Shown: positions 1 to 64,000 of the stretch, piece by piece | How the letters are laid out: the number at the start of each line of letters is the position of its first letter | Position numbering within the stretch: position 1 is the stretch's first letter | From: Bryum argenteum | Taxonomy: Eukaryota; Streptophyta; Bryopsida; Bryales; Bryaceae | Assembly (NCBI GenBank): GCA_037043015.1 | Contig: CM073321.1 | Location: 43,544,420-43,608,419, forward strand | Reading direction: 5' to 3' | Length of the DNA: 64,000 nucleotides | The notes under the pieces: generated by a model | The model's input: only the letters and a program-made list of their open reading frames with translations | Database searches by the model: none | What the model was told of the DNA's origin: nothing | Program-made: the position numbers and the translations under genes

Positions 1-1149
1 TACAATTGGGGTCCAACCTCAGCTGGACCCTTGGCCACTAAAATGGCCGTATCTCCCTCGTCCTTGCTCTTCTTGAGGCAAGCTAGGAGTCTACAGAGAG
101 CTAGCTTGATGATGTACTTGAATCCGGAAGCACGTCTCGTGGTTCTTCCTAAAACTTGAGTTATGCGGCCTCAAAGTCAGGCCTTCAATTTGCCCTCCAC
201 AGTAGACATGCTTTCACTTAATCGATCACCATTCCTCCGTCCATGATCCAAAAAGAGGAAGCCTAGGCTCTTTGGAAAGCTGGCTTCAAGGCGCTCCTCT
301 CCTCCAAAGGGCTTGCTCAGATTTGTCTCCTACCGATAGAAATCGTTCTTCAAGTCAGCGCCGCCTCTTCTCGCCGTCCGCCGCAAGCCGGTGAAGTCCT
401 CTTGGGAGATCCGCCATAGCTCCCCGTCGCTGCTCCTATGACCGCGCGCTTGGGCTCGTTGGAAAGCTGGCTTCAAGACGCTCCTTTCCTCCAAAGGGCT
501 TGCTCAAACTCGTCTCCAGCCAAACGCTACACCTTCCCAAAGTTGGCAGATCCAGATCTTGGTCGGGAAATCCACTCTCCTATCTTCTACCCTAACCTAC
601 CCACACTCACACCCACATCCAACAACTCCACACATTCTACTTGTGTGTTTTCTCCATCTTAGATCACTAACTCCATTCTCCATAGCCACAACCTAGAAGC
701 ATCTCAAAAACCACACACATACACCAAAAAACAAGAGAGACAAAACTAGCAAACCCTAGCAAAAAGAGAGAGACAAGTAAAAAGAAATGAGAAAGAAAGA
801 AAAGATAAAGGGGAGAGGGGAAGCATGAGGGAGAAATCCTACTCCCTCACCTTCCTTCTTACCTTTCTACTTTCTAAATTGCCTATCTACCTCTAACTCT
901 AATACTACCTCACATCAAATATTCTTCAATTCTAACAATTTAGTTATCCTCCCTAACATAAAATCATGTAATTGTCACTAAATTGCCATACTCAATGCTT
1001 TTCTTAATTATTCTAATAACTTCCGAGCCTATTTCTATAAATTCAAATTTAATGCATTTAGCCTATAGGAACCACACAAACTACTATAATCAAATGTATT
1101 TTGTATCTAGATATTCAATAACTAATACGTGAGCCATTTGTATGGCTCA
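1..1149 (-). repeat. LTR, left copy (3' LTR of the element)
   Basis: This is a direct repeat of 9140-10287. In element orientation it starts TG inside a perfect palindrome at 1130-1149 (TGAGCCAT, four-base loop, ATGGCTCA). Its other end is cut by the window. Inside it, a segment of about 60 bp near 270-330 is repeated at 459-518 (GGAAAGCTGGCTTCAAG core). The open frame at 438-662 lies wholly in the LTR and is duplicated with it, so I do not regard it as a gene. Confidence 0.93.
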
Positions 1150-1536
1150 TGTGTGTGTCACCATCTGCGGGCATTCGTGAGAATGCAACGGGCCTAGAGT
1201 CTTGAAGCCTCGTAGGCAAGAGGCTCCCCATTGGGCAAGCACGGTCACACATGGTATGTCTTGCATCTCTCGCCATTCGTACGTGTGGGAAAATATGTCC
1301 CATCCAATGTTGCCAATTGAACTGTGTTGTTTGGATACACCTCCATAATCCAATATGGTCCCAACCAAATTGCATCAAGCTTGCTTGGAAATTCAAGCTT
1401 CTTACCATCTTGTAACATCACCATGGTCAGGGGATCAAAGTTCGTTTCTTGTGGGACTTGTCAAATGCGGCCTTCTTCCTCCGTTGAGCCGTCTCTATGT
1501 GTTGAGCACTAAATCTCCTTGTTTCATTTAAGCCTT

Positions 1537-2327
1537 CTAGCATGAGCACCCTATCATGAATTGATTTTGAAACGGCCATCTATCATTGAGGGCAATGCGT
1601 AATGAAGGAATTTCAATCTCAATTGGCAAGATGGCTTCCACGCCATAGACCAAAGCAAATGGAGTTTGCTTTGTGGTGACCTTGAAGGTAGTACGATATG
1701 CCCACAACGCCGCATTAAGTTTAGCATCCCAATCTCTCTTGTTGTCATGTACGGTCTTTCTTAGAATCCTTACAATGGTTTGGTTGACTCTTTCCGCTAA
1801 GCCATTGGTTTGTGGGTGATAGGGTGTGGTCTTCCTATGATCAATGCCATAAGCGTTAGTGAGTTCCTCAATAAGGTCATTGAGGAAATGAGTACCACGG
1901 TCACTAATCAATATTTTGGGGACTCAAAGCGAGTGAAAATATGCTCAAACATAAACCTTGCCGTGGTCTTCTTGTCTGCGGTCTTAACTGCCTTGGCTTC
2001 TACCCATTTGGTCAAGTAATCCACCGCCAATAGAATGTATGCATTTTGACGTGGTGATGTAGGGTGAACCGGTCCAATATAATCTATGCCCCATTTCTCA
2101 AATGGGAGCAAGGGTAAGGAAGGATGAAGTGGAAGTGCCATATGAAGATCATTCCTTGCATATCTTTGGCAAGCATCACATCGAGTGGCATGTCGATGTG
2201 CATCTGCAAATAAGGTGGGCCAAAAGTAACCGGCGCGAAGAATTTTAAGTGCGAGAAGACGCCCGGAAAAATGTCCTCCACAAGCGCCATCATGACATGC
2301 TTCAATGATTTTAGTAGCCGGGCTCAC
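1537..2327 (-). pseudogene. Integrase segment of pol
   Basis: It would insert the cDNA into nuclear DNA. The N-terminal zinc-binding HHCC region is visible (CHDGACGGHFSGR, then CDACQRYARND). The catalytic core follows in two frames: GIDYIGPVHP with the first Asp (1908-2327), then ISDRGTHFLNDL with the second Asp and TNGLAERVNQTI with the Glu (1537-1911). The frame changes near 1905-1911, between the first and second catalytic Asp. The C-terminal tail towards the LTR (1150-1540) is poorly readable. Confidence 0.88.
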
Positions 2328-3022
2328 TCACACATCGACGAAGAACACCATCAATGCCTCGTCGGTACAACCGATTTGCAATGATTGCATAGTGCCGGCT
2401 ATTCACTCTAATCTTCCTCCTCTCATTAGCGTCCAAGTGCTCAGGAAGCTTTTGAGTACTTAAGAATTCGGATATGTAAGTATCCCATGTAGGAACTACG
2501 GTGATGGAAAACAAATTAGCATCGGGAAGCTCATCATCAATCTCCACCATACCCAAGGATTCCGAAATTCTAGATAGATGATCCGCTTGTAAGTGTAGAC
2601 GCCCGGGTTTGTACTCCACCGTATAGTCAAGCTCTTCTAAGAGCAACACCCATCGAGCCACCCGACCACTAAGATCCGGTTTGTTGACCATGTATCTCAA
2701 TGCCAAATGATCAACAAAAACACCACCGGATTCATGAGTAGGTAATGGCGGAACTTCTTTGCACTAAAAACCATGGCTAAACATTCCCTATCCGTGGTGG
2801 AATAATTCCGCTCGAAAGTGTCAATTGCCTACTAGCAAAAGCAATAGGACGGTCTTTGTTCTCAGGACCATGAGCTTGACACAATGTAGCTCCAACGGCC
2901 ACTGCCGATGCATCACAATATACATGGAAGGGCTTCTCCCAATCCGGTGCAACAAGGCAAGGAAAGGATGTCAACTTGGATTTGAGAGCAGCATCAAAAC
3001 CGCTTGACATTCGGGGGTCCAC
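2311..3022 (-). pseudogene. RNase H segment of pol
   Basis: It would degrade the RNA strand of the RNA-DNA hybrid. The first frame (2777-3022) has FHVYCDASAVAVGATLCQ, with the catalytic Asp in YCDAS, and IAFASRQLT. A second frame (2311-2706) continues with LSGRVARWVLLLEELDYTVE and PGRLHLQADHLSR, the usual end of the gypsy RNase H region. The frame changes between 2706 and 2777, so the domain is interrupted. Confidence 0.88.
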
Positions 3023-3704
3023 ACAAACTTAACATCCTTGCGTGTGAGATTGGTGAGTGGAATGGCCGCCGTGGCATAATTTGGCATGATGTCTCTATAC
3101 CACCCAAAATGTCCTAATGCTCGTTGAATTCCCTTAACCGTAGTTGGAGGCTCAAGATTGAGAATCACTTCTATCTTCTCGGGATCCGGCTCTTTCCCAG
3201 CCTTAGATACTACATAGCCAAGCAACACTCCTTTTTGTACCCCCATATATACTTTATTTGGATTTAATGCTAGTTGGTTGCGCCGACACCTCAAAAAACA
3301 TTCACGCAACATGACATAATGGTCTATTGCTTTGGTTTGGGTGCTAAAATCATCAATGAATACCGACATGGATTTGTGAAGCAAATCAAAGAAGATGGCG
3401 GTCATGGCTCTTTGGAAGGCTGATGGAGCATTGCACAATCCAAAAGGCATGACTACATAGATGAAGGTTCCCCAAGGTGTGGTGAATGCAGTCTTGTGGT
3501 AATCATTTGGATGTATGGACACTTGATTGTAACCCGAGTATCCATCAAAAATGTGTAGAGTTCATGACCGGCTACCTCATCTAGAATTTGATTGACAAAT
3601 GGGAGAGGAAAATGGTCCTTTTGAGTGGCCTTGTTCAAGCGCCGATAGTCAATGCACACTCTCAATTTGCCGTTCTTCTTCTTGACAAGGACCATAGGAG
3701 ACAC
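2971..3704 (-). pseudogene. Reverse transcriptase segment of pol, frameshifted
   Basis: RNA-directed DNA polymerase domain. The N-terminal half (3453-3704) shows MVLVKKKNGKLRVCIDYRRL and then loses frame at the first catalytic aspartate. The expected L-D-G-Y-S-G-Y-N-Q is readable only after shifting frame in a T run near 3550. The C-terminal half (2971-3522) shows the TTPWGTF and MPFGLCNAPSAFQ motifs and the catalytic VFIDDFS near 3357 (a YxDD variant). The frameshift at a homopolymer could be real or an assembly error; the domain identity is secure. Confidence 0.9.
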
Positions 3705-3755
3705 CCAATCTGTGATCTCTCTACAGTTTAATGAACCCCGCTTCCAAAAGCTTCT

Positions 3756-4474
3756 CTAACTCGCCTTCACAATAAGTTGAAGACGGGGATTCATACGCCT
3801 CTCCTTTTGTCGAACCGGTTGAGTACTGGGAAGAAGAGGTATAGTGTGTTGCACTATCTCCGGTGGAATGCCCTTGAGATCCTTATAAGACCAAGCAAAA
3901 ATGTCTCGAAATTCTAGCACTAGCTCTTTGTACTTTGCTATCTCCTCCTTTGTCAATTGAGCTCCCATTTTGATGAATCGTGCCTCCTCATTCTCCAATG
4001 AAACATCCACATCTTGGCAATCATTAATAGGAACCGTAATTGGATTTGTAGGGCCATGATACCAATCACAGGAACCGCGGGGTATATAGGGAGGTCACTT
4101 CCAACCTCCAAACTTGTGGAGGTTTTGCGGAAATGAAGTGGTGGTGGTAGAATGTCCTCTTCATTCAACAATCCTTCCATACCATGAGGTTGGGTGCCAT
4201 CAATCTCAAGATTATACACCGCTTCATACTCCACTTCATCAAGCAAGGTCACCAAACCGGAATCAATGTCAACCTCATGTACTTCCTCTCTCCTCGTGGA
4301 AATGACATGCACCGCTTGGACTCGAGGTGTCTCATGATCCTCAAGATGCTCTTGAAGCCACGTAGTGAATTCACCATCATCTTCCCAATCATAAAGGCCG
4401 GGACCTAAATTCTTAATTGGCCCTAAATCAATAGGATTCTTTCCCACAGTCAACATAGGATGTACATAGCCCAC
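3756..4474 (-). pseudogene. Pol linker between protease and RT
   Basis: Two overlapping frames (3953-4474 and 3756-4010) cover the protease-RT linker. The second carries FRDIFAWSYKDLKGIPPEIV and then VRQKERRMNPRLQ. These are the hallmark residues just N-terminal of the RT palm in this gypsy group. The frame change between the two pieces near 3960-4010 breaks the polyprotein. Confidence 0.8.
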
Positions 4475-4570
4475 CTTCTCAACACTAAGCTCATCTTTGG
4501 TTTTTGGTTTCTCTCCTATGATTGAACTTTGTGAAGTGGTTGAGTACCCAACGTCACCAAGGCCCGGTTA

Positions 4571-4996
4571 TCAAATGGACCAAATGTCAAGGTGGATGTA
4601 GTAATAGACCAACAATCGGAAGCATTGGCCCTCCTCAACCAATCTCGGCCTAAAATAAGAGGATATGCCCCCTCTTTTTGTCAACCTCAAAACATGAAAA
4701 GTCAATGTGTAGATTTCTCCTCCGGCTTCCATTTGACAATTCACAATTTGGCCAAGTGGCTTGATGGAGCGCTCATCCGCCACCTTCACTATGTATGGTG
4801 AAGGACCGGTTAGTACCAAACCCAAACTCTCCATTGTAGAAAGTGGCATGATATTAATACCGCTTCCTCCATCTATCAAGGCATGTGGAATCACCTTGTC
4901 TAGAATAGAGACATCAATTTCAAAAGCTCCATCATCAATCAAGCTCTCTACATACACCCTTATAGTCATGATCTTTTGTTTAGGTCTACGAGGCAT
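4571..4996 (-). pseudogene. Retropepsin-like aspartic protease segment of pol
   Basis: This segment would cleave the Gag-Pol precursor. The catalytic motif reads ALIDGGSGINIM, the DGGS variant common in plant gypsy elements instead of DSGA. It is followed by the expected flap-like and hydrophobic stretches (VADERSIKPLGQIVNCQ). The segment sits in a different frame from the end of Gag and ends at an in-frame stop before the linker at 3953-4474, so it is not joined to RT in this copy. Confidence 0.85.
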
Positions 4997-7247
4997 TGTG
5001 GCTCCTCCTTAAATTCCTTCCTCAAAGAAGGAGCAACTTGGATGAGTTGGGCTATAGAGATATTAGCTTGGAGAGTGCAAAGATCAGACCACAAATCATA
5101 CTCCTCCGCCGGATTGAATACACGGCTATGCCGATTTTTTGACACCCTCTTATCTTGATTGCAAACCTCCATGGGTTCCACAAATTGGTGAAGATCATCT
5201 TCCTCATCACTAAGTAGCTCATATAGTGGTGCATCTTCCATGGAGGGATTATCTAAAGGTGGCTCATGAAGAATCTCTCTAGTTTGCTCACCAACAAAAT
5301 TCTTCATAGCTTGAACATCATGGGCATCTCCTATGCTACTAGTTTCTTTTGAGATGGCATCCAAGGAAGGATTGTTCAAGCGTTGTTGCCTTGTCATCAC
5401 CGCCACATGTTGCATGGGTGGATGGTGACTAGATGAGGTCATGACTTGTGTCTCCAACTCATGAATGATCATATTGGCACTTTGATTTGCCTTGAATTCC
5501 GATTGAGTGGAAGATGTAGGAAATTGAGCCACATTGGGATGAAAAACCACTTCGTTTCGAGCATCTTGTGAGACAATTGGAGGTTGATGAGTGACACCCT
5601 GTTGCATATGAGGAGGAGTAGGATGAATTCCCATGTAGTATTGAGAATGCACATGATTAGGACTGGGGTTGGCACTTGGTGAACATTTGGTGGTTGGTGA
5701 GAATATGATGAGTGTGCCACCATAGGAGGTCCAAGTGGTTGTCCAACACCTTGAGGGTACCATTGGGCCGGTTGGGGATTAATGTAATAACCTTGTTGAG
5801 TCCCTTGAGGTGGGCGGTTGTAGAACAAATTCGGAGGAGGGTTTGGAGTGGTTGAATTGCCCAAGTTGGGTTCCCTTGGAGGTCTTCTACACCTCTCGGT
5901 AGGATGATTGCCTCCGCAATTTCCACATGTTACACCAGATTCTACCCAACAAAGTCCAGGGCCAAGAGGATGCATTCGATGACAAGTGGGGCATGGAATA
6001 CCTTTGGATTGAGGTTGAGCACCTCTTGGTTGCATAGGTGGATTTGGACGTGGTAAAGGGGCCACATACGGACCTTGAGTCTTTGGCAATTGGCAATGTG
6101 TCTCACTATGGCCATATTGGTTGCAATTCCTACACCACATGTTGGTGGGGAAATTTCCGGTCTCATTCAAGGGAGGAGGCGCATGTGCTGATTTTGCATT
6201 GATAGCCATAGCAATTTGGTTCCCAAAGCTCTTAATTGCATCATCAAGCCTTCTCTCCATCTTCTCAAATCGTGAGGACTCCGCTTGTGCATGCCATTCA
6301 AGTTGAGGAACCGGCAACCTAGAGTCCAAAGGCACCGGTTGATTGTTAGGAGGAGTATAAGATTGCTCTCTAGAAGGGACCAAAGGATTTGGAGGTGTAT
6401 AGTGTGCAGGAATAAATGCCGGCACCGGTGCTATGGTTCGATTCCACATCCTATCATTTTCCTTCTCAATCCTCTCTACATGTCGGGCAGCTTCTTGCGC
6501 ATCCTCCAAAGTTCGTGGCTGTGCATTTAAAATCTCTCTCATAGTGGCATGCTTGTTGAAGCCTTGAATGAAGTAATACCGGATGGTCTCATCAGTGAGG
6601 TGGTTACCAACAAAGCGGGTTATAACCGTATTGAAACGGCGAATGTATTCCGAAATTTCTTCGGATAGACCTTGGCGCATTCCCGTGAGAGCTACTAAGG
6701 CACTTTGTTGTCCAGTCTCCGGTCTAAATTGTCTCAAGAATGCGGTTTGAAGAGCTTGCCAATTAGCAAAGGTTTCGGGAGCATGTGATCGGTACCAATT
6801 GTAAGCTTGGCCTTCCAATGTAGTGGAGAACCAAACTAATCTATAAGTCTCTTCGGGAATCACGTTTGTAATAAGAGCCTCTATATACCGCTCAATGTGG
6901 TGTGAAGGATCCTCATGAGACATTCCTGAAAACTTAGGCAAGTGTATGGGCATGGATCGTGGTGCTAAGTTTTGGGGCATTACAATGGGCAATCCACGGG
7001 GTGCCATCATGGCATCCGCCGCATTGTTAGGATCCATGGGTGGGAGTAGATTGTCTTCCTCTATCCTATCGTTTGGCTCTATAGTGTAAGTGGATTCCTC
7101 TTCTAAGGGTTCGGGAGCAACAACAGAAATTGGTGATGGTTCTCTATTTCTTCCAACTATTGGGCTTGAATGTTTTTCCCTATTAGTCTCTTCTTCTCTA
7201 TCGTGTAAAGATTGGCGTTGACGGTATTGTGATCGGGTAGTCACCAT
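4966..7247 (-). pseudogene. Gag polyprotein, frameshifted near its C-terminus
   Basis: This is the capsid/nucleocapsid precursor of the retrotransposon; Gag packages the element RNA in cytoplasmic particles. The first frame (5469-7247, 592 codons) starts with MVTTRSQYRQRQ. It holds a retrotransposon gag domain at about residues 95-240 (PKFSGMSHEDPSHHIERY onward). A CCHC knuckle CRNCNQYGHSETHC lies near residue 370, and a second cysteine cluster, CGNCGGNHPTERC, near residue 440. The natural frame then shifts around 5650-5760 and continues to 4966 with an acidic, Gln/His-rich tail leading to the protease. The start is the first Met of the longest frame and sits just after the leader. The family assignment is firm; the frameshift is seen directly. 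Confidence 0.9.
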
Positions 7248-9139
7248 TCGGGCGTACTATCCATGTCATCCTTAGGATGCTATTTGAGCTACTCAAGGTT
7301 TGACCTAAACTAAGTTTTTTTGTAACCGTGCCAATCCTTTCAACACCGAAGCAAGAAGATGACTACAAGGACTATTTCACCCAAATGTTGAAGAGATGCA
7401 ATAAACGGTTGGAGGTCCAAAGATACTATATATAGCCAAGTCAAGGTTTCAAGACCTCATGCCTCTACTACCCACTTCATTCAAAGGTGTAACAAATTCT
7501 ACTCATTCTAATGGTTTCCTAACAAGGTTTAGAATCATCAATCACCACTGGCTCACTTGAATCATATAAGAGTACTTGGGTACAAGGTCCAGATTACTAT
7601 TAATAGAAAGTCACTCCAAACTCAAAAATAACTATCAATGCAAAATTGTGACTCCTAGACTTGCAATGGAAAGGAGGTAGCAAAGATAGGAGTTAAGGTC
7701 CGGGAGTTCGAGTAAAGTGTGCAATTTTGTATCAAAGTTATCTTAATCCAATTAAGTCATGATCATATGTTTTGCAAAATAGAGAAGGAAACGGTAGCCT
7801 TGCCTTCTACCCTTGTTTCCTCATAATCACACAACTCTTTTGAAATGATCAACCTTTGTACATCCTCACACACACTACTTGAAGTAAGTGTGCAATTTTG
7901 TATCAAAGTTATCTTAATCCAATCAAGTCATGATCATATGTTTTGCAAAATAGAGAAAGAAACGGTAGCCTTGCCTTCTACCCTTGTTTCCTCATAATCA
8001 CACAACTCTTTTGAAATGATCAACCTTTGTACAAGCCACACACACCACTTCAAACTCAAGACCCTCCTACCTACCTCCACCTTATAATTGCCTCTAAGTT
8101 CCTTTCAAACACCACTCTTACATAAATTTAAGAATAAAAGCAAGCAAGGGAAGTACATCAAGCAAAGGGTGAAATTTTTGAGTCCATTAAAGTGTTTGGA
8201 TGACTTAAAAGGCCAAAACACACCTCTCTAAGAAAATTTCAGCATGCGAAGTCCATACCTTCCTTCTTGGTGAGTGAAAATTACAACCTAATGCCTTACT
8301 ACATTCATGAACAAATAATCCTCTACCCCTTACCGTATTGGTGCACGTCTTGGAAGTGGAATCCAATCAAGAACCTCGTGCGGTTCTTGAATGGGCGGCA
8401 TCACCCAATCCACTTCCAATTTCCCACTTGGGTTACCGGATCAACGAAAGGTTTACAAGAATTTAATTTATTTATTTTTTTCTTAAGTTCACACATGGAT
8501 GGACCACAAAAGATGTGATGGACGGGTGAAGGGCAACCTGTATGTTCAACCTGCATCCACAAGCTCTTAGGATCCTTGGGGCATCACTCCCAATTCCCCC
8601 AATTTCAACGACATAAACGGTCCCGCGGCCACTAATCCGACCTCACCGTCATACAGAAACCACGACCTAATAAAGAAAAGCGACTAATACAACACCAAAG
8701 GAGCCCCACCCAACAATGGTGGCACAATCCCCTTCACACTCACGACGCAATGTCATGAGCTACTCACAAGGGCAACAACACCCACAAAACGCCCAACCCA
8801 CAATTGCAATTGAAATGAAAACACAAACACAAACAACACACATGCCTTCAAGCTCCTAGTCCGTACGCATATCCTTCAAAAATCATTTCACACACTTTTA
8901 CCACAAGTTAGATGACACTCTCTCCCGGCAAACGCACCAAATTCTATGAGCAATTCAACCCGTAGGAAGAAAAGCCCTAGAGTTGGGCGGTTGAGAGTGG
9001 AGACACCTACCTAGCCCTTCCAAGCAATGGACTCTAAATCCTAACAAGCATTCACAAACACCATGCATCCACCATCACACGATCATCAAGACACGAGATG
9101 CAATAAACATCACAAGAAAACCAATGGGGGAAGAAGAAG
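7248..9139 (-). other. Retrotransposon 5' leader with a 171-bp tandem duplication
   Basis: This non-coding stretch lies between gag and the 5' LTR. A block starting GTGTGCAATTTTGTATCAAA at 7717 recurs at 7888, giving a 171-bp direct duplication with few differences (for example AATTAAG against AATCAAG). I see no gene here; the short open frame at 8267-8518 has no recognisable features. Confidence 0.75.
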
Positions 9140-10287
9140 TACAATTGGGGTCCAACCTCAGCTGGACCCTTGGCCACTAAAATGGCCGTATCTCCCTCGT
9201 CCTTGCTCTTCTTGAGGCAAGCTAGGAGTCTACAGAGAGCTAGCTTGATGATGTACTTGAATCCGGAAGCACGTCTCGTGGTTCTTCCTAAAACTTGAGT
9301 TATGCGGCCTCAAAGTCAGGCCTTCAATTTGCCCTCCACAGTAGACATGCTTTCACTTAATCGATCACCATTCCTCCGTCCATGATCCAAAAAGAGGAAG
9401 CCTAGGCTCTTTGGAAAGCTGGCTTCAAGGCGCTCCTCTCCTCCAAAGGGCTTGCTCAGATTTGTCTCCTACCGATAGAAATCGTTCTTCAAGTCAGCGC
9501 CGCCTCTTCTCGCCGTCCGCCGCAAGCCGGTGAAGTCCTCTTGGGAGATCCGCCATAGCTCCCCGTCGCTGCTCCTATGACCGCGCGCTTGGGCTCGTTG
9601 GAAAGCTGGCTTCAAGACGCTCCTTTCCTCCAAAGGGCTTGCTCAAACTCGTCTCCAGCCAAACGCTACACCTTCCCAAAGTTGGCAGATCCAGATCTTG
9701 GTCGGGAAATCCACTCTCCTATCTTCTACCCTAACCTACCCACACTCACACCCACATCCAACAACTCCACACATTCTACTTGTGTGTTTTCTCCATCTTA
9801 GATCACTAACTCCATTCTCCATAGCCACAACCTAGAAGCATCTCAAAACCACACACATACACCAAAAAACAAGAGAGACAAAACTAGCAAACCCTAGCAA
9901 AAAGAGAGAGACAAGTAAAAAGAAATGAGAAAGAAAGAAAAGATAAAGGGGAGAGGGGAAGCATGAGGGAGAAATCCTACTCCCTCACCTTCCTTCTTAC
10001 CTTTCTACTTTCTAAATTGCCTATCTACCTCTAACTCTAATACTACCTCACATCAAATATTCTTCAATTCTAACAATTTAGTTATCCTCCCTAACATAAA
10101 ATCATGTAATTGTCACTAAATTGCCATACTCAATGCTTTTCTTAATTATTCTAATAACTTCCGAGCCTATTTCTATAAATTCAAATTTAATGCATTTAGC
10201 CTATAGGAACCACACAAACTACTATAATCAAATGTATTTTGTATCTAGATATTCAATAACTAATACGTGAGCCATTTGTATGGCTCA
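9140..10287 (-). repeat. LTR, right copy (5' LTR of the element)
   Basis: It matches 1-1149 at an offset of 9139, dropping to 9138 after a one-base deletion in an A run near 9845. The palindrome at the outer end is 10268-10287. Similarity can be followed only from 9140 because the left copy is cut. A TG at 9124 could be the true inner boundary, which would put about 16 further bases in the LTR. The flank after the LTR begins CATCA, a candidate target duplication whose partner lies outside the window. Confidence 0.92.
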
Positions 10288-10471
10288 CATCATTGCTCTT
10301 TGTCACCTCCACGGTGGCCATTCCCTCCGGGATAGCCACCCCATGGAAACTGGATCCTTCGAGGTTAATAACCTTCCCAAAGCCGACTACCATAGCGTCT
10401 TCCCCATCACCAATACCCTTGATTTCTACAACAGAAATTCTGGTGATCCTCCCTCGTTGTGATGGAGGCAT
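10288..10471 (-). pseudogene. Fragment of an unrecognised coding region next to the LTR
   Basis: The minus-strand frame running into the LTR palindrome reads RITRISVVEIKGIGDGEDA and SSFHGVAIPEGMATVEVTK. This looks protein-like (alternating hydrophobics, no low complexity) and vaguely recalls the C-terminal part of plant CACTA ORFs. It is cut by the retrotransposon end at 10287. I cannot name it with confidence. The rest of 10472-12474 holds only short frames with no recognisable domain. Confidence 0.3.
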
Positions 10472-12474
10472 GGAGCTTCATCTTTTTGCATGCCTGCCTG
10501 CATTCCATACAAAGGTGACTACATACCATTAGCCAAGCACGGACGATGACTGAAGGTAGTCAGACTGTCTCAAAACATGACTAGAGACCATGACATTCCA
10601 AAGTCGCACATGACTTTTGACAAATGCAAAGTACATTACCACTGTTGTGCCCTTATTGTCATGGGGCACGACTTTCTACATCCCCGCCTTGGTATTGTCT
10701 TTCCCCACAATAGTTGGGTTCTTGAATTTCTTGGGCTTACAAAAAACCTACAAGTAAATTACTACCACACTACATGACCACGAACTTAGGTTCTGTTACA
10801 GCCCTTTTCTACAAGGCTTGTGACCTTCATCACACTCAACCACAGTCCGCAAGCTCCCTACAACCACGCTAGATAAAAGCGCACCCCGCACCTGCAGGAA
10901 CTTGTTGATACTAAACAAGTAGTTGATGGACGCCTTGCTGCCGCTCGCCAGTCGCCACGGCGGGACAACCCTCCTGTCACACACACCACATTCTAAGCTC
11001 CGCTCCACAACTTGTGGAAGCCCTAACACGGACTTCATGACCAGCCTGTTTCCCAAAAGCTTGCATAAAAAACACGAGATTATAACTAGTGGTCATTTCC
11101 TTCATGGCCATCGACGGCATGTACCTTGACCGTGAAGTTCTGAACGATTAGACGGTGGTCATGTAGAAGGTGCAGAGAGGCACGGGCGTAAGCTACAGTC
11201 AATGGAGCAGCACCTGTGCACACACTTTTCCCAGTTAACTCATTATTTCAATCCAGACCCAAAGGAGATTATCCTGTAGACACTATGCAGTCGATTAAAG
11301 AATATCTAAAAGGGCGAGTTGCAACAACCTCGAATTTGCAATTCAATTGGAAAGTGAAATGCTCACCATCGTTCTTGATATTGATATTGATTTGGAAAGC
11401 CCAGTAACTTACCCTTGCCGATATTCTTCGGAAAATATGCAGAGGTGCTGACACCCTCAGCTTCACTGCTCACAACTGGTTTCGCTGCGATACCAATAAT
11501 CGCATTGTCAACACAATGCACGCAAACCCAAGTGGAGTAACCGTCGTATTAGAAAACCAGCAATTTCGGACTCATCAGAACTCTTGCAAGGATCATATCA
11601 ATGCATAAAAAACTCGGTCGTAGAGGCAGTGGAGTGGAGAGGTTGTGCAATTGAGTGAGATCTCATATCGGAGATCAAGTTCAAAATTTGGCGGCTGGGT
11701 GCAATAAATGATCACCGCCGCCATTTACTTTCAGTCAATTCAAAATTTCAAACTCATGACTAGTCGTAGTCATATCTTCGTTGAGATATTTTCAATTGGT
11801 TTTTTTATTGCTAGATATTTTATGTCATCATCTCCTCGACAACCATGTCACCTCTCATTCCCATCAAATCGAACTGCAGGTACAGCTGGAGTCCTTCACC
11901 TAGGAGCAAAAGACATTATTCATTGCTTGATTCAATCTTCAAGGGTCCGTTTTTTCTCAGGTGAACGGATAATTTTCTTTCACTTTTAAACGGACTATTT
12001 AGAAAATGGATAATTATGTTTTCTAAAAATAAAGACAATGAACTTTGATATGTTCGCAACCCTTTCATTGTAAAAGATGAAGTTTGGTCGCAGGGCACAG
12101 TTAAGCTAAGGGTGTCCAAAAAAGTTGTTCCAAGTCCAATTTCAACTCATGCAAGTGTGTCAAACATGTCCATCTTCTAAATAAAGTCGAGTATGAGAAC
12201 ACCAAATGTGATTTCAATCTACAGCACTTATAGCCTACCCAAAAAAATAAATTCATTCGCATTGAAGAATATTAAGAGTTTTTATTAGATATTTTAGTTG
12301 AAAAAGTAAGTTGTGTCCCAATTACACAAAATCCATAGAAACAATCATTTGATACATCAAATGAGCACATTTTGATACCATTTTTGGATATGACTTACAT
12401 GTACTTGTGCATTATATAAATGTGTCAACACATCCGCACTCGTATATATACGTACTTATTTATCTATTCATAGA

Positions 12475-12849
12475 GTGTCAACACATCCGCACATGGGATG
12501 GGGCCTGTATTCTATGGAGGCAACAAAATTGGGTAATGAGTTATTGTCCTTTGTTGGGAATGTTTTCTCCGAGGCCGAGGTCCTTCAAAAGTGTGAGTCA
12601 GACCCGCGATTTCTGAAATACGTAATACGCATGAAGAAAAACACCTACCTCGATAGAGATGTGTTGAAAGGAAATGTAGCAGGATTTATAAATAGTTCAA
12701 TTAGACGAGAGCACATACAAAATGTGATTTGGAAATATGTATCCTTGCCTACCCCATGGAATCCGTATACTTGGGGGTATATCATGACTGTAGCAGCGCG
12801 TGACAATGAAGTCGGGGAGGAACTTTTTACATCTTATCTTGTAAACTGA
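12475..12849 (+). pseudogene. SET-domain protein fragment
   Basis: A 124-residue frame whose C-terminal half matches the end of a SET domain (protein-lysine methyltransferase). GNVAGFINSS at about residues 67-76 corresponds to the family's GN-x-x-RFINHS motif. VAARDNEVGEELFTSYLVN near the C-terminus corresponds to A-x-R-x-I-x-x-GEEL-x-x-Y. The N-terminal SET elements, pre-SET and post-SET cysteines are absent, so it cannot be a full enzyme. It lies between CACTA-like signals in the same orientation as the DUF4216-like fragment, so it may be a captured host gene fragment or exon. The assignment is by motif only. Confidence 0.55.
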
Positions 12850-13287
12850 TATGTCCTTTAGAGGTTGTTAATGAATAGGGTAGCAACACACGAATTTGTA
12901 CTCTTATACATCGTTTGATGACTTGTGATATTAATCATACCTAAGTGACTGCATGCACTCACATGTTCTGTACAGATGACTAGTCTCACAATGGTCATGT
13001 TCGTGATCTAAGTGTGCAACTACAACTTTTCTCGTCGATGACTACTTGTAGTCCTCCTTTTCATACATATGACTAAGTTTAGTCATATTGCCTAAGACAC
13101 GTCCACCGTTTGCCGACTAGCAATAGTGAGTTGTTTATCATGTATGACGCGGTCATGTTTTGCCCAAACCGATAAAATATAAGTCACGTTTCTAAGTGAT
13201 GGGGAACAATTCCTCTACTGAAATTTATGGCTCTGAAGATTACAACTGTTCCGAACACCAATAGATCATATTTACATCGATATATGT

Positions 13288-13602
13288 ATGCCTTACAAAC
13301 TCATGCGAGTGTCTAAATCATGGGCACAAGTGGTGTTGTACTGTACGTGGGCACAAGCAAATAGAAGGGGAGCTCGTGCTACAATGAAAACCGACAAATA
13401 TGGATTCACATTGTTCAGATTTGATTGGTTGGTTCCATACTTAGCGGACTCCTTCGCGTTTCCCCTTCACGTACAACAAGTATTTTTCTGCGATGAAAAG
13501 AGAACAGTGGATGGAAGGTCGTTTCGCCCAAGCGACCGCGTGGTGCAAGAGTGGAGTCAAGAGCTACGGGAAGACCGGAATTGCGAGTCTACGGTTAGGT
13601 AG
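13288..13602 (+). pseudogene. DUF4216-like fragment of a CACTA element
   Basis: The 104-residue frame contains KTDKYGFTLFRFDWLVPYL, then DSFAFPLHVQQVFFCDEK. The pattern of a tyrosine/phenylalanine-rich strand followed by PF-x-hydrophobic-QVFF is what I associate with DUF4216, a domain accompanying TNP2 transposases in plant CACTA elements. Only this piece survives, with no TNP2 core nearby. It supports the CACTA reading of 10288-15615. The call is from pattern memory and needs a profile search. Confidence 0.45.
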
Positions 13603-13929
13603 AGACGAAGAGTATGAGGGCACGAGACCTCGAGACACACTCATGGAAGCGAAGTACAAACTCATGATCACGACATCGCTAGAAGATTGACCGCGAGAGG
13701 AAGCCCACCGAGAACTTCTTTGGATTAGAAGAGGATGCGAGAGGAGTGATAGGAAGCGTTGTCGGTATATTCGGTCATGTAGTACACGTAGTGTAAGAAA
13801 TAGTGTGGACGAGTACCTGATGAGAATCGGCTACATGTTGATTTTTGTCGTATGAACGACTTACTCCTAATTATAGTAATATAGTCATATTTGTTGAACC
13901 AGTGACTGCATAAAAAAAACCTTGGGTTG

Positions 13930-15120
13930 ACTAAATTATGAGTACCGTAGTCATAAGGCAAGTAGGAATCTATTGTAGACAATAAATTAGTCTTATTAGC
14001 GCAGATGTAAAAAAAAAAATTTTAAAAAAAAACTAACTGCCTTTTGACTAAGTTCTGACTACGACAGTCATAAGGCAGGTAGGAATTTAGTGTAGACAAT
14101 AAATTAGTCTTATTAGCGCAGATGTAAAAAAAAAAAATTAAAAAAACTAACTGCCTTTTGACTAAGTTTCGACTACGACGGTCATAAGGCGGTAGGAATT
14201 TAGTGTAGACAATAAATTAGTCTTATTAGCGCGAGATGTAAAAAAAAAAAAATTAAAAAAACTAACGCCTTTTGACTAAGTTCGACTACGACGGTCATAA
14301 GGCGGTAGGAATTTAGTGTAGACAATAAATTAGTCTTATTAGCGCAGATGTAAAAAAAAAAAAAAATTAAAAAAACTAACTCGCCTTTTGACTAAGTTCG
14401 ACTACGACGAGTCATAAGGCGGTAGGAATTTAGTGTAGACAATAAATTAGTCTTATTAGCGCAGAGAAAAAAAAAAAAAAATTAAAAAAACTAAGCGCCT
14501 TTTGACTAAGTTCGACTACGACAGTCATAAGGCGGTAGGAATTTAGTGTAGACAATAAATTAGTCTTATTAGCGCAGATGATAAAAAAAAAAAATTAAAA
14601 AAACTAACTCGCCTTTTGACTAAGTTCGACTACGACGGTCATAAGGCGGTAGGAATTTAGTGTAGACAATAAATTAGTCTTATTAGCGCAGATGTAAAAA
14701 AAAAAAAATTAAAAAAACTAACTGCCTTTTGACTAAGTTCGACTACGACGAGTCATAAGGCGGTAGGAATTTAGTGTAGACAATAAATTAGTCTTATTAG
14801 CGCAGAGAAAAAAAAAAAAAAAAAAATTAAAAACTAACTCGCTTTTTTGACTAAGTTCGATTACGACAGTCATAAGGCGGTAGGAATTTAGTGTAGACAA
14901 TAAATTAGTCTTATGAGTAGTCGCGGCAAAAAAAAAAAAAAAAAAAAAAAAAAGCGCCCTTTGACTAAGTTCGACTAGAGCAATCATAAGGTAGGTGGGA
15001 ATTTAGTGTAGACACTAAATTAGTCTTATGGGTGGTCGAAACCACTTCTTATAAAACTACCCCGATGACTAAGTTATGACTACGGTAGTCGGAAGGCGGT
15101 GTGAATTTAGTGTACATAGT
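13930..15120. repeat. About nine A-rich tandem repeats of 110-118 bp
   Basis: Each unit contains TTTGACTAAGTTCGACTACG, then GTCATAAGGCGGTAGG, AATTTAGTGTAGACAATAAA, TTAGTCTTATTAGCGCAGA and a run of 9-24 A. Successive GCAGATG anchors fall near 14001, 14118, 14230, 14343, 14461, 14575, 14690 and 14801. Units towards 15120 are more divergent. Length variation comes mainly from the A run. The array sits in the subterminal zone of the CACTA-like element and carries its GACTA words. Confidence 0.85.
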
Positions 15121-15539
15121 AAATTAGTCTTATGAATGGTAGAAAACGAAATAAAACATACGAGATGTGATGACTAACGGATGACTACAAAGTAGTCATA
15201 AGACGGTGGGAATTTAGTGTAATCACGAAATTAGTCTTATAAGTGCTCGGAACCAAAATAAAAAAAACCATTGTGGTAGTCAGATGACTATAAGAAAATC
15301 ATGCGTAGTCATATCGCTGCCCGAAACCGTAGTCAAGAAGATGACTACTCTAGTCATATGCCTGCCCGACCGTAAATAACCACGTTCTCGGCGTTCCCCA
15401 ACCATAAAATCATCGAGGTGCCTAAAATATCTGACTACGAATAGTCGTATGACTACAAACATGACTACAATATGACTAAAATATGACTAAAATTATTACT
15501 ACCCCCGTAGCTGACTAAGGTTTTTCGATCTGAATACGC

Positions 15540-15615
15540 ATTTGACTAGCCAGAGTCAGAATTGACAGCATAGTCATTCGCAACTAGTCAGAATTGACAT
15601 GGTTTTCTATTAGTG
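15540..15615 (-). repeat. CACTA-type right terminus
   Basis: Read inward on the minus strand it starts CACTAATAGAAAACCATGTC and continues with AATTCTGACTAG, then a second AATTCTGACT about 40 bp inside. CACTA followed by a short A-rich stretch is characteristic of En/Spm-like termini. The adjoining AAG (15616-15618) would be the 3-bp target duplication. Confidence 0.6.
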
Positions 15616-16901
15616 AAGTGCACCAATGGCTCGTGGTGAGGAAAGAGTGCAATGAGTAGTGAAGGCGAAGTTCGCAATTTGCTTCGGAGATGGCCGATAA
15701 CATTTCATTGGGCCAAAATCTTGCACGAATTGGCTCGTTCGAAGCGCAGTGTTGCGAGTTTCAAGGCGCAGAAAGAGCTGATTGTGGAGATGCGCGCAAG
15801 TGAAGAACTGTGCGTGAGATTCGGACGAGGGTAGCAACTGGCGACTGGCGCCTCCGCCGGATACATGGTACACTGCGGATGAACTTGCTGCCACCAGTAA
15901 CTTGGATCACCGGAACACTGGAAGTTGGATCACCAGAACCCTAACTCGTAATTGTCCTTCTTGAGACTGCCGGCACCGGCACTCTAGACCGTAATGGATC
16001 GCCTTCTTCGCCTTCCTCAGACTGCCGGCAACGGCACTCCGGAATCCTAAACCGTAACGGTAGTTGGATCGCGGCTGCCGGCACCGGCAATCTCTCAACG
16101 CCTAGCACGCCCGGCACGCCCTGCACACCCCCAAATTCCCTCAAATCTTACAGATTCGATCTTTACCTTCATGTTCTGGCGATGTTGGGCCGTCATGATC
16201 CATTGATCCACCTTTGGAATACTCCTCGCCTTCATCTGACAGGTCCATTTAGCTTCACATAAACCTTATTCCACAAACAAATCCTAAATCCAACCAAAAA
16301 CAAGCCTTCTAACAAATGCAGAGAATAAAACGAAGACCTCCTAGTAGGAAGAAGATTATTAAACCCTAAATTGGATAGACTACAATAACCTTCTAGACGG
16401 TCATATTTGAAAATCATTAATAAAGAATGTAGAAAATTGATTTTGGAAGATTCAACCGTAAGATCTCGTCTATAACTGTCTAATTAGTTTATCCGCCAAT
16501 TTTTATTCAATTTTACCGTACGGATCTTGAGATATATATTGAGCTGCAATTTCAAATTTTGTTAAAATTATGCATTTATTTTAAAAACCGACCCTTCTCT
16601 CTCGGTTAGGAGTTAAAGGAAGATGGCACATGCGAAAAGGAGGAAATGGCGACGGCTAGGAGAAAAACTCATTCTTCGACTCTAAAACACAACAGTTGAC
16701 CGCCATCATGTTGCCCTAGAAAGTACTCCAAACTTACTTCATGGCAAACTGTATACAATTTTCGTTCGACCAATCCTTGGTATGTGCTTGGTCATCCTCT
16801 GAGCAATAATCAAGTGAAAGGAGCCTGAGCGATAATTAAGTGAATGGAGGTTGTTAAAATGATCAAGCCTATGCTACTAAAATTAATGAATGAAAACTTA
16901 C
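15616..16901. other. Spacer between the CACTA terminus and element A genes
   Basis: No gene is recognised. At 15960-16095 the motif CTGCCGGCACCGGCA recurs three times with small changes. The frame at 15652-15834 is short and has no domain. The stretch may be element A sequence whose counterpart in B is too diverged for me to align. Confidence 0.4.
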
Positions 16902-17444
16902 CAACTTGATCTTCATCTTCATCAGACTCGTTTGCTTCTTCGTTCAGTTCTTCTACATCGCGATACTCTTCATCTAAATTACCCTGCTCGTTGGTATTCA
17001 GGTCATGTTCATCACTATCCTCATTGTGCACTTCGTGGTCAACCTGATTTTCAAGCACCTTAGCATGGAATTGCAACAAAAACGAAGTAACAAAAAGAAG
17101 TATCCTCATACCTCTCTAATGTCAGGTTGAGGGTCACGACGTGATCTTGACATATTTGTCTGAGGCGCAATAACTCTTGAAGAATCAACCTTAGAAGCAG
17201 ACTCCAGAATGGAATACAAAGACCTCACGGTTTCTCCTAGATACACGCCTGTTCTACTCTGCACACGATTTCTCATTCGGTCCGAACTAGACTTCCTCTT
17301 TGAAAAATATAAACGGCCACCAGCAACCCTCTTTTTTTGTCTTCTCGGTCTAGACCTTCTATCTTCAATCTCTAAGTTTCTTGGCATTTGCATTACACTA
17401 CAGTTGTACTTGCACAAAACATTTGCAAATAAGTGAAGCTCCAA
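16902..17444 (-). CDS. Small basic/acidic protein of element A (two exons visible)
   Basis: Exon 1 (17112-17444) encodes a strongly basic stretch (RRSRPRRQKKRVAGGRLYF) and ends at GAG|GTATGA. Exon 2 (16902-17058), after TAAG|GTGC, is strongly acidic (NEEANESDEDEDQV) and ends at a GTAAGT donor, so more exons should follow to the left but are not identified. The layout matches the small genes of B (49616-50415) and C (55308-55703 plus 35642-35812), which share a K-rich RGG-x-x-FS motif. The basic block could be a nuclear localisation or DNA-contact region; that is inference. It is transcribed away from the transposase, so a shared bidirectional promoter at 17445-18300 is likely. Function unknown. 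The upstream Met at 17444 or an internal one near 17393 could be the start. Confidence 0.55.
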
Positions 17445-18300
17445 TCTTGTTTTCTATCACGCTTACAACCGCGTTTTTGTCAGAAAACAAGTACACATTT
17501 TCAGCAGAATAACATGTCGCTGCATAATTTGAAATTCTAATTTGGAGTCGGACCGATTATAGTTTAAAGTATATAGGTGAATTTTATTCAAACTGTATGC
17601 AATGGTCAGATACATACCAAATGGAAAAGCAAATTGATTATGCTTTAAAAAGGTTACGGCGGCCTTCTTTGTCAGATTAGTTCCATATATGAAATGGCGT
17701 TCAGTTAATAGATTAGCCGACATATATCAGGCAAATTGATGATAGGATCATAAAATTGGGCCGCCGTCATGCAGACTTGACTCATGCATCCTCATCCCTT
17801 CTAACCCAACTTCAGTCCCCACTGACCAACCCTAATCTTTCCAATGCGTATACCTAACATATCAATGCCCACAATATCTTTTTTTACGACATGAAATTGT
17901 CGTGTCTGACATCCATTTCCAATCTCTTTTTCAAAAGCATACACTTATATGGAACTAATCAGACATTGACGGCCGCCGTCATCTTTCCAGATAATTGACC
18001 GCTCATCTTTTATGCATTTGCTGAATTCAGGTCTAACCAATGCAAGCAAATCATATTCTTCACCCCAAATTACAACAACAATTGGCGTGGCCACAATTTG
18101 GTAAGATCCAGTAGCTTCGTAACTTAAAACTCTGCAACATTTACAATAACCACGGTAATTATCATAATAAATATCCGTGTCGGCCTATTGTAGTTCATAG
18201 CGATTCAACAGTAACTTGATTAGAATATAAAGATCTGAATCTCATGTTAAACCCTCTTTCTCTACCTCCATTGTAGCGACCCCTCTTGCTAGCTTGCTTC
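17445..18300. promoter_or_regulatory. Intergenic region between divergent element A genes
   Basis: This AT-rich stretch separates the minus-strand small gene from the plus-strand transposase and must hold both promoters if they are transcribed. I see no conserved motif strong enough to place a TATA box. The short minus-strand frame at 17463-17723 has no features. Confidence 0.4.
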
Positions 18301-21300
18301 ATGGCTTCCTCCTCTCCCTAGCCCTCTGCTCTGAAAGTTATAGAACTTAGGTCCGGTCGCTCTGCAGCCCCTACATGCGTTCCTCCAGGTCCTGAAGGTG
18401 TGGTAGAAATCACACCACAATGGCTTGGCATTCGATTTGGTTTTGACGCCGCTTCTGTTTGGTTAGAAACAGACGTCGTTGACTCTGTCACTCAAGACAT
18501 TCAGTATTCCTTGGTTGTCAAGCCAATCCTCTTAGAGAACAACTCTAGCATATGGAAACTACCGGACGGAAAGTATGGCGTATATGGCATGAGCGATTCT
18601 ATTATGAACGCAACCACTCAACTTCTCACTCCGCGTAGTTCGTCTAATCTCTCCACTGTTGCTCCCCTACTTTCTCGTATCAAGGTCGAACCAGGACTAC
18701 GTTAGAGTATCTATTTGTCAGATTCTGAAGAAGATGAGCAAAGGCCTTCTTTTCAATCCAGTAGACCTTCTACAATACTATCATCTCCTTCAATTGCTTC
18801 TGATAGCTCCTTACGATCTATGCACTCTTCCTTCCACTCTATACAATCTTCAGAATCCAAAAAAATTCTTCATTCCATCCGCAAGTTAGGTAGTATGCCT
18901 GGTAGCAAAACAATGCTCAAGAAACTAGATTACACAAATATCCAAACTCTGAATGTTCATACTCTGCCCCCTTCATTCAATGGGGACATACTCTTCATTC
19001 TACCACCGGCTCCATCTGCAGCTCATAAACAAGCAAAATCTATGGAAGGCATGGACAAACGATTTGACGGACATATCTGGACCAGAACCATGACCACTAA
19101 CATCTCCAACACCATGGGATTGACTTTCAAATCTTCCAACTGCGTTGGTCATGTTCAGTGTCACAATCAAAGTTGTGCGTTTCTACAACGATCAGGACGA
19201 TCAGCTGGCGTGAACGAAGTCGAGTACGAAGGGATCTCGAAGGAAAGCTTTCCTGTTGGTGGCCCACCTCCTCCTACATCCACCATCGTCTGCAAGATCT
19301 GTAAGGAGCCTCCTACTTGTGTTGCAGCATGTAGCGCTAAGATTTTCTATATCTTTGGAAGTAAAAACTAAGAGAAAGCATGTGTTCACATTGGGACTCA
19401 TCATCACCCAGTCAAGGTTGGTGAGTATAGGGGCACCCGTAGAACGATAGACAAACTTTTAGAAGATCACGTCGAACGTAACCCCCAAGCCACAGTTTCT
19501 AAGATTGTTATGGAGACTAGCAAGGACCTATTAGGTGATTTCTTCCTTCACAAAGAGGGTGAGCCCAATACACATCTTTCATTGAAACAGTTAGAACCTC
19601 TATTTGTCAGTTGCAAGGAGCTCAATTCTCCAAGCGTGAAAAATAGGATATACGGGTTCAAGTACTTACGCCGATTTGGCATCATGGACGACATTACGAA
19701 ATTGAGAGGGCTTAGTAATTGGGCCTTCGTTCAGGGCAACCAATTTCCAGGGCAAGGAGATGATGGCGACAAAGTCTTCATCTTCAAGATGTCAGAGGTT
19801 GGCCCAGGTAGTGGGGTTGATCTAGTCCGACGAATGCAGCCCGACGCTCCCCTGAAAAATGCGTGGATGATGTTTGATCATGTCAAACGAGTAGCAAGTT
19901 GGACAACCATGGCGTGCCACGTGTATGACTCAGATTTTTTCGAGTACTCACCATTGCTTGTTGTGATTTTCAGTCTGAGGACAGAGAAGCGCAGATTTTG
20001 TTTTGGAAAAACCTTAATCACGTCATGTCCCGGCACGGTATTCCTAAGCCATACTTTAAAGGCTTCATGGCTAATAGTGCTCAGGCCAATTAGAATGCTG
20101 TTCGAATTGTATATGGTTCGGACAATCCCGCTGATCCCCTCGAAGGTCGTGAGAGAACGTGCTTCTTCCACTAGACCCAATCTCTAGAGAAGCACACGAA
20201 ACAATACATCATTCATGAATTGCAAGATCAACATAAGCATCCATGCTTTCAATATAAGAATGCATCGTCAATGGAGGAGGCTGAGACGCGGTTTTGGCTA
20301 TCAAAGCGTGGTGGACATCCTTGGGAGCAGCATCTGAAGAAGGCGTAATTTGATTGGGATTCTGGCTAGGATTCTGGCATTATCGATATCACCAATGAGG
20401 GGGATTCATGGAACTGGTAAGAATACTCTTACCGATGTGGCGGATTATTTATTCTATTATTTACTACACTACTGCAATCACCGTAGGTGTCCGTACAATA
20501 TTCTAAAAAAATTCCACCTTAAATTTACTAATTGTTCTTTAATAAAATTATTTTTAGGGAACCTATCTTATACGAGAGGTTTCTCCAATCACCATTTTTC
20601 CTGACTCTGATTTCTCCTTGATTTCCCTAAACAGGAGAAAAAATACACTCCAGAGGAAATTGCGGAAATGCCATCTTGTAATCTTGCAGAGACTGTACAC
20701 AACGAATGGCTACAAGCTTCGGGAAATAAAGGTACAGACTTGAACGTTGCGGCGGTAGACGACTATGTTCGAGCATTTCTGCAAGTGGTAGCTTACCATC
20801 ATTTTTACAATGGTGGTAATGGTGGTGGTGGACCTTCAGTAGAAGAACTTAAGCTACGCTCAGCCCAACGAAAAGCACATCGTACTGGCGATCCATCGGC
20901 CCTCAATGTTGCCATAATGGAGTTGCCTGAAGCTCAAAAATATTGTACTCGGGATGCACATCTAGAGGGAGCTCAGGTATTTGGTTCCAAACCACGAATG
21001 CCAAATGTACCAATTGGAGCTGAGGAGGAAACTCATCGGCCGGACACTGTGAACTTCTCACATCCTAAAATAGGGAGGAGGGTTACTCGAGCTCGTGCTC
21101 AAACTCTTATTACAATCAACGAGGAAGATGATGTTGAGAAACGCCCAGTTGAACCACTAGCATCCGTTGGAACCGATATCACACGTGTCACCGTTGTTCT
21201 TGAGACTAAAGTGAACGAGAAGCTATGGCACATTGCTCGTCTCAAGGAGTCTTCATCCAAGGCTTGTTGGGCAATTATGGCCGGGAGCAAGAAAAATTGC

Positions 21301-22090
21301 AAGTCCCGCATTGTCGAGCACGGGAAGGCTACCCCAGCTCCAACCTACACCGGGATATGGCATCCTCCTAGAAAAAACAAAGTGGAAGAACATTTCTTTT
21401 GCTGTGCTGACGATATTGAGCAGTGTATGAAAGGCCAGCGTCAAAGGTGGGTTGAGCAGTTCTCCCGTTACTAAGATAAACCGCCTATTCCTTCAATTTG
21501 GCCTGTCAAGATAGGGACAAAGCTCACACGTACTGAGATAGTTGCTTTGGAGAATGCAGGATTTTAACTCCCTCAAAAGGAACAGCTTCCTATCAACGGC
21601 ACGTTTTCTAATACTGCATTGCCAAAGGATTTGTCTCACATTCCAGTGCCAGACGATGCTGATGTTTTTCCTAAGAGGCGAAACTTATAAGACCCTTCGT
21701 CGTCTCATCCATAGTGCTAGCTCAAAGTATATGAAGAACGTTTATTCTGCCCAAGCTATGGAAGCAACCATTCTGAAGGTGACCATGATACCTCAACCCG
21801 CTCTTGGATGCATTGTTAAGTTGCGGTCTAAATCGGCGCCCACCGAGCCAGTTTACCATATCACAATTAGTTCAAACCCAGCATGCACATGCCCAGCGTT
21901 CAAGGATACTCTAGTCACCTTAGGGAGAAAAGGACATCCGTATAAAAATTGTAAACACATGTACTACATCCTGATGTCGATGTGCAATCTAGATGTTGAC
22001 GTGGACCTCTTTGTGCATGCCCCTACCTTCAGTTTCAACGAGGTGAAGAAGATCATTGAGAGCGGACTTCTAGACCATGTTACATCTTAG
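18301..22090 (+). pseudogene. Mutator-like transposase of element A, decayed
   Basis: The start MASSS is shared with copies B and C. In order it holds: a WLGIRFGFDAASVWLE block; a Ser/acidic linker (SDSEEDEQ); GMDKRFDGHIWTRTMTTNIS; a Cys/His cluster (SNCVGHVQCHNQSCAFL); ACVHIGTHHHPVKVGEYR; the RNase H-like core (TMACHVYDSD); an intron 20417-20634; the NLAETVHNEW block with the likely third catalytic Glu; and a SWIM finger (CTCPAF...NCKH) near 21885-21960. In-frame stops lie at 18319 (TAG), 18703 (TAG) and 19369 (TAA where B has CAA), with a frameshift near 19945. The second catalytic Asp is Asn here (FMANSAQAN against FMADSAQA in B and C), so this copy is doubly dead. Confidence 0.8.
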
Positions 22091-22148
22091 GTCACCACAC
22101 TTACATGATTACTAATACAAAATATCTACCACTTTCTCGAGTATCATT

Positions 22149-22151
<3 letters not shown>

Positions 22152-22203
<52 letters not shown>
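22152..22203. repeat. (TA)n microsatellite
   Basis: About 26 uninterrupted TA dinucleotides lie just downstream of the element A transposase, inside its right arm. Confidence 0.95.
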
Positions 22204-22208
<5 letters not shown>

Positions 22209-22666
22209 TGTAGTATATGTATTTTCACCACCCAATATGGCAATATTCGTTACGTTGAGACAATAGGAGCACTTTGAGACTATAAGGATATTTTTGGTCT
22301 GTTGGATTTATTACCAAGTCAGGGGTAATACTTGTATGCAACCTTTGGAAAACAAAGGTATTCATATATATGGATATGTAAAAGCCTCAAATTATCAAAA
22401 AAAATCAATATTGAACATGTAGAACAGTTTTTCTTTATCCCTGGATAAAATATGAGTCTTCAAATTGCCATCAATGTAACGAATATCGCCATCAATCTTG
22501 AATTATACTACCCTAAATTCCATGGTAATGGGTACCAAGTTCCATGGTCATGGGTCAAGAATATACAAATATTCTCAAGAATATTCTCATTTTATGATTT
22601 TTATATCTATTTTTAGTATTTGTTTTACTAATAATAAAAAATCATCGCTCGCAATTTTGAAAATGT

Positions 22667-22717
22667 ACGCTCACCGCTCTCCGCTCCACGCTCTACGCTC
22701 ACATACTAGCTACGTCC
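22667..22717. repeat. Right terminus of element A
   Basis: Read inward on the minus strand it begins GGACGTAGCTAGTATGTGAG and continues with heptads GAGCGTA, GAGCGTG and GAGCGGA. GTGAGCG sits 16 bases in, the same spacing as at the right end of B (GGACGTTACTTGGGCGTGAG) and the left ends of B and C (GGGGAATG...). Confidence 0.75.
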
Positions 22718-24899
22718 CGTAAATGATGACACAAAGATACGTTACTCCTATGATTTATATTATGATCCCATCATTTTTGTAAGGTTCTTTTAATCTAGTC
22801 GCATTACAAAAATCTTTATTTCCCACATTTAATTTTGTTTCTCCTCTATTATTCAAAGTTCCAATGTGTTACAATGTTTGCAAGAAACACCTAGCATATA
22901 GATGCTTCTTTCTCGAAAATTTATAAATAACACCATCATTTTTTCAGGGTCATAATTAGCAAGTGAAAGATTTTAAAATTTAATTTCTCACCTTCTTTAT
23001 ATTTCTATCAACTATCCAAAGTTCTGGTTCATAGAGATAATTTAAAGTAAATCGGATAAATAGTTCAGATTCTTCAAAAATTATTTTGATGATTCAATTG
23101 TTTTAGTAGGGTTCTTAGAAGCTACTTTAACTATAATTACCTTTTTAAATTGATGTTTTAATGTACATCTGCAAGCGCCCGTCATTTTGATAAGTTTAAT
23201 TAAACTCCTGTATTTCTTGAAAAGTAATTTTATTTCTTCCATGCTTTCTAAACACACCTTATATTTTTTAAAGGGTACCAATAACCTACAAAAATTTTAA
23301 AAATAATTTCAACCCTTTTTTATTCCTATTCAAAGGCACACATCCCCTCTTTCAATACTCCAAAGAGTCCTAGTTAAATCAATAATGATTACGTATTTCT
23401 TTTTGGCACTAGGATTATTTTCATGGCTTGTTTAGGTTATAAAGTACATAAGAATATTTTTTCATCATTTTAATTTTTTTAATTTTTTATAAGAAGTATT
23501 TAATATCTAACTTTTTCTAAAACCCCAAACGGGTTTTGGAGGTTTGAAAGGGGTTTGGGTATACTAGCGAGAGTGTGGAATTTACCTCTGGCACCCCTGG
23601 CAGCAGGCACCTCGCGCACCAAGGCAGCGGGCACCTAAGGCACGCCGCGCACCATGGGCAGCGGGCAGCCTAGCGCAGTAACATTCACCACGGCCACCTC
23701 GCGAGTTGACATGCATTCTGCTCCCACGTTCTTCTCCTTCCGCTCCCGCTCTACTTTCTTTTAATCGCAATTGTTAATTGCCCTGCTCTGAAGTCTTCGG
23801 CGCAATTGCTACATTTAAGCTCTTCTCGCCGCTCGATTTGTGTACTTCATGTTTGTTCACGCTTGATTGCTTGTTTTCAGCTCGTTTTGCTTCATTGCGA
23901 AGTAGGGTTTGTGGTGGTATGCTTGCTCATCACGTACGCCACTGTGCCATTGCATCGTGCATTTGAAGTTGAAATTTGCAAGTTCATGCTTCGCGGATAG
24001 AATTTTTCGCTATCTAGGTTTCGAGTGTGCATTTAGCTAGATCCGTATTGAGCTCGTATATCCAGTATCTTTACATCCTAGGAGCTACAATCTGAGCTAT
24101 TAACTCGATTCGAGCTAAATATTTCACTGTTTCAGAACATATCTTGGGCAATTAGCTCGATTCGAGCTAAGTTCCCACCCGTTTTAGTATCCTACGTAGG
24201 GAATTAGCTCGACTCGAGCTAAAAAGTCTATGTTGTCCTCTCTTCCGTACGTGAGCATTGTAGTCATTATGTATAAACACATCCTTTAGCTCATTATGAA
24301 CGTTATTCTCATGCCAATTTAGCTCAACTCGAGCTAAAATACCTGACTCTTTTTGGCGGTTGTCCATGGAAATGTAATTCTTGTACGAGACGGTTGATTC
24401 ACGGGACCAAATCATGCCTGACCAACGCCCTTTTGGCTCAATTCGAGCTAAACATTCAGAACATCTTATGCCACCACCATGTGAAATTCATAATACTCAT
24501 TGTAGTAGAAAACTATAAGTTAGTGAACAACACACATACTAACCATTTTAGTTCAAACTTGATTCTAGAATCCTCAACGTCTTTCGTAGGAAGCGGTCAA
24601 AGCATGGGCATTTTAGCTTGACTCGAGCTAAATATCCAACACATCTAACACGATAACCATTTTAACTATATCGTACACATTGTACTAAATAACCATGAAC
24701 TAGTGAACAACATACTAACTAAGGAATTTTGTTCAAACTTGGTTCCAGAATTACGTCATATTTAGCTCGTCTTGAGCTAAATTGTCCCAGCTAGATGAAC
24801 ATGTCTAGTTTCAGTAGAAACGTCATATTGCAATTTCTTCTGAATATGAAATCTGGCATTCGACCTTTGAGCAGAGTTTTGTTTGGATTATATGGTTAT
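22718..24899. other. Spacer between elements A and C, no recognised gene
   Basis: It is AT-rich to about 23500, then a more GC-rich stretch at 23580-23770 contains repeated GGCAGCGGGCA-type words on the plus strand. 23770-24000 has the composition of a 5' UTR or intron, but no domain is readable. The right half carries a cluster of palindromes, listed separately. Confidence 0.5.
24101..24782. repeat. Cluster of seven TTAGCTCGA/TCGAGCTAA palindromes
   Basis: Near-palindromic words of about 19 bp occur near 24103, 24152, 24204, 24319, 24435, 24615 and 24762. Examples are TTAGCTCGATTCGAGCTAA, TTAGCTCGACTCGAGCTAA and TTAGCTCAACTCGAGCTAA. The CGAGCTAA half is the better conserved. Intervening sequence is not obviously repeated, apart from a loose duplication around 24480-24560 and 24660-24740. 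The words could be binding sites or hairpins of a decayed element. Confidence 0.75.
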
Positions 24900-24950
24900 G
24901 GGGAATGCACAGGTGTGAGTGGAGAGCGGTGAGCGGTGAGCGGTGATTGG
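24900..24950. repeat. Left terminus of element C
   Basis: GGGGAATG, then GTGTGAGTG sixteen bases in, then heptads GAGAGCG, GTGAGCG, GTGAGCG. This parallels the B left end at 39248, including the downstream CCCTATTACCACT word (24983 region here, 39362 region in B). Confidence 0.75.
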
Positions 24951-25459
24951 CAGAAATTTTTTTTTTTTCATGAAAAATTAAGTCCCTATTACCACTCATT
25001 GCAAAAAAAAATTTCAAAGTTAATAGCCCTATCACCATGAAATGGGTGGTTTTGACTTTTTGAAATGGTCGTTTTTAGGCAAAAAAGTACCCAAAACCGT
25101 AGATATAGGTCCTTTATCCATTTATTTTCATGGTATTGAGGTTATACAATATTTCATAAATTATCCACATTTGCAAGTTTAAATAAAAGTTAATTAGATT
25201 ATGGGCAAGCATCATCATGTGTAACCAATACAATTAAAATCATATACAAAATATAAACAAAAATTTGGGATGGCCCTTTAGGTATTTAATAAGTTTAATT
25301 TATCGATTTTAAGATTTAGAGACTAATTAGGGCTGACATCATCAATTTCCTATTACACTTATCAGAATTATATGTAAATGCTTCGGTTTATATAATCTGA
25401 AATTCATCACTACAGGTCGTCTTTCCGTCTCTAATTGAAAGGTGTGTACAAAGACATTC

Positions 25460-25550
25460 ACGTGGCATTGTAGTGGTCCGAGTTCGATTCTCCTCGGCCT
25501 CGTTTGAGCGTTGCACTGCGTCTTAATGCAGCTATCCTGAGCTATACAAA
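25460..25550 (+). repeat. tRNA/SINE-like module in the left arm of C
   Basis: GAGTTCGATTCTC at 25480-25492 fits a Pol III B box (GGTTCGANTCC). It is followed by CCTCGTTTGAGCGTTGC and GCAGCTATCCTGAGCTA. The same word order occurs at 39911-39970 in B at a similar distance from the terminus. There is no foldable complete tRNA. Confidence 0.55.
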
Positions 25551-25947
25551 TACTGGACTAGAGCCCCTACCAACATTGGCAAGATTCAATTACTCCAATG
25601 GAAAATAAAAATACCTTCTGAAACTTTTAGTCTACATTGTGTGTAAAACTTAAACATTTACCTACACCGATGCATTGAAATTGGAGTTAAAGAAGTTACA
25701 TCAAAACTAGGGTTGACATCACCATTAAAGGCAAGCATGGCTTTCGATTACATTGTATTGAGTTACTTAAAGTAATACTTGAAGCACTTAATGTAAGTTA
25801 AGCTATAAGTAATAATCACAAGAATTAAAAATATAAAACCATATATATTGAAAAACACGTATAGATAGTATATAAGTAATAGATCAAGGTAAACTACAAA
25901 TGTATGGCGCTAGCATATCCAGTACCTATCGGAAAACAAATCGCACA

Positions 25948-28900
25948 TTAGGCTGAAGGTGTAGAACCATTAAAGTGCTCATCACACTCATCAGCCTTAA
26001 AGTCTATAAACTTAAGCACACTATTGCTATAACGTAAACGTGGAGTGTCAGACAAAATAGGAGATGGAGCTTGAACAAACTCTTGAGCAAGACGCTTAGC
26101 GTAAGATGGTAGGGTGAATGTTAATGGAGGGCTATTGTAGAGATGAGCGTTGCGAGTCAATCGCTCTTTCAAACCTGCGATCCTAAAAGTACAAACAAAG
26201 TCAGTACTACCGATTTGTAAGTGCGTAAGTTAAAATCGAGCAAGAGAATACAACATGGTATTACGCACCAATGAACTTTTGTGGCTTCTTCACGACCGGT
26301 TCGTCAGAGTCATAGTCTGCAGGAGGGGCTGATTCTCCACTTTCCTCATCACCGGGAGGATCATTCTTGTAACCTGCGAGTACACCATCAAAGATCTCTT
26401 CGTCAGGTTCCATAGCGATGAGGTGTCGGTTGGAGCGCGCGCAAGCAATCACAGATGCACCTAAAAAATCAGAAGCCTACGTTAAAAATGCAAAATGTAG
26501 AAACAAATTCTAATGTAGAGTCTACGGAAACATTACCTGTACTTGCGCTCCAGTCAAAGACTATACCCCCCTCGTCCGTGAGACAATCGACAAAACATTG
26601 AATGAAGGAGGGGTCCTTCTCTCGTGAGCCTCGCCACGGCGTACCGTCTGGACGATAACGCAATGTTTCTTTCTGTGCAAAGTTACAGAGGTGGTCTTCC
26701 TCATCAGGTACGATTGCCACACCCGCGTATGCGTGTGCCACTTCCCGAGTTTGGAACTTCGAAACATACTCTTTGCGAACATATACTTTGATATGGAAGC
26801 AGTCAGTTTGCAAAACACAAGTATAGATACATTAATATAGATGTATAGAAGGCAATAACCATGAATTGTGAAATTGGAAACTAGAATCTGATTCGTACCT
26901 CTTTTGGTTTAGGTACAGTAGAGGCCAAAGGGATGGGATTATATCCCCACCAGTCTCAAACAAGACGAAAACTATATGTATGGGACTCGGAATCGAGAGT
27001 ACGCTCGATTCTACAACATTTTGGATGCATTAGAAGAATGGCTCCAACGTCTGTCAAATGATACGCGGCAAACACAAAAAGACTCTCAAAGTAGGTTTTG
27101 TCACGCCGGTTCCAGGATGGAATTTCTGTTGGAGACACACCCGGTACAGGTAAGTTCTCGGGAGCATCTGCAAAAATGAGATCAATCCCTGGATGCTTGG
27201 GTTCATACTCTATCGCCGAACACGGGTACTTACGATCTTTTTGAATCTGAGATACAAGTCAAAAATTAGAAAGTGGCTAATTGATTTAGAAGTACAAAAC
27301 GTAATAAGGGAGATCATGAATGACAAAAGTATGAAATAATACCTTCTTAATGTGGTCGACGATATCTAGGATTTGCGAATCCCATTTTGCAGTCTTCGAT
27401 GACTGGTGAACCAAATCTCCAATGTTCCCCTTCTCCAGATACATTGGCAGAGTGACTGATATTTTCGACGACGAGCTGCTACCAATGTGATTGGGTTTCG
27501 GAAGAGGGCGTTTGGCGAATATTGGCTGGCTGAGGCGACGTGGGGATTGCTGCGAGTTGTGGTCAACGGTGAATGATTGAGGTGGGGACCCAGCATTCGT
27601 AAGTCCACCTGTAGAAAGTTGAGTCAATCTTGTACCAAGTCGAATTGTATTGTTTGCGGCTCCCGCTGAAGCCTGAGTCAGATCAGCATCTTTAGGCCTT
27701 GCAATGTCTTCTGAGAGGGGAGCATTTTCTTCGGATTCTTGCTCAAGATCTACAACAGGCTCTGCAACAGCGTTGCGTTGCTTCATGTTTGCACGGGACT
27801 TGGGCACTGCAACTGGTGAAGAAGGAGAAGAGATTGGATTAGGTGCGACTGGTAAAATGGAGAGGTCGTCATCGTCATCGTCGTCAATGTCCATCGGTGC
27901 AGAGTCAGCTGGGTTTGAAGCGAGGTTTCGAAGAAAATGCTTCTCCTCCTTGTGCACGTAGTTGTCGTCGCACTCCAGAAACCATCCATCGGTCGTCAAT
28001 TGGGAGTTAGTAAACCGCTCTTGTTGGGCTGTGGAGAAAAAGCTGCGGAGATCATTCGTGACTGAAATGTCCTCAAACTCCATTGGAATGGAGAACGAAG
28101 CTAATGCTCCCTTTGCAACGAGCTCTTGTTTTAAGTACCTACAAAAATGTGAACGAATCAGATAGTGAAGATTGAACAAGTTATATCAATTTTATTAATA
28201 TTGAAGAGTAAATTAGAAACATACCGCAATAAAAGCCGCTTCATTGTAACTTTGCCCCCGGTAATCTTTTGAAGATCTGAGCCTTTGATGAACTTTGGGC
28301 TTGCATTAGGACCAAGGTAGTTGTTGAATGCCTTGTCCCATAAGAGCAACCTCCACTTCTCCACATACTCAGATGGCTTTAGGACAACACTAGACCACTC
28401 AATGGTGAGGTTTTCGTTGTCAATCAGGTTTTGCAATTCACTTTGAAGTGAGTGCTCGAGTTGTGAGAAAAAAAACATGTTAATGATGAAAATACCATGT
28501 GAACTCTAACTTTAACAACACGAAACGATAATTTAAGATACCTGTGCCTAAAAAGAAGCGCGATGTAGGAATGCAATTAAAGTTCTATCTTTCATTAGAC
28601 GTTCATCTGGGAAGCAAAATGATCGTCGAACTTCGTCTGATGAGTTCCACCATTGGAGCCACTTGCCCTTGAAATCGAAGTGAACATTGGTAGTGGCTAC
28701 CATTTGTAAGCGATCGATTGTCATATCGGGTTTCATGTTCTTGCTGTAATGAGAATAAATCTGCACATGAAATTCATAAGTAAGAATCAAGTTATGAAAC
28801 ATGATCACAAATAGATTCATATCAAACATGGAAGGGGTGCTTTTTGTACCTCATTCGCAAATACTTTCCCAAGTTTATTGTTGGCTACTGCGACCATCTT

Positions 28901-31900
28901 GTCGAATTTTTGCCGCAAATGGCTTTAATTTCTGGTTTGATCGCATTATCCATATCACTCCATACTCCACGTCCTGTTTGTTTCTCCTTTGGGACGGTGG
29001 CGTAGTAATTTGTTTCAGCGTCATCTGATACCTTTGCCAATCTCCTCTGTACAAAATATAAAAAGAATTTATACGGTAGAAAAAACCAAATATAAAGAAT
29101 CACAATACAAACACATTCTACCCAACTTACCGCATATAAGAACTTTACAAAAACGTCAGGTGTTACAGGATACCAAGTTTCTTTTTTTGCTTTGGCGTTC
29201 TTGCATATTCTGTAATCCTCGGGAGATATCAGATCCTTGAAGTCCTCAGGCTTTAATTTACCGAACTTCCTCATGCGCTGCAGTTTTGAACACAACTCGT
29301 CTTCGACATGGTCATGTTTGGTAGACCTGCCAAGCGAAATCAAATATGAGCAACATTGAAGTTAAAGAAAATATGAATAAATAAATTTGGAAAATTATGA
29401 AAATTACGCACCAATTTATGTCGTTCATAGCGTCAAGAAGGAGGTTGCTCTCTCCTCGAGCATCAAGAACGATACAGTCCACAGATATGTACCATGAGGG
29501 TTCCATCTTATGGTACGACTCTATATGTCGCATCGACGCCGTAAGACGGTGGTTACCTTCGTACACGTAGAAGTACTTGTCACTCAGGTGTTGAAGATCT
29601 GGATCAGACTGCAGCGTCTTCTCAAACTCTTCATTAGCAGATTTCCATAGAGGATTTGTCGACACTGCATCTTCAGCATCAACCATTTTCTCTCTCCCTT
29701 TCCTATCGAAGGGAAAAACGTACATGATCCGGTTGCCCTCGCGATAGCCTTAGTTGAACTCATTCTCCAATTTTCTGACGTCTTGTTCGGAGATAGGTCG
29801 AACCTTCGGATAACAAACAAGGCGACACAATGGAATCATCATGCGAGATTTCTTAACAGGTTTGAAACGCAACCTGTTGATGATCGCGATTGAATCACTC
29901 TTGTGAATTATTCGCATCTCGTTTGCACTCCAGTCTGAGTCTTTGTTTTGGAGGTGAGGGGGTATGTGAACAATTCTGACGTTGACACCTCCCGGCAATG
30001 GAGTGTCATCATCTTCAGAATGGGAGACGTCTCCATCGTGATCGAGCGTGGGTTGAGGTGGACAGTCAGTTTCCATTGGACTTTCCTCCAAAACTCCTTT
30101 GCCCAAGTCTTGAGCACTTCTGCCACTGTTATGTAAGAGTTCATTTTCATCCAGAGATCGAGTTGGTCAAGAATGAAGCGGAGGTGGTGTGGCTTCCTCA
30201 TCTTGGTCAGATTGGACTTGAGCTATGTTCATCTAACAATCCAAAAACCAAAATACAACAGAGCACATAAAGAATAAGATGACATCAAAATAACAATTAG
30301 ATAAAGAAAATACTTTAAAACCTTTTTATAATTAAGTATATGATAAACATAATTATCATATAATCGATAGATACAATTAAGGAGATTGCAACTTTGCGGC
30401 AAGTCGCGGAGAACGTCTGGTTGCAAGTCTGGCTAATTCTATCTCTTGGATACGACGAGCTTTGGCCTCATTCTTCTTAAGTCGCATGTTAACGGCGTGT
30501 GCAACCCGGTCAATGAAAACACGTGAAGTGTGACGGACAGGTGAGGCAAGGGGCGGAGTTTCAGGAACCGAAAACAATGGTATTACTAAACGCCGGGACT
30601 TCACTACAGCCAAGACATGATCTCTCAGAGTAGACAAGTCACTATCAGCAACGAATTCCTCTCCACCAACAACTTCATGTCGCATTAACGCATCCTGCTA
30701 TACAACTCAAAACCATCAACAAACAAATAAATGTAAATTACAGAACGACAAACAAGTTAAAAAAAACATTTCAAATACAACCATTGACCATTGTATAAAA
30801 AATTAATCACATCAAGTCAAAGTTGATGGCCTAATGCAAGTTCAAGAAGCACAAGCACTCCGAGTTTGAGCCCCTTGACGTCGTCGGAGGCTCAATTCTC
30901 AAGAACAACGGCAAGGCATTTGATACCCCTACCACGCAGTTGCAAGCAAACGAAGACCTCGAGGTGGCCACAGTGAGTGTGCACCCGGCCCACGATGCTC
31001 ACGAGGACCACAGCCAAGAAGGGAGGATTCAATAATTCACCAAAATGATGATCAATCTCAAATTCAAAATGCAAAAAAAAAAAACGGATTTTTATAAGCC
31101 CCCCAGCATTTCGTCGACAAAAGCCTGCCAAGCAGCTGGTACTTTCAAGCAACAACATGCCGCCCACATCATAAGAGCCCAGATCATAAGTCCCTGCGGG
31201 CAAGTTTCGAGCACCTGGATGGTGCATGCAGCTTACAATTCACGAGCTGAGGGAGGGCATTGAGCCCCCTGCCACGCCATTGCAAGCACATGGCAATCTC
31301 GAGGTGGCCACAGCGAGTGAGCACCCGGCCCACGATGCTCACGAGGACCACAACCAAGTAGGGAGGATTCAAAAATTCAGCCAAATGATGATCAATCTCA
31401 AATTCAAAATGCAAAAAAGAAAAAGATTGTTTGAGGCCCCCCGAGCTTTTCGTCTACGAAAGCCTCCTAAGCAGCTGGTACTATCAAGCAACGAGATGCC
31501 CCCGACATCATAACAGCCTAGATCATCACTCCTTTTGGGCAAGTTTCGAGCGCCAAGCAGCTGGTAATTTGAAGCAACAACATGTTCCCGATATTATAAA
31601 AGCCCAGATCATAAGTCCCTTCGGGCAAGTTTCGAGCACCTGGATGGTGCATGCAGCTTACAATTCACGAGCTGAGGGAGGGCATTGAGCCCCCTGCCAC
31701 GCCATTGCAAGCACATGGCAATCTCGAGGTGGCCACAGCGAGTGAGCACACGGCCCACGATGCTCACGAGGACCACAACCAAGTAGGGAGGATTCAAAAA
31801 TTCAGCCAAATGATGATCAATCTCAAATTCTAAATGCAGAAAAAAATAAGGATTGTTCGAGGCCCCCTCAGCATTTCGTCGTCGAAAGCCTGCCAAGCAG

Positions 31901-34303
31901 TTGGTACTTTCAAGCAACAAGATGCCCCCGACATCATAAGAGCCCAGATCATCAGTCCTTTTGGGCAAGTTTGGAGCGCCAAGCAGCTGGTAATTTGAAG
32001 CAACAACATGTTCCCGATATTATAAAAGCCCAGATCATAAGTCCCTTCGGGCAAGTTTCGAGCACCTGGATGGTGCATGCAGCTTACAATTCACGAGCTG
32101 AGGGAGGGCATTGAGCCCCCTGCCACGCCATTGCAAGCACATGGCAATCTCGAGGTGGCCACAGCCAGTGAGCACCCGGCCCACGATGCTCACGAGGACC
32201 ACAACCAAGTAGGGAGTATTCAAAAATTCAGCCAAATGATGATCAATCTCAAATTCAAAATGCAAAAAAGAAAAAGATTGTTCGAGGCCCCCCGAGCTTT
32301 TCGTCGACAAAAGCCTCCTAAGCAGCTGGTACTTTCAAGCAACAAGATGCCCCCGACATCATAAGAGCCTAGATCATCAGTCCTTTTGGGCAAGTTTGGA
32401 GCGCCAAGCAGCTGGTAATTTGAAGCAACAACATGTTCCCGATATTATAAAAGCCCAGATCATAAGTCCCTTCGGGCAAGTTTCGAGCACCTGGATGGTG
32501 CATGCAGCTTACAATTCACGAGCTGAGGGAGGGCATTGAGCCCCCTGCCACGCCATTGCAAGCAAATGGCAATCTCGAGGTGGCCACAGCGAGTGAGCAC
32601 CCGGCCCACGATGCTCACGAGGACCACAACCAAGTAGGGAGGATTCAAAAATTCAGCCAAGTGATGATCAATCTCAAATTCAAAATGCAAAAAAGAAAAA
32701 GATTGTTCGAGGCCCCCCCCCAGCATTTCGTTGTCGAAAGCCTCCTAAGCAGCTGGTACTTTCAAGCAAGAAGATGCCCCCGACATCATAAGAGCCTAGA
32801 TCATCAGTCCCTTCGGGCAAGTTTCGAGCGCCAAGGAGCTGGTAATTTCTTGCAACAAGACGCCCCCGACATCACAAGAGCCGAGATCATCAGTCCTTTC
32901 GAGCAAGTTTCGAGCACCTGGATGGTGCATGCAGCTTACAATTCACGAGCTGAGGGAGGGCATTGAGCCCCTTGCCACGCCATTGCAAGCAAATGGCAAT
33001 CTCGAGGTGGCCACAGCGAGTGAGCACCCGGCCCACGATGCTCACGAGGACCACAACCAAGTAGGGAGGATTCAAAAATTCAGCCAAATGATGATCAATC
33101 TCAAATTCTAAATGCAGAAAAAAATAAGGATTGTTCGAGGCCCCCTCAGCATTTCGTCGTCGAAAGCCTGCCAAGCAGTTGGTACTTTCAAGCAAGAAGA
33201 TGCCCCCGACATCATAAGAGCCCAGATCATCAGTCCTTTTGGGCAAGTTTCGAGCGCCAAGCAGCTGGTAATTTGAAGCAACAACATGTTCCCGATATTA
33301 TAAAAGCCCAGATCATAAGTCCCTTCGGGCAAGTTTCGAGCACCTGGATGGTGCATGCAGCTTACAATTCACGAGCTGAGGGAGGGCATTGAGCCCCCTG
33401 CCACGCCATTGCAAGCAAATGGCAATCTCGAGGTGGCCACAGCGAGTGAGCACACGGCCCACGATGCTCACGAGGACCACAACCAAGTAGGGAGGATTCA
33501 AAAATTCAGCCAAATGATGATCAATCTCAAATTCAAAATGCAAAAATGAAAAAGATTGTTCGAGGCCCCCGAGCTTTTCGTCGACAAAAGCCTCCTAAGC
33601 AGCTGGTACTTTCAAGCAACAAGATGCCCCCGACATCATAAGAGCCTAGATCATCAGTCCTTTTGGGCAAGTTTGGAGCGCCAAGCAGCTGGTAATTTGA
33701 AGCAACAACATGGTCCCGATATTATAAGAGCCCAGATCATAAGTCCCTTCGGGCAAGTTTCGAGCACCTGGATGGTGCATGCAGCTTACAATTCAAGAGC
33801 TGAGGGAGGGCATTGACCCCCGTGCCACGCCGTTGCAAGCAAATGGCAATCTCAAGGTGGCCACTGCGAGTGTGCACCCCGCCCACGATGCTGACAAGGA
33901 CTACAGCCAAGCAGGAAGGATTCAAAAACTCATGTGCAAAAACCTAGGCCGGAATCCATGTGCCCTGTTTTGAAATCCTACAAGATCTCTCCTACAGCGT
34001 TCTAGATAGAAGGGAAGAACATTTGCTGATTGAGTACAAGGAGAGGATTGAGTAGATGATGAAGCAGGTGATTCTTACCTTGAAGCCCCTCGAAAACCAC
34101 GGCTTCTTTTCAGCACGAGTCTTCATTTTCTTTCCTGGAGCGTATCGAAGAGCATATTCCCTGTAAAATTCAGAAAAGAGGCTTGATTCTGAATTGGAAC
34201 TCACATTCTCCAACTCCTTCTCGACATCGTCATCTTCTCCCTGCATTGTCATCTCCTCTTCTTGCCGCGTTGTCATCTCCTCTTGTGCGCCCAAGTTCGC
34301 CAT
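25948..34303 (-). pseudogene. ParB-like plus DNA methylase-like protein, copy in element C, decayed
   Basis: A multi-exon minus-strand gene. A likely first exon (34079-34303, MANLGAQEEMTTRQEEE, donor GTAAGA) is separated by a tandem-repeat intron from exons at 30377-30685 and 29400-30230. The latter carry the ParB-like region (KVRPISEQDVRKLENEF and YEGNHRLTASMRHIE). Middle exons of unknown function follow at 29110-29330, 28860-29050, 28560-28770, 28225-28450 and 27340-28140. The C-terminal exons show DLIFADAPENLP (27160-27180), GGIVFDWSASTG (26545-26575) and ACARSNRHLIAMEPDEEIF (26390-26460). The last exon (25948-26172) ends EHFNGSTPSA. Breaks: an in-frame TAA after NEFN near 29749, an in-frame TGA near 26956 (V*DWW where B has VHEWW), and a frameshift near 28920. 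Exon limits are estimates from splice-like sites and comparison with B. Likely role: a DNA-binding or modification-related accessory protein of the transposon. Confidence 0.65.
30826..33960. repeat. Tandem array, 425-bp unit, about seven copies (element C)
   Basis: The word ATGCAGCTTACAATTCACGA starts at 31226, 31651, 32077, 32502, 32929 and 33355. A variant starts at 33779, so the period is 424-427 bp. A diverged partial copy precedes it from about 30826. Short frames on both strands recur in each unit, and I treat them as by-products of the repeat. The array lies between the presumed first exon (34079-34303) and the exon at 30377-30685 of the ParB-methylase-like gene, hence probably in an intron. 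Copies are very similar to one another, suggesting recent amplification or homogenisation. Confidence 0.92.
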
Positions 34304-34740
34304 TGTAGCTCCTTCCTTCAAACCTAACTGAACATTGACAAGAAAGGAGTTGTTGATAGGAACAGGTAGGCCATATAAGATCATCGTGAGCATCTTCACT
34401 TATTGAATCCTTTCTATTCTGAGAGCTACAATCCAAATTGTGACTCTTTCTGTCAGTCATCTCTCTTGACAGCTTCTTCAAGTTGTCTCCTGCCAGGCTA
34501 ATCTGAGGCGGAGCTAGCCTCATTGGCTGCTTCTCATTAAATTGCTAGGGTTTTGCGCCGGCGCACAAAAAAGGACCTTCTGCTTCCGAAATTTCCAAGG
34601 ATCACTTGCGGAAGGCATCACCTAGCTATTCTCAGTTTCGCGCCGCAAGGGAGGTGAACAGACGGGGAGGGAGCGACCGGAAAGGGAGCGCAGAAGGAGG
34701 GAGCTGGCGGACAGGCGGACTCATGACGGTGGGCAATTGG

Positions 34741-35280
34741 GACAGGGTAGGGTATCAACGTCGGCAGGGCAGGGTAGGTATCAAAGTCGGCAGGGCAGGG
34801 TAGGTACCAACGTGGGCAGGGTAGGGTAGGTATCAACGTGGGCAGGGTAGGGTAGGGTATCAACGTGGGCATGGCAGGGTAGGGTATCAACGTCCGCAGG
34901 ACAAGGTAGGTTTCAACGTGGGCAGGGCAGGGTAGGTATCAACGTGGGCAGGGCAGGGTAGGTATCAACGTCGACAGAGCAGGGTAGAGTATCAATGTCG
35001 GCAGGGCAGGGTAGGTGCCAATGTGGGCAGGGCAGGGTAGGGTATCAACGTGGGTAGGGTAGGGTAGGTATCAACGTGGGCAGGGTAGGGTAGGGTATCA
35101 ACGTGGGCATGGTAGGGTAGGTATCAACGTGTGCAGGGTAGGGTAGGGTATCAACGTGGGCATGGTAGGGTAGGGTATCAACGTCCGCAGAACAGGGTAG
35201 GTATCAAGGTGGGCAGGACAGGGTAGGTATCAACGTGGGCAGGGCAGGGTAGGGTATCAACGTGGGCGTGGCAAGGCATC
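34741..35280. repeat. GC-rich minisatellite (GGTATCAACGTGGGCAGGG-type)
   Basis: About eighteen copies of a 27-33 bp unit made of GGTATCAACGTGGGCAGG plus GCAGGGTA or GTAGGGTA. Units vary by GGGTA insertions and CGTCGGC/CGTGGGC changes. It lies upstream of the first exon of the ParB-methylase-like gene in element C. The stretch 34304-34740 has short frames but nothing recognised. Confidence 0.88.
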
Positions 35281-35641
35281 AGCCGGGGGGAGTGCAGGGT
35301 ATGCGCGGCGGTGGTACCTCGATACCCCGATACCAAGGAAGTGTCTATGTATACCCGTACCTACTAGGGGTTATATCCTTCAATCTTTTATAGTATCATA
35401 CTAGGGCTCTTTTATTCACAAGACTTTACACTTGTACCGCATTCAAAACTGACATTATTTATCAAAACCAATCAAACATATATTCAATAGTACGTCACAT
35501 TTTTCTTACTGAAGCAATACTCAATCAAAGTCTACATTGGCGTATTGTGCAAACATATTCACATATCTAATCTATGGACGTGAATGCTAAAATGTGCCCA
35601 GATTCCTTTATGACACTTAAAAAAAACGTCATATCATTTAC

Positions 35642-35812
35642 CTCCTCCTTTAAGATACGATCAGTGGTATCTTCATATTCTTCAACATCTACCAACTTCT
35701 CCTTTTGGTCCATCCGCTCCTCGTTCTCAGAACAGTCCTTCAAATCTTTCTCCGTACCATGAAAACTTAAATCATCTACCTCATCGTCCTTGAGACCTTC
35801 ATTACCATCACC
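35642..35812 (-). CDS. Exon 2 of the small acidic/basic gene of element C
   Basis: Bounded by ACTAG|GGTGATG (acceptor) and GAG|GTAAATG (donor), it encodes an acidic peptide (GDGNEGLKDDEVDDLSFHGT, then VDVEEYEDTTDRILKEE). It resembles in charge and position exon 2 of the element A copy (16902-17058). Its exon 1 lies at 55308-55703, about 19.5 kb away, because an insert and element B separate them. The exon identity is by position, charge and splice sites, not by strong sequence identity. Confidence 0.5.
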
Positions 35813-36834
35813 CTAGTAGACAAACATTCAACTTGTCGGATGCCATGTATTCACTTTATCTCCTCTTACACGTTTATTGGTGTAAAACCCGTGTTCAGGT
35901 GACTCGTGTATTGTTCCAGGGATTCTGTAAAGTGACCAAGACAAGTAGTGCTAAAACAACCAAAACCCACAAAAGTTTTTAGTCCCAACTTATATTTTAA
36001 CCTTGCATGGCAAGGGTATCTCTTTGCAAGAGGGATGCACAAAGACTCTTCCCCTTATGTTTACCGTGGCGGAAACTTCCACACTTAGACTCTTTACACA
36101 CACCCACACACTAAGGCACACATTACGACCTCACAACTAATCCGTCCTATCCGTCCGAACTAGCAGGTCACGCAGGCCGTCCTGGTTACCCTATCACCCT
36201 TACTACAATGACAGACTCCAAGAGCTCCGAATCCGGCTAGAAGACGTGTACACGTATTCTGGTCACGTACTGCGTTTGATCCGTCCTCTGAGACTACAGA
36301 GGAACCCAAGTCTGTGGCAGCTGGAGGGCGGATTGGAATCCGGCCTCACACACTATACTCCCAGACCCTTCCAGACCGTAAGTGTTTACCACAGCAGTTT
36401 CCCTCCCTCAGACACCTAGACGAGTCCAAGACACAAGGCACTCAAGAATACGCCCAACCCGACTTCAACTCCACAGAAACGATCTAACAAAGAATCCGGA
36501 TTCCTAACTCCCAACTCATGACCCAACACAGTAGATCCGACTTTCCAAGCACTCAACTGAAAAGGAGACAGGGAAATGATCACACCGAATATGCGCATAA
36601 GAAGGTTCGATTAACACTCAAGCAAGGAATGTTTTAGGTGGCCAAACTCCCACCTATAAGTACTTCTAAGTCAACGACTTAGATACCTAACTGGATTGCG
36701 GCGCCGGCCTACCAGGCCTACTCCTCAAAAAGCGGCACGCATTCCTAAAAAGAAAACACTACACTGGCCTAGGACGGATACCAATCTGACCTCCTAACCC
36801 TGGCCGTCCTCTGACTGCCGGCCTCTAAGACGTC
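35813..36834. other. Non-coding part of a transposon-like insert, left side
   Basis: No gene is recognised. GC content rises from about 36100 on and the words CCGTCC and CCGGCC become frequent, as in the gene to the right. The left boundary of the insert in element C lies somewhere after 35812. I could not find flanking direct or inverted repeats joining this side to 38761-39237. Confidence 0.4.
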
Positions 36835-38760
36835 CTACCTCTTCCTTCGCGAACTGACTCCGTGCTTCGGCCGCTTCAGTGGCGTTGCTGCGATACGTCC
36901 TGCCTTCACTCTCTTACCCGTATCGGTTATTATGTACTCGTCCTCGTTGGAGTTGGTCTCGTCCCCGCTCTTCAACTCTTCTTCTTCGGAGTGCTCGAGG
37001 CCGATGTCGTGAAGCTTCTGGGCTCCGGGGGACTTCTCGTATTCCTCGTCCGTGAGCTTCCTCTTCGCGGTGCGAGTATTCTTGGCCGGAGAGTCTGCTG
37101 GGACGGGTGCGTCTCCCTCCGTCGTCACCTTCGCCTTGCCCTTCGTGTCGGTCGGACTGGAGGGCCCAGCATCCGTCCTCTCCATCCTCATCGGATCCGG
37201 CCGAGGGGTCTTGGCCGGAGTAGAAGTGAAAGCCGGCATGACTACTTCCTTCATCTGCTCCCGGACGGCGTCGAGGAGCACCTTGACTTCAGCGTTGCTC
37301 TTCTCAACCTTTGTTGCGTACGTTTTCGCCGCCAAGAGAAACTTCTTGAAGGTCTCTGCCTTGAATACTTCCGACTCCAGGATTCCGGCCTCGAACAGGT
37401 TCGCCTTCTGCAGCACTTCGGCCGGAACCTCGCAGATCTCGACGAGCTTTACGACCTGCTCGTTTGCCGTGATTACGGCCTGCCTTCCGACCAGGAGTTC
37501 TTCCTCCCATCCTCTGACCGTCTCGCGAAGACGTCTATTCTCCAGGATCAGCTTGGTCACTTGTTTCTCTATCTGTCGGAACTGCTCCTCGTCCGGCTTG
37601 GATTCCCACTTCTGTTTCACCTCTAATAACGTCTTCACCCCAACCTCTTGGCATAGCTTCGCCAGCAGTCCTTGGCAGAAGAAATACTGGCACCTGGCTT
37701 CCGTGAAGTGGTGCCATGCTCGCCTCATGGGATCCGGGTGATTGGCGGACGGACTGAGAGGTGGGGGAAGTCTGGGGTCGTTCGGATTCATGGGGTTCTC
37801 CCAATCGGCCGTAACTTCCGCTTCATCCACCGGCCTCGAGGGTTGTCCCCCCTCAGTCTGAGTTCCGGCCTCGGTCGGGTTCGTAGGAGGGGACGGGGAC
37901 GGAAGAATGATTACCTCTGGACCTGTCCGCGGTGGGGTTGCCTCTCGAGCCGGCTCTTCTGGCGCGTCCGGTGGGACGTCCCCGTCGTCTGATCCGACCT
38001 CGTCCTCCTCCTCGTCCGAGTACACGGCTTTGCTGTCCGCGCTCTCCTCCGACTCGAACACTCCGTTGTTTTGTGACGACAGCGCGATCTCGTAATTCGA
38101 CTCCTCCTCCTCCGTCAGCACCTCCTCCTTCTTCTACAAGTGGTAAAAGAAGGAAGTAATAGGGCTAGGACGGGTTTTACCTACATTCGCCGCGAGCCGG
38201 GCGACCAAATCGCAAATGATCATCCCCCAGTCGACCTCCCGTTTGCGGCGCAGGGACCCCAGGACGGTGTTGGCCAGCCGTACGGTTATGCGATGCGGCT
38301 TCTCTCCGTGGATGATCGGTGCCAAGAACTTGATGATGGCGCGCTCCCTCGGATCCTTGCAGTCCTCCACCGAGTAGCTGTTGTTCTTGTGCGGACTCTT
38401 GTGGAACGCCCTCTTCGCCCATTTGTGTTTCCGGCCGCACAACCCTACTCCGCTGTTTACGGTCAGGCCGTAAACAGCTCTCCAGTGGTCGGCCGTCCAG
38501 GAAGCCGGCTTCCCTCTAACCGTCCCCTCGAACTGGTTTGGCGCGCCGACCTTGATCTCGCGCACCATCTCCGCGTCGCGCAAACCCCAGGGCGTATCCA
38601 GCAGGCCGGCTAATCCCATCTTCTCGAGATCCTCCGTCAAGGGCTTCTTCTCGTCCTCATCGATCGGAATGCACGGTGATACTAGCTTGATGGAGATTTT
38701 CAGCTCCTCCTGCTCCTGAGCGGAGGCGGACGCCGTTCCTGCCATAGGAAAGAAATGCAA
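36835..38760 (-). pseudogene. Plant transposon-associated protein, one in-frame stop
   Basis: A 642-codon frame from Met at 38760 interrupted by a single TAG at 38131-38133 (FFYHL*KKEE). The N-terminal part (VRLANTVLGSLRRKREVDWG, MIICDLVARLAANVG) resembles the 'putative plant transposon protein' family (Transposase_32-like). The C-terminal part is acidic, Pro-rich, with a coiled-coil-prone stretch (FRQIEKQVTKLILENRRLRE), and ends in a basic tail (KHGVSSRRKR). It is GC-rich and far less decayed than its surroundings, suggesting a later arrival. The stop could be a mutation or a readthrough site. The family call is by resemblance only; it could be the gag-like ORF of a non-autonomous retroelement. 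Confidence 0.5.
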
Positions 38761-39237
38761 GAGGAAATACAGAGTGGCCGGGCTGAGATCGGCCAGTGGG
38801 CCGGATCGGAGCTAAGAGACGGAAGGGAGAAGACGGAAGGCAAGGCGCAAGACGACAAAGGGCGCAGAAAGCGAGGAGGCAGGTGACGACAAGGGCGCAC
38901 GGGTGGCCTTTTATCGATGGAGCCGGAGTTAAGTCCGACCATCATGACTTGGTCCGCCGCCATCATTGTCCTCTCCGTACGGAGTCGCCTTCTAGATTTC
39001 TCGCCATTATTAAATTCTTCGCCACTCCGTCCTTCACCTGCCGTCATAACTCCCACTCCGGCCTCTGACAGCACGTCCTAGCCGTACGGTGACAGAGTAC
39101 GGATTGGCAAATCCGTCCTTCTTAATACAAACTAGATTTTAACTAATACGCTTATTTGTAAAAACGTAATTGCCTTATAGTATATGGCTTAGCAAATACA
39201 TAGGTCGGATTCTAGACTCTATACTTATTCTTAATGC
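38761..39237. other. Insert flank and element C sequence left of element B
   Basis: No gene is seen. The GC-rich part to about 39115 is probably the 5' region of the preceding gene. The AT-rich part after it (CTTAATACAAACTAG onward) is probably element C intron sequence leading to the B insertion site. Confidence 0.4.
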
Positions 39238-39247
39238 GCATTAGAAC
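39238..39247. repeat. Target-site duplication of element B, left copy
   Basis: GCATTAGAAC here is repeated exactly at 55203-55212. The preceding base is C on both sides, so 11 bp is possible; 10 bp makes the two termini symmetrical. Confidence 0.88.
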
Positions 39248-39315
39248 GGGGAATGTAGAGGCGTGAGCGTAGAGCGTAGAGCGTAGAGCGGTGAGCGGTG
39301 AGCGTAGAGCGGTGA
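39248..39315. repeat. Left terminus of element B
   Basis: After GGGGAATGTAGAGGCGT come seven heptads: GAGCGTA three times, GAGCGGT twice, GAGCGTA, GAGCGGT. Then follows GACGGGA and a T-rich stretch. The heptads are candidate transposase-binding sites. Confidence 0.85.
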
Positions 39316-40276
39316 CGGGACAATTTTGACTATTTTTTAACAATTTTTTTTCAAAGTAAAGTACCCTATTACCACTTAATTTTTTACTGTACTATTTTAA
39401 AATGTCTATTTTTAGGGGTTATGGTCCCTAATTCCGTGGTGTTGGGTCTACTTTAAATGTGGGTCCCACCTTGCAAGAATATTTCATTTGTATTATCTTG
39501 AAGATTTTATGTGAATATATTGAAAGTAGGGCTAATGTCATCATATTGATGAACGTGTGAAATGGAGGCATGACGATTTAAAGGTTATATTGAACATATG
39601 ATTTAGGTTATTATTAAACTTGTTTTTGGATTTACGGTCTAGGGATAAAGTAGGGCTGACGTCATCATGGCGAAAGCAAAGAAATCCCTCTAGATCTATA
39701 CTTCATCCTTGGATAGTTGCCTCTTTGTGTAACGCCACCGCTCCCACGATCCCGGCAAGGAATATTGCGCATGTTGGTAATCGTCTCCGATAAAGGAAAA
39801 ATATAAATGGCAATGGAATATATAATCCAAATATCGATAATAGAAACTGTCTCATCGTTTACTCTAATGTAGTGGATGGATTAGACATAACGATGGCATA
39901 GCGAAGGTCCGGGTTCGATCCCCATCGGGCTCGTTTGAGCATCGCGTAGCGTAAAAGGCAGCTATCCTGAGCTAATAGGGACAAAATATAAGCTCCTGTA
40001 GACATTGACAAATTTAGGGAAGCATTGACCTATAAGAATCGGTATACATTTTAGAATTTTAAATGTCATTTAAAATAGTGGGGTATAACAAGTGAATCCA
40101 ACATATAGATTGAGATGTAATTGGACTTTGAAAATTTTCAATACGGTTTAAGGCAAAGACACATATATGTAAAATAATGTAAAACATATGAAAAGTAATG
40201 ACTTGTAGGGTAAGGCAACTCATGAGAGTTGGCCCTACATAGTCATCTCTGAAATAGAAAACAAAAAATAAACACA
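39316..40276. other. Left arm of element B, non-coding
   Basis: AT-rich, matching the left arm of C in scattered words (CCCTATTACCACT, AGGGCTGACGTCATCAT against AGGGCTGACATCATCAA). It contains the tRNA/SINE-like module and ends at the 3' end of the ParB-methylase-like gene. Confidence 0.6.
39865..39975 (+). repeat. tRNA/SINE-like module in the left arm of B
   Basis: TAGTGGATGGATTAGACA (A-box-like) is followed by GGTCCGGGTTCGATCCCC with a near-perfect B box at 39911-39922. Then come GGGCTCGTTTGAGCATCG and GCAGCTATCCTGAGCTAA. The same series occurs in C at 25460-25550. It is not a complete cloverleaf, so it is a tRNA-derived or SINE-like relic and not a tRNA gene. Confidence 0.6.
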
Positions 40277-40561
40277 CTACGATGAAGGTGAAGCACCATT
40301 AAAATGGTGGTCACACTGATCTGCCTCTAAATCAATGTATCTAAGCACACCAGCTCTAAAGCGTCTTCGTGAAGCATTCGGTACAGGAGGAGTTGGAGCC
40401 GCGACGAAAGCTCGAGCTACATGCTCCGCATAAGAGGGTAGAACATGTGTGGGAGGTGGGCTATTGATGAGATGAGCGTTTTGGGTCAAGTGTCTTGAGA
40501 TGCCTGCATAGCTAAATAATCATAACCAGTCAATGTTCTGATTGTAGTACAGACTTTGAAA

Positions 40562-41600
40562 TCACAAAAAGTCAATGAATTGAATTGAGTACACACCAAT
40601 ATAAGTGCGAGGTTTCTTCAGATACGGTTCATCGGAGTCGTAATCGTCACCAGAGGCTGATTCCCCACTCTCTTCTTCCAACGGTTTAGGGTGTTTGAAG
40701 GTCGCCAAAAGCCCATCGAAGATCTCCTCATCTGCCTCAAAAGCAATGAGGTGACGATTGGAGCGTGCACATGCGATGATTGAAGCACCTGCACATTTGA
40801 AAATCCACATGAGTATTGAAAATATGAGTATGCAATGACTTATAAATGGGTAATCAAATTTTTACCCGCTTAGCGGCCGAAGTCAAACACGATTCCCCCA
40901 TCGTCCGTAAGGCAATCCACGGCTAATCGCAAAAACGACGGATCCTTCTCTCGCGCGCGCCACGGCTTCCCGTTAGTGCGGTAGGTAATGGAACTCGCGT
41001 CAAGAAAGTTATCGACCATGTCATCCTCGTCGGGTATGATCGCGACTCTGCGTATGCTTGCGCCCGTCGTATGTTGAACATCTTCACGAAGTCCTTCCGA
41101 GCATAGACCTTGATGGTAAAGTTATGGGTCCGCAATAAGCAATTCGATATTCGTAAAACGTAATGTTGAATTGAGAGATAAAATCAAGTGCGAAATTCGA
41201 AGAATACCTCTCTTGCGTTAGCGCCTGTGTCTAACCAAAGGAAGGGGTTATAGGCCCACCACTCATGCACAAGCCGGAAATTGTAAGTACTAGCACGATC
41301 GTGTAGGATGCGGTCAATTTTGACGTCCTTGGGGTGCATAATTAGGATAGTCCCAAGGTCCGTCAAATGGTATGAGGCAAAGACAAACACGGACTCAAGT
41401 AATACGAAGCACGCTTGTTCCAGAGAGGAGGCGCATCCGGCGAGACATTAAGCACGGGCAAGTTCTCGGGAACATCCGCAAAGATAAGGTCAATCCCGGG
41501 ATGTTTGGGCACATCTCCATCTTTTCGCAAGGGTAGTCCCTACCCTTTCCAATCTGTGAATTAGACACAAAGTAATCGAAACCAATAAAATGAGGATAGA
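40562..41600 (-). other. Exons encoding the beta-class-like DNA methyltransferase fold (element B)
   Basis: In gene order: PGIDLIFADVPENLP (motif IV position, normally D-L-I-x-x-D-P-P-Y), FVFASYHLTDLGTILIMHPK (typical strand-helix after motif IV), and EWWAYNPF. These are followed by KDPSFLRLAVDCLTDDGGIV, FDFG (motif I, normally D-P-F-x-G-x-G), and ACARSNRHLIAFEADEEIFD (typical R-x-I-x-x-E-x-D-E). Motif IV before motif I is the beta-class order. The acidic tail after it is element-specific. The key catalytic D-P-P-Y is changed to D-V-P-E (D-A-P-E in C), so N-methylation activity is doubtful even in an undamaged gene. Confidence 0.6.
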
Positions 41601-43903
41601 GTAACTTCAAGACAAAAACGATTCATAGTTAGAGAGGATTTACCTTCTTGATGTGTTGAACCATAGCCGAATAGCATCAACCCGGCCCAAGAAGACCCTT
41701 TGTAGACTCGCTCAACCAAGGCCGTTGTGTCTCCTTTCTCAAGGAACATAGGGAGCGTCACCGTTATAGGAGAAGAGGAACTACTACCCACATTTTTGGG
41801 AAAAACTATGGGACGCATGGGTCCATTAGATTGCGTCGGTCCATGTGAGAGGAGACTCACGAGGGGCCGACGACGAAGGAGGAGTAGATCTCACATTCGA
41901 AACCCCACCCTCGAGGCTTGTATCCACCTCGACCATGCCTTTCAGGCAGAACTGCCTGCCTATCCGAGGCAACAGGACCTCTTACACCACACCCAGCGTT
42001 GTTGACAACCGTCCCCTGCGAAGCTTGTGTCATTTCAACCTCCCTTTGAACTGCAATGCATACAAAAGCGCACATGTTACATAAATAACAAAGTACAACT
42101 AGAGTAACATACATACATTTCAATCTACAACACCTGCAAGCTCATCGAGAATGGGAACATCTCCATGCCCTCCCTCGTCGTCTTCGTCATTGTCTTCGTG
42201 CTCTTCCACCTCCTCTTCTTGTTCTTCCTCTTCTGGCTCAGGGGTATGCTCATTTCTGCGACGTTTCCGGCTGCCACCTGCAGTACCTCTATCTTTTGGT
42301 GCAGCGAGGGGGGGTGGTGGTGGAGCGCCTGGAAGCATGTAGAAGTCGTCGTCATCATCATCAACTCAGAGTGCTACAGAGCGGCGTCGACCGATTCCGC
42401 TATCAGACAAGATGCTTCTCTTCGTTGTGAACATGGTGGGTTTGAGACTCTAGAAACCAACCACCAGTCAACAGTAAAGCCATCTTGAACCGTTGCCTCT
42501 GATCATTCGAAAAAATCGACCTCGGTTTCTTCTTCAAGCAAGGGATTTGGAATTCAGACGGAATGCCCACTGGAGCGAGACCACCCTTAGCAACGAGCTC
42601 GTGTTTGAGATACCTACAAAGAGTAAAAACAATTAGAAACACTTTTCTGAATATAATATTCAGAAAATTGACAATACAGAACGGCGTGGTCAAACCTGAA
42701 CATCAATCGCTTCTTAGTTTGAGCACCTCCGCCAATCTTGTCGATGTGGGAGCCTTTAATGACCTTAGGGCTGGCTTTGGGCCCCAAATAAGCATCGAAT
42801 GCCTTATCCCATAAAAGAAGACGCCATTTTTCGACGTACTCTTCGGGCATCAAAATGGCGTCAATGTTCGGGATGTGGGGATTCTCTTGTTTGAAGAACT
42901 TGTCCACCTCCTCCTTCAGATACGTCGCTAACTGTGGACAACAAGTGAAGTTAGTAAAAATCAGGAAAAATGGGTATGGTCATATCGGTGTAACGAATGT
43001 GATTGAGTGCATATGTAGTACCTGAGACCACAAGGCAGCACGGGCAAGCCATGCCTCCAACACCCTGTCTTTCATCTCGACCGGGTCCGGAAAGCGAACA
43101 CTCCGTCGGAATGCCGGAGTGTTGTTCCACCAACGAAGCCACATGGTTTTCACTTCCTTCGAAACGTTGGTGGTGGCGACCTTCTGGAGGCGCTCCAGAG
43201 ACATCTCGGGATCCTTTTGACGACTATAATGAAGATTGATCTACATCAAATTACAAGAAAGAGATTAAGAAATATAACAGAGGGATGTGGAGAACGAAAT
43301 TGAGAGATAGAAGTAAGATAGGTCGAGTGAATTCATACCTCTTGCTCAAAAGCTTTTCCTAACTCGGGATTAGCAATGGCAAGCATTTTGTCGAAATCTT
43401 TCGTCGGATTCGTTTAACCTCGCTTTGAGAGCATCGTCCATGGCCGTCCAAACTCCTTGCGCAGATCCTCTCTCGTCGACGAGAGTGTCCTCGTAGTATT
43501 GGGCTTGGGCTTCGTCGGCGACTTTAGCACATTGCCTCGGACAATCAAAGAACTCATGTTGGATAAAGTAAAAACTCAATTTAAAACGAATTCATACAAA
43601 AGATATGCAAAATGACCCACCGCATAGAGGAACTTTATGAAGACGTCTTTAGTAACGAAGTACCAAGTCCGCCTCGACTTATCTTTTGCGGTGTAACAGT
43701 ACTTCCAGTCCTCAGCAGAGATGAGGGGTTTCCATTCTTCTAGTGGCATCTTGCCAAACTTGCGCATGCGTTGCAACCTCGATGGCAGGCTATCTTCAAC
43801 ATGATCATGCTCTGTGGACCTGTTGATGAGGTTAGTACAAAATATATGTAAATTGTGTAAAAAATACTACAGCCAAGGAAAAATAATACAAAATCGAACT
43901 CAC

Positions 43904-44949
43904 CAGTTGATATCATTCATCGCGTCGATAAGTACTTTGTATTCTGCACGTCCGTCAAGGACAATGCAGTCGACAAAGAAATACCAATCAGGGTCATCTC
44001 TGCGCATTTGCTCAATGTACCGCATCCAAGCAGTAACGCGATGATTCCCCTCGTAGACGTAGAAGTATTTGCCACTGAATTGGCAAAGGTCCGGATCGGC
44101 TTGCAATGAGACTTCGAAGCGATCATTGGCCGCTTTCCAATGAGGGTTATTCCAAACGGCATCATCGTCCTTTACCAACCGCTGCTTACCGTTCTTGCTG
44201 AAGGGGGAAACATAAAGAACACGATCGCCCTCTCTGTATCCTTTGACAAACTCGTTTGCCAACTTGCAAACATCTGTTTCAATGATAGGACGTACCTTGG
44301 GGTAACACGAGAGGCGACAGAGGGGAATTCGAAGTCGAGATTTTTCAACTGGTTTGATACGCAATCTGGATATAGTGTTGATTGAGTTTCCCTTTTGTTG
44401 AGCGCGTAACTCGTCAGCGCTCCACATAGGATCCATCTCTGCCAAATGACTTGGCATTTCAACAACCCCAACCTCCAAAGTATCTGGGAGAGAAGGAGAT
44501 TCCCTCGCAGATCTTGCAGTTGGAGACGCAGCTACCGTAAATGTGTTCATCTCGTCAACTGCATCAATGTCGCGCAAACACTGTGTACCCCGAACAATCT
44601 CTTGAATGTCATCGTCATCGTCTTCGGCAATTGGAGATTGAGATATGAGTTGGCGGCTTGGGGAGATAGTCAGTGGCAAACATGACTGCTGTTCCGCGTC
44701 ACAACCGTCAGTTGTTGCCATGTTGGTGGGATCGGTCTCAGATGACAGCGGGGCAATCGAGAGAGGGGTCACAGGAGCAGTCAATGTTGATTGAACGTAG
44801 TCGGTGTTAGTATCTATAGTAGCAGCTGGAAGTGCTCGAACCACCGTGCGTTTAACCTCTACATCTAAGACTCTAGTTCGCGTGCAAGACGTAGCACTAT
44901 CGCTCTCAGATTCCACAGAAGAGAACTCCGGCTCGATGTCAATCGACTC
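43904..44949 (-). other. Exon encoding the ParB/sulfiredoxin-like domain (element B)
   Basis: A 348-codon uninterrupted exon between TTGTAG|GAGTCG and CAACTG|GTGAGT; the donor splits the Trp codon after NDIN. The first half is Ser/Thr/acidic linker. From about residue 195 comes IKPVEKSRLRIPLCRLSCYP, KVRPIIETDVCKLANEF, and then KYFYVYEGNHRVTAWMRYIE, DWYFFVDCIVLDG and VLIDAMNDINW. The order 'short basic strand, KVRP-I---V--L, then Y-V-EGNHR--A' follows the ParB/Srx fold, whose signature is a G-x-H/N-R motif before a helix. In C the same exon has EGNHRLTASM. The fold assignment is by motif and should be confirmed by profile or structure prediction. Confidence 0.6.
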
Positions 44950-45234
44950 CTACAAAAGCAAACACAACAAAAATTCAGAGCGTTAGTATATTCACAAGGA
45001 GATGAGAGAAAAGAGATTAATGTTAATATTGAAATGATAAGAGGTGTAGATATGAATCACCTAATATTCTCCTACTTTCAGATACAAACGCTATACGTGG
45101 ATATATATTTATCTTCCACATATTAACCAGAGAGAGGATAAGGTAGTTAGGGTCAATGTCCCTGCGAATTCTGACTACACATTCGAACAAGGATCCACGA
45201 GCAGAATCCATGCCTGCAGATCACTTTCATTTCA

Positions 45235-46720
45235 ATCAGATGGCAAGGAAGTTTCGTTGACGAAACTGCTCCAGGTGACCTGCTTCACGAGCCCCGCTAC
45301 TACAGCGCTCCCTAAAAGTCTACAAAGCTGCGAATTGCGACATGCATTCATACCGTCCATCCCAGCCACCTTCTTGAGGGCTCCGAGCAAGGTACATTCG
45401 TTGACGAAGGTGCTCGAGGTGAGATGGTTCAAGAGGCCGTTACAACATGCAGACAGCGCTCGCTGAGAGTACGATTATGCGAATTCGGCGAAGGGAAGAC
45501 AACACTCTACCAGCCAGCTTCTAATAGGCTCCGAGCCAGGGAGTTTCGTTGACGAAAGTGCTCATCATGAGCCGGTTCACTAAGCAGGAAGCTCACGAGA
45601 CAGCGCCGCCGTAGTCTACGTCTTCGGCATGCATTCAAACGAGAGAATCCAGCCAACATCTACAAGTCTCCAAGCAGATCTTGCACACCCTACTCACAAT
45701 TACCGAACGTGGTTTCCTCGAACATATTCTAAGCACACCGATTACAAGGATTAGAATTGCGGAGCAAGGTAGTTTCGTTGACGAAACTGCTCGAGGTGAC
45801 CTGCTTCGCGAGGCCGCTACTACACAGCGCTCCCTAAAAGTCTACGAGGCTGCGAACTGCGACGTACATTCATACCGTCCATCCCAGCCACCTTCTTGAA
45901 GGCACCGAGCAAGGTACATTCGTTGACGAAGGTGCTCGAGGTGAGATGGTTCAAGAAGCCGTTACAACATGCAGACAGCGCTCGCTGAGAGTATGCAAAT
46001 GCAAATTCAGCGGAGGAAAAACAAAACTCTCCCGGCCAGTTTCTAATAGGCTCCGAGCCAGGGAGTTTCGTTGACGAAAGTGCTCATCATGAGCCGGTTC
46101 ACAAGGCAGGAAGCTCAGAGACAGCGCCCGCCCAGAGTCTACGAATTCGGCATGCATTCATACGAGAGGGTCCAGCCATCATCTACAAGTCTCCAAGCAG
46201 ATCTTGCACACCCTACTCACAATTACAGAACGTGGTTTCCACGAACATATTCTAAGCACACCGATCACAAGGATTAGAATTGCGGAGCAAGGTAGTTTCG
46301 TTGACGAAACTGCTCGAGGTGACCTGCTTCACGAGCCCGCTACTACACAGCGCTCCCTAAAAGTCTACGAGGCTGCAAATTGCGACGTACATTCATACCG
46401 TCCATCTCAGCCACTTTATTAAGGGCTCCGAGCAAGGTACATTCGTTGACGAAGGTGCTCGAGGTGAGATGGTTCAAGAGGCCGTTACAACATGCAGACA
46501 GCGCTCGCTGAGAGTACGAGAATGCGAATTCGGCAATGGAAATACAAAACTCTCCCAGCCAGCTTCTAATAGGCTCCGAGCCAGGGAGTTTCGTTGACGA
46601 GAGTGCTCATCATGAGCCGGTTCACAAGGCAAGAAGCTCACGAGAAAAAGCCCGCTCAAAGTCTACGAATTCGGCATGCATTCGAACGAGAGGATCCAGC
46701 CAACATCTACAGGGTTCCGA
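45235..46720. repeat. Tandem array, about 520-bp unit, three copies (element B)
   Basis: The word GCAAGG-(T)A-GTTTCGTTGACGAAACTGCTC recurs near 45243, 45764 and 46287, a period of 520-523 bp. Within each unit two more hairpin variants occur: GAGTTTCGTTGACGAAAGTG near 45541, 46063 and 46586, and ACATTCGTTGACGAAGGTGC near 45388, 45912 and 46440. The array occupies the same place as the unrelated 425-bp array in C, in the presumed 5' intron of the ParB-methylase-like gene. Confidence 0.88.
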
Positions 46721-48059
46721 CTAGATGTAGCACACTCTCATCACAATTACGAAGAGAGGATACTGCGAGCAGATCTTTCACATTCTATGATGAGAATATC
46801 CTAAAGCGAGCAAAGGAGTTTCAGTGTCAGGCAGGGCAACGATGCTTCGAATGCGGGCATGAATTTAAACGAGGCTCCAGCGAGCTTCTACAGTGCGCAA
46901 GGGTCATGCTCGAGGTCTTAGTCACTATGAATTCGGGCTTCGCAATCAAACGAGGATCCACGAGCATATTACGGGCAAGGTAGTTTCAGTTCCAAGCAAG
47001 GCAACCAGGCTGCAACTTCTGGCACGCATTCAATCGAGGATTCAGTCGTCTTCCACATGGCTCAACGGTCAAGCTCAGAGTCAATGACGCTGCAAATTTG
47101 TAGTACACAACTCGGCCAAGCCTCGATCTTTCAATCATCCAAATCACAGCGGGCAAGGCAATTTCGTTGACGAAAGTCTCGACGTGAGCAGCTTCACGAG
47201 TCTGCTACTACCCGGACAACAGCTCTCGCTGATAGTCCACGAGGCTGTGAATTCGGCAAAGCATTCAATCGTCCCTCTGATGCAGGTTCTACTAGGCTCG
47301 GAGCCATGTACTTTCGCTGTAGATAGTGCTCGAGGTAAGCAGGTTCCCAGAAAGCAAGCCCACGCTCCATTCTCATGCTGAAAGTAAAGAGGTTGCGAAT
47401 CTGGGCTAATATTCAAACGATGCTCCAAGCTGGCTTCTATACGGCTTCGAGCATATCTTTCACATTCAAATGACAACACATCTTTCGCATTCAAACGAGG
47501 TTCCAGCCGGCGTTGACAGGGCTTCGAGCAGATCTTGCACACTCTACTCACATGAACAAAACAAGGATTCGGGGAGCATAATTCAAGCACACCGATCTGA
47601 AGTATTAAAATTCTTGAGCAAGGATGTTTCGTTGACGAATGTGCCGAGGTGAAGTGGTCCACCGATCTCCAACAGCCTGTCAACGAGGATGGGAATTCTG
47701 CCCAGCTCGATGCTCATGCTGGAAGTGCACGAGGCTGCGAGTTCGGCCATGCTTTCCATCGTCCCCCCACGAACCTACTACGTGGCTTCAAGCAAGGTAG
47801 TTTCGCGGACGAAACAACTCAAACAGAGCACATTCACGAGGCAGCTGGTTCATTCACGAGGCAGCTGGTTCACGCTGAAAAAGATGCTGCGAATTCGGTC
47901 ATGCCTTCAAACTACCTTCCCAGCCAGCTTGTACATGGCTACAAGCGAGTAGATTCGCATTCTAAGCACAAAACAGAACGAGGATTCCGCGAGCATGTTC
48001 TAACCACACCAATCTCGCGAGCAAATCCGTCAATGTCAATGCTCATGCAAAAAGTCTAC
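46721..48059. repeat. Degenerate continuation of the element B repeat region
   Basis: Diverged pieces of the 520-bp unit continue (TTTCGTTGACGAAAGTCTCG near 47163, TTTCGTTGACGAATGTGC near 47628, TTTCGCGGACGAAAC near 47802), with recurring AAACGAGGATTC- and CATTCAAACGAGG-like words. At about 47831-47877 a 21-bp segment starting ACATTCACGAGGC is duplicated. Open frames here (for example 47649-48476) are repeat-derived and I do not call them genes. Confidence 0.65.
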
Positions 48060-48155
48060 GAGGCTGCGAGGCTACGAGGCTCTGAGGCTGCGATGCTGCG
48101 AGGCTGCGAGGCTGCGAGTCTACGAGGCTGCGAGGCTGCGAGTCTACGAGGCTGC
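48060..48155. repeat. Octamer repeat (GAGGCTGC)12
   Basis: Twelve 8-bp units of GAGGCTGC with variants GAGGCTAC, GAGGCTCT, GATGCTGC and GAGTCTAC. It closes the repeat region just downstream of the presumed first exon of the ParB-methylase-like gene. Confidence 0.9.
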
Positions 48156-48454
48156 ATTCAAACGAGGATACCAGCCGGCTTCTACTGGGCGCAATTGTCG
48201 AGCTCAAATTCATTGACGCTTCAAATTCGGCCATGCACTGACATTCTGAGAAGAAAAATCATCACATACCTGCTCAGGAAAGCATATGCCCTTCGACGCG
48301 ATTGTCTGAACTTTGGTGACCTCGAACTTCCCAAAGTGGTTTTTCCAAGACATCCTTCGCCAACCGAGAGAGATCAAAAACGTGGAGGGGCGCTTACATC
48401 AACGACTTTGCTTGGGTCCTGCATTGCCGTTATCTCCCCTCCGCAGCTCGCCAT

Positions 48455-49615
48455 CTTCGATTCGCGCTGCAACTGAAAGAAAGAAAGCTTAATTCCTCTC
48501 TCTGTGATAGTACTTCGTTCTAGCAATGTATCTCTCCCACCCGCACCAAACCAGATCTCCTTCGCAGTTCTCGGTTTTCAACATGACCTCCGATCATGAG
48601 CCTCGGCCACCGAGGATATCTGGGAACCTTATCACGGAAGTCACGCTCATCTCTGCTACATGCCCAGCCCGATATTACACCATCGGCACTTTCGAGATAA
48701 GGCACCTCGGTGGAGTCAGCCCGCTTATGCGGCATCAGCTGGTTATGCGGCAGACAGCCCGCCATCTGCGCTGCGCTGGCATTTAAGATCTCAAAACATC
48801 CGATCCTACGCGGGGGGTCTACTATCTGCGGTCAACGATCTGATCGGGAGGGTGATGTAACTTTGGTGCCCGTCTCCGATGACTTTGCATGAAATCCGGC
48901 CTCTGCTGGCAGTTCAGTCCAGATCCTCCACCGAATTGCTAGAATGCCGTGTGCTAAAGGTATAAGCTTCTAGCTACTAAGTCAAACAATTTTGGCTTCT
49001 ACGTGCAAACCGATATCCCAGAGACGGCTTCTGTGCGCCAACACTCTACATAGAAGCTACTATCAGTTCACTTCTACTTTATTCGTCCAAAACATACGCA
49101 GCTTTATAATACCAGCGCGAATGATAAACAGCCTTACTCGATAGCTCACGATGGAAGCTTTTTTGTTCGCACTTATATCCTTTAATTCTACATGACTTCA
49201 TGACTTTGATGATGAGAGAGTTTGGTACGTGAATGTCGCTCAATGCGACTATCCGCAATGCCGCCGCCGTCTTATGCTACCCGGGCGTCCGCAGACGCAG
49301 ATGGACGACAGTGCTAGATGGGGAGTTTGCCGTATAACATAATAAAATGATGATTTACTGCGACATGAGTGGTTTCGGTAACGTATATAACAATATAGAT
49401 AAGATATCACTATTTTTATTTTTCTTCTTATATAGCACCGAATATGAGTTTAGAATGTTCTCTACTAAAAATGTCATCTAAGAATTGTTGGGCTATGGTC
49501 TTTATTCATGGGCGACCGTCTCACATAAATTGGACTTTTTCCACAATATATCCAATTTCTGTTCTAATACATGTAGAATAAAAGGCTTCAATGGGTCTAT
49601 ATCCTAGTCGCACGT
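48455..49615. other. Element B stretch without a recognised gene
   Basis: It probably holds the promoter of the ParB-methylase-like gene (before 48454 on the minus strand) and the 3' flank of the small gene. Short frames at 48520-48892 overlap on both strands and show no domain. 49300-49600 is AT-rich. Confidence 0.45.
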
Positions 49616-50415
49616 TAACTATCAGCATCTGCTTCGTCCACGTCCTCACGGTCGGCCCAGGGGAACTCATTATTGTCTATCAACCAACATTGAATGAAGC
49701 CATTAGGGTGTTCATAAATCATAAACTCATGTCGACATCCTAGATCTACCTCCTCTCTAAGGTTTGGGAATTGTACCGTAAACGTTCGGGTCTAATTCCA
49801 TTTCGTCTTTTTCTTCATGGCCATCCACTGCATTCCGTTCTTCCACTTGACATTCTGGCTTGCTCCATGTGTTTCGGCTTCAAATTGCTGAGGATGAACA
49901 CCAAAGATGTCATCAACGAATGTCTCCATATCATCCCACTGAACAAACCCATTAAAACATTTAAGACTGTACATCACATCAACTTTAACACATTGTGCAA
50001 ACCCAGACTCCCATTTATACTTACTACTTTTTCGAACTCTTTATCCACTCCATCACGTTCAATTTCTTGAGATCCACACTCCCGCTGCGATTTCTTACTA
50101 GCATCTACCTCCTTCACTCCTTCGTTCCAATCAAGCCGTTCTTCTTCGTCTTCACCCATTTGTATTCTCGTGAGCATCGTCCAAGTACAATGTTCGAATC
50201 TTTACATTCCTTCTAAACCTCCCGGGAAGGAACTAATCAATCGTTTCATCTATGTCTTGCATATGATCGTCATCAGACACATCCGGCGCATCTTTCTTCC
50301 GCATGGCACTCCGCCGCAATGCTTTCGATCCAGAAAACTTTATGCCACCTCTTTTCTTCTTCTTCCCGCGTACTCCATCCTTCCCTCTCTCGACTTGACT
50401 ACTATCACCCTCCAT
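49616..50415 (-). pseudogene. Small basic/acidic protein of element B
   Basis: The start MEGDSSQVERGKDGVRGKKK lies at 50415, followed by KKRGGIKFSGSKALRRSAMR, the motif shared with the C copy (KKRGGTRFSNTKAHKQSALR). An acidic part follows (DVSDDDHMQDIDETID) with an early in-frame TAG. Beyond it EDEEERLDWNEGVKEVDA and DKEFEKV run to a GTAAGT donor near 50010, matching DFEKQ before the donor in C. The last part reads YEHPNGFIQCWLIDNNEFPW and ADREDVDEADADS to a TAA at 49616. Highly charged, no known domain; basic patch then acidic patches, plausibly nuclear. It is divergent from the transposase and so possibly co-regulated with it. Confidence 0.55.
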
Positions 50416-51040
50416 TGCAAACAATCACAAACTCCTCGCTCTTAAGACACGATATTCTCAAAAGCGTGACTCTGAGAATACAACTATATCATACAACAGA
50501 AACAAAGAGGAATATCTCTTGTAACCCGATGACTTTATACTCTTTGGATGCGCCGTTCTTCCTAAACCCTAACTACTCTAAACGCGTAACCCATTAACAC
50601 TCATAGCCACTTTCGCACACCGATGCAAGAGACAAAATCTTTTACCCGATTCCGTGTCGACACTATATACTAATCTATTTTCAAGTAGCCTTTCGGCGCA
50701 CTTATTCTCTCGACACACGCGGCCGCCGTCTCGAATTCAAATCTCAATTCCTTAATTAGTTTTACCATCTTAATACTTGTGCTTAATTAATGCGCGTGTT
50801 CAATATTTAAACAAAGTGGTTGTAAGATACGTTTTAAATACGTATACGTTGTGGAGTTCGTGCGTCCAATATTAGCCTCACATCCAACCTCTTCGAATAT
50901 CTTTCACTAGATAATTTTGCAACTCTTTTTACATTTACTACTTACAAGAGCACATTATTTTAGTACATAAACATCGCCGCAGGTACTCATTATCTCTTTT
51001 GTACCACTCGTTTGTCCATTCTCTTGTACTAGCTTCAATC
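50416..51040. promoter_or_regulatory. Intergenic region between divergent element B genes
   Basis: It separates the small gene (minus) from the transposase (plus). It is AT-rich after 50740; no motif can be assigned safely. By position it should hold both promoters. Confidence 0.4.
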
Positions 51041-54000
51041 ATGGCTTCCTCCTCTCAGAAACCTTGCCCGGATTTGATCGAGATTAAGTCAGTTGCCTCT
51101 GATGTCCCCGCTTGTCCTCCTCCTCGCCCTCATGGCGTGGCTGAAGTCATGGCTTCCACCACGGAGCCTCCTTCTCTGGATTTGATCGAAATTAAGTCAG
51201 TCGCCTCTGATGTCCCTCTCTGTCTTCCTCCTTGCCCTGATGGTGTGGCTGAAGTAACCTCTTCTTGGCTTGCAATTCGCTTTGGCTATGATGTATCCAC
51301 ATTGTGGTTAGAAACCGACGTTCTTGATCCTCAAACTTATCATGTCCTGTACTCCACGGTTGTAGAACCAGTCGTCTTAGATAATAACGCTACCATGTGG
51401 AAGCTCAAGTCAGGAAAGTATCGCCTATACGGTTTGATGAGTCGGCTATGAACGCATCCACTCAACTTCTAACACCTCGTAGCTCCTCCACGATCTCTAA
51501 CGTTGGTCCCCTCTTTGCTCGTGTCAAGATCGAACCAGGCAAGCGTGTTAGTATCGATATATCAGATTCATCCGATGACGAACGAAAGCCATCGGTTCCA
51601 CCCCGTCGTCCTTCAGCCAAGCTTCCATCCATCTCCTCTATCTCTCAGAACTCTTTTCAATCAACGCCCTCTTCGTTAGCCTCTCCCACACCATCCTCTC
51701 AAACAGGAAAACCCAAAAACATTCTTCCATGTCTACGCAAACTTGGTAGCATGCCCGGTAGCAAGAATATACTCAAGAAACTAGATTTCAATTCCATCCC
51801 TACTCACATTGTATCCTTTCTGCCTCCATCTTTTAATGGAGATGCCCTATATGTCCTCCCCCCGACACTTCCTTCCGCTGTACTCAAGAATGCAAGATCA
51901 ATGGAAGGGATGGACAAACGGTATGACGGACATGTCTGGACTAGGACGATGACAACTAACATCAGCAACACCCTGGGCTTGTCATTTTGATATTCAAATT
52001 GCGTGGGTCATCTCCAATGCCACAATTACAAGTGTCCTTTCTTGGAACGGCCGGATCGTGCGACGGGAGTCAATGAGGTGGAGTTTGAAGGTATCACCAA
52101 AGAACCTTTCTCAGTAAGTGAACCGCCTCCCTCATCGTCCACCCTAGTCTGTAAGATTTGCAGAGAACCTCCAGTCTGCGTTGCTTTGTGTCCTGCCAAA
52201 ATCTTCTACGTCTTTGGAGATGATATTCAAGAGCGTGCATGTGTGCATATCGGTACCCACGAGCACCCTGTCAAAGTCGGAGACTATAGATGCGCACGCG
52301 TCAAATGATAGATGAGTTAATCGAACGACATGTTGACCGCAACCCCCAAGCAACAATTTCGAAAATTGTCTTGGAGACGAGCAAGGACGTAGTAGGTAAC
52401 ATTCTTCTACGCGATGAAGATGACCCCAAATCCGGACACCTAACTCTTGAAGAACTTGAGCCAGTTTTTGATCGATGTAAACTCTTGAACTCTCCAAGCT
52501 TGCGGAATCGTATCTATTCTTTCAAGTACATGCGCAGATTTGGCATCCTTGATGGCATCACGAAGCTAAGAGGACTCAGCAACTGGGCGTACGTGCAACG
52601 CAACATGTTCCCCGGCCAAGGGACGATTACGATAAAGTCTTCATTTTTAAGATGTCGAAGTTGGACCCGGTAGTGGTGTCGACCTTGTCCGCCGGATGCA
52701 ACCTGGAGGCGACCTCTCCAATGCATGGATGATGTTTGACCATGTCAAACGAGTGAAGCCATGGACTATCATGGCGTGCCATGTGTACGACCCTAATTAC
52801 CAGCGCATTCTAACCATTGCATGTTTGATTTTCAATCTGAAGATACTCAAGCTCAACTTGTCTTCTGGAGGAATCTCAACCACGTCATGGCTAGGCACGG
52901 AGTACACAAACCTAAGTTTCAAGGATTTATGGCTGACAGTGCTCAAGCCAAGCGGAACTTGATGCGGATCGTTCGGCTCTGGAGATCCTTCAATTCCCAT
53001 GGAAGACCAAGAACGTACTTGTTACTTTCATTGGACGCAATCATTAGAAACTCATACCAAGAAGTACATCGTCCACGAATTGCAAGATCAACATCGGGTC
53101 CTCTGTAAGCAATACAAGGATGCTCGTTCATCCGATGAAGCTGAGACCCGGTATTTGGCAATCAGAGCGTGGTGGTCATCCTCAAACGCCACCTCCGAAA
53201 ATGGCCTCTACCACCTTGGCCTATGGCTTTTGTATTGGCATCACCGCTATAGACAGTGGGGTGGATTCATGGAACTGGTAAGTAAATGCTTACTACGGTA
53301 ATTTTCAAGTTATAGCAATTTCGATTTTACAATTAAGTCGGGATAACTGTAAATTATTATTTCTTTCCAATAAAAATTAAAATAAAAAAATATCTATTTT
53401 TAGGAGGCAATTTCGTCAACGAAATAGCCTCTTCCTACACTTTGAGCTTGACATCACTATTTATGTACCTGTCAGGAACAAAAATTATCTCCAGAAGAGC
53501 TAGCTGAGATGCCATCCTGCAACCTTGCAGAATCCATTCATAACAAATGGTTGCAAGCTTCGGGAAATAAGGGTGGTGATCTCTATATGGCAGCTGTTCA
53601 TGATTACGTTCGTGCTTTCCTTCAAGTTGTGGGTTACTATCAATACACCAAAGGTGGAGCGGGTGGACATGGTCCGTCTAGGGAGGAACTCCGACTTCGC
53701 AGTGCACAACGCAAGGCTCATAGAACCGGCGATCCATCAGCTCTCAATAAGGCCGTAATAGAGTTCCCGGAGGCTGATATATTTTGTACTCGCGATGCTC
53801 ACTTGGAGGGTGCCGAGATTTTGGTTCGAAGAAACGTAAGCGTGATGTTCCAATCGGAGCGGAAGAGGAAACCCATAGGCCTGACATAGGTTTAGGTGAC
53901 AGCTGTACAAGAGACAAAAGTGAACGAATACTTATGGCATATTGCTCGATTGAAGGAGCCCTCACCCCAAGTCTGTTGGGACAAAGATGCGTGTGAAGAA

Positions 54001-54789
54001 GAAATGCGAGTCTCGTATAGTGCAAAACGGGAAGTCCACACTGCACCAACTTATACCGGAATATGGATGCCTCAAAAAATGGTCACCGCAAGAAGGTGGA
54101 GAAGTTTTATTTTATTTACGACGATATTGAGAGGTGTGTGAAGGGCACTCGTCGGAAGTGGGTGGAGCCGTTCTCTCGAACTGAAGATCAACCCCCAATC
54201 CCAACAATCTGGCCCGTGAAGATAGGGACAAATGTGACACGTTCGGAGATGGAGGTTAGAGAATCTTGGTTTCCGACTCCTCCCTCAGAAGGAGAGACTA
54301 CCACTCAACCGCACTTTCAACAATGCATCTGCGCCACGGGACCTGTCACATATTCCTGTGCCGGAGAATGCAGATGTCTTCCCAAAATCAAGGAAGTCAA
54401 GGAACCTCTGACGCATCTGCAACGTAACTTCTAAGCACATACGGAATATTGATTCCGCCCGTGCGATGCAGGCGAAGATACTAAAGGTCACTATGGTCCC
54501 ATCGCCAGGAATTGGATGCATTATTTCCATGGAGTCAGATTCGCAATCGATTTATCAACTATCAATAGGTGCATTACCAGATTGCACTTGTCCGGTGTTT
54601 AAAAGCACAATTGCAAAATTAGGGCGGAGAGGAGAACCGTATAGACCTTGTAAGCACCTATACTATGTCTTTGTGTTGATATGCAAGTTTGAACCAGATG
54701 TAGACCTCTTCATCCATGCGCCTACCCTAAGTTTCAACGAGGTGAAGATGATCATGGAGAGAGGCATCCTTGAGCTCGCCATAGTTTAG
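51041..54789 (+). pseudogene. Mutator-like transposase of element B, decayed
   Basis: Starts MASSSQKPCPDLIEIKSVAS. An N-terminal segment is duplicated (LIEIKSVASDVP occurs twice, 41 residues apart). In order: WLAIRFGYDVSTLWLETDV; an acidic SDSSDDER linker; GMDKRYDGHVWTRTMTTNIS; a Cys/His cluster (SNCVGHLQCHNYKCPFLE); ACVHIGTHEHPVKVGDYR; the core with TIMACHVYDPNYQRI and GFMADSAQA (second Asp kept); CYFHWTQSLETHTKKYI; an intron 53278-53475; NLAESIHNKWLQAS; and a SWIM finger DCTCPVF...PCKHLYY near 54580-54665. Breaks: a frameshift near 51440, TGA at 51988 (C has CGA), a frameshift near 52305, and a deletion near 52625. About 40 codons present in A are missing near 53885. It would cut and paste the element by binding the termini; this copy cannot. 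Confidence 0.82.
53404..53431. repeat. 28-bp hairpin in the transposase intron (element B)
   Basis: GAGGCAATTTCGT, CA, ACGAAATAGCCTC: 13-bp arms with one mismatch around a two-base loop. The core TTTCGT-2-ACGAAA equals the hairpin core repeated throughout 45235-47650 in the same element. Confidence 0.8.
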
Positions 54790-55130
54790 ATGTCATAGTT
54801 TTGTACACTTTATTCCCTATTTGCCCTTAACCCTATACCGTGTTGTGAACACGTCGTGTGACTCAATCTTGCAATATAGCATTAAAAAATATATATTAGT
54901 ATCTATGTCCACAAAATTGTTTAAGTAATGTCACACCATAAGTGTCTCCATGTCTTTTGAATGTTGTTGAAGTTTGCCAAATTTCAGAACTTTTTCCCTC
55001 ATTTCCACGGGTTTGGGTTCCAAATCCACGGTAATAAGTCAGGAATATTCGAATATTCTCTAGAATATTCTGTATAAATTTAGAATTTTTATATTTTTAG
55101 TAATATTTACCAAAAAAATGTTCTCACCAC
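54790..55130. other. Right arm of element B, non-coding
   Basis: AT-rich 3' flank of the transposase. ATATTCGAATATTCTCTAGA near 55035 resembles ATACAAATATTCTCAAGA in the right arm of A near 22560, so the right arms are related. Confidence 0.6.
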
Positions 55131-55202
55131 CGCTCTCCAATCTGAAATTCTCCGCTCTACGCTCTACGCTCTACGCTCTACGCTCACGCCCAAGTAACGT
55201 CC
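55131..55202. repeat. Right terminus of element B
   Basis: Inverted: GGACGTTACTTGGGCGT, then GAGCGTA four times and GAGCGGA. The target duplication GCATTAGAAC follows at 55203-55212. Confidence 0.85.
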
Positions 55203-55212
55203 GCATTAGAAC
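55203..55212. repeat. Target-site duplication of element B, right copy
   Basis: An exact repeat of 39238-39247. Element C sequence resumes here, 95 bp before the splice donor of its small gene. Confidence 0.88.
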
Positions 55213-55307
55213 TTAATGGCCAAAAATCGAAAAAACGGGGTCTGACACAACTCATTAAACTCATACTGCAATAACTTAATAGCAAAAGCTCTAGAATACT
55301 ACCGTAC

Positions 55308-55703
55308 CTGCTTCTCGAAATCATGTGCAACCTCATCACCTCTTGTGGAATAACATAGCGATTCACTAGATGTCGATCCGCTTCTACCGCGCTCCTGCTC
55401 TTCTACAAATCTATTGAATTTGTTCCCATCTTCAACATTGTCTTTCTCGTTAATCTCGATCACTGTGTCAAGATTGATCGATCTCATTTTGAGATTCCGC
55501 CTATATTGGGGCCCGACTTCATCTTCGTTCAAATCATAATCAGCAGGGCCTCCCTCATCTCCACTCGACCTAGACGCACCCATCTTTCGCAATGCACTTT
55601 GTTTGTGCGCTTTCGTATTACTAAAACGAGTACCCCCTCTTTTCTTCTTCTTTTTAGGCACACTCTCATTGGATCTCTCAGACCCCAAGTTCACCGCGTC
55701 CAT
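55308..55703 (-). CDS. Exon 1 of the small basic/acidic gene of element C
   Basis: Met at 55703. A basic block (VPKKKKKRGGTRFSNTKAHK, then QSALRKMGASRSS) precedes an acidic block (DEGGPADYDLNEDEVGPQ). The exon ends HDFEKQ|GTACGG at 55308. The basic motif matches the B copy closely. Its downstream exon is at 35642-35812 on the other side of element B. The open frame is intact within the exon; the gene is split by insertions. Function unknown. Confidence 0.6.
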
Positions 55704-56214
55704 AACGTCAAGACTCTATACAAAAGCACAGAGATCGTACCGTCTCAATACCTTACCAACACCAACTAATTGAACAAAAGAAAGGACCATATCGTCATCC
55801 TACTCCTATTTAAACAAAGTTTATAAGCCGCAAACTAACCTAATTTGCGCAGTTGATCATAAATTATTGCAACAACTATAACGGCTCATGGTCTGCCAAA
55901 TGTGACAGTCTCTGACATGAGATGCTAATCTATTTTTTGAATTTGCATACAAATGCTCTGACAGTGACAGCCACCGTCACTTTTCCAATTTTGAAACTGT
56001 CAACACTTGCACATTAATGACACTAATTACAATTGCCTAATGGTATACAATATTTACTCTTCATTATGGTAATTGTCTAATTTATTCACTCTCCTCACTT
56101 TATTTACTTCATTATGAGTTCCTGCTACCAATTTTCTCTTATAAACTGCATCATTCCTAGTCTGTATCATTTTCTCATATCCACTGTCGATGCTCGTTGG
56201 TCCTCTCGCACATC
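55704..56214. promoter_or_regulatory. Intergenic region between divergent element C genes
   Basis: An AT-rich spacer between the small gene (minus) and the transposase (plus), the same arrangement as in A and B. Near 55890-55985 TGACAGTCTCTGACATGAG and TGACAGTGACAGCCACCGTC are present but not shared obviously with B. No promoter motif can be placed with confidence. Confidence 0.4.
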
Positions 56215-59115
56215 ATGGCTTCCTCCTCCTCTGAACCCACTACTACAGACATCGTTGAGATTGTGTCACAGGGAGCACTTGTTCCCATTTGCATGTCCGT
56301 AGGGCTTGAAGGTGTCGTAGAGATCACTGCATCGTGGCTTGGAATTCGTTTCGGCTACGATGCATCTTCCCTGTGGTTAGAGAGAGAAGTTCTAGAACTT
56401 GATACTAATCATGTTCAGTACTCCATGGTCGTAGATCCAATCATCCTAGAGAATAATACTACAATCTGGAAGCTGAGAGCTACAAAGTATCGCCTCTACG
56501 GCTTGACGGAGCTCGTCATGAACGCCTCAACAGTTCTCTTGACCCCACGTAGTTCTTCTACTATCTCCACGGTAGCTCTAGCTCTTACTTGTGTCAAAGT
56601 CGAACCAATTTTGGAAATCACCATTGACATTTCGGATTCATCTGCAAGTCTCCTCTGCAACCATGTCGTATGTCGTCATATATTCCATTGCCACCTCCTG
56701 TTAGAGATAATCTAAGAGCCACCCCTCCTTTACTTTCATCGCAAATTGTAAAACCCAAAAAAATTCTTCCATCCCTCTGCAATCTTGCTAGAATGCCCAG
56801 TAGCAAGACTCTCCTCAAAAAAATTGATTTCAAAACCATCCGCACTGTCAACGTATCTTTCTTGCCTCCGTCATTCAATGGCGATGTTCTCTTCATCATC
56901 CCGCCAACTATTCCGTATGCATCTCACAAGGTCGCGAAGTCCATGGAGGGGATGGATAAACGGTACGACGGTCATGTGTGGACTAGGACGATGACCACCA
57001 ACATCAGCAATACGCAAGGGTTGTCTTTCCGATACTCGAACTGTGTAGGACATCTACAGTGCCACAACCCAAACTGCGACTTCTTGCAGCGACCTGATCG
57101 AGTCGCTGGAGTGAACGATGTGGAGTTTGAAGGCATTACCAAAGACCCCTTCCCAGTAGGCGGATCGCCCTAGCCCACCTCGAAGTTGGTCTGTAAGCTT
57201 TGCAAACAACCTCCTTTTTGTGTTGCGCCTTGTTCTGCGAAAATCTTTTACGTAGTTGGAGAGGATTGTCAGGAGCGTGCATGTGTCCATATAGGAACGC
57301 ACGAGCACCCTGTCAAAGTTGGAGATTATAGATGTGTACGGAAAAAAATAGATGAGTTACTAGAAGAGCATGTTGACCGTAACCCTCAAGCAACCGTTTC
57401 CAAAATAGTTATGGAAACCAGCAAAGACTTGTTAGGTAACTTACTTCTCCGTAACGAAGGTGACCACGAAACCGGCAATCTTTCTCTTCAGCAGCTGGAA
57501 CCAGTCTTTGAACAATGCAAAGAGTTACACTCTCCCAGTATGCGGAATCGTATCTACACTTTCAAGTACTTGCGTAGCTTTGGCATTCTCGATGGGATCA
57601 CAAAGCTCAGAGGTCTCAGCAACTAGGCATATGTGCAACGCAACATGTTCCTTGGCTAAGGCGACGAATCGGAGAAAGTCTTCATCTTCAAGATGTCCGA
57701 GGTCGGCCCCAGTAGCGGTGTTGATCTGGTTCGCCGTATGCAGCCTGGAGGAAACCTCTCCCACGCATGGATGATGTTTGACCATGTCAAACGCGTTACA
57801 GATTGGACCACCATGGCCTGCCACGTGTACGACTCACGTTACCAACGCATTCTAACCATTGCATGCTGTGATTTTCAGTGAGAGGACAAAGATGCTCAAC
57901 TCGTCTTCTGGAAGAACCTCAATCATGTGATGGCAAGGAACGGAGTACCTAAGTCGCAGTTCCAAGGATTTATGGCTGATAGTGCCTAAGCCAGCTAGAA
58001 AGCTGTGCGCATCATCTACGGCTCTGGAAACCCAGCTGTCTTCATGGAAGGCCGCAAACGCACATGTTATTTCCACTGGACACAGTCACTTGAGAAACAT
58101 ACGAAACAATACATTGTGCCCGAATTGCAAGGCCAACACCGGATTCTCTGTAAGCAGTATCAGCATGCGCGCACCATGGAAGAGGCTGAGACCCGATATT
58201 GGGCTATAAAAGCGTGGTGGGCATCCTCGAAGGCCACCTCCAAAGTTGGTTCAAAACATTTAGGTCATTGGCTTGCGTACTGGCACTTCAGATACAGACA
58301 ATGGGGTGGATTTATGGAACTAGTAAGTATTCAATTTTTGTGGTGTCTTTGCTTATGACATGCTCTACGGCAGCTTCTCGAATGTTATGACAGTACCAAA
58401 GAAATTTACAGTTATTGTTTTAATAATATATATTATTAGTTGATTTTTTATGTGGATTTATATACTATGAATTTGTATTAAGTACAAATCTAAATTCTGA
58501 ATAAAGTCTTCATACATTTGTACATTGAAGGAAAAAAAATATTCGGCAGAAGAACTCGCAGAGATGCCTTCATGTAATCTTGCGGAGTCAATCCATAACA
58601 AGTGGCTGCAAGCGTCTGGCAATAAGGGTAGGGATCTCTACGTTGCAGCCGTTGATGACTACGTTCGGGCCTTCCTCCAAGTGGTCGGCTACCATCAATT
58701 CAACAAAGGCGGTGCAAGTGGTTCTGGACCATCCGTAGAAGAACTTCGTCAGCGTCTTTATACCGCTCAATGTCGGGCTAATCGATTCGGCAATACATCT
58801 TGCCTTAACAAGGCAGTTATGGACTTCCCTGAAGCTGAAGCTTTTTGTACGCGTGACGGCCACTTGGAGGGGGCAGAGATTTTTGGTTCCAGGAAACGGA
58901 AGGCTGATGTTCCCATTGGTGCTGAAGATGAACCTCATCGACTTGACACCGTGAGTTACTCACGTCCTCGAATAGGGAGAAGAGTCACACGAGCTCTTGC
59001 TGAGAATCTCAGTCCTATCGACGACGAAGATGAAGTTCATGAGCAACCGCTGGAACCCCCCGCTTCTCCAAGACCCTGTATTCAGCGCGTCATTGCTATC
59101 CAAGAGTCTTGTATG
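56215..59115 (+). pseudogene. Mutator-like transposase of element C, 3'-truncated
   Basis: Starts MASSSSEPTTTDIVEIVSQG. It has the same domain order as B: WLGIRFGYDASSLWLERE; GMDKRYDGHVWTRTMTTNIS; SNCVGHLQCHNPNCDFLQ; ACVHIGTHEHPVKVGDYR; TTMACHVYDSRYQRILTI; FMADSA; CYFHWTQSLEKHTKQYI; an intron 58323-58530; and NLAESIHNKWLQASGNKGRD. Damage: a frameshift near 56650; a TAG near 57171 in GSP*PTS; a TAG at 57625 (TGG in B); a TGA near 57880; and a frameshift and stop near 57985. Similarity to A and B stops at about 59115 (IQRVIAIQES), before the SWIM finger, and unrelated coding sequence follows directly. Confidence 0.8.
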
Positions 59116-60943
59116 ACATGCCATGTGTAGAGCGCAACGAGGTTCCCTTGTTTCTTGCTCATGGAGTATACGCTGAGGTTGCTCTAGGTAAACGAGTGGA
59201 TTGGACAACTGTCAAAGAGGGAAAGCATGTAACATGACCTTCAACGAGTGACATTCCGACAGGCATTCTAAGATTCCCTGATGCTCCCAATGGTGGCATG
59301 GGAGTGACGAGGTCTATTACCAAGGCTATGGAAGATGCTACCTATCATAATGCTACATCGAAAGAGGACAAGGACTCAGATTGTTCGCGGCATTGTAATG
59401 CGGTGCGTCAAGTACGGTGTGCTATTCCTCCCTCCAGCGTTGTGATTGATGCATATCATCGTTATAATTTGTCTGGCCGCGTTCCTCAAACAGGTGGCTC
59501 TCGCCCTCTTATAGCAAGTAATTATTCTACCGTAGTAGAGCCCCATGGTACTAGCATCTTACCATTGGACGAACTTCACACGTCTTCTGATCTCAAAGCT
59601 CTTGTGAAAAGCAAAGACAATGTCATAGCAAGATTGCAAGCAGATCTCTAAAAAACACGAGCAATGTATGAGGAGAAGGTGAATGAAGGGGACCGGCTTT
59701 GTGTGGAATATGCACGCATTTGTGAGAAGATGCAAGTACTATCCTACCCACGTAACATTCCTAGAGAAATAGAGAAATCGGACATGGGCGATGTTCATAG
59801 AGTTGTCTTCAACCTTACAGAGGACCTTGCTTTTGGAGAAATGTCCCGGCAACGCCCTCAACTGCATTGCCCTGTCAAAGCTCAGCCATGTCCAATTGGT
59901 AATAAGCATGGCTTGGAATGAGAAGAAGATGTACAAAGTGATACCCAAGATTCCTTATTCGGATCCCCCCCCCTTTGTAATTCCCATTTCATATCCTATG
60001 ACGGGTACAACCTTTTACTAAAGAAAAATCAACAACTGCGATATCGTTTGTTGCAGTTTTCTGCCACTTACTATCACTGGAAGGTGGCATGTATACTTTT
60101 GGTGGACAGAGGTAGACAAGTTGCAGCGGAACTGGAGAAGACTGACAAGAATTTTACTAGTGGAGCTAATCAACGAACGTTCGGTATGACCTCGTGGCCA
60201 AGTGTGCATACATTGTTTGATAATCTTCCTATAATGGACATCAAGATGAAAGATGACACTTCTGCAGAGGTTGTAGATTGGAGCAAGGCCAGGTGGAATT
60301 TCAAACACCACATGTCCGCACACCTTGATGTAGCATCGAGGACATTATCGTGGCCCAACCCTGCGCAGTTTGTATTGGATCACTCTACATGTCCCATATG
60401 CCTAAATAATTTGGACCTGAGGGGGGATGGGTTTTAGGCTCCTGTGTCCATATGTATCATCCGCAGTGTCTCTTGGTTCATTGTTTAACTCAAAGTCGCT
60501 GTGCTATATGCAAAGTGCCTTTTCACGAGCACTTTTACGAGATGTTCAATGTAAGAATTTATTTGCCGCCTTCTTGGAAACAAAATGCTGAGACTACTGA
60601 TGAGGTTTGATTTTGGGGTAGAGACCTTATTAAAAGTTGGCGTAGAGGTGAACATGATTTCAAGAAGAGTACTCCTAGCTCTCAATTGAACTGGGAAACT
60701 GACCCAAATGAGATTCTAAGAGTTGCTCCAATACTTGTCGGACAAGGTCCACAACATGAGGGTCACCGGATGTTCTTCTTCCAATGCCTTGAGGGCTATT
60801 TTGATGTGAGCTCCAATACATTCAAGTCGGGGCCCCACTCCATGGGACATCGATGGAATCAATTTGGGAAGAGAGTAACCGATGGTGAAGGCCATGCCTC
60901 CATGCAAGATTTGGAAGAGTATCAATTTGCTGAATCTACTTGA
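59116..60943 (+). pseudogene. RING-H2 finger protein fragment fused to the truncated transposase
   Basis: From the junction the frame reads VPLFLAHGVYAEVALGKRVD, then VTRSITKAMEDATYHNAT. A coiled-coil-prone stretch follows (KALVKSKDNVIARLQADL, a stop, then KTRAMYEEKVNEGDRLCVEY). Further on is a His/Trp-rich region (ATYYHWKVACILLVDRGRQ) and a RING-H2 finger at 60390-60511: CPIC, then CVHMYHPQC after a one-base frameshift, then CAIC. The tail (NWETDPNEILRVAPILVGQG) ends at 60943. Stops or shifts: TGA near 59239, TAA at 59649, a frameshift near 60435, TGA near 60608. RING-H2 proteins are usually E3 ubiquitin ligases; only that domain is recognised. It is not present in A or B. Confidence 0.5.
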
Positions 60944-61350
60944 AGGCCACAATACCAATCCCAAGTGCTGGACTATTTACTAGATGAACATAGACCTCTC
61001 ACAAGAAAGACTTTATAGGACTTGCAGTAAGGTTTCTCACTTCCTATTGTACTACTTTTTGTACCGATTAAAACAAGGGTATATATTTGGTTCACTCCTT
61101 TGCTTGTGGTCTACCGAAGTATCGATTGTACCTTGTTAGCTTTATTGTATCCTTCATGTCCATAGTCCATATAACCCGCCTGACCCCTTGTACCAATACA
61201 CATACACACGCATGATGAAAGATAATTACAAACTTCCGTATATATAGTATATGCGAATAAGTACATAGAAGTAATTACGTACACTTTCCCTACACCTAAA
61301 ACATATATTGTTTCGATGAATGTTGGAGGTGTAAGTCCATCGTCTCTACC
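60944..61350. other. Spacer between convergent genes
   Basis: AT-rich. Holds the 3' ends of the RING-type gene (plus) and the coiled-coil-like gene (minus). No feature recognised. Confidence 0.5.
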
Positions 61351-62693
61351 TTAGGAATCTTCAACTTTGTCCTTGCCCTTTGAAAAATGTGATCGTTGCG
61401 GTTCCAAATGAGCGTCGATTGCATTTATGTTCATCTCAATTTTTGCGTTCTTTACACAACGAGCCGACTCTGCCCACGTGTCTTCAAACCAAGCATCCTC
61501 TTCAGCTAAACGTAGTTGCTTTGTGAGTTTTACATTCTGGTCTTCACTCCATTTCACAAGCCTCTTTTATTTATCAACTTCCTCTGGAGTCTTGCCATAC
61601 TTACCCGCGAACGCCAAATCACGAATGCGTAGCATCTCTTTATCTACTTCTAGATCATTAGATTCTTCTATATCCTTCAACCGATCGATTTCCCGAGCAA
61701 GGACCTCTTTGAGGTAAGTGCCTTTCGCTGTCCATATCTCTACGTAGTCTTCTATGGAAAGGTTGTTTGATTGTTTTCTCTCAAGAAACGTCTCACGAAC
61801 CTCTCTTTGTAGCACAAGTTTGGTCTCCATATAAGCTATGCTGTCTAGAACTTTTTCCAAAGTATTCCGACAGTCATCTTGGAAATCGTATGGTTCAGTG
61901 GCAAAAAGGGCTTTTTCTTTGAGGGCTTCCAATTCTTTTGCACGCTGCATTACTTCCTCCAATTGAATGGATTTCATTATACTAATTTTGTGCAACATGA
62001 TAAGCATCTCTATGTAGTCGGATAATCTTCCACCTCCAGTTCGCATTGGACTTGCTTCAAACGTATTCCCCTCTGTCATATTTGTTATAGAACCAGTAGG
62101 TTCACTGAGCTAGTATTCGTGTGTGTGTTCATCCTCCGAGGATTCGGAAGACCATGTTACGTAATTGCGTTGGCCTTAGGACTCATAGGTACAGCTCCAA
62201 TTCCTTCTCCTTCAATAGTAGTTGATGTCTCTCCAACCTCTACAGGTTTAGTATTTTCTTGTATAGGCAAATGTGGACACATCAACCAATCCACCTCCTT
62301 CCAAAGAATCATTTCGGCATATACCATTCTTGCCAAGAAGTAGGGAATCTCATCTTTAAAAATATGGTTCTTACCGTATATCTTATGCCAAGCGTATATG
62401 CATCTGATTTTAAAATCGTCATCATAGCACTCTTGGAGGTTTGCTTCATTGTGAGACCGATGAATGTTGTGCCAATGAAGAGGAAAGAGCTTGTTGATGT
62501 GGCACCACTCTACATATGTAACAGACATGGCAGAAGACCACGGCTCCGTCTCTTCCTCCCATCCTTTAAACGCTAATATCATCGGATTCTTCAAGATCTC
62601 TATGCGCATCTTCTCAATCCTCTGCTTTATGTTCCGACCTTGGTCATGTGGCTCCATGGATGTAGCCGCTACAACGGGTAGTGCCTCCATCAA
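61351..62693 (-). pseudogene. Unrecognised two-exon gene with coiled-coil-like C-terminal part
   Basis: Exon 1 (62161-62693) starts MMEALPVVAATSMEPHDQGR and contains SAMSVTYVEWCHINKLFPLH and YAWHKIYGKNHIFKDEIPYF. The reading frame joins exon 2 (61351-62104) through a 56-bp intron (AC|GTAACA ... GCTCAG|T), which restores a Thr codon. Exon 2 is Glu/Lys/Leu-rich (EEVMQRAKELEALKEKAL, LVLQREVRETFLERKQSNN) and probably coiled coil. A single in-frame TAA near 61564 interrupts it, after which the frame stays open to 61351. The patterns of W, H and Y in exon 1 recall capsid-like or transposon ORF1 proteins but I cannot name a family. If the TAA is the true end, the protein is intact and about 360 residues. 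Confidence 0.5.
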
Positions 62694-64000
62694 AAAAATC
62701 CGTAGAGATGCAAATTCTCTCTACGTGCAAGCAAGTAGCAAGACTAAAGTCGATACTAGTTAATGCGCAAAAGGAGGGACTCGCAAAGTGTGAAAATGGA
62801 CTGCGGGTTGCCTTCTTAAGCAGAGTAATATGGCGACCGGCGGTCTACAGAATCTCCACCGCCGCTTGCCCAAGGCACCAGCAATCGCCCTATCTGTACC
62901 ATTGATCGCCCTATCTGCACTGTCGGTCGCCCTTCTAAACCGTCGGTCGCCCTGTCACAGGAGGTCGCTCTATCTGCACTGCCAGTTGCCCTATTTGCAA
63001 TCGGGAATTCTCCCAGTTTATGTTGCATGCGAGTTCATGAGGTTTTGTAGCAGCTCCTAGGGAGATGAGATGAGGATGAATATTGGATGGGGGAGGGGTA
63101 AAAGAGCCCTTTAGTGTATAATGCATTAATTTAAATTAACAAGGTACCCATAGGGTAGTAATTTGGAATTGTTGGTCCCATAGTTCCCATTTCATGATCA
63201 TTCAATTCATAAGAAATGGACATAAGAGGTCTAAATTGATAATAATAAATGGGAGGGAGGATGGGGTGACACTTTCTTGTCCTCTTGGTAGGCATCACAT
63301 GGTATATATCTTTTTGTATGATGTATATTTTAACAAGTCATATTGTGCCTAACAATTTATAATAATCGATAAAATGTGTATTCATTTATGGAGTCTCAGC
63401 CTCTTTAATGCATCTAACGATTTAATAGCTACAATCTTAGAATTAAATCCAGTCAGTCAATTTCTAGCATCTAGATAAGATACCATCTTTGCACCAAAAC
63501 TTCACCTCATTTTCTAACATCACATTTAAAAACAATTTGTAGTTTCTTTTTATATCAAAGGAGCCTTTAATAAATTATAAGTTCTCCATATACAATATCC
63601 GAGTATATGTATGCTAATAGATTATCCTTGCAATTAGTTTATCGCCCCATAACATTATAACATTGGTTAAAATGAGAGGGGGGAGGATTTTGAAAATTTT
63701 GGCGGGTTAAATAGTAACGCCTTCTAATACAATTAAGATTAAGGGATTAGTGCATATAGCCTAGTAAGCAGTGAGAGAAATAGTTACTTACCAAATTAAA
63801 GGGTGATATATAACATATTATATATTTGGAGAAAAAATGAGTGACCACCATATAAAGGTAAATATTTTAAGTCAACAACAATAATCATTTGTGGACATTC
63901 TAATCAACCAATCACTCAGGGTACTATTTAAACCATTATTTGTGAATTCCGTGAAAGTATTTGATATCCCATGCTCTTATTATGATGAATAAATCAAACC
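62694..64000. other. Right end of window, no gene recognised
   Basis: At 62880-63000 short words recur (ATCGCCCTATCTG, CGTCGGTCGCCCT, TCGCTCTATCTGCACTGCC), a loosely repeated 18-20 bp unit upstream of the minus-strand gene. From 63100 to 64000 the sequence is AT-rich and shows no coding region, terminus or clear repeat. Confidence 0.5.

Follow-up and report, generated by a model that had tools for sequence, protein, structure and literature searches.

A gene joining ParB-like and methylase-like folds in a transposon family of Bryum argenteum

A divergent gene pair within a bounded element

The window analysed here, that is, the whole 64-kb stretch of Bryum argenteum DNA, contains a complete element, B (39248..55202; 15,955 bp), with the ends 5'-GGGGAATGTAGAGGCGTGAGCG and 5'-GGACGTTACTTGGGCGTGAGCG. 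Identical 10-bp copies of the target site duplication GCATTAGAAC flank it (39238..39247 and 55203..55212, both plus strand), and its terminal inverted repeats (TIRs) have arms of 42 nt that are 93% complementary, the left (39260..39301, plus strand) being an array of GAGCG 7-mers and the right lying at 55149..55190 (minus strand); the outermost bases differ between both ends. The left boundary is also exactly the point, 39248, at which the homology of another copy, L061, to the window ends. A TIR search of 38500-49500 alone gave none, as the ends of element B lie beyond it. Within these limits, a decayed ParB-methylase gene of B-type (40280..44949, minus strand; the start codon and the first exon or exons would lie further upstream, beyond 44949) stands head-to-head with a decayed transposase gene (51041..54789, plus strand; several exons, start codon chosen from the open reading frame). 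The initial annotation had placed the accessory gene on a transposon, which the TIR- and duplication-bounded element with its transposase bears out; its interval, 40277..48454, takes in the accessory gene and ends past the spacer repeats, short of the transposase. Rfam models at gathering scores had no match in the window.

The proposal that the transposon is Mutator-like draws on the element ends and on a reading of transposase motifs; Pfam, its MULE domain included, matched neither of two 776-aa transposase ORFs. Mutator-like elements (MULEs) are marked by target duplications of 8–11 bp and by TIRs, and both are present in element B and in C3:102656-116909, which has a perfect 10-bp duplication and the same 7-mer-array ends. 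The conserved transposase columns, read by eye, contain a D / D / C-x2-H pattern; Transposase_mut reached E 0.034 in only one of 17 homologues, and a SWIM-like segment near 54580-54666 of the B transposase reached E 0.9 only. Judged by target duplication and transposase motifs, the element is Mutator-like. Telomere repeats point to a plant as its carrier.

Where two copies of the accessory gene had been noted, the copy search gives a large family, in which the divergent ParB-methylase/transposase pairing recurs in 33 pairs (one of them formed by gene B of the window and a neighbouring third transposase, not its own). Element A (24900..30232, minus strand; left terminus at 24900, right end not found) carries the second, also decayed, ParB-methylase gene of the window (25951-30232, ATG at 30232), just upstream of which lies a short conserved ORF ending in RRSPRLAAK (30377..30699, minus strand) that is also found at 1711-2127 of the L064 locus. 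In a third element, C2, no target duplication was found, its ParB-side end lying outside the compared stretch.

One accessory gene with two folds

All five peptides reported in the initial annotation were recovered without a single difference, all on the minus strand: KVRPIIETDVCKLANEF (44248-44298) and EGNHRVTAWMRYIE (44011-44052), both in one open exon of 349 codons, DLIFADVPENLP (41456-41491), GGIVFDFG (40876-40899) and ACARSNRHLIAFEADEEIF (40718-40774). They are more than chance resemblances because the second copy (25951-30232, minus strand) keeps the same exon order, with 37-67% amino-acid identity per exon (52% between the two spliced window models), and because an intact copy, L064, has a predicted splicing of 10 exons that encodes 1,167 residues, free of stops and frameshifts. 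The ParB and methylase exons form one predicted gene, and the reading as exons of unrelated genes was rejected on the exon order and frame common to the copies. The spliced model of gene B requires 8 frameshifts and contains 1 stop. Between the two folds lie a middle region (42409..43819, minus strand), known from exons only, and then an acidic linker (42123-42365, minus strand); the B-type models of L061 and L062 have 2 frameshifts within it, which the decayed reference may have introduced. The dN/dS ratio among copies is 0.15-0.23, and the accessory gene is under purifying selection.

A full-length profile of the two copies, run against 5.8 billion proteins, yielded 7,987 scored candidates with none at E 0.01 because the gene is split by introns; the ParB exon alone gave 46 homologues, of which 40 entered alignment A7 (P0043 and P0078-P0082 were left out). 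Viral contigs scanned with profiles A1 and A7 gave no match, and PDB sequence searches no convincing one. The ParB piece had a single phage match, to a C5 cytosine methylase of phage C72C1 (E 5), which was set aside as due to chance.

The predicted ParB/sulfiredoxin fold is upheld at 43904..44490 (minus strand), where an AlphaFold model and Foldseek/VIA agree, the Foldseek E-values being modest (6e-3 at best, none reaching 0.001) and a long insert keeping the TM-scores low; an AlphaFold run from 2 sequences (pLDDT 39.7) was discarded. The GxxR nucleotide (P) motif described for the ParB fold (PMC12704722) is present as GNHR within 44011-44052, with 90% conservation or more at each residue across 41 sequences. 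Pfam ParBc did not match the accessory protein, in which no DNA-binding domain was identified, and the Pfam matches of profile A1 included neither a palindrome-binding HTH nor a C-terminal dimer domain. VANC, the accessory protein of Arabidopsis VANDAL elements, is linked to DUF1985; a Pfam comparison of A1 that admitted E values up to 10 listed no VANC-type family, though HMMER filters discard most weak matches.

The C-terminal part (40596..41815, minus strand) has the anticipated beta-class N6/N4-methylase fold, with motif IV preceding X and I (an hhalign comparison spanning 204 columns gave P 1.3e-9, with 3 of 14 intact copies used after the redundancy filter; 19 of 33 spliced loci had been dropped for frameshift, stop or incompleteness). 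PHROG and Pfam matches cover motifs X and I (40718-41108), the Pfam N6_N4_Mtase match staying below its cut-off, and this region is retained, including the motif I aspartate and an acidic residue that follows the next strand. The catalytic DPPY-type motif IV is absent: D[AV]PE (DVPE in gene B, within 41456-41491) occupies its place in all 14 intact spliced copies and in 25 of the 27 motif matches (DALE and DAPQ in the remaining two). The FxGxG SAM motif I is likewise replaced, by D[WF]SxSTG in 12 of the 14 intact copies, while L050 has SxCTG and L056 SxNTG, so that its first glycine is substituted throughout. METTL14, a pseudo-enzyme, has EPPL. We infer from these degenerate motifs a methylase fold without catalysis, and the suggested action on the modification state of the element is, as an enzyme, unlikely, given D[AV]PE in place of DPPY.

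A phage or bacterial ancestry of the gene is plausible. Phage and prophage proteins that fuse a ParB-CTPase fold to an N6_N4 methylase have been described, sharing with the moss-encoded protein the two folds, the tie to mobile elements and the GxxR motif, whereas here the gene is eukaryotic and multi-exon, its middle region is long and its methylase motifs are degenerate; the same survey, published in 2025, applied Pfam cut-offs (--cut_ga), of which the accessory family falls short (PMC12704722). Methylase folds carried by transposons include DNMTs in Symbiodinium and Klebsormidium retrotransposons and a Dam-like enzyme in DIRS (PMC5890265), all cytosine-C5 or Dam-type and in retrotransposons, unlike the degenerate N6/N4 beta-class fold in a DNA transposon.

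Palindromes in the spacer between the genes

The divergent genes of element B are separated by a tandem-repeat spacer (45194..48180) of about 522-bp units followed by an 8-bp minisatellite (families D5, D7, D10, D12, D17 and D19), which contains nine TTTCGTNNACGAAA palindromes (45252..47814), six exact and three with one mismatch. The motif was first spotted by eye in this array, and the other arrays served as the test. By computation, the palindrome is enriched in spacers of the element family; here, as in VANC-type systems, a short motif is multiplied in the noncoding tandem repeats of the element. Several observations count against the reading preferred below: in the spacer of element A (30787..33979; about 425-bp units) six of seven palindromes (31109-33589) have one mismatch and one is exact, and of 50 listed palindromes, which were taken from the top of the list (contig 1) and do not form a random sample, 23 have no listed gene nearby. 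Among five arrays, L063 lacks the exact motif, having only the variant TTGCGTNNACGCAA, and the C11 palindrome has one mismatch; the two share 24 nt around the palindrome and may not be independent.

Candidate roles of the accessory protein

We tentatively favour anti-silencing by a palindrome-recognising ParB/pseudo-methylase accessory protein of this divergent two-gene TIR transposon. The protein, probably a dimer, would recognise TTTCGTNNACGAAA palindromes multiplied by tandem duplication between the genes; the ParB fold would form a DNA clamp or loading module switched by a nucleotide, and the pseudo-methylase would act as a binding or scaffold module, not as an enzyme; and occupancy would mark the element's own copies and prevent silencing of the two-way promoter region, allowing transposase expression. 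The palindrome binder may instead be the transposase or a host factor. The proposed role would resemble that of VANC, played by an unrelated protein. VANC is described as an anti-silencing protein that binds YAGTATTAY (PMC5735166, PMC10398659), and VANDAL elements likewise are TIR- and target-duplication-bounded DNA transposons that encode another protein besides the transposase and whose noncoding tandem repeats amplify a short motif and differ from one related element to the next; the differences here are the ParB fold, the pseudo-methylase and a palindrome as candidate target.

A more specific proposal, which we regard as doubtful, is a parS-like system of the element's own, in which a nucleotide-switched ParB-fold clamp would load at the palindromes multiplied in the intergenic repeats, spread and keep the element DNA open, the methylase fold being reused non-catalytically.

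It is unlikely that the protein is instead a transposition cofactor with no silencing role, binding the palindromes, the TIR 7-mer arrays or both and helping the transposase to assemble, count or choose ends. MURB is a MULE second gene, and MURB and MutB have been proposed to act in this way on transposition; we know of no domain shared between MURB, MutB or VANB and the accessory protein. MutB and VANB are described as accessory ORFs beside the transposase, sometimes antisense to it, in a source whose main text does not contain the word "methyltransferase" (PMC6446971). The head-to-head pairing, the presence of both genes in the same elements, which carry TIR arrays, and the description of ParB proteins as DNA clamps (PMC12704722) speak for such a cofactor, but the palindromes lie mostly in the intergenic spacer and never at the element termini, and they are absent from the 12 transposase and 30 methylase-side loci examined, though one lies inside the window's own transposase gene, at 53411.

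Autorepression or copy-number control, with the protein sitting on palindromic operators of the divergent promoter and keeping both genes low, is again unlikely, and we place it behind a cofactor. Operator-like palindromes do occur between the divergent genes (in the set of 50, at distances of 1.2-3.8 kb upstream from listed ParB matches), and the ParB relative KorB bears the title of transcriptional repressor; growing operator arrays would nonetheless be a costly form of autorepression, and the known plant precedent for such arrays is of the VANC type.

That the protein methylates DNA or RNA in spite of its unusual motifs, marking the element by 6mA or 4mC, is improbable. N4CMT of bdelloid rotifers is an active host 4mC writer, a host enzyme and not a ParB-fold transposon accessory. 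It too has a bacterial-type N6_N4 methylase fold acquired by a eukaryote, and 4mC has been reported from these rotifers as a eukaryotic epigenetic mark (PMC8885841); this precedent and the clearly retained fold and motif X/I region are set against the replacement of DPPY by D[AV]PE and the uniform loss of the first FxGxG glycine, in which the protein resembles pseudo-enzymes such as METTL14. A functionless captured passenger, as in Pack-MULEs, is very improbable and was rejected on the dN/dS ratio: MULEs often capture gene fragments (PMC6446971), but about 118 of the best 150 ParB matches (a hand count) are without a stop, the ParB exon has 45 homologues at E < 1e-20 in other contigs, and the pairing with the transposase is conserved.

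A ParB fold fused to a methylase fold has thus been kept under selection in a very large transposon family, whereas sulfiredoxin is described as the most common eukaryotic representative of the ParB fold (PMC12704722). If the palindrome arrays are recognised, sequence-specific self-recognition of transposons would have at least two independent forms in plants, and the accessory protein would be a second sequence-specific anti-silencing protein beside VANC, making the diversification of noncoding repeat arrays between related elements testable. A parS-like system, if that is what operates, would amount to a sequence-specific anti-silencing machine built of prokaryotic parts, unrelated to VANC and convergent with it in target design.

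The ParB-methylase gene and the element that carries it

All five peptides on which the initial annotation based a ParB-like and DNA-methylase-like gene were recovered (5/5), lying at 40718-44298 on the minus strand within one gene (copy B). Another copy, copy A, keeps this exon order at 25951-30232 (-). Identity between the copies is 37-67% by exon and 52% overall, and both are decayed. Searching the genome (258.8 Mb, 25 contigs) with the ParB piece yielded 1,183 candidates at first look; the top 150 were scored, all at E < 1e-79, and about 118 of these were stop-free inside by hand count; the methylase piece yielded 2,068 candidates, 146 of them scored. At L064, a locus on contig 11, our own splicing script, which permitted GT-AG or GC-AG introns, predicted 10 exons with an ATG start, encoding 1,167 residues without a stop or frameshift, exons and start being predicted from homology. 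A short ORF with the C-terminal sequence RRSPRLAAK (window 30377-30699; L064 1711-2127) stops just upstream of two genes resembling copy A (A-type), and may represent an upstream exon, a uORF or the last part of a third gene. dN/dS was 0.15-0.23 in 6 of 15 pairs, those with computable dS, silent sites being saturated between A-type genes and those resembling copy B (B-type); the gene has been retained for its protein.

Element B, the transposon containing copy B, spans 39248-55202, as delimited by a perfect 10-bp duplication (GCATTAGAAC; 39238-39247 and 55203-55212) with a 42-nt inverted repeat just inside it (39260-39301 and 55149-55190); homology to a second genomic copy stops exactly at 39248. 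Another complete element, C3:102656-116909, has ends of the same kind and the duplication CATTTGCGTA. Within element B, the ParB-methylase gene runs leftward and a transposase gene rightward, with tandem repeats between them. Among the best 150 matches per gene genome-wide, 38 pairs of the two genes lay within 15 kb of each other, and 33 of them were arranged head to head, with the transposase upstream; random placement (500 trials) produced a mean of 0.94 pairs and a maximum of 4. The 35 transposase homologues were 38-70% identical; one of them, P0028, and the ParB homologue P0057 each lie on a contig of length 674,632, probably one and the same. The Mutator-like assignment rests on the 10-bp duplication, the terminal inverted repeats (TIRs) and a pattern of motifs identified by eye, and none of the Pfam transposase models confirms the transposase gene.

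A further transposase copy at 19372-22718 (+) has a TIR-like right end at 22718 and no partner ParB-methylase gene found in the window, and a third, at 56161-59130 (+), shares 74-82% identity with the element B transposase in the repeat families. At locus L061 (7759-7765), a B-type element end abuts a truncated A-type gene; thus, the elements insert into or beside one another. Stretches 1-1006 and 9140-10144, 100% identical over two reported 300-base segments, have the appearance of long terminal repeats from a young Gypsy-type element, and a gag-like ORF lies at 5469-7256 (-). Long minus-strand ORFs at 36835-38811 (MAGTASASAQ...), perhaps a retroelement-like gene, lack a significant Pfam match, and an ORF at 59922-60434, bearing a RING-like cysteine pair (CPICLNN) close to its end, lacks any. 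Four tandem TTTAGGG units match the genome 1,221 times, overlaps included, and five TTAGGG units never do, in keeping with a green plant.

A palindrome in the spacer arrays

A recurring word in the B spacer, the tandem-repeat DNA between the divergent genes, was first seen in the inverted-repeat list. Allowing up to one mismatch, the window contains 17 copies of this palindrome, TTTCGTNNACGAAA, against 0.23 expected: nine sites, six exact, in the B spacer (two in each 522-bp unit and the others dispersed), seven, one exact, in the A spacer (one per 425-bp unit), and one in the element B transposase gene. The A, B and contig-11 repeat units are otherwise unrelated, sharing in BLAST only the palindrome and words of 10-12 nt, a length expected by chance. 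When five arrays were scanned de novo, the palindrome ranked first, as common to four of them (contig 11 with one mismatch), and 12 resampled control sets never exceeded two arrays. The fifth array (locus L063) carries the variant TTGCGTNNACGCAA and may be kin to the contig-11 array, because the two share 24 nt around the site.

Perfect palindromes number 464 genome-wide, compared with 32 for the reversed control. Of the 50 listed sites, which come from the beginning of contig 1, 27 are positioned upstream of a listed match to the ParB or methylase piece, against a mean of 0.93 and at most 5 at random. Of 30 B-type loci, related to one another by descent, 29 contain the palindrome; it is absent from the 30 methylase-side loci (101 kb) and from the 12 transposase loci (41 kb). 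A tandem array of ~113-bp units at 13895-15247, near the transposase copy at 19 kb, may serve a third subfamily as its spacer array and has no match to TTTCGTNNACGAAA. Bacterial parS, TGTTTCACGTGAAACA, is likewise a TTTC..GAAA palindrome, a likeness rather than a test.

The methylase-like domain

The C-terminal part of copy A matched PHROG DNA methyltransferases (4.3e-5) and, weakly, Pfam N6_N4_Mtase (0.0073, under the family cut-off), both over motifs X and I. Searching phage genomes with the intact protein (tblastn) returned 32 weak matches, and every one of the 20 listed (E 2-4) is annotated as a DNA methylase. A profile of 14 intact copies out of 33 spliced, 3 of them left after the hhalign redundancy filter, gave a 204-column alignment to three phage N6/N4 methylases (probability 96.4, P 1.3e-9), against a maximum of 2.45 for 30 column-shuffled controls. 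Together, the PHROG, Pfam and hhalign matches back the methylase-like C-terminus originally proposed. The catalytic motif, usually DPPY, is D[AV]PE in 25 of 27 motif matches and all 14 intact copies (14/14), and motif I, expected as DPFxGxG, reads D[WF]SxSTG in 12 of the 14 and SxCTG or SxNTG in the remaining two. Because both motifs are changed, a working amino-methylase appears unlikely from sequence.

Novelty and proposed function

Phage proteins fusing ParB and methylase folds have been reported (PMC12704722), as have transposon-borne methylases of other types (PMC5890265). Among the literature titles and abstracts searched, which take in few subscription papers, none describes the ParB-methylase architecture in a eukaryotic transposon, including those on accessory genes of MULEs and on transposon-borne N6_N4 methylases.

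VANC of VANDAL elements is described as binding a short motif and inducing methylation loss (PMC5735166; PMC10398659). Here, as in VANDAL, a plant DNA transposon that carries an accessory gene has a short motif multiplied in its noncoding DNA by tandem duplication. Rival accounts would make the protein a transposition cofactor, an autorepressor or, against its altered motifs, an active methylase. On the simplest reading, the ParB-methylase protein would be the reader of the palindrome and would protect the element that encodes it.
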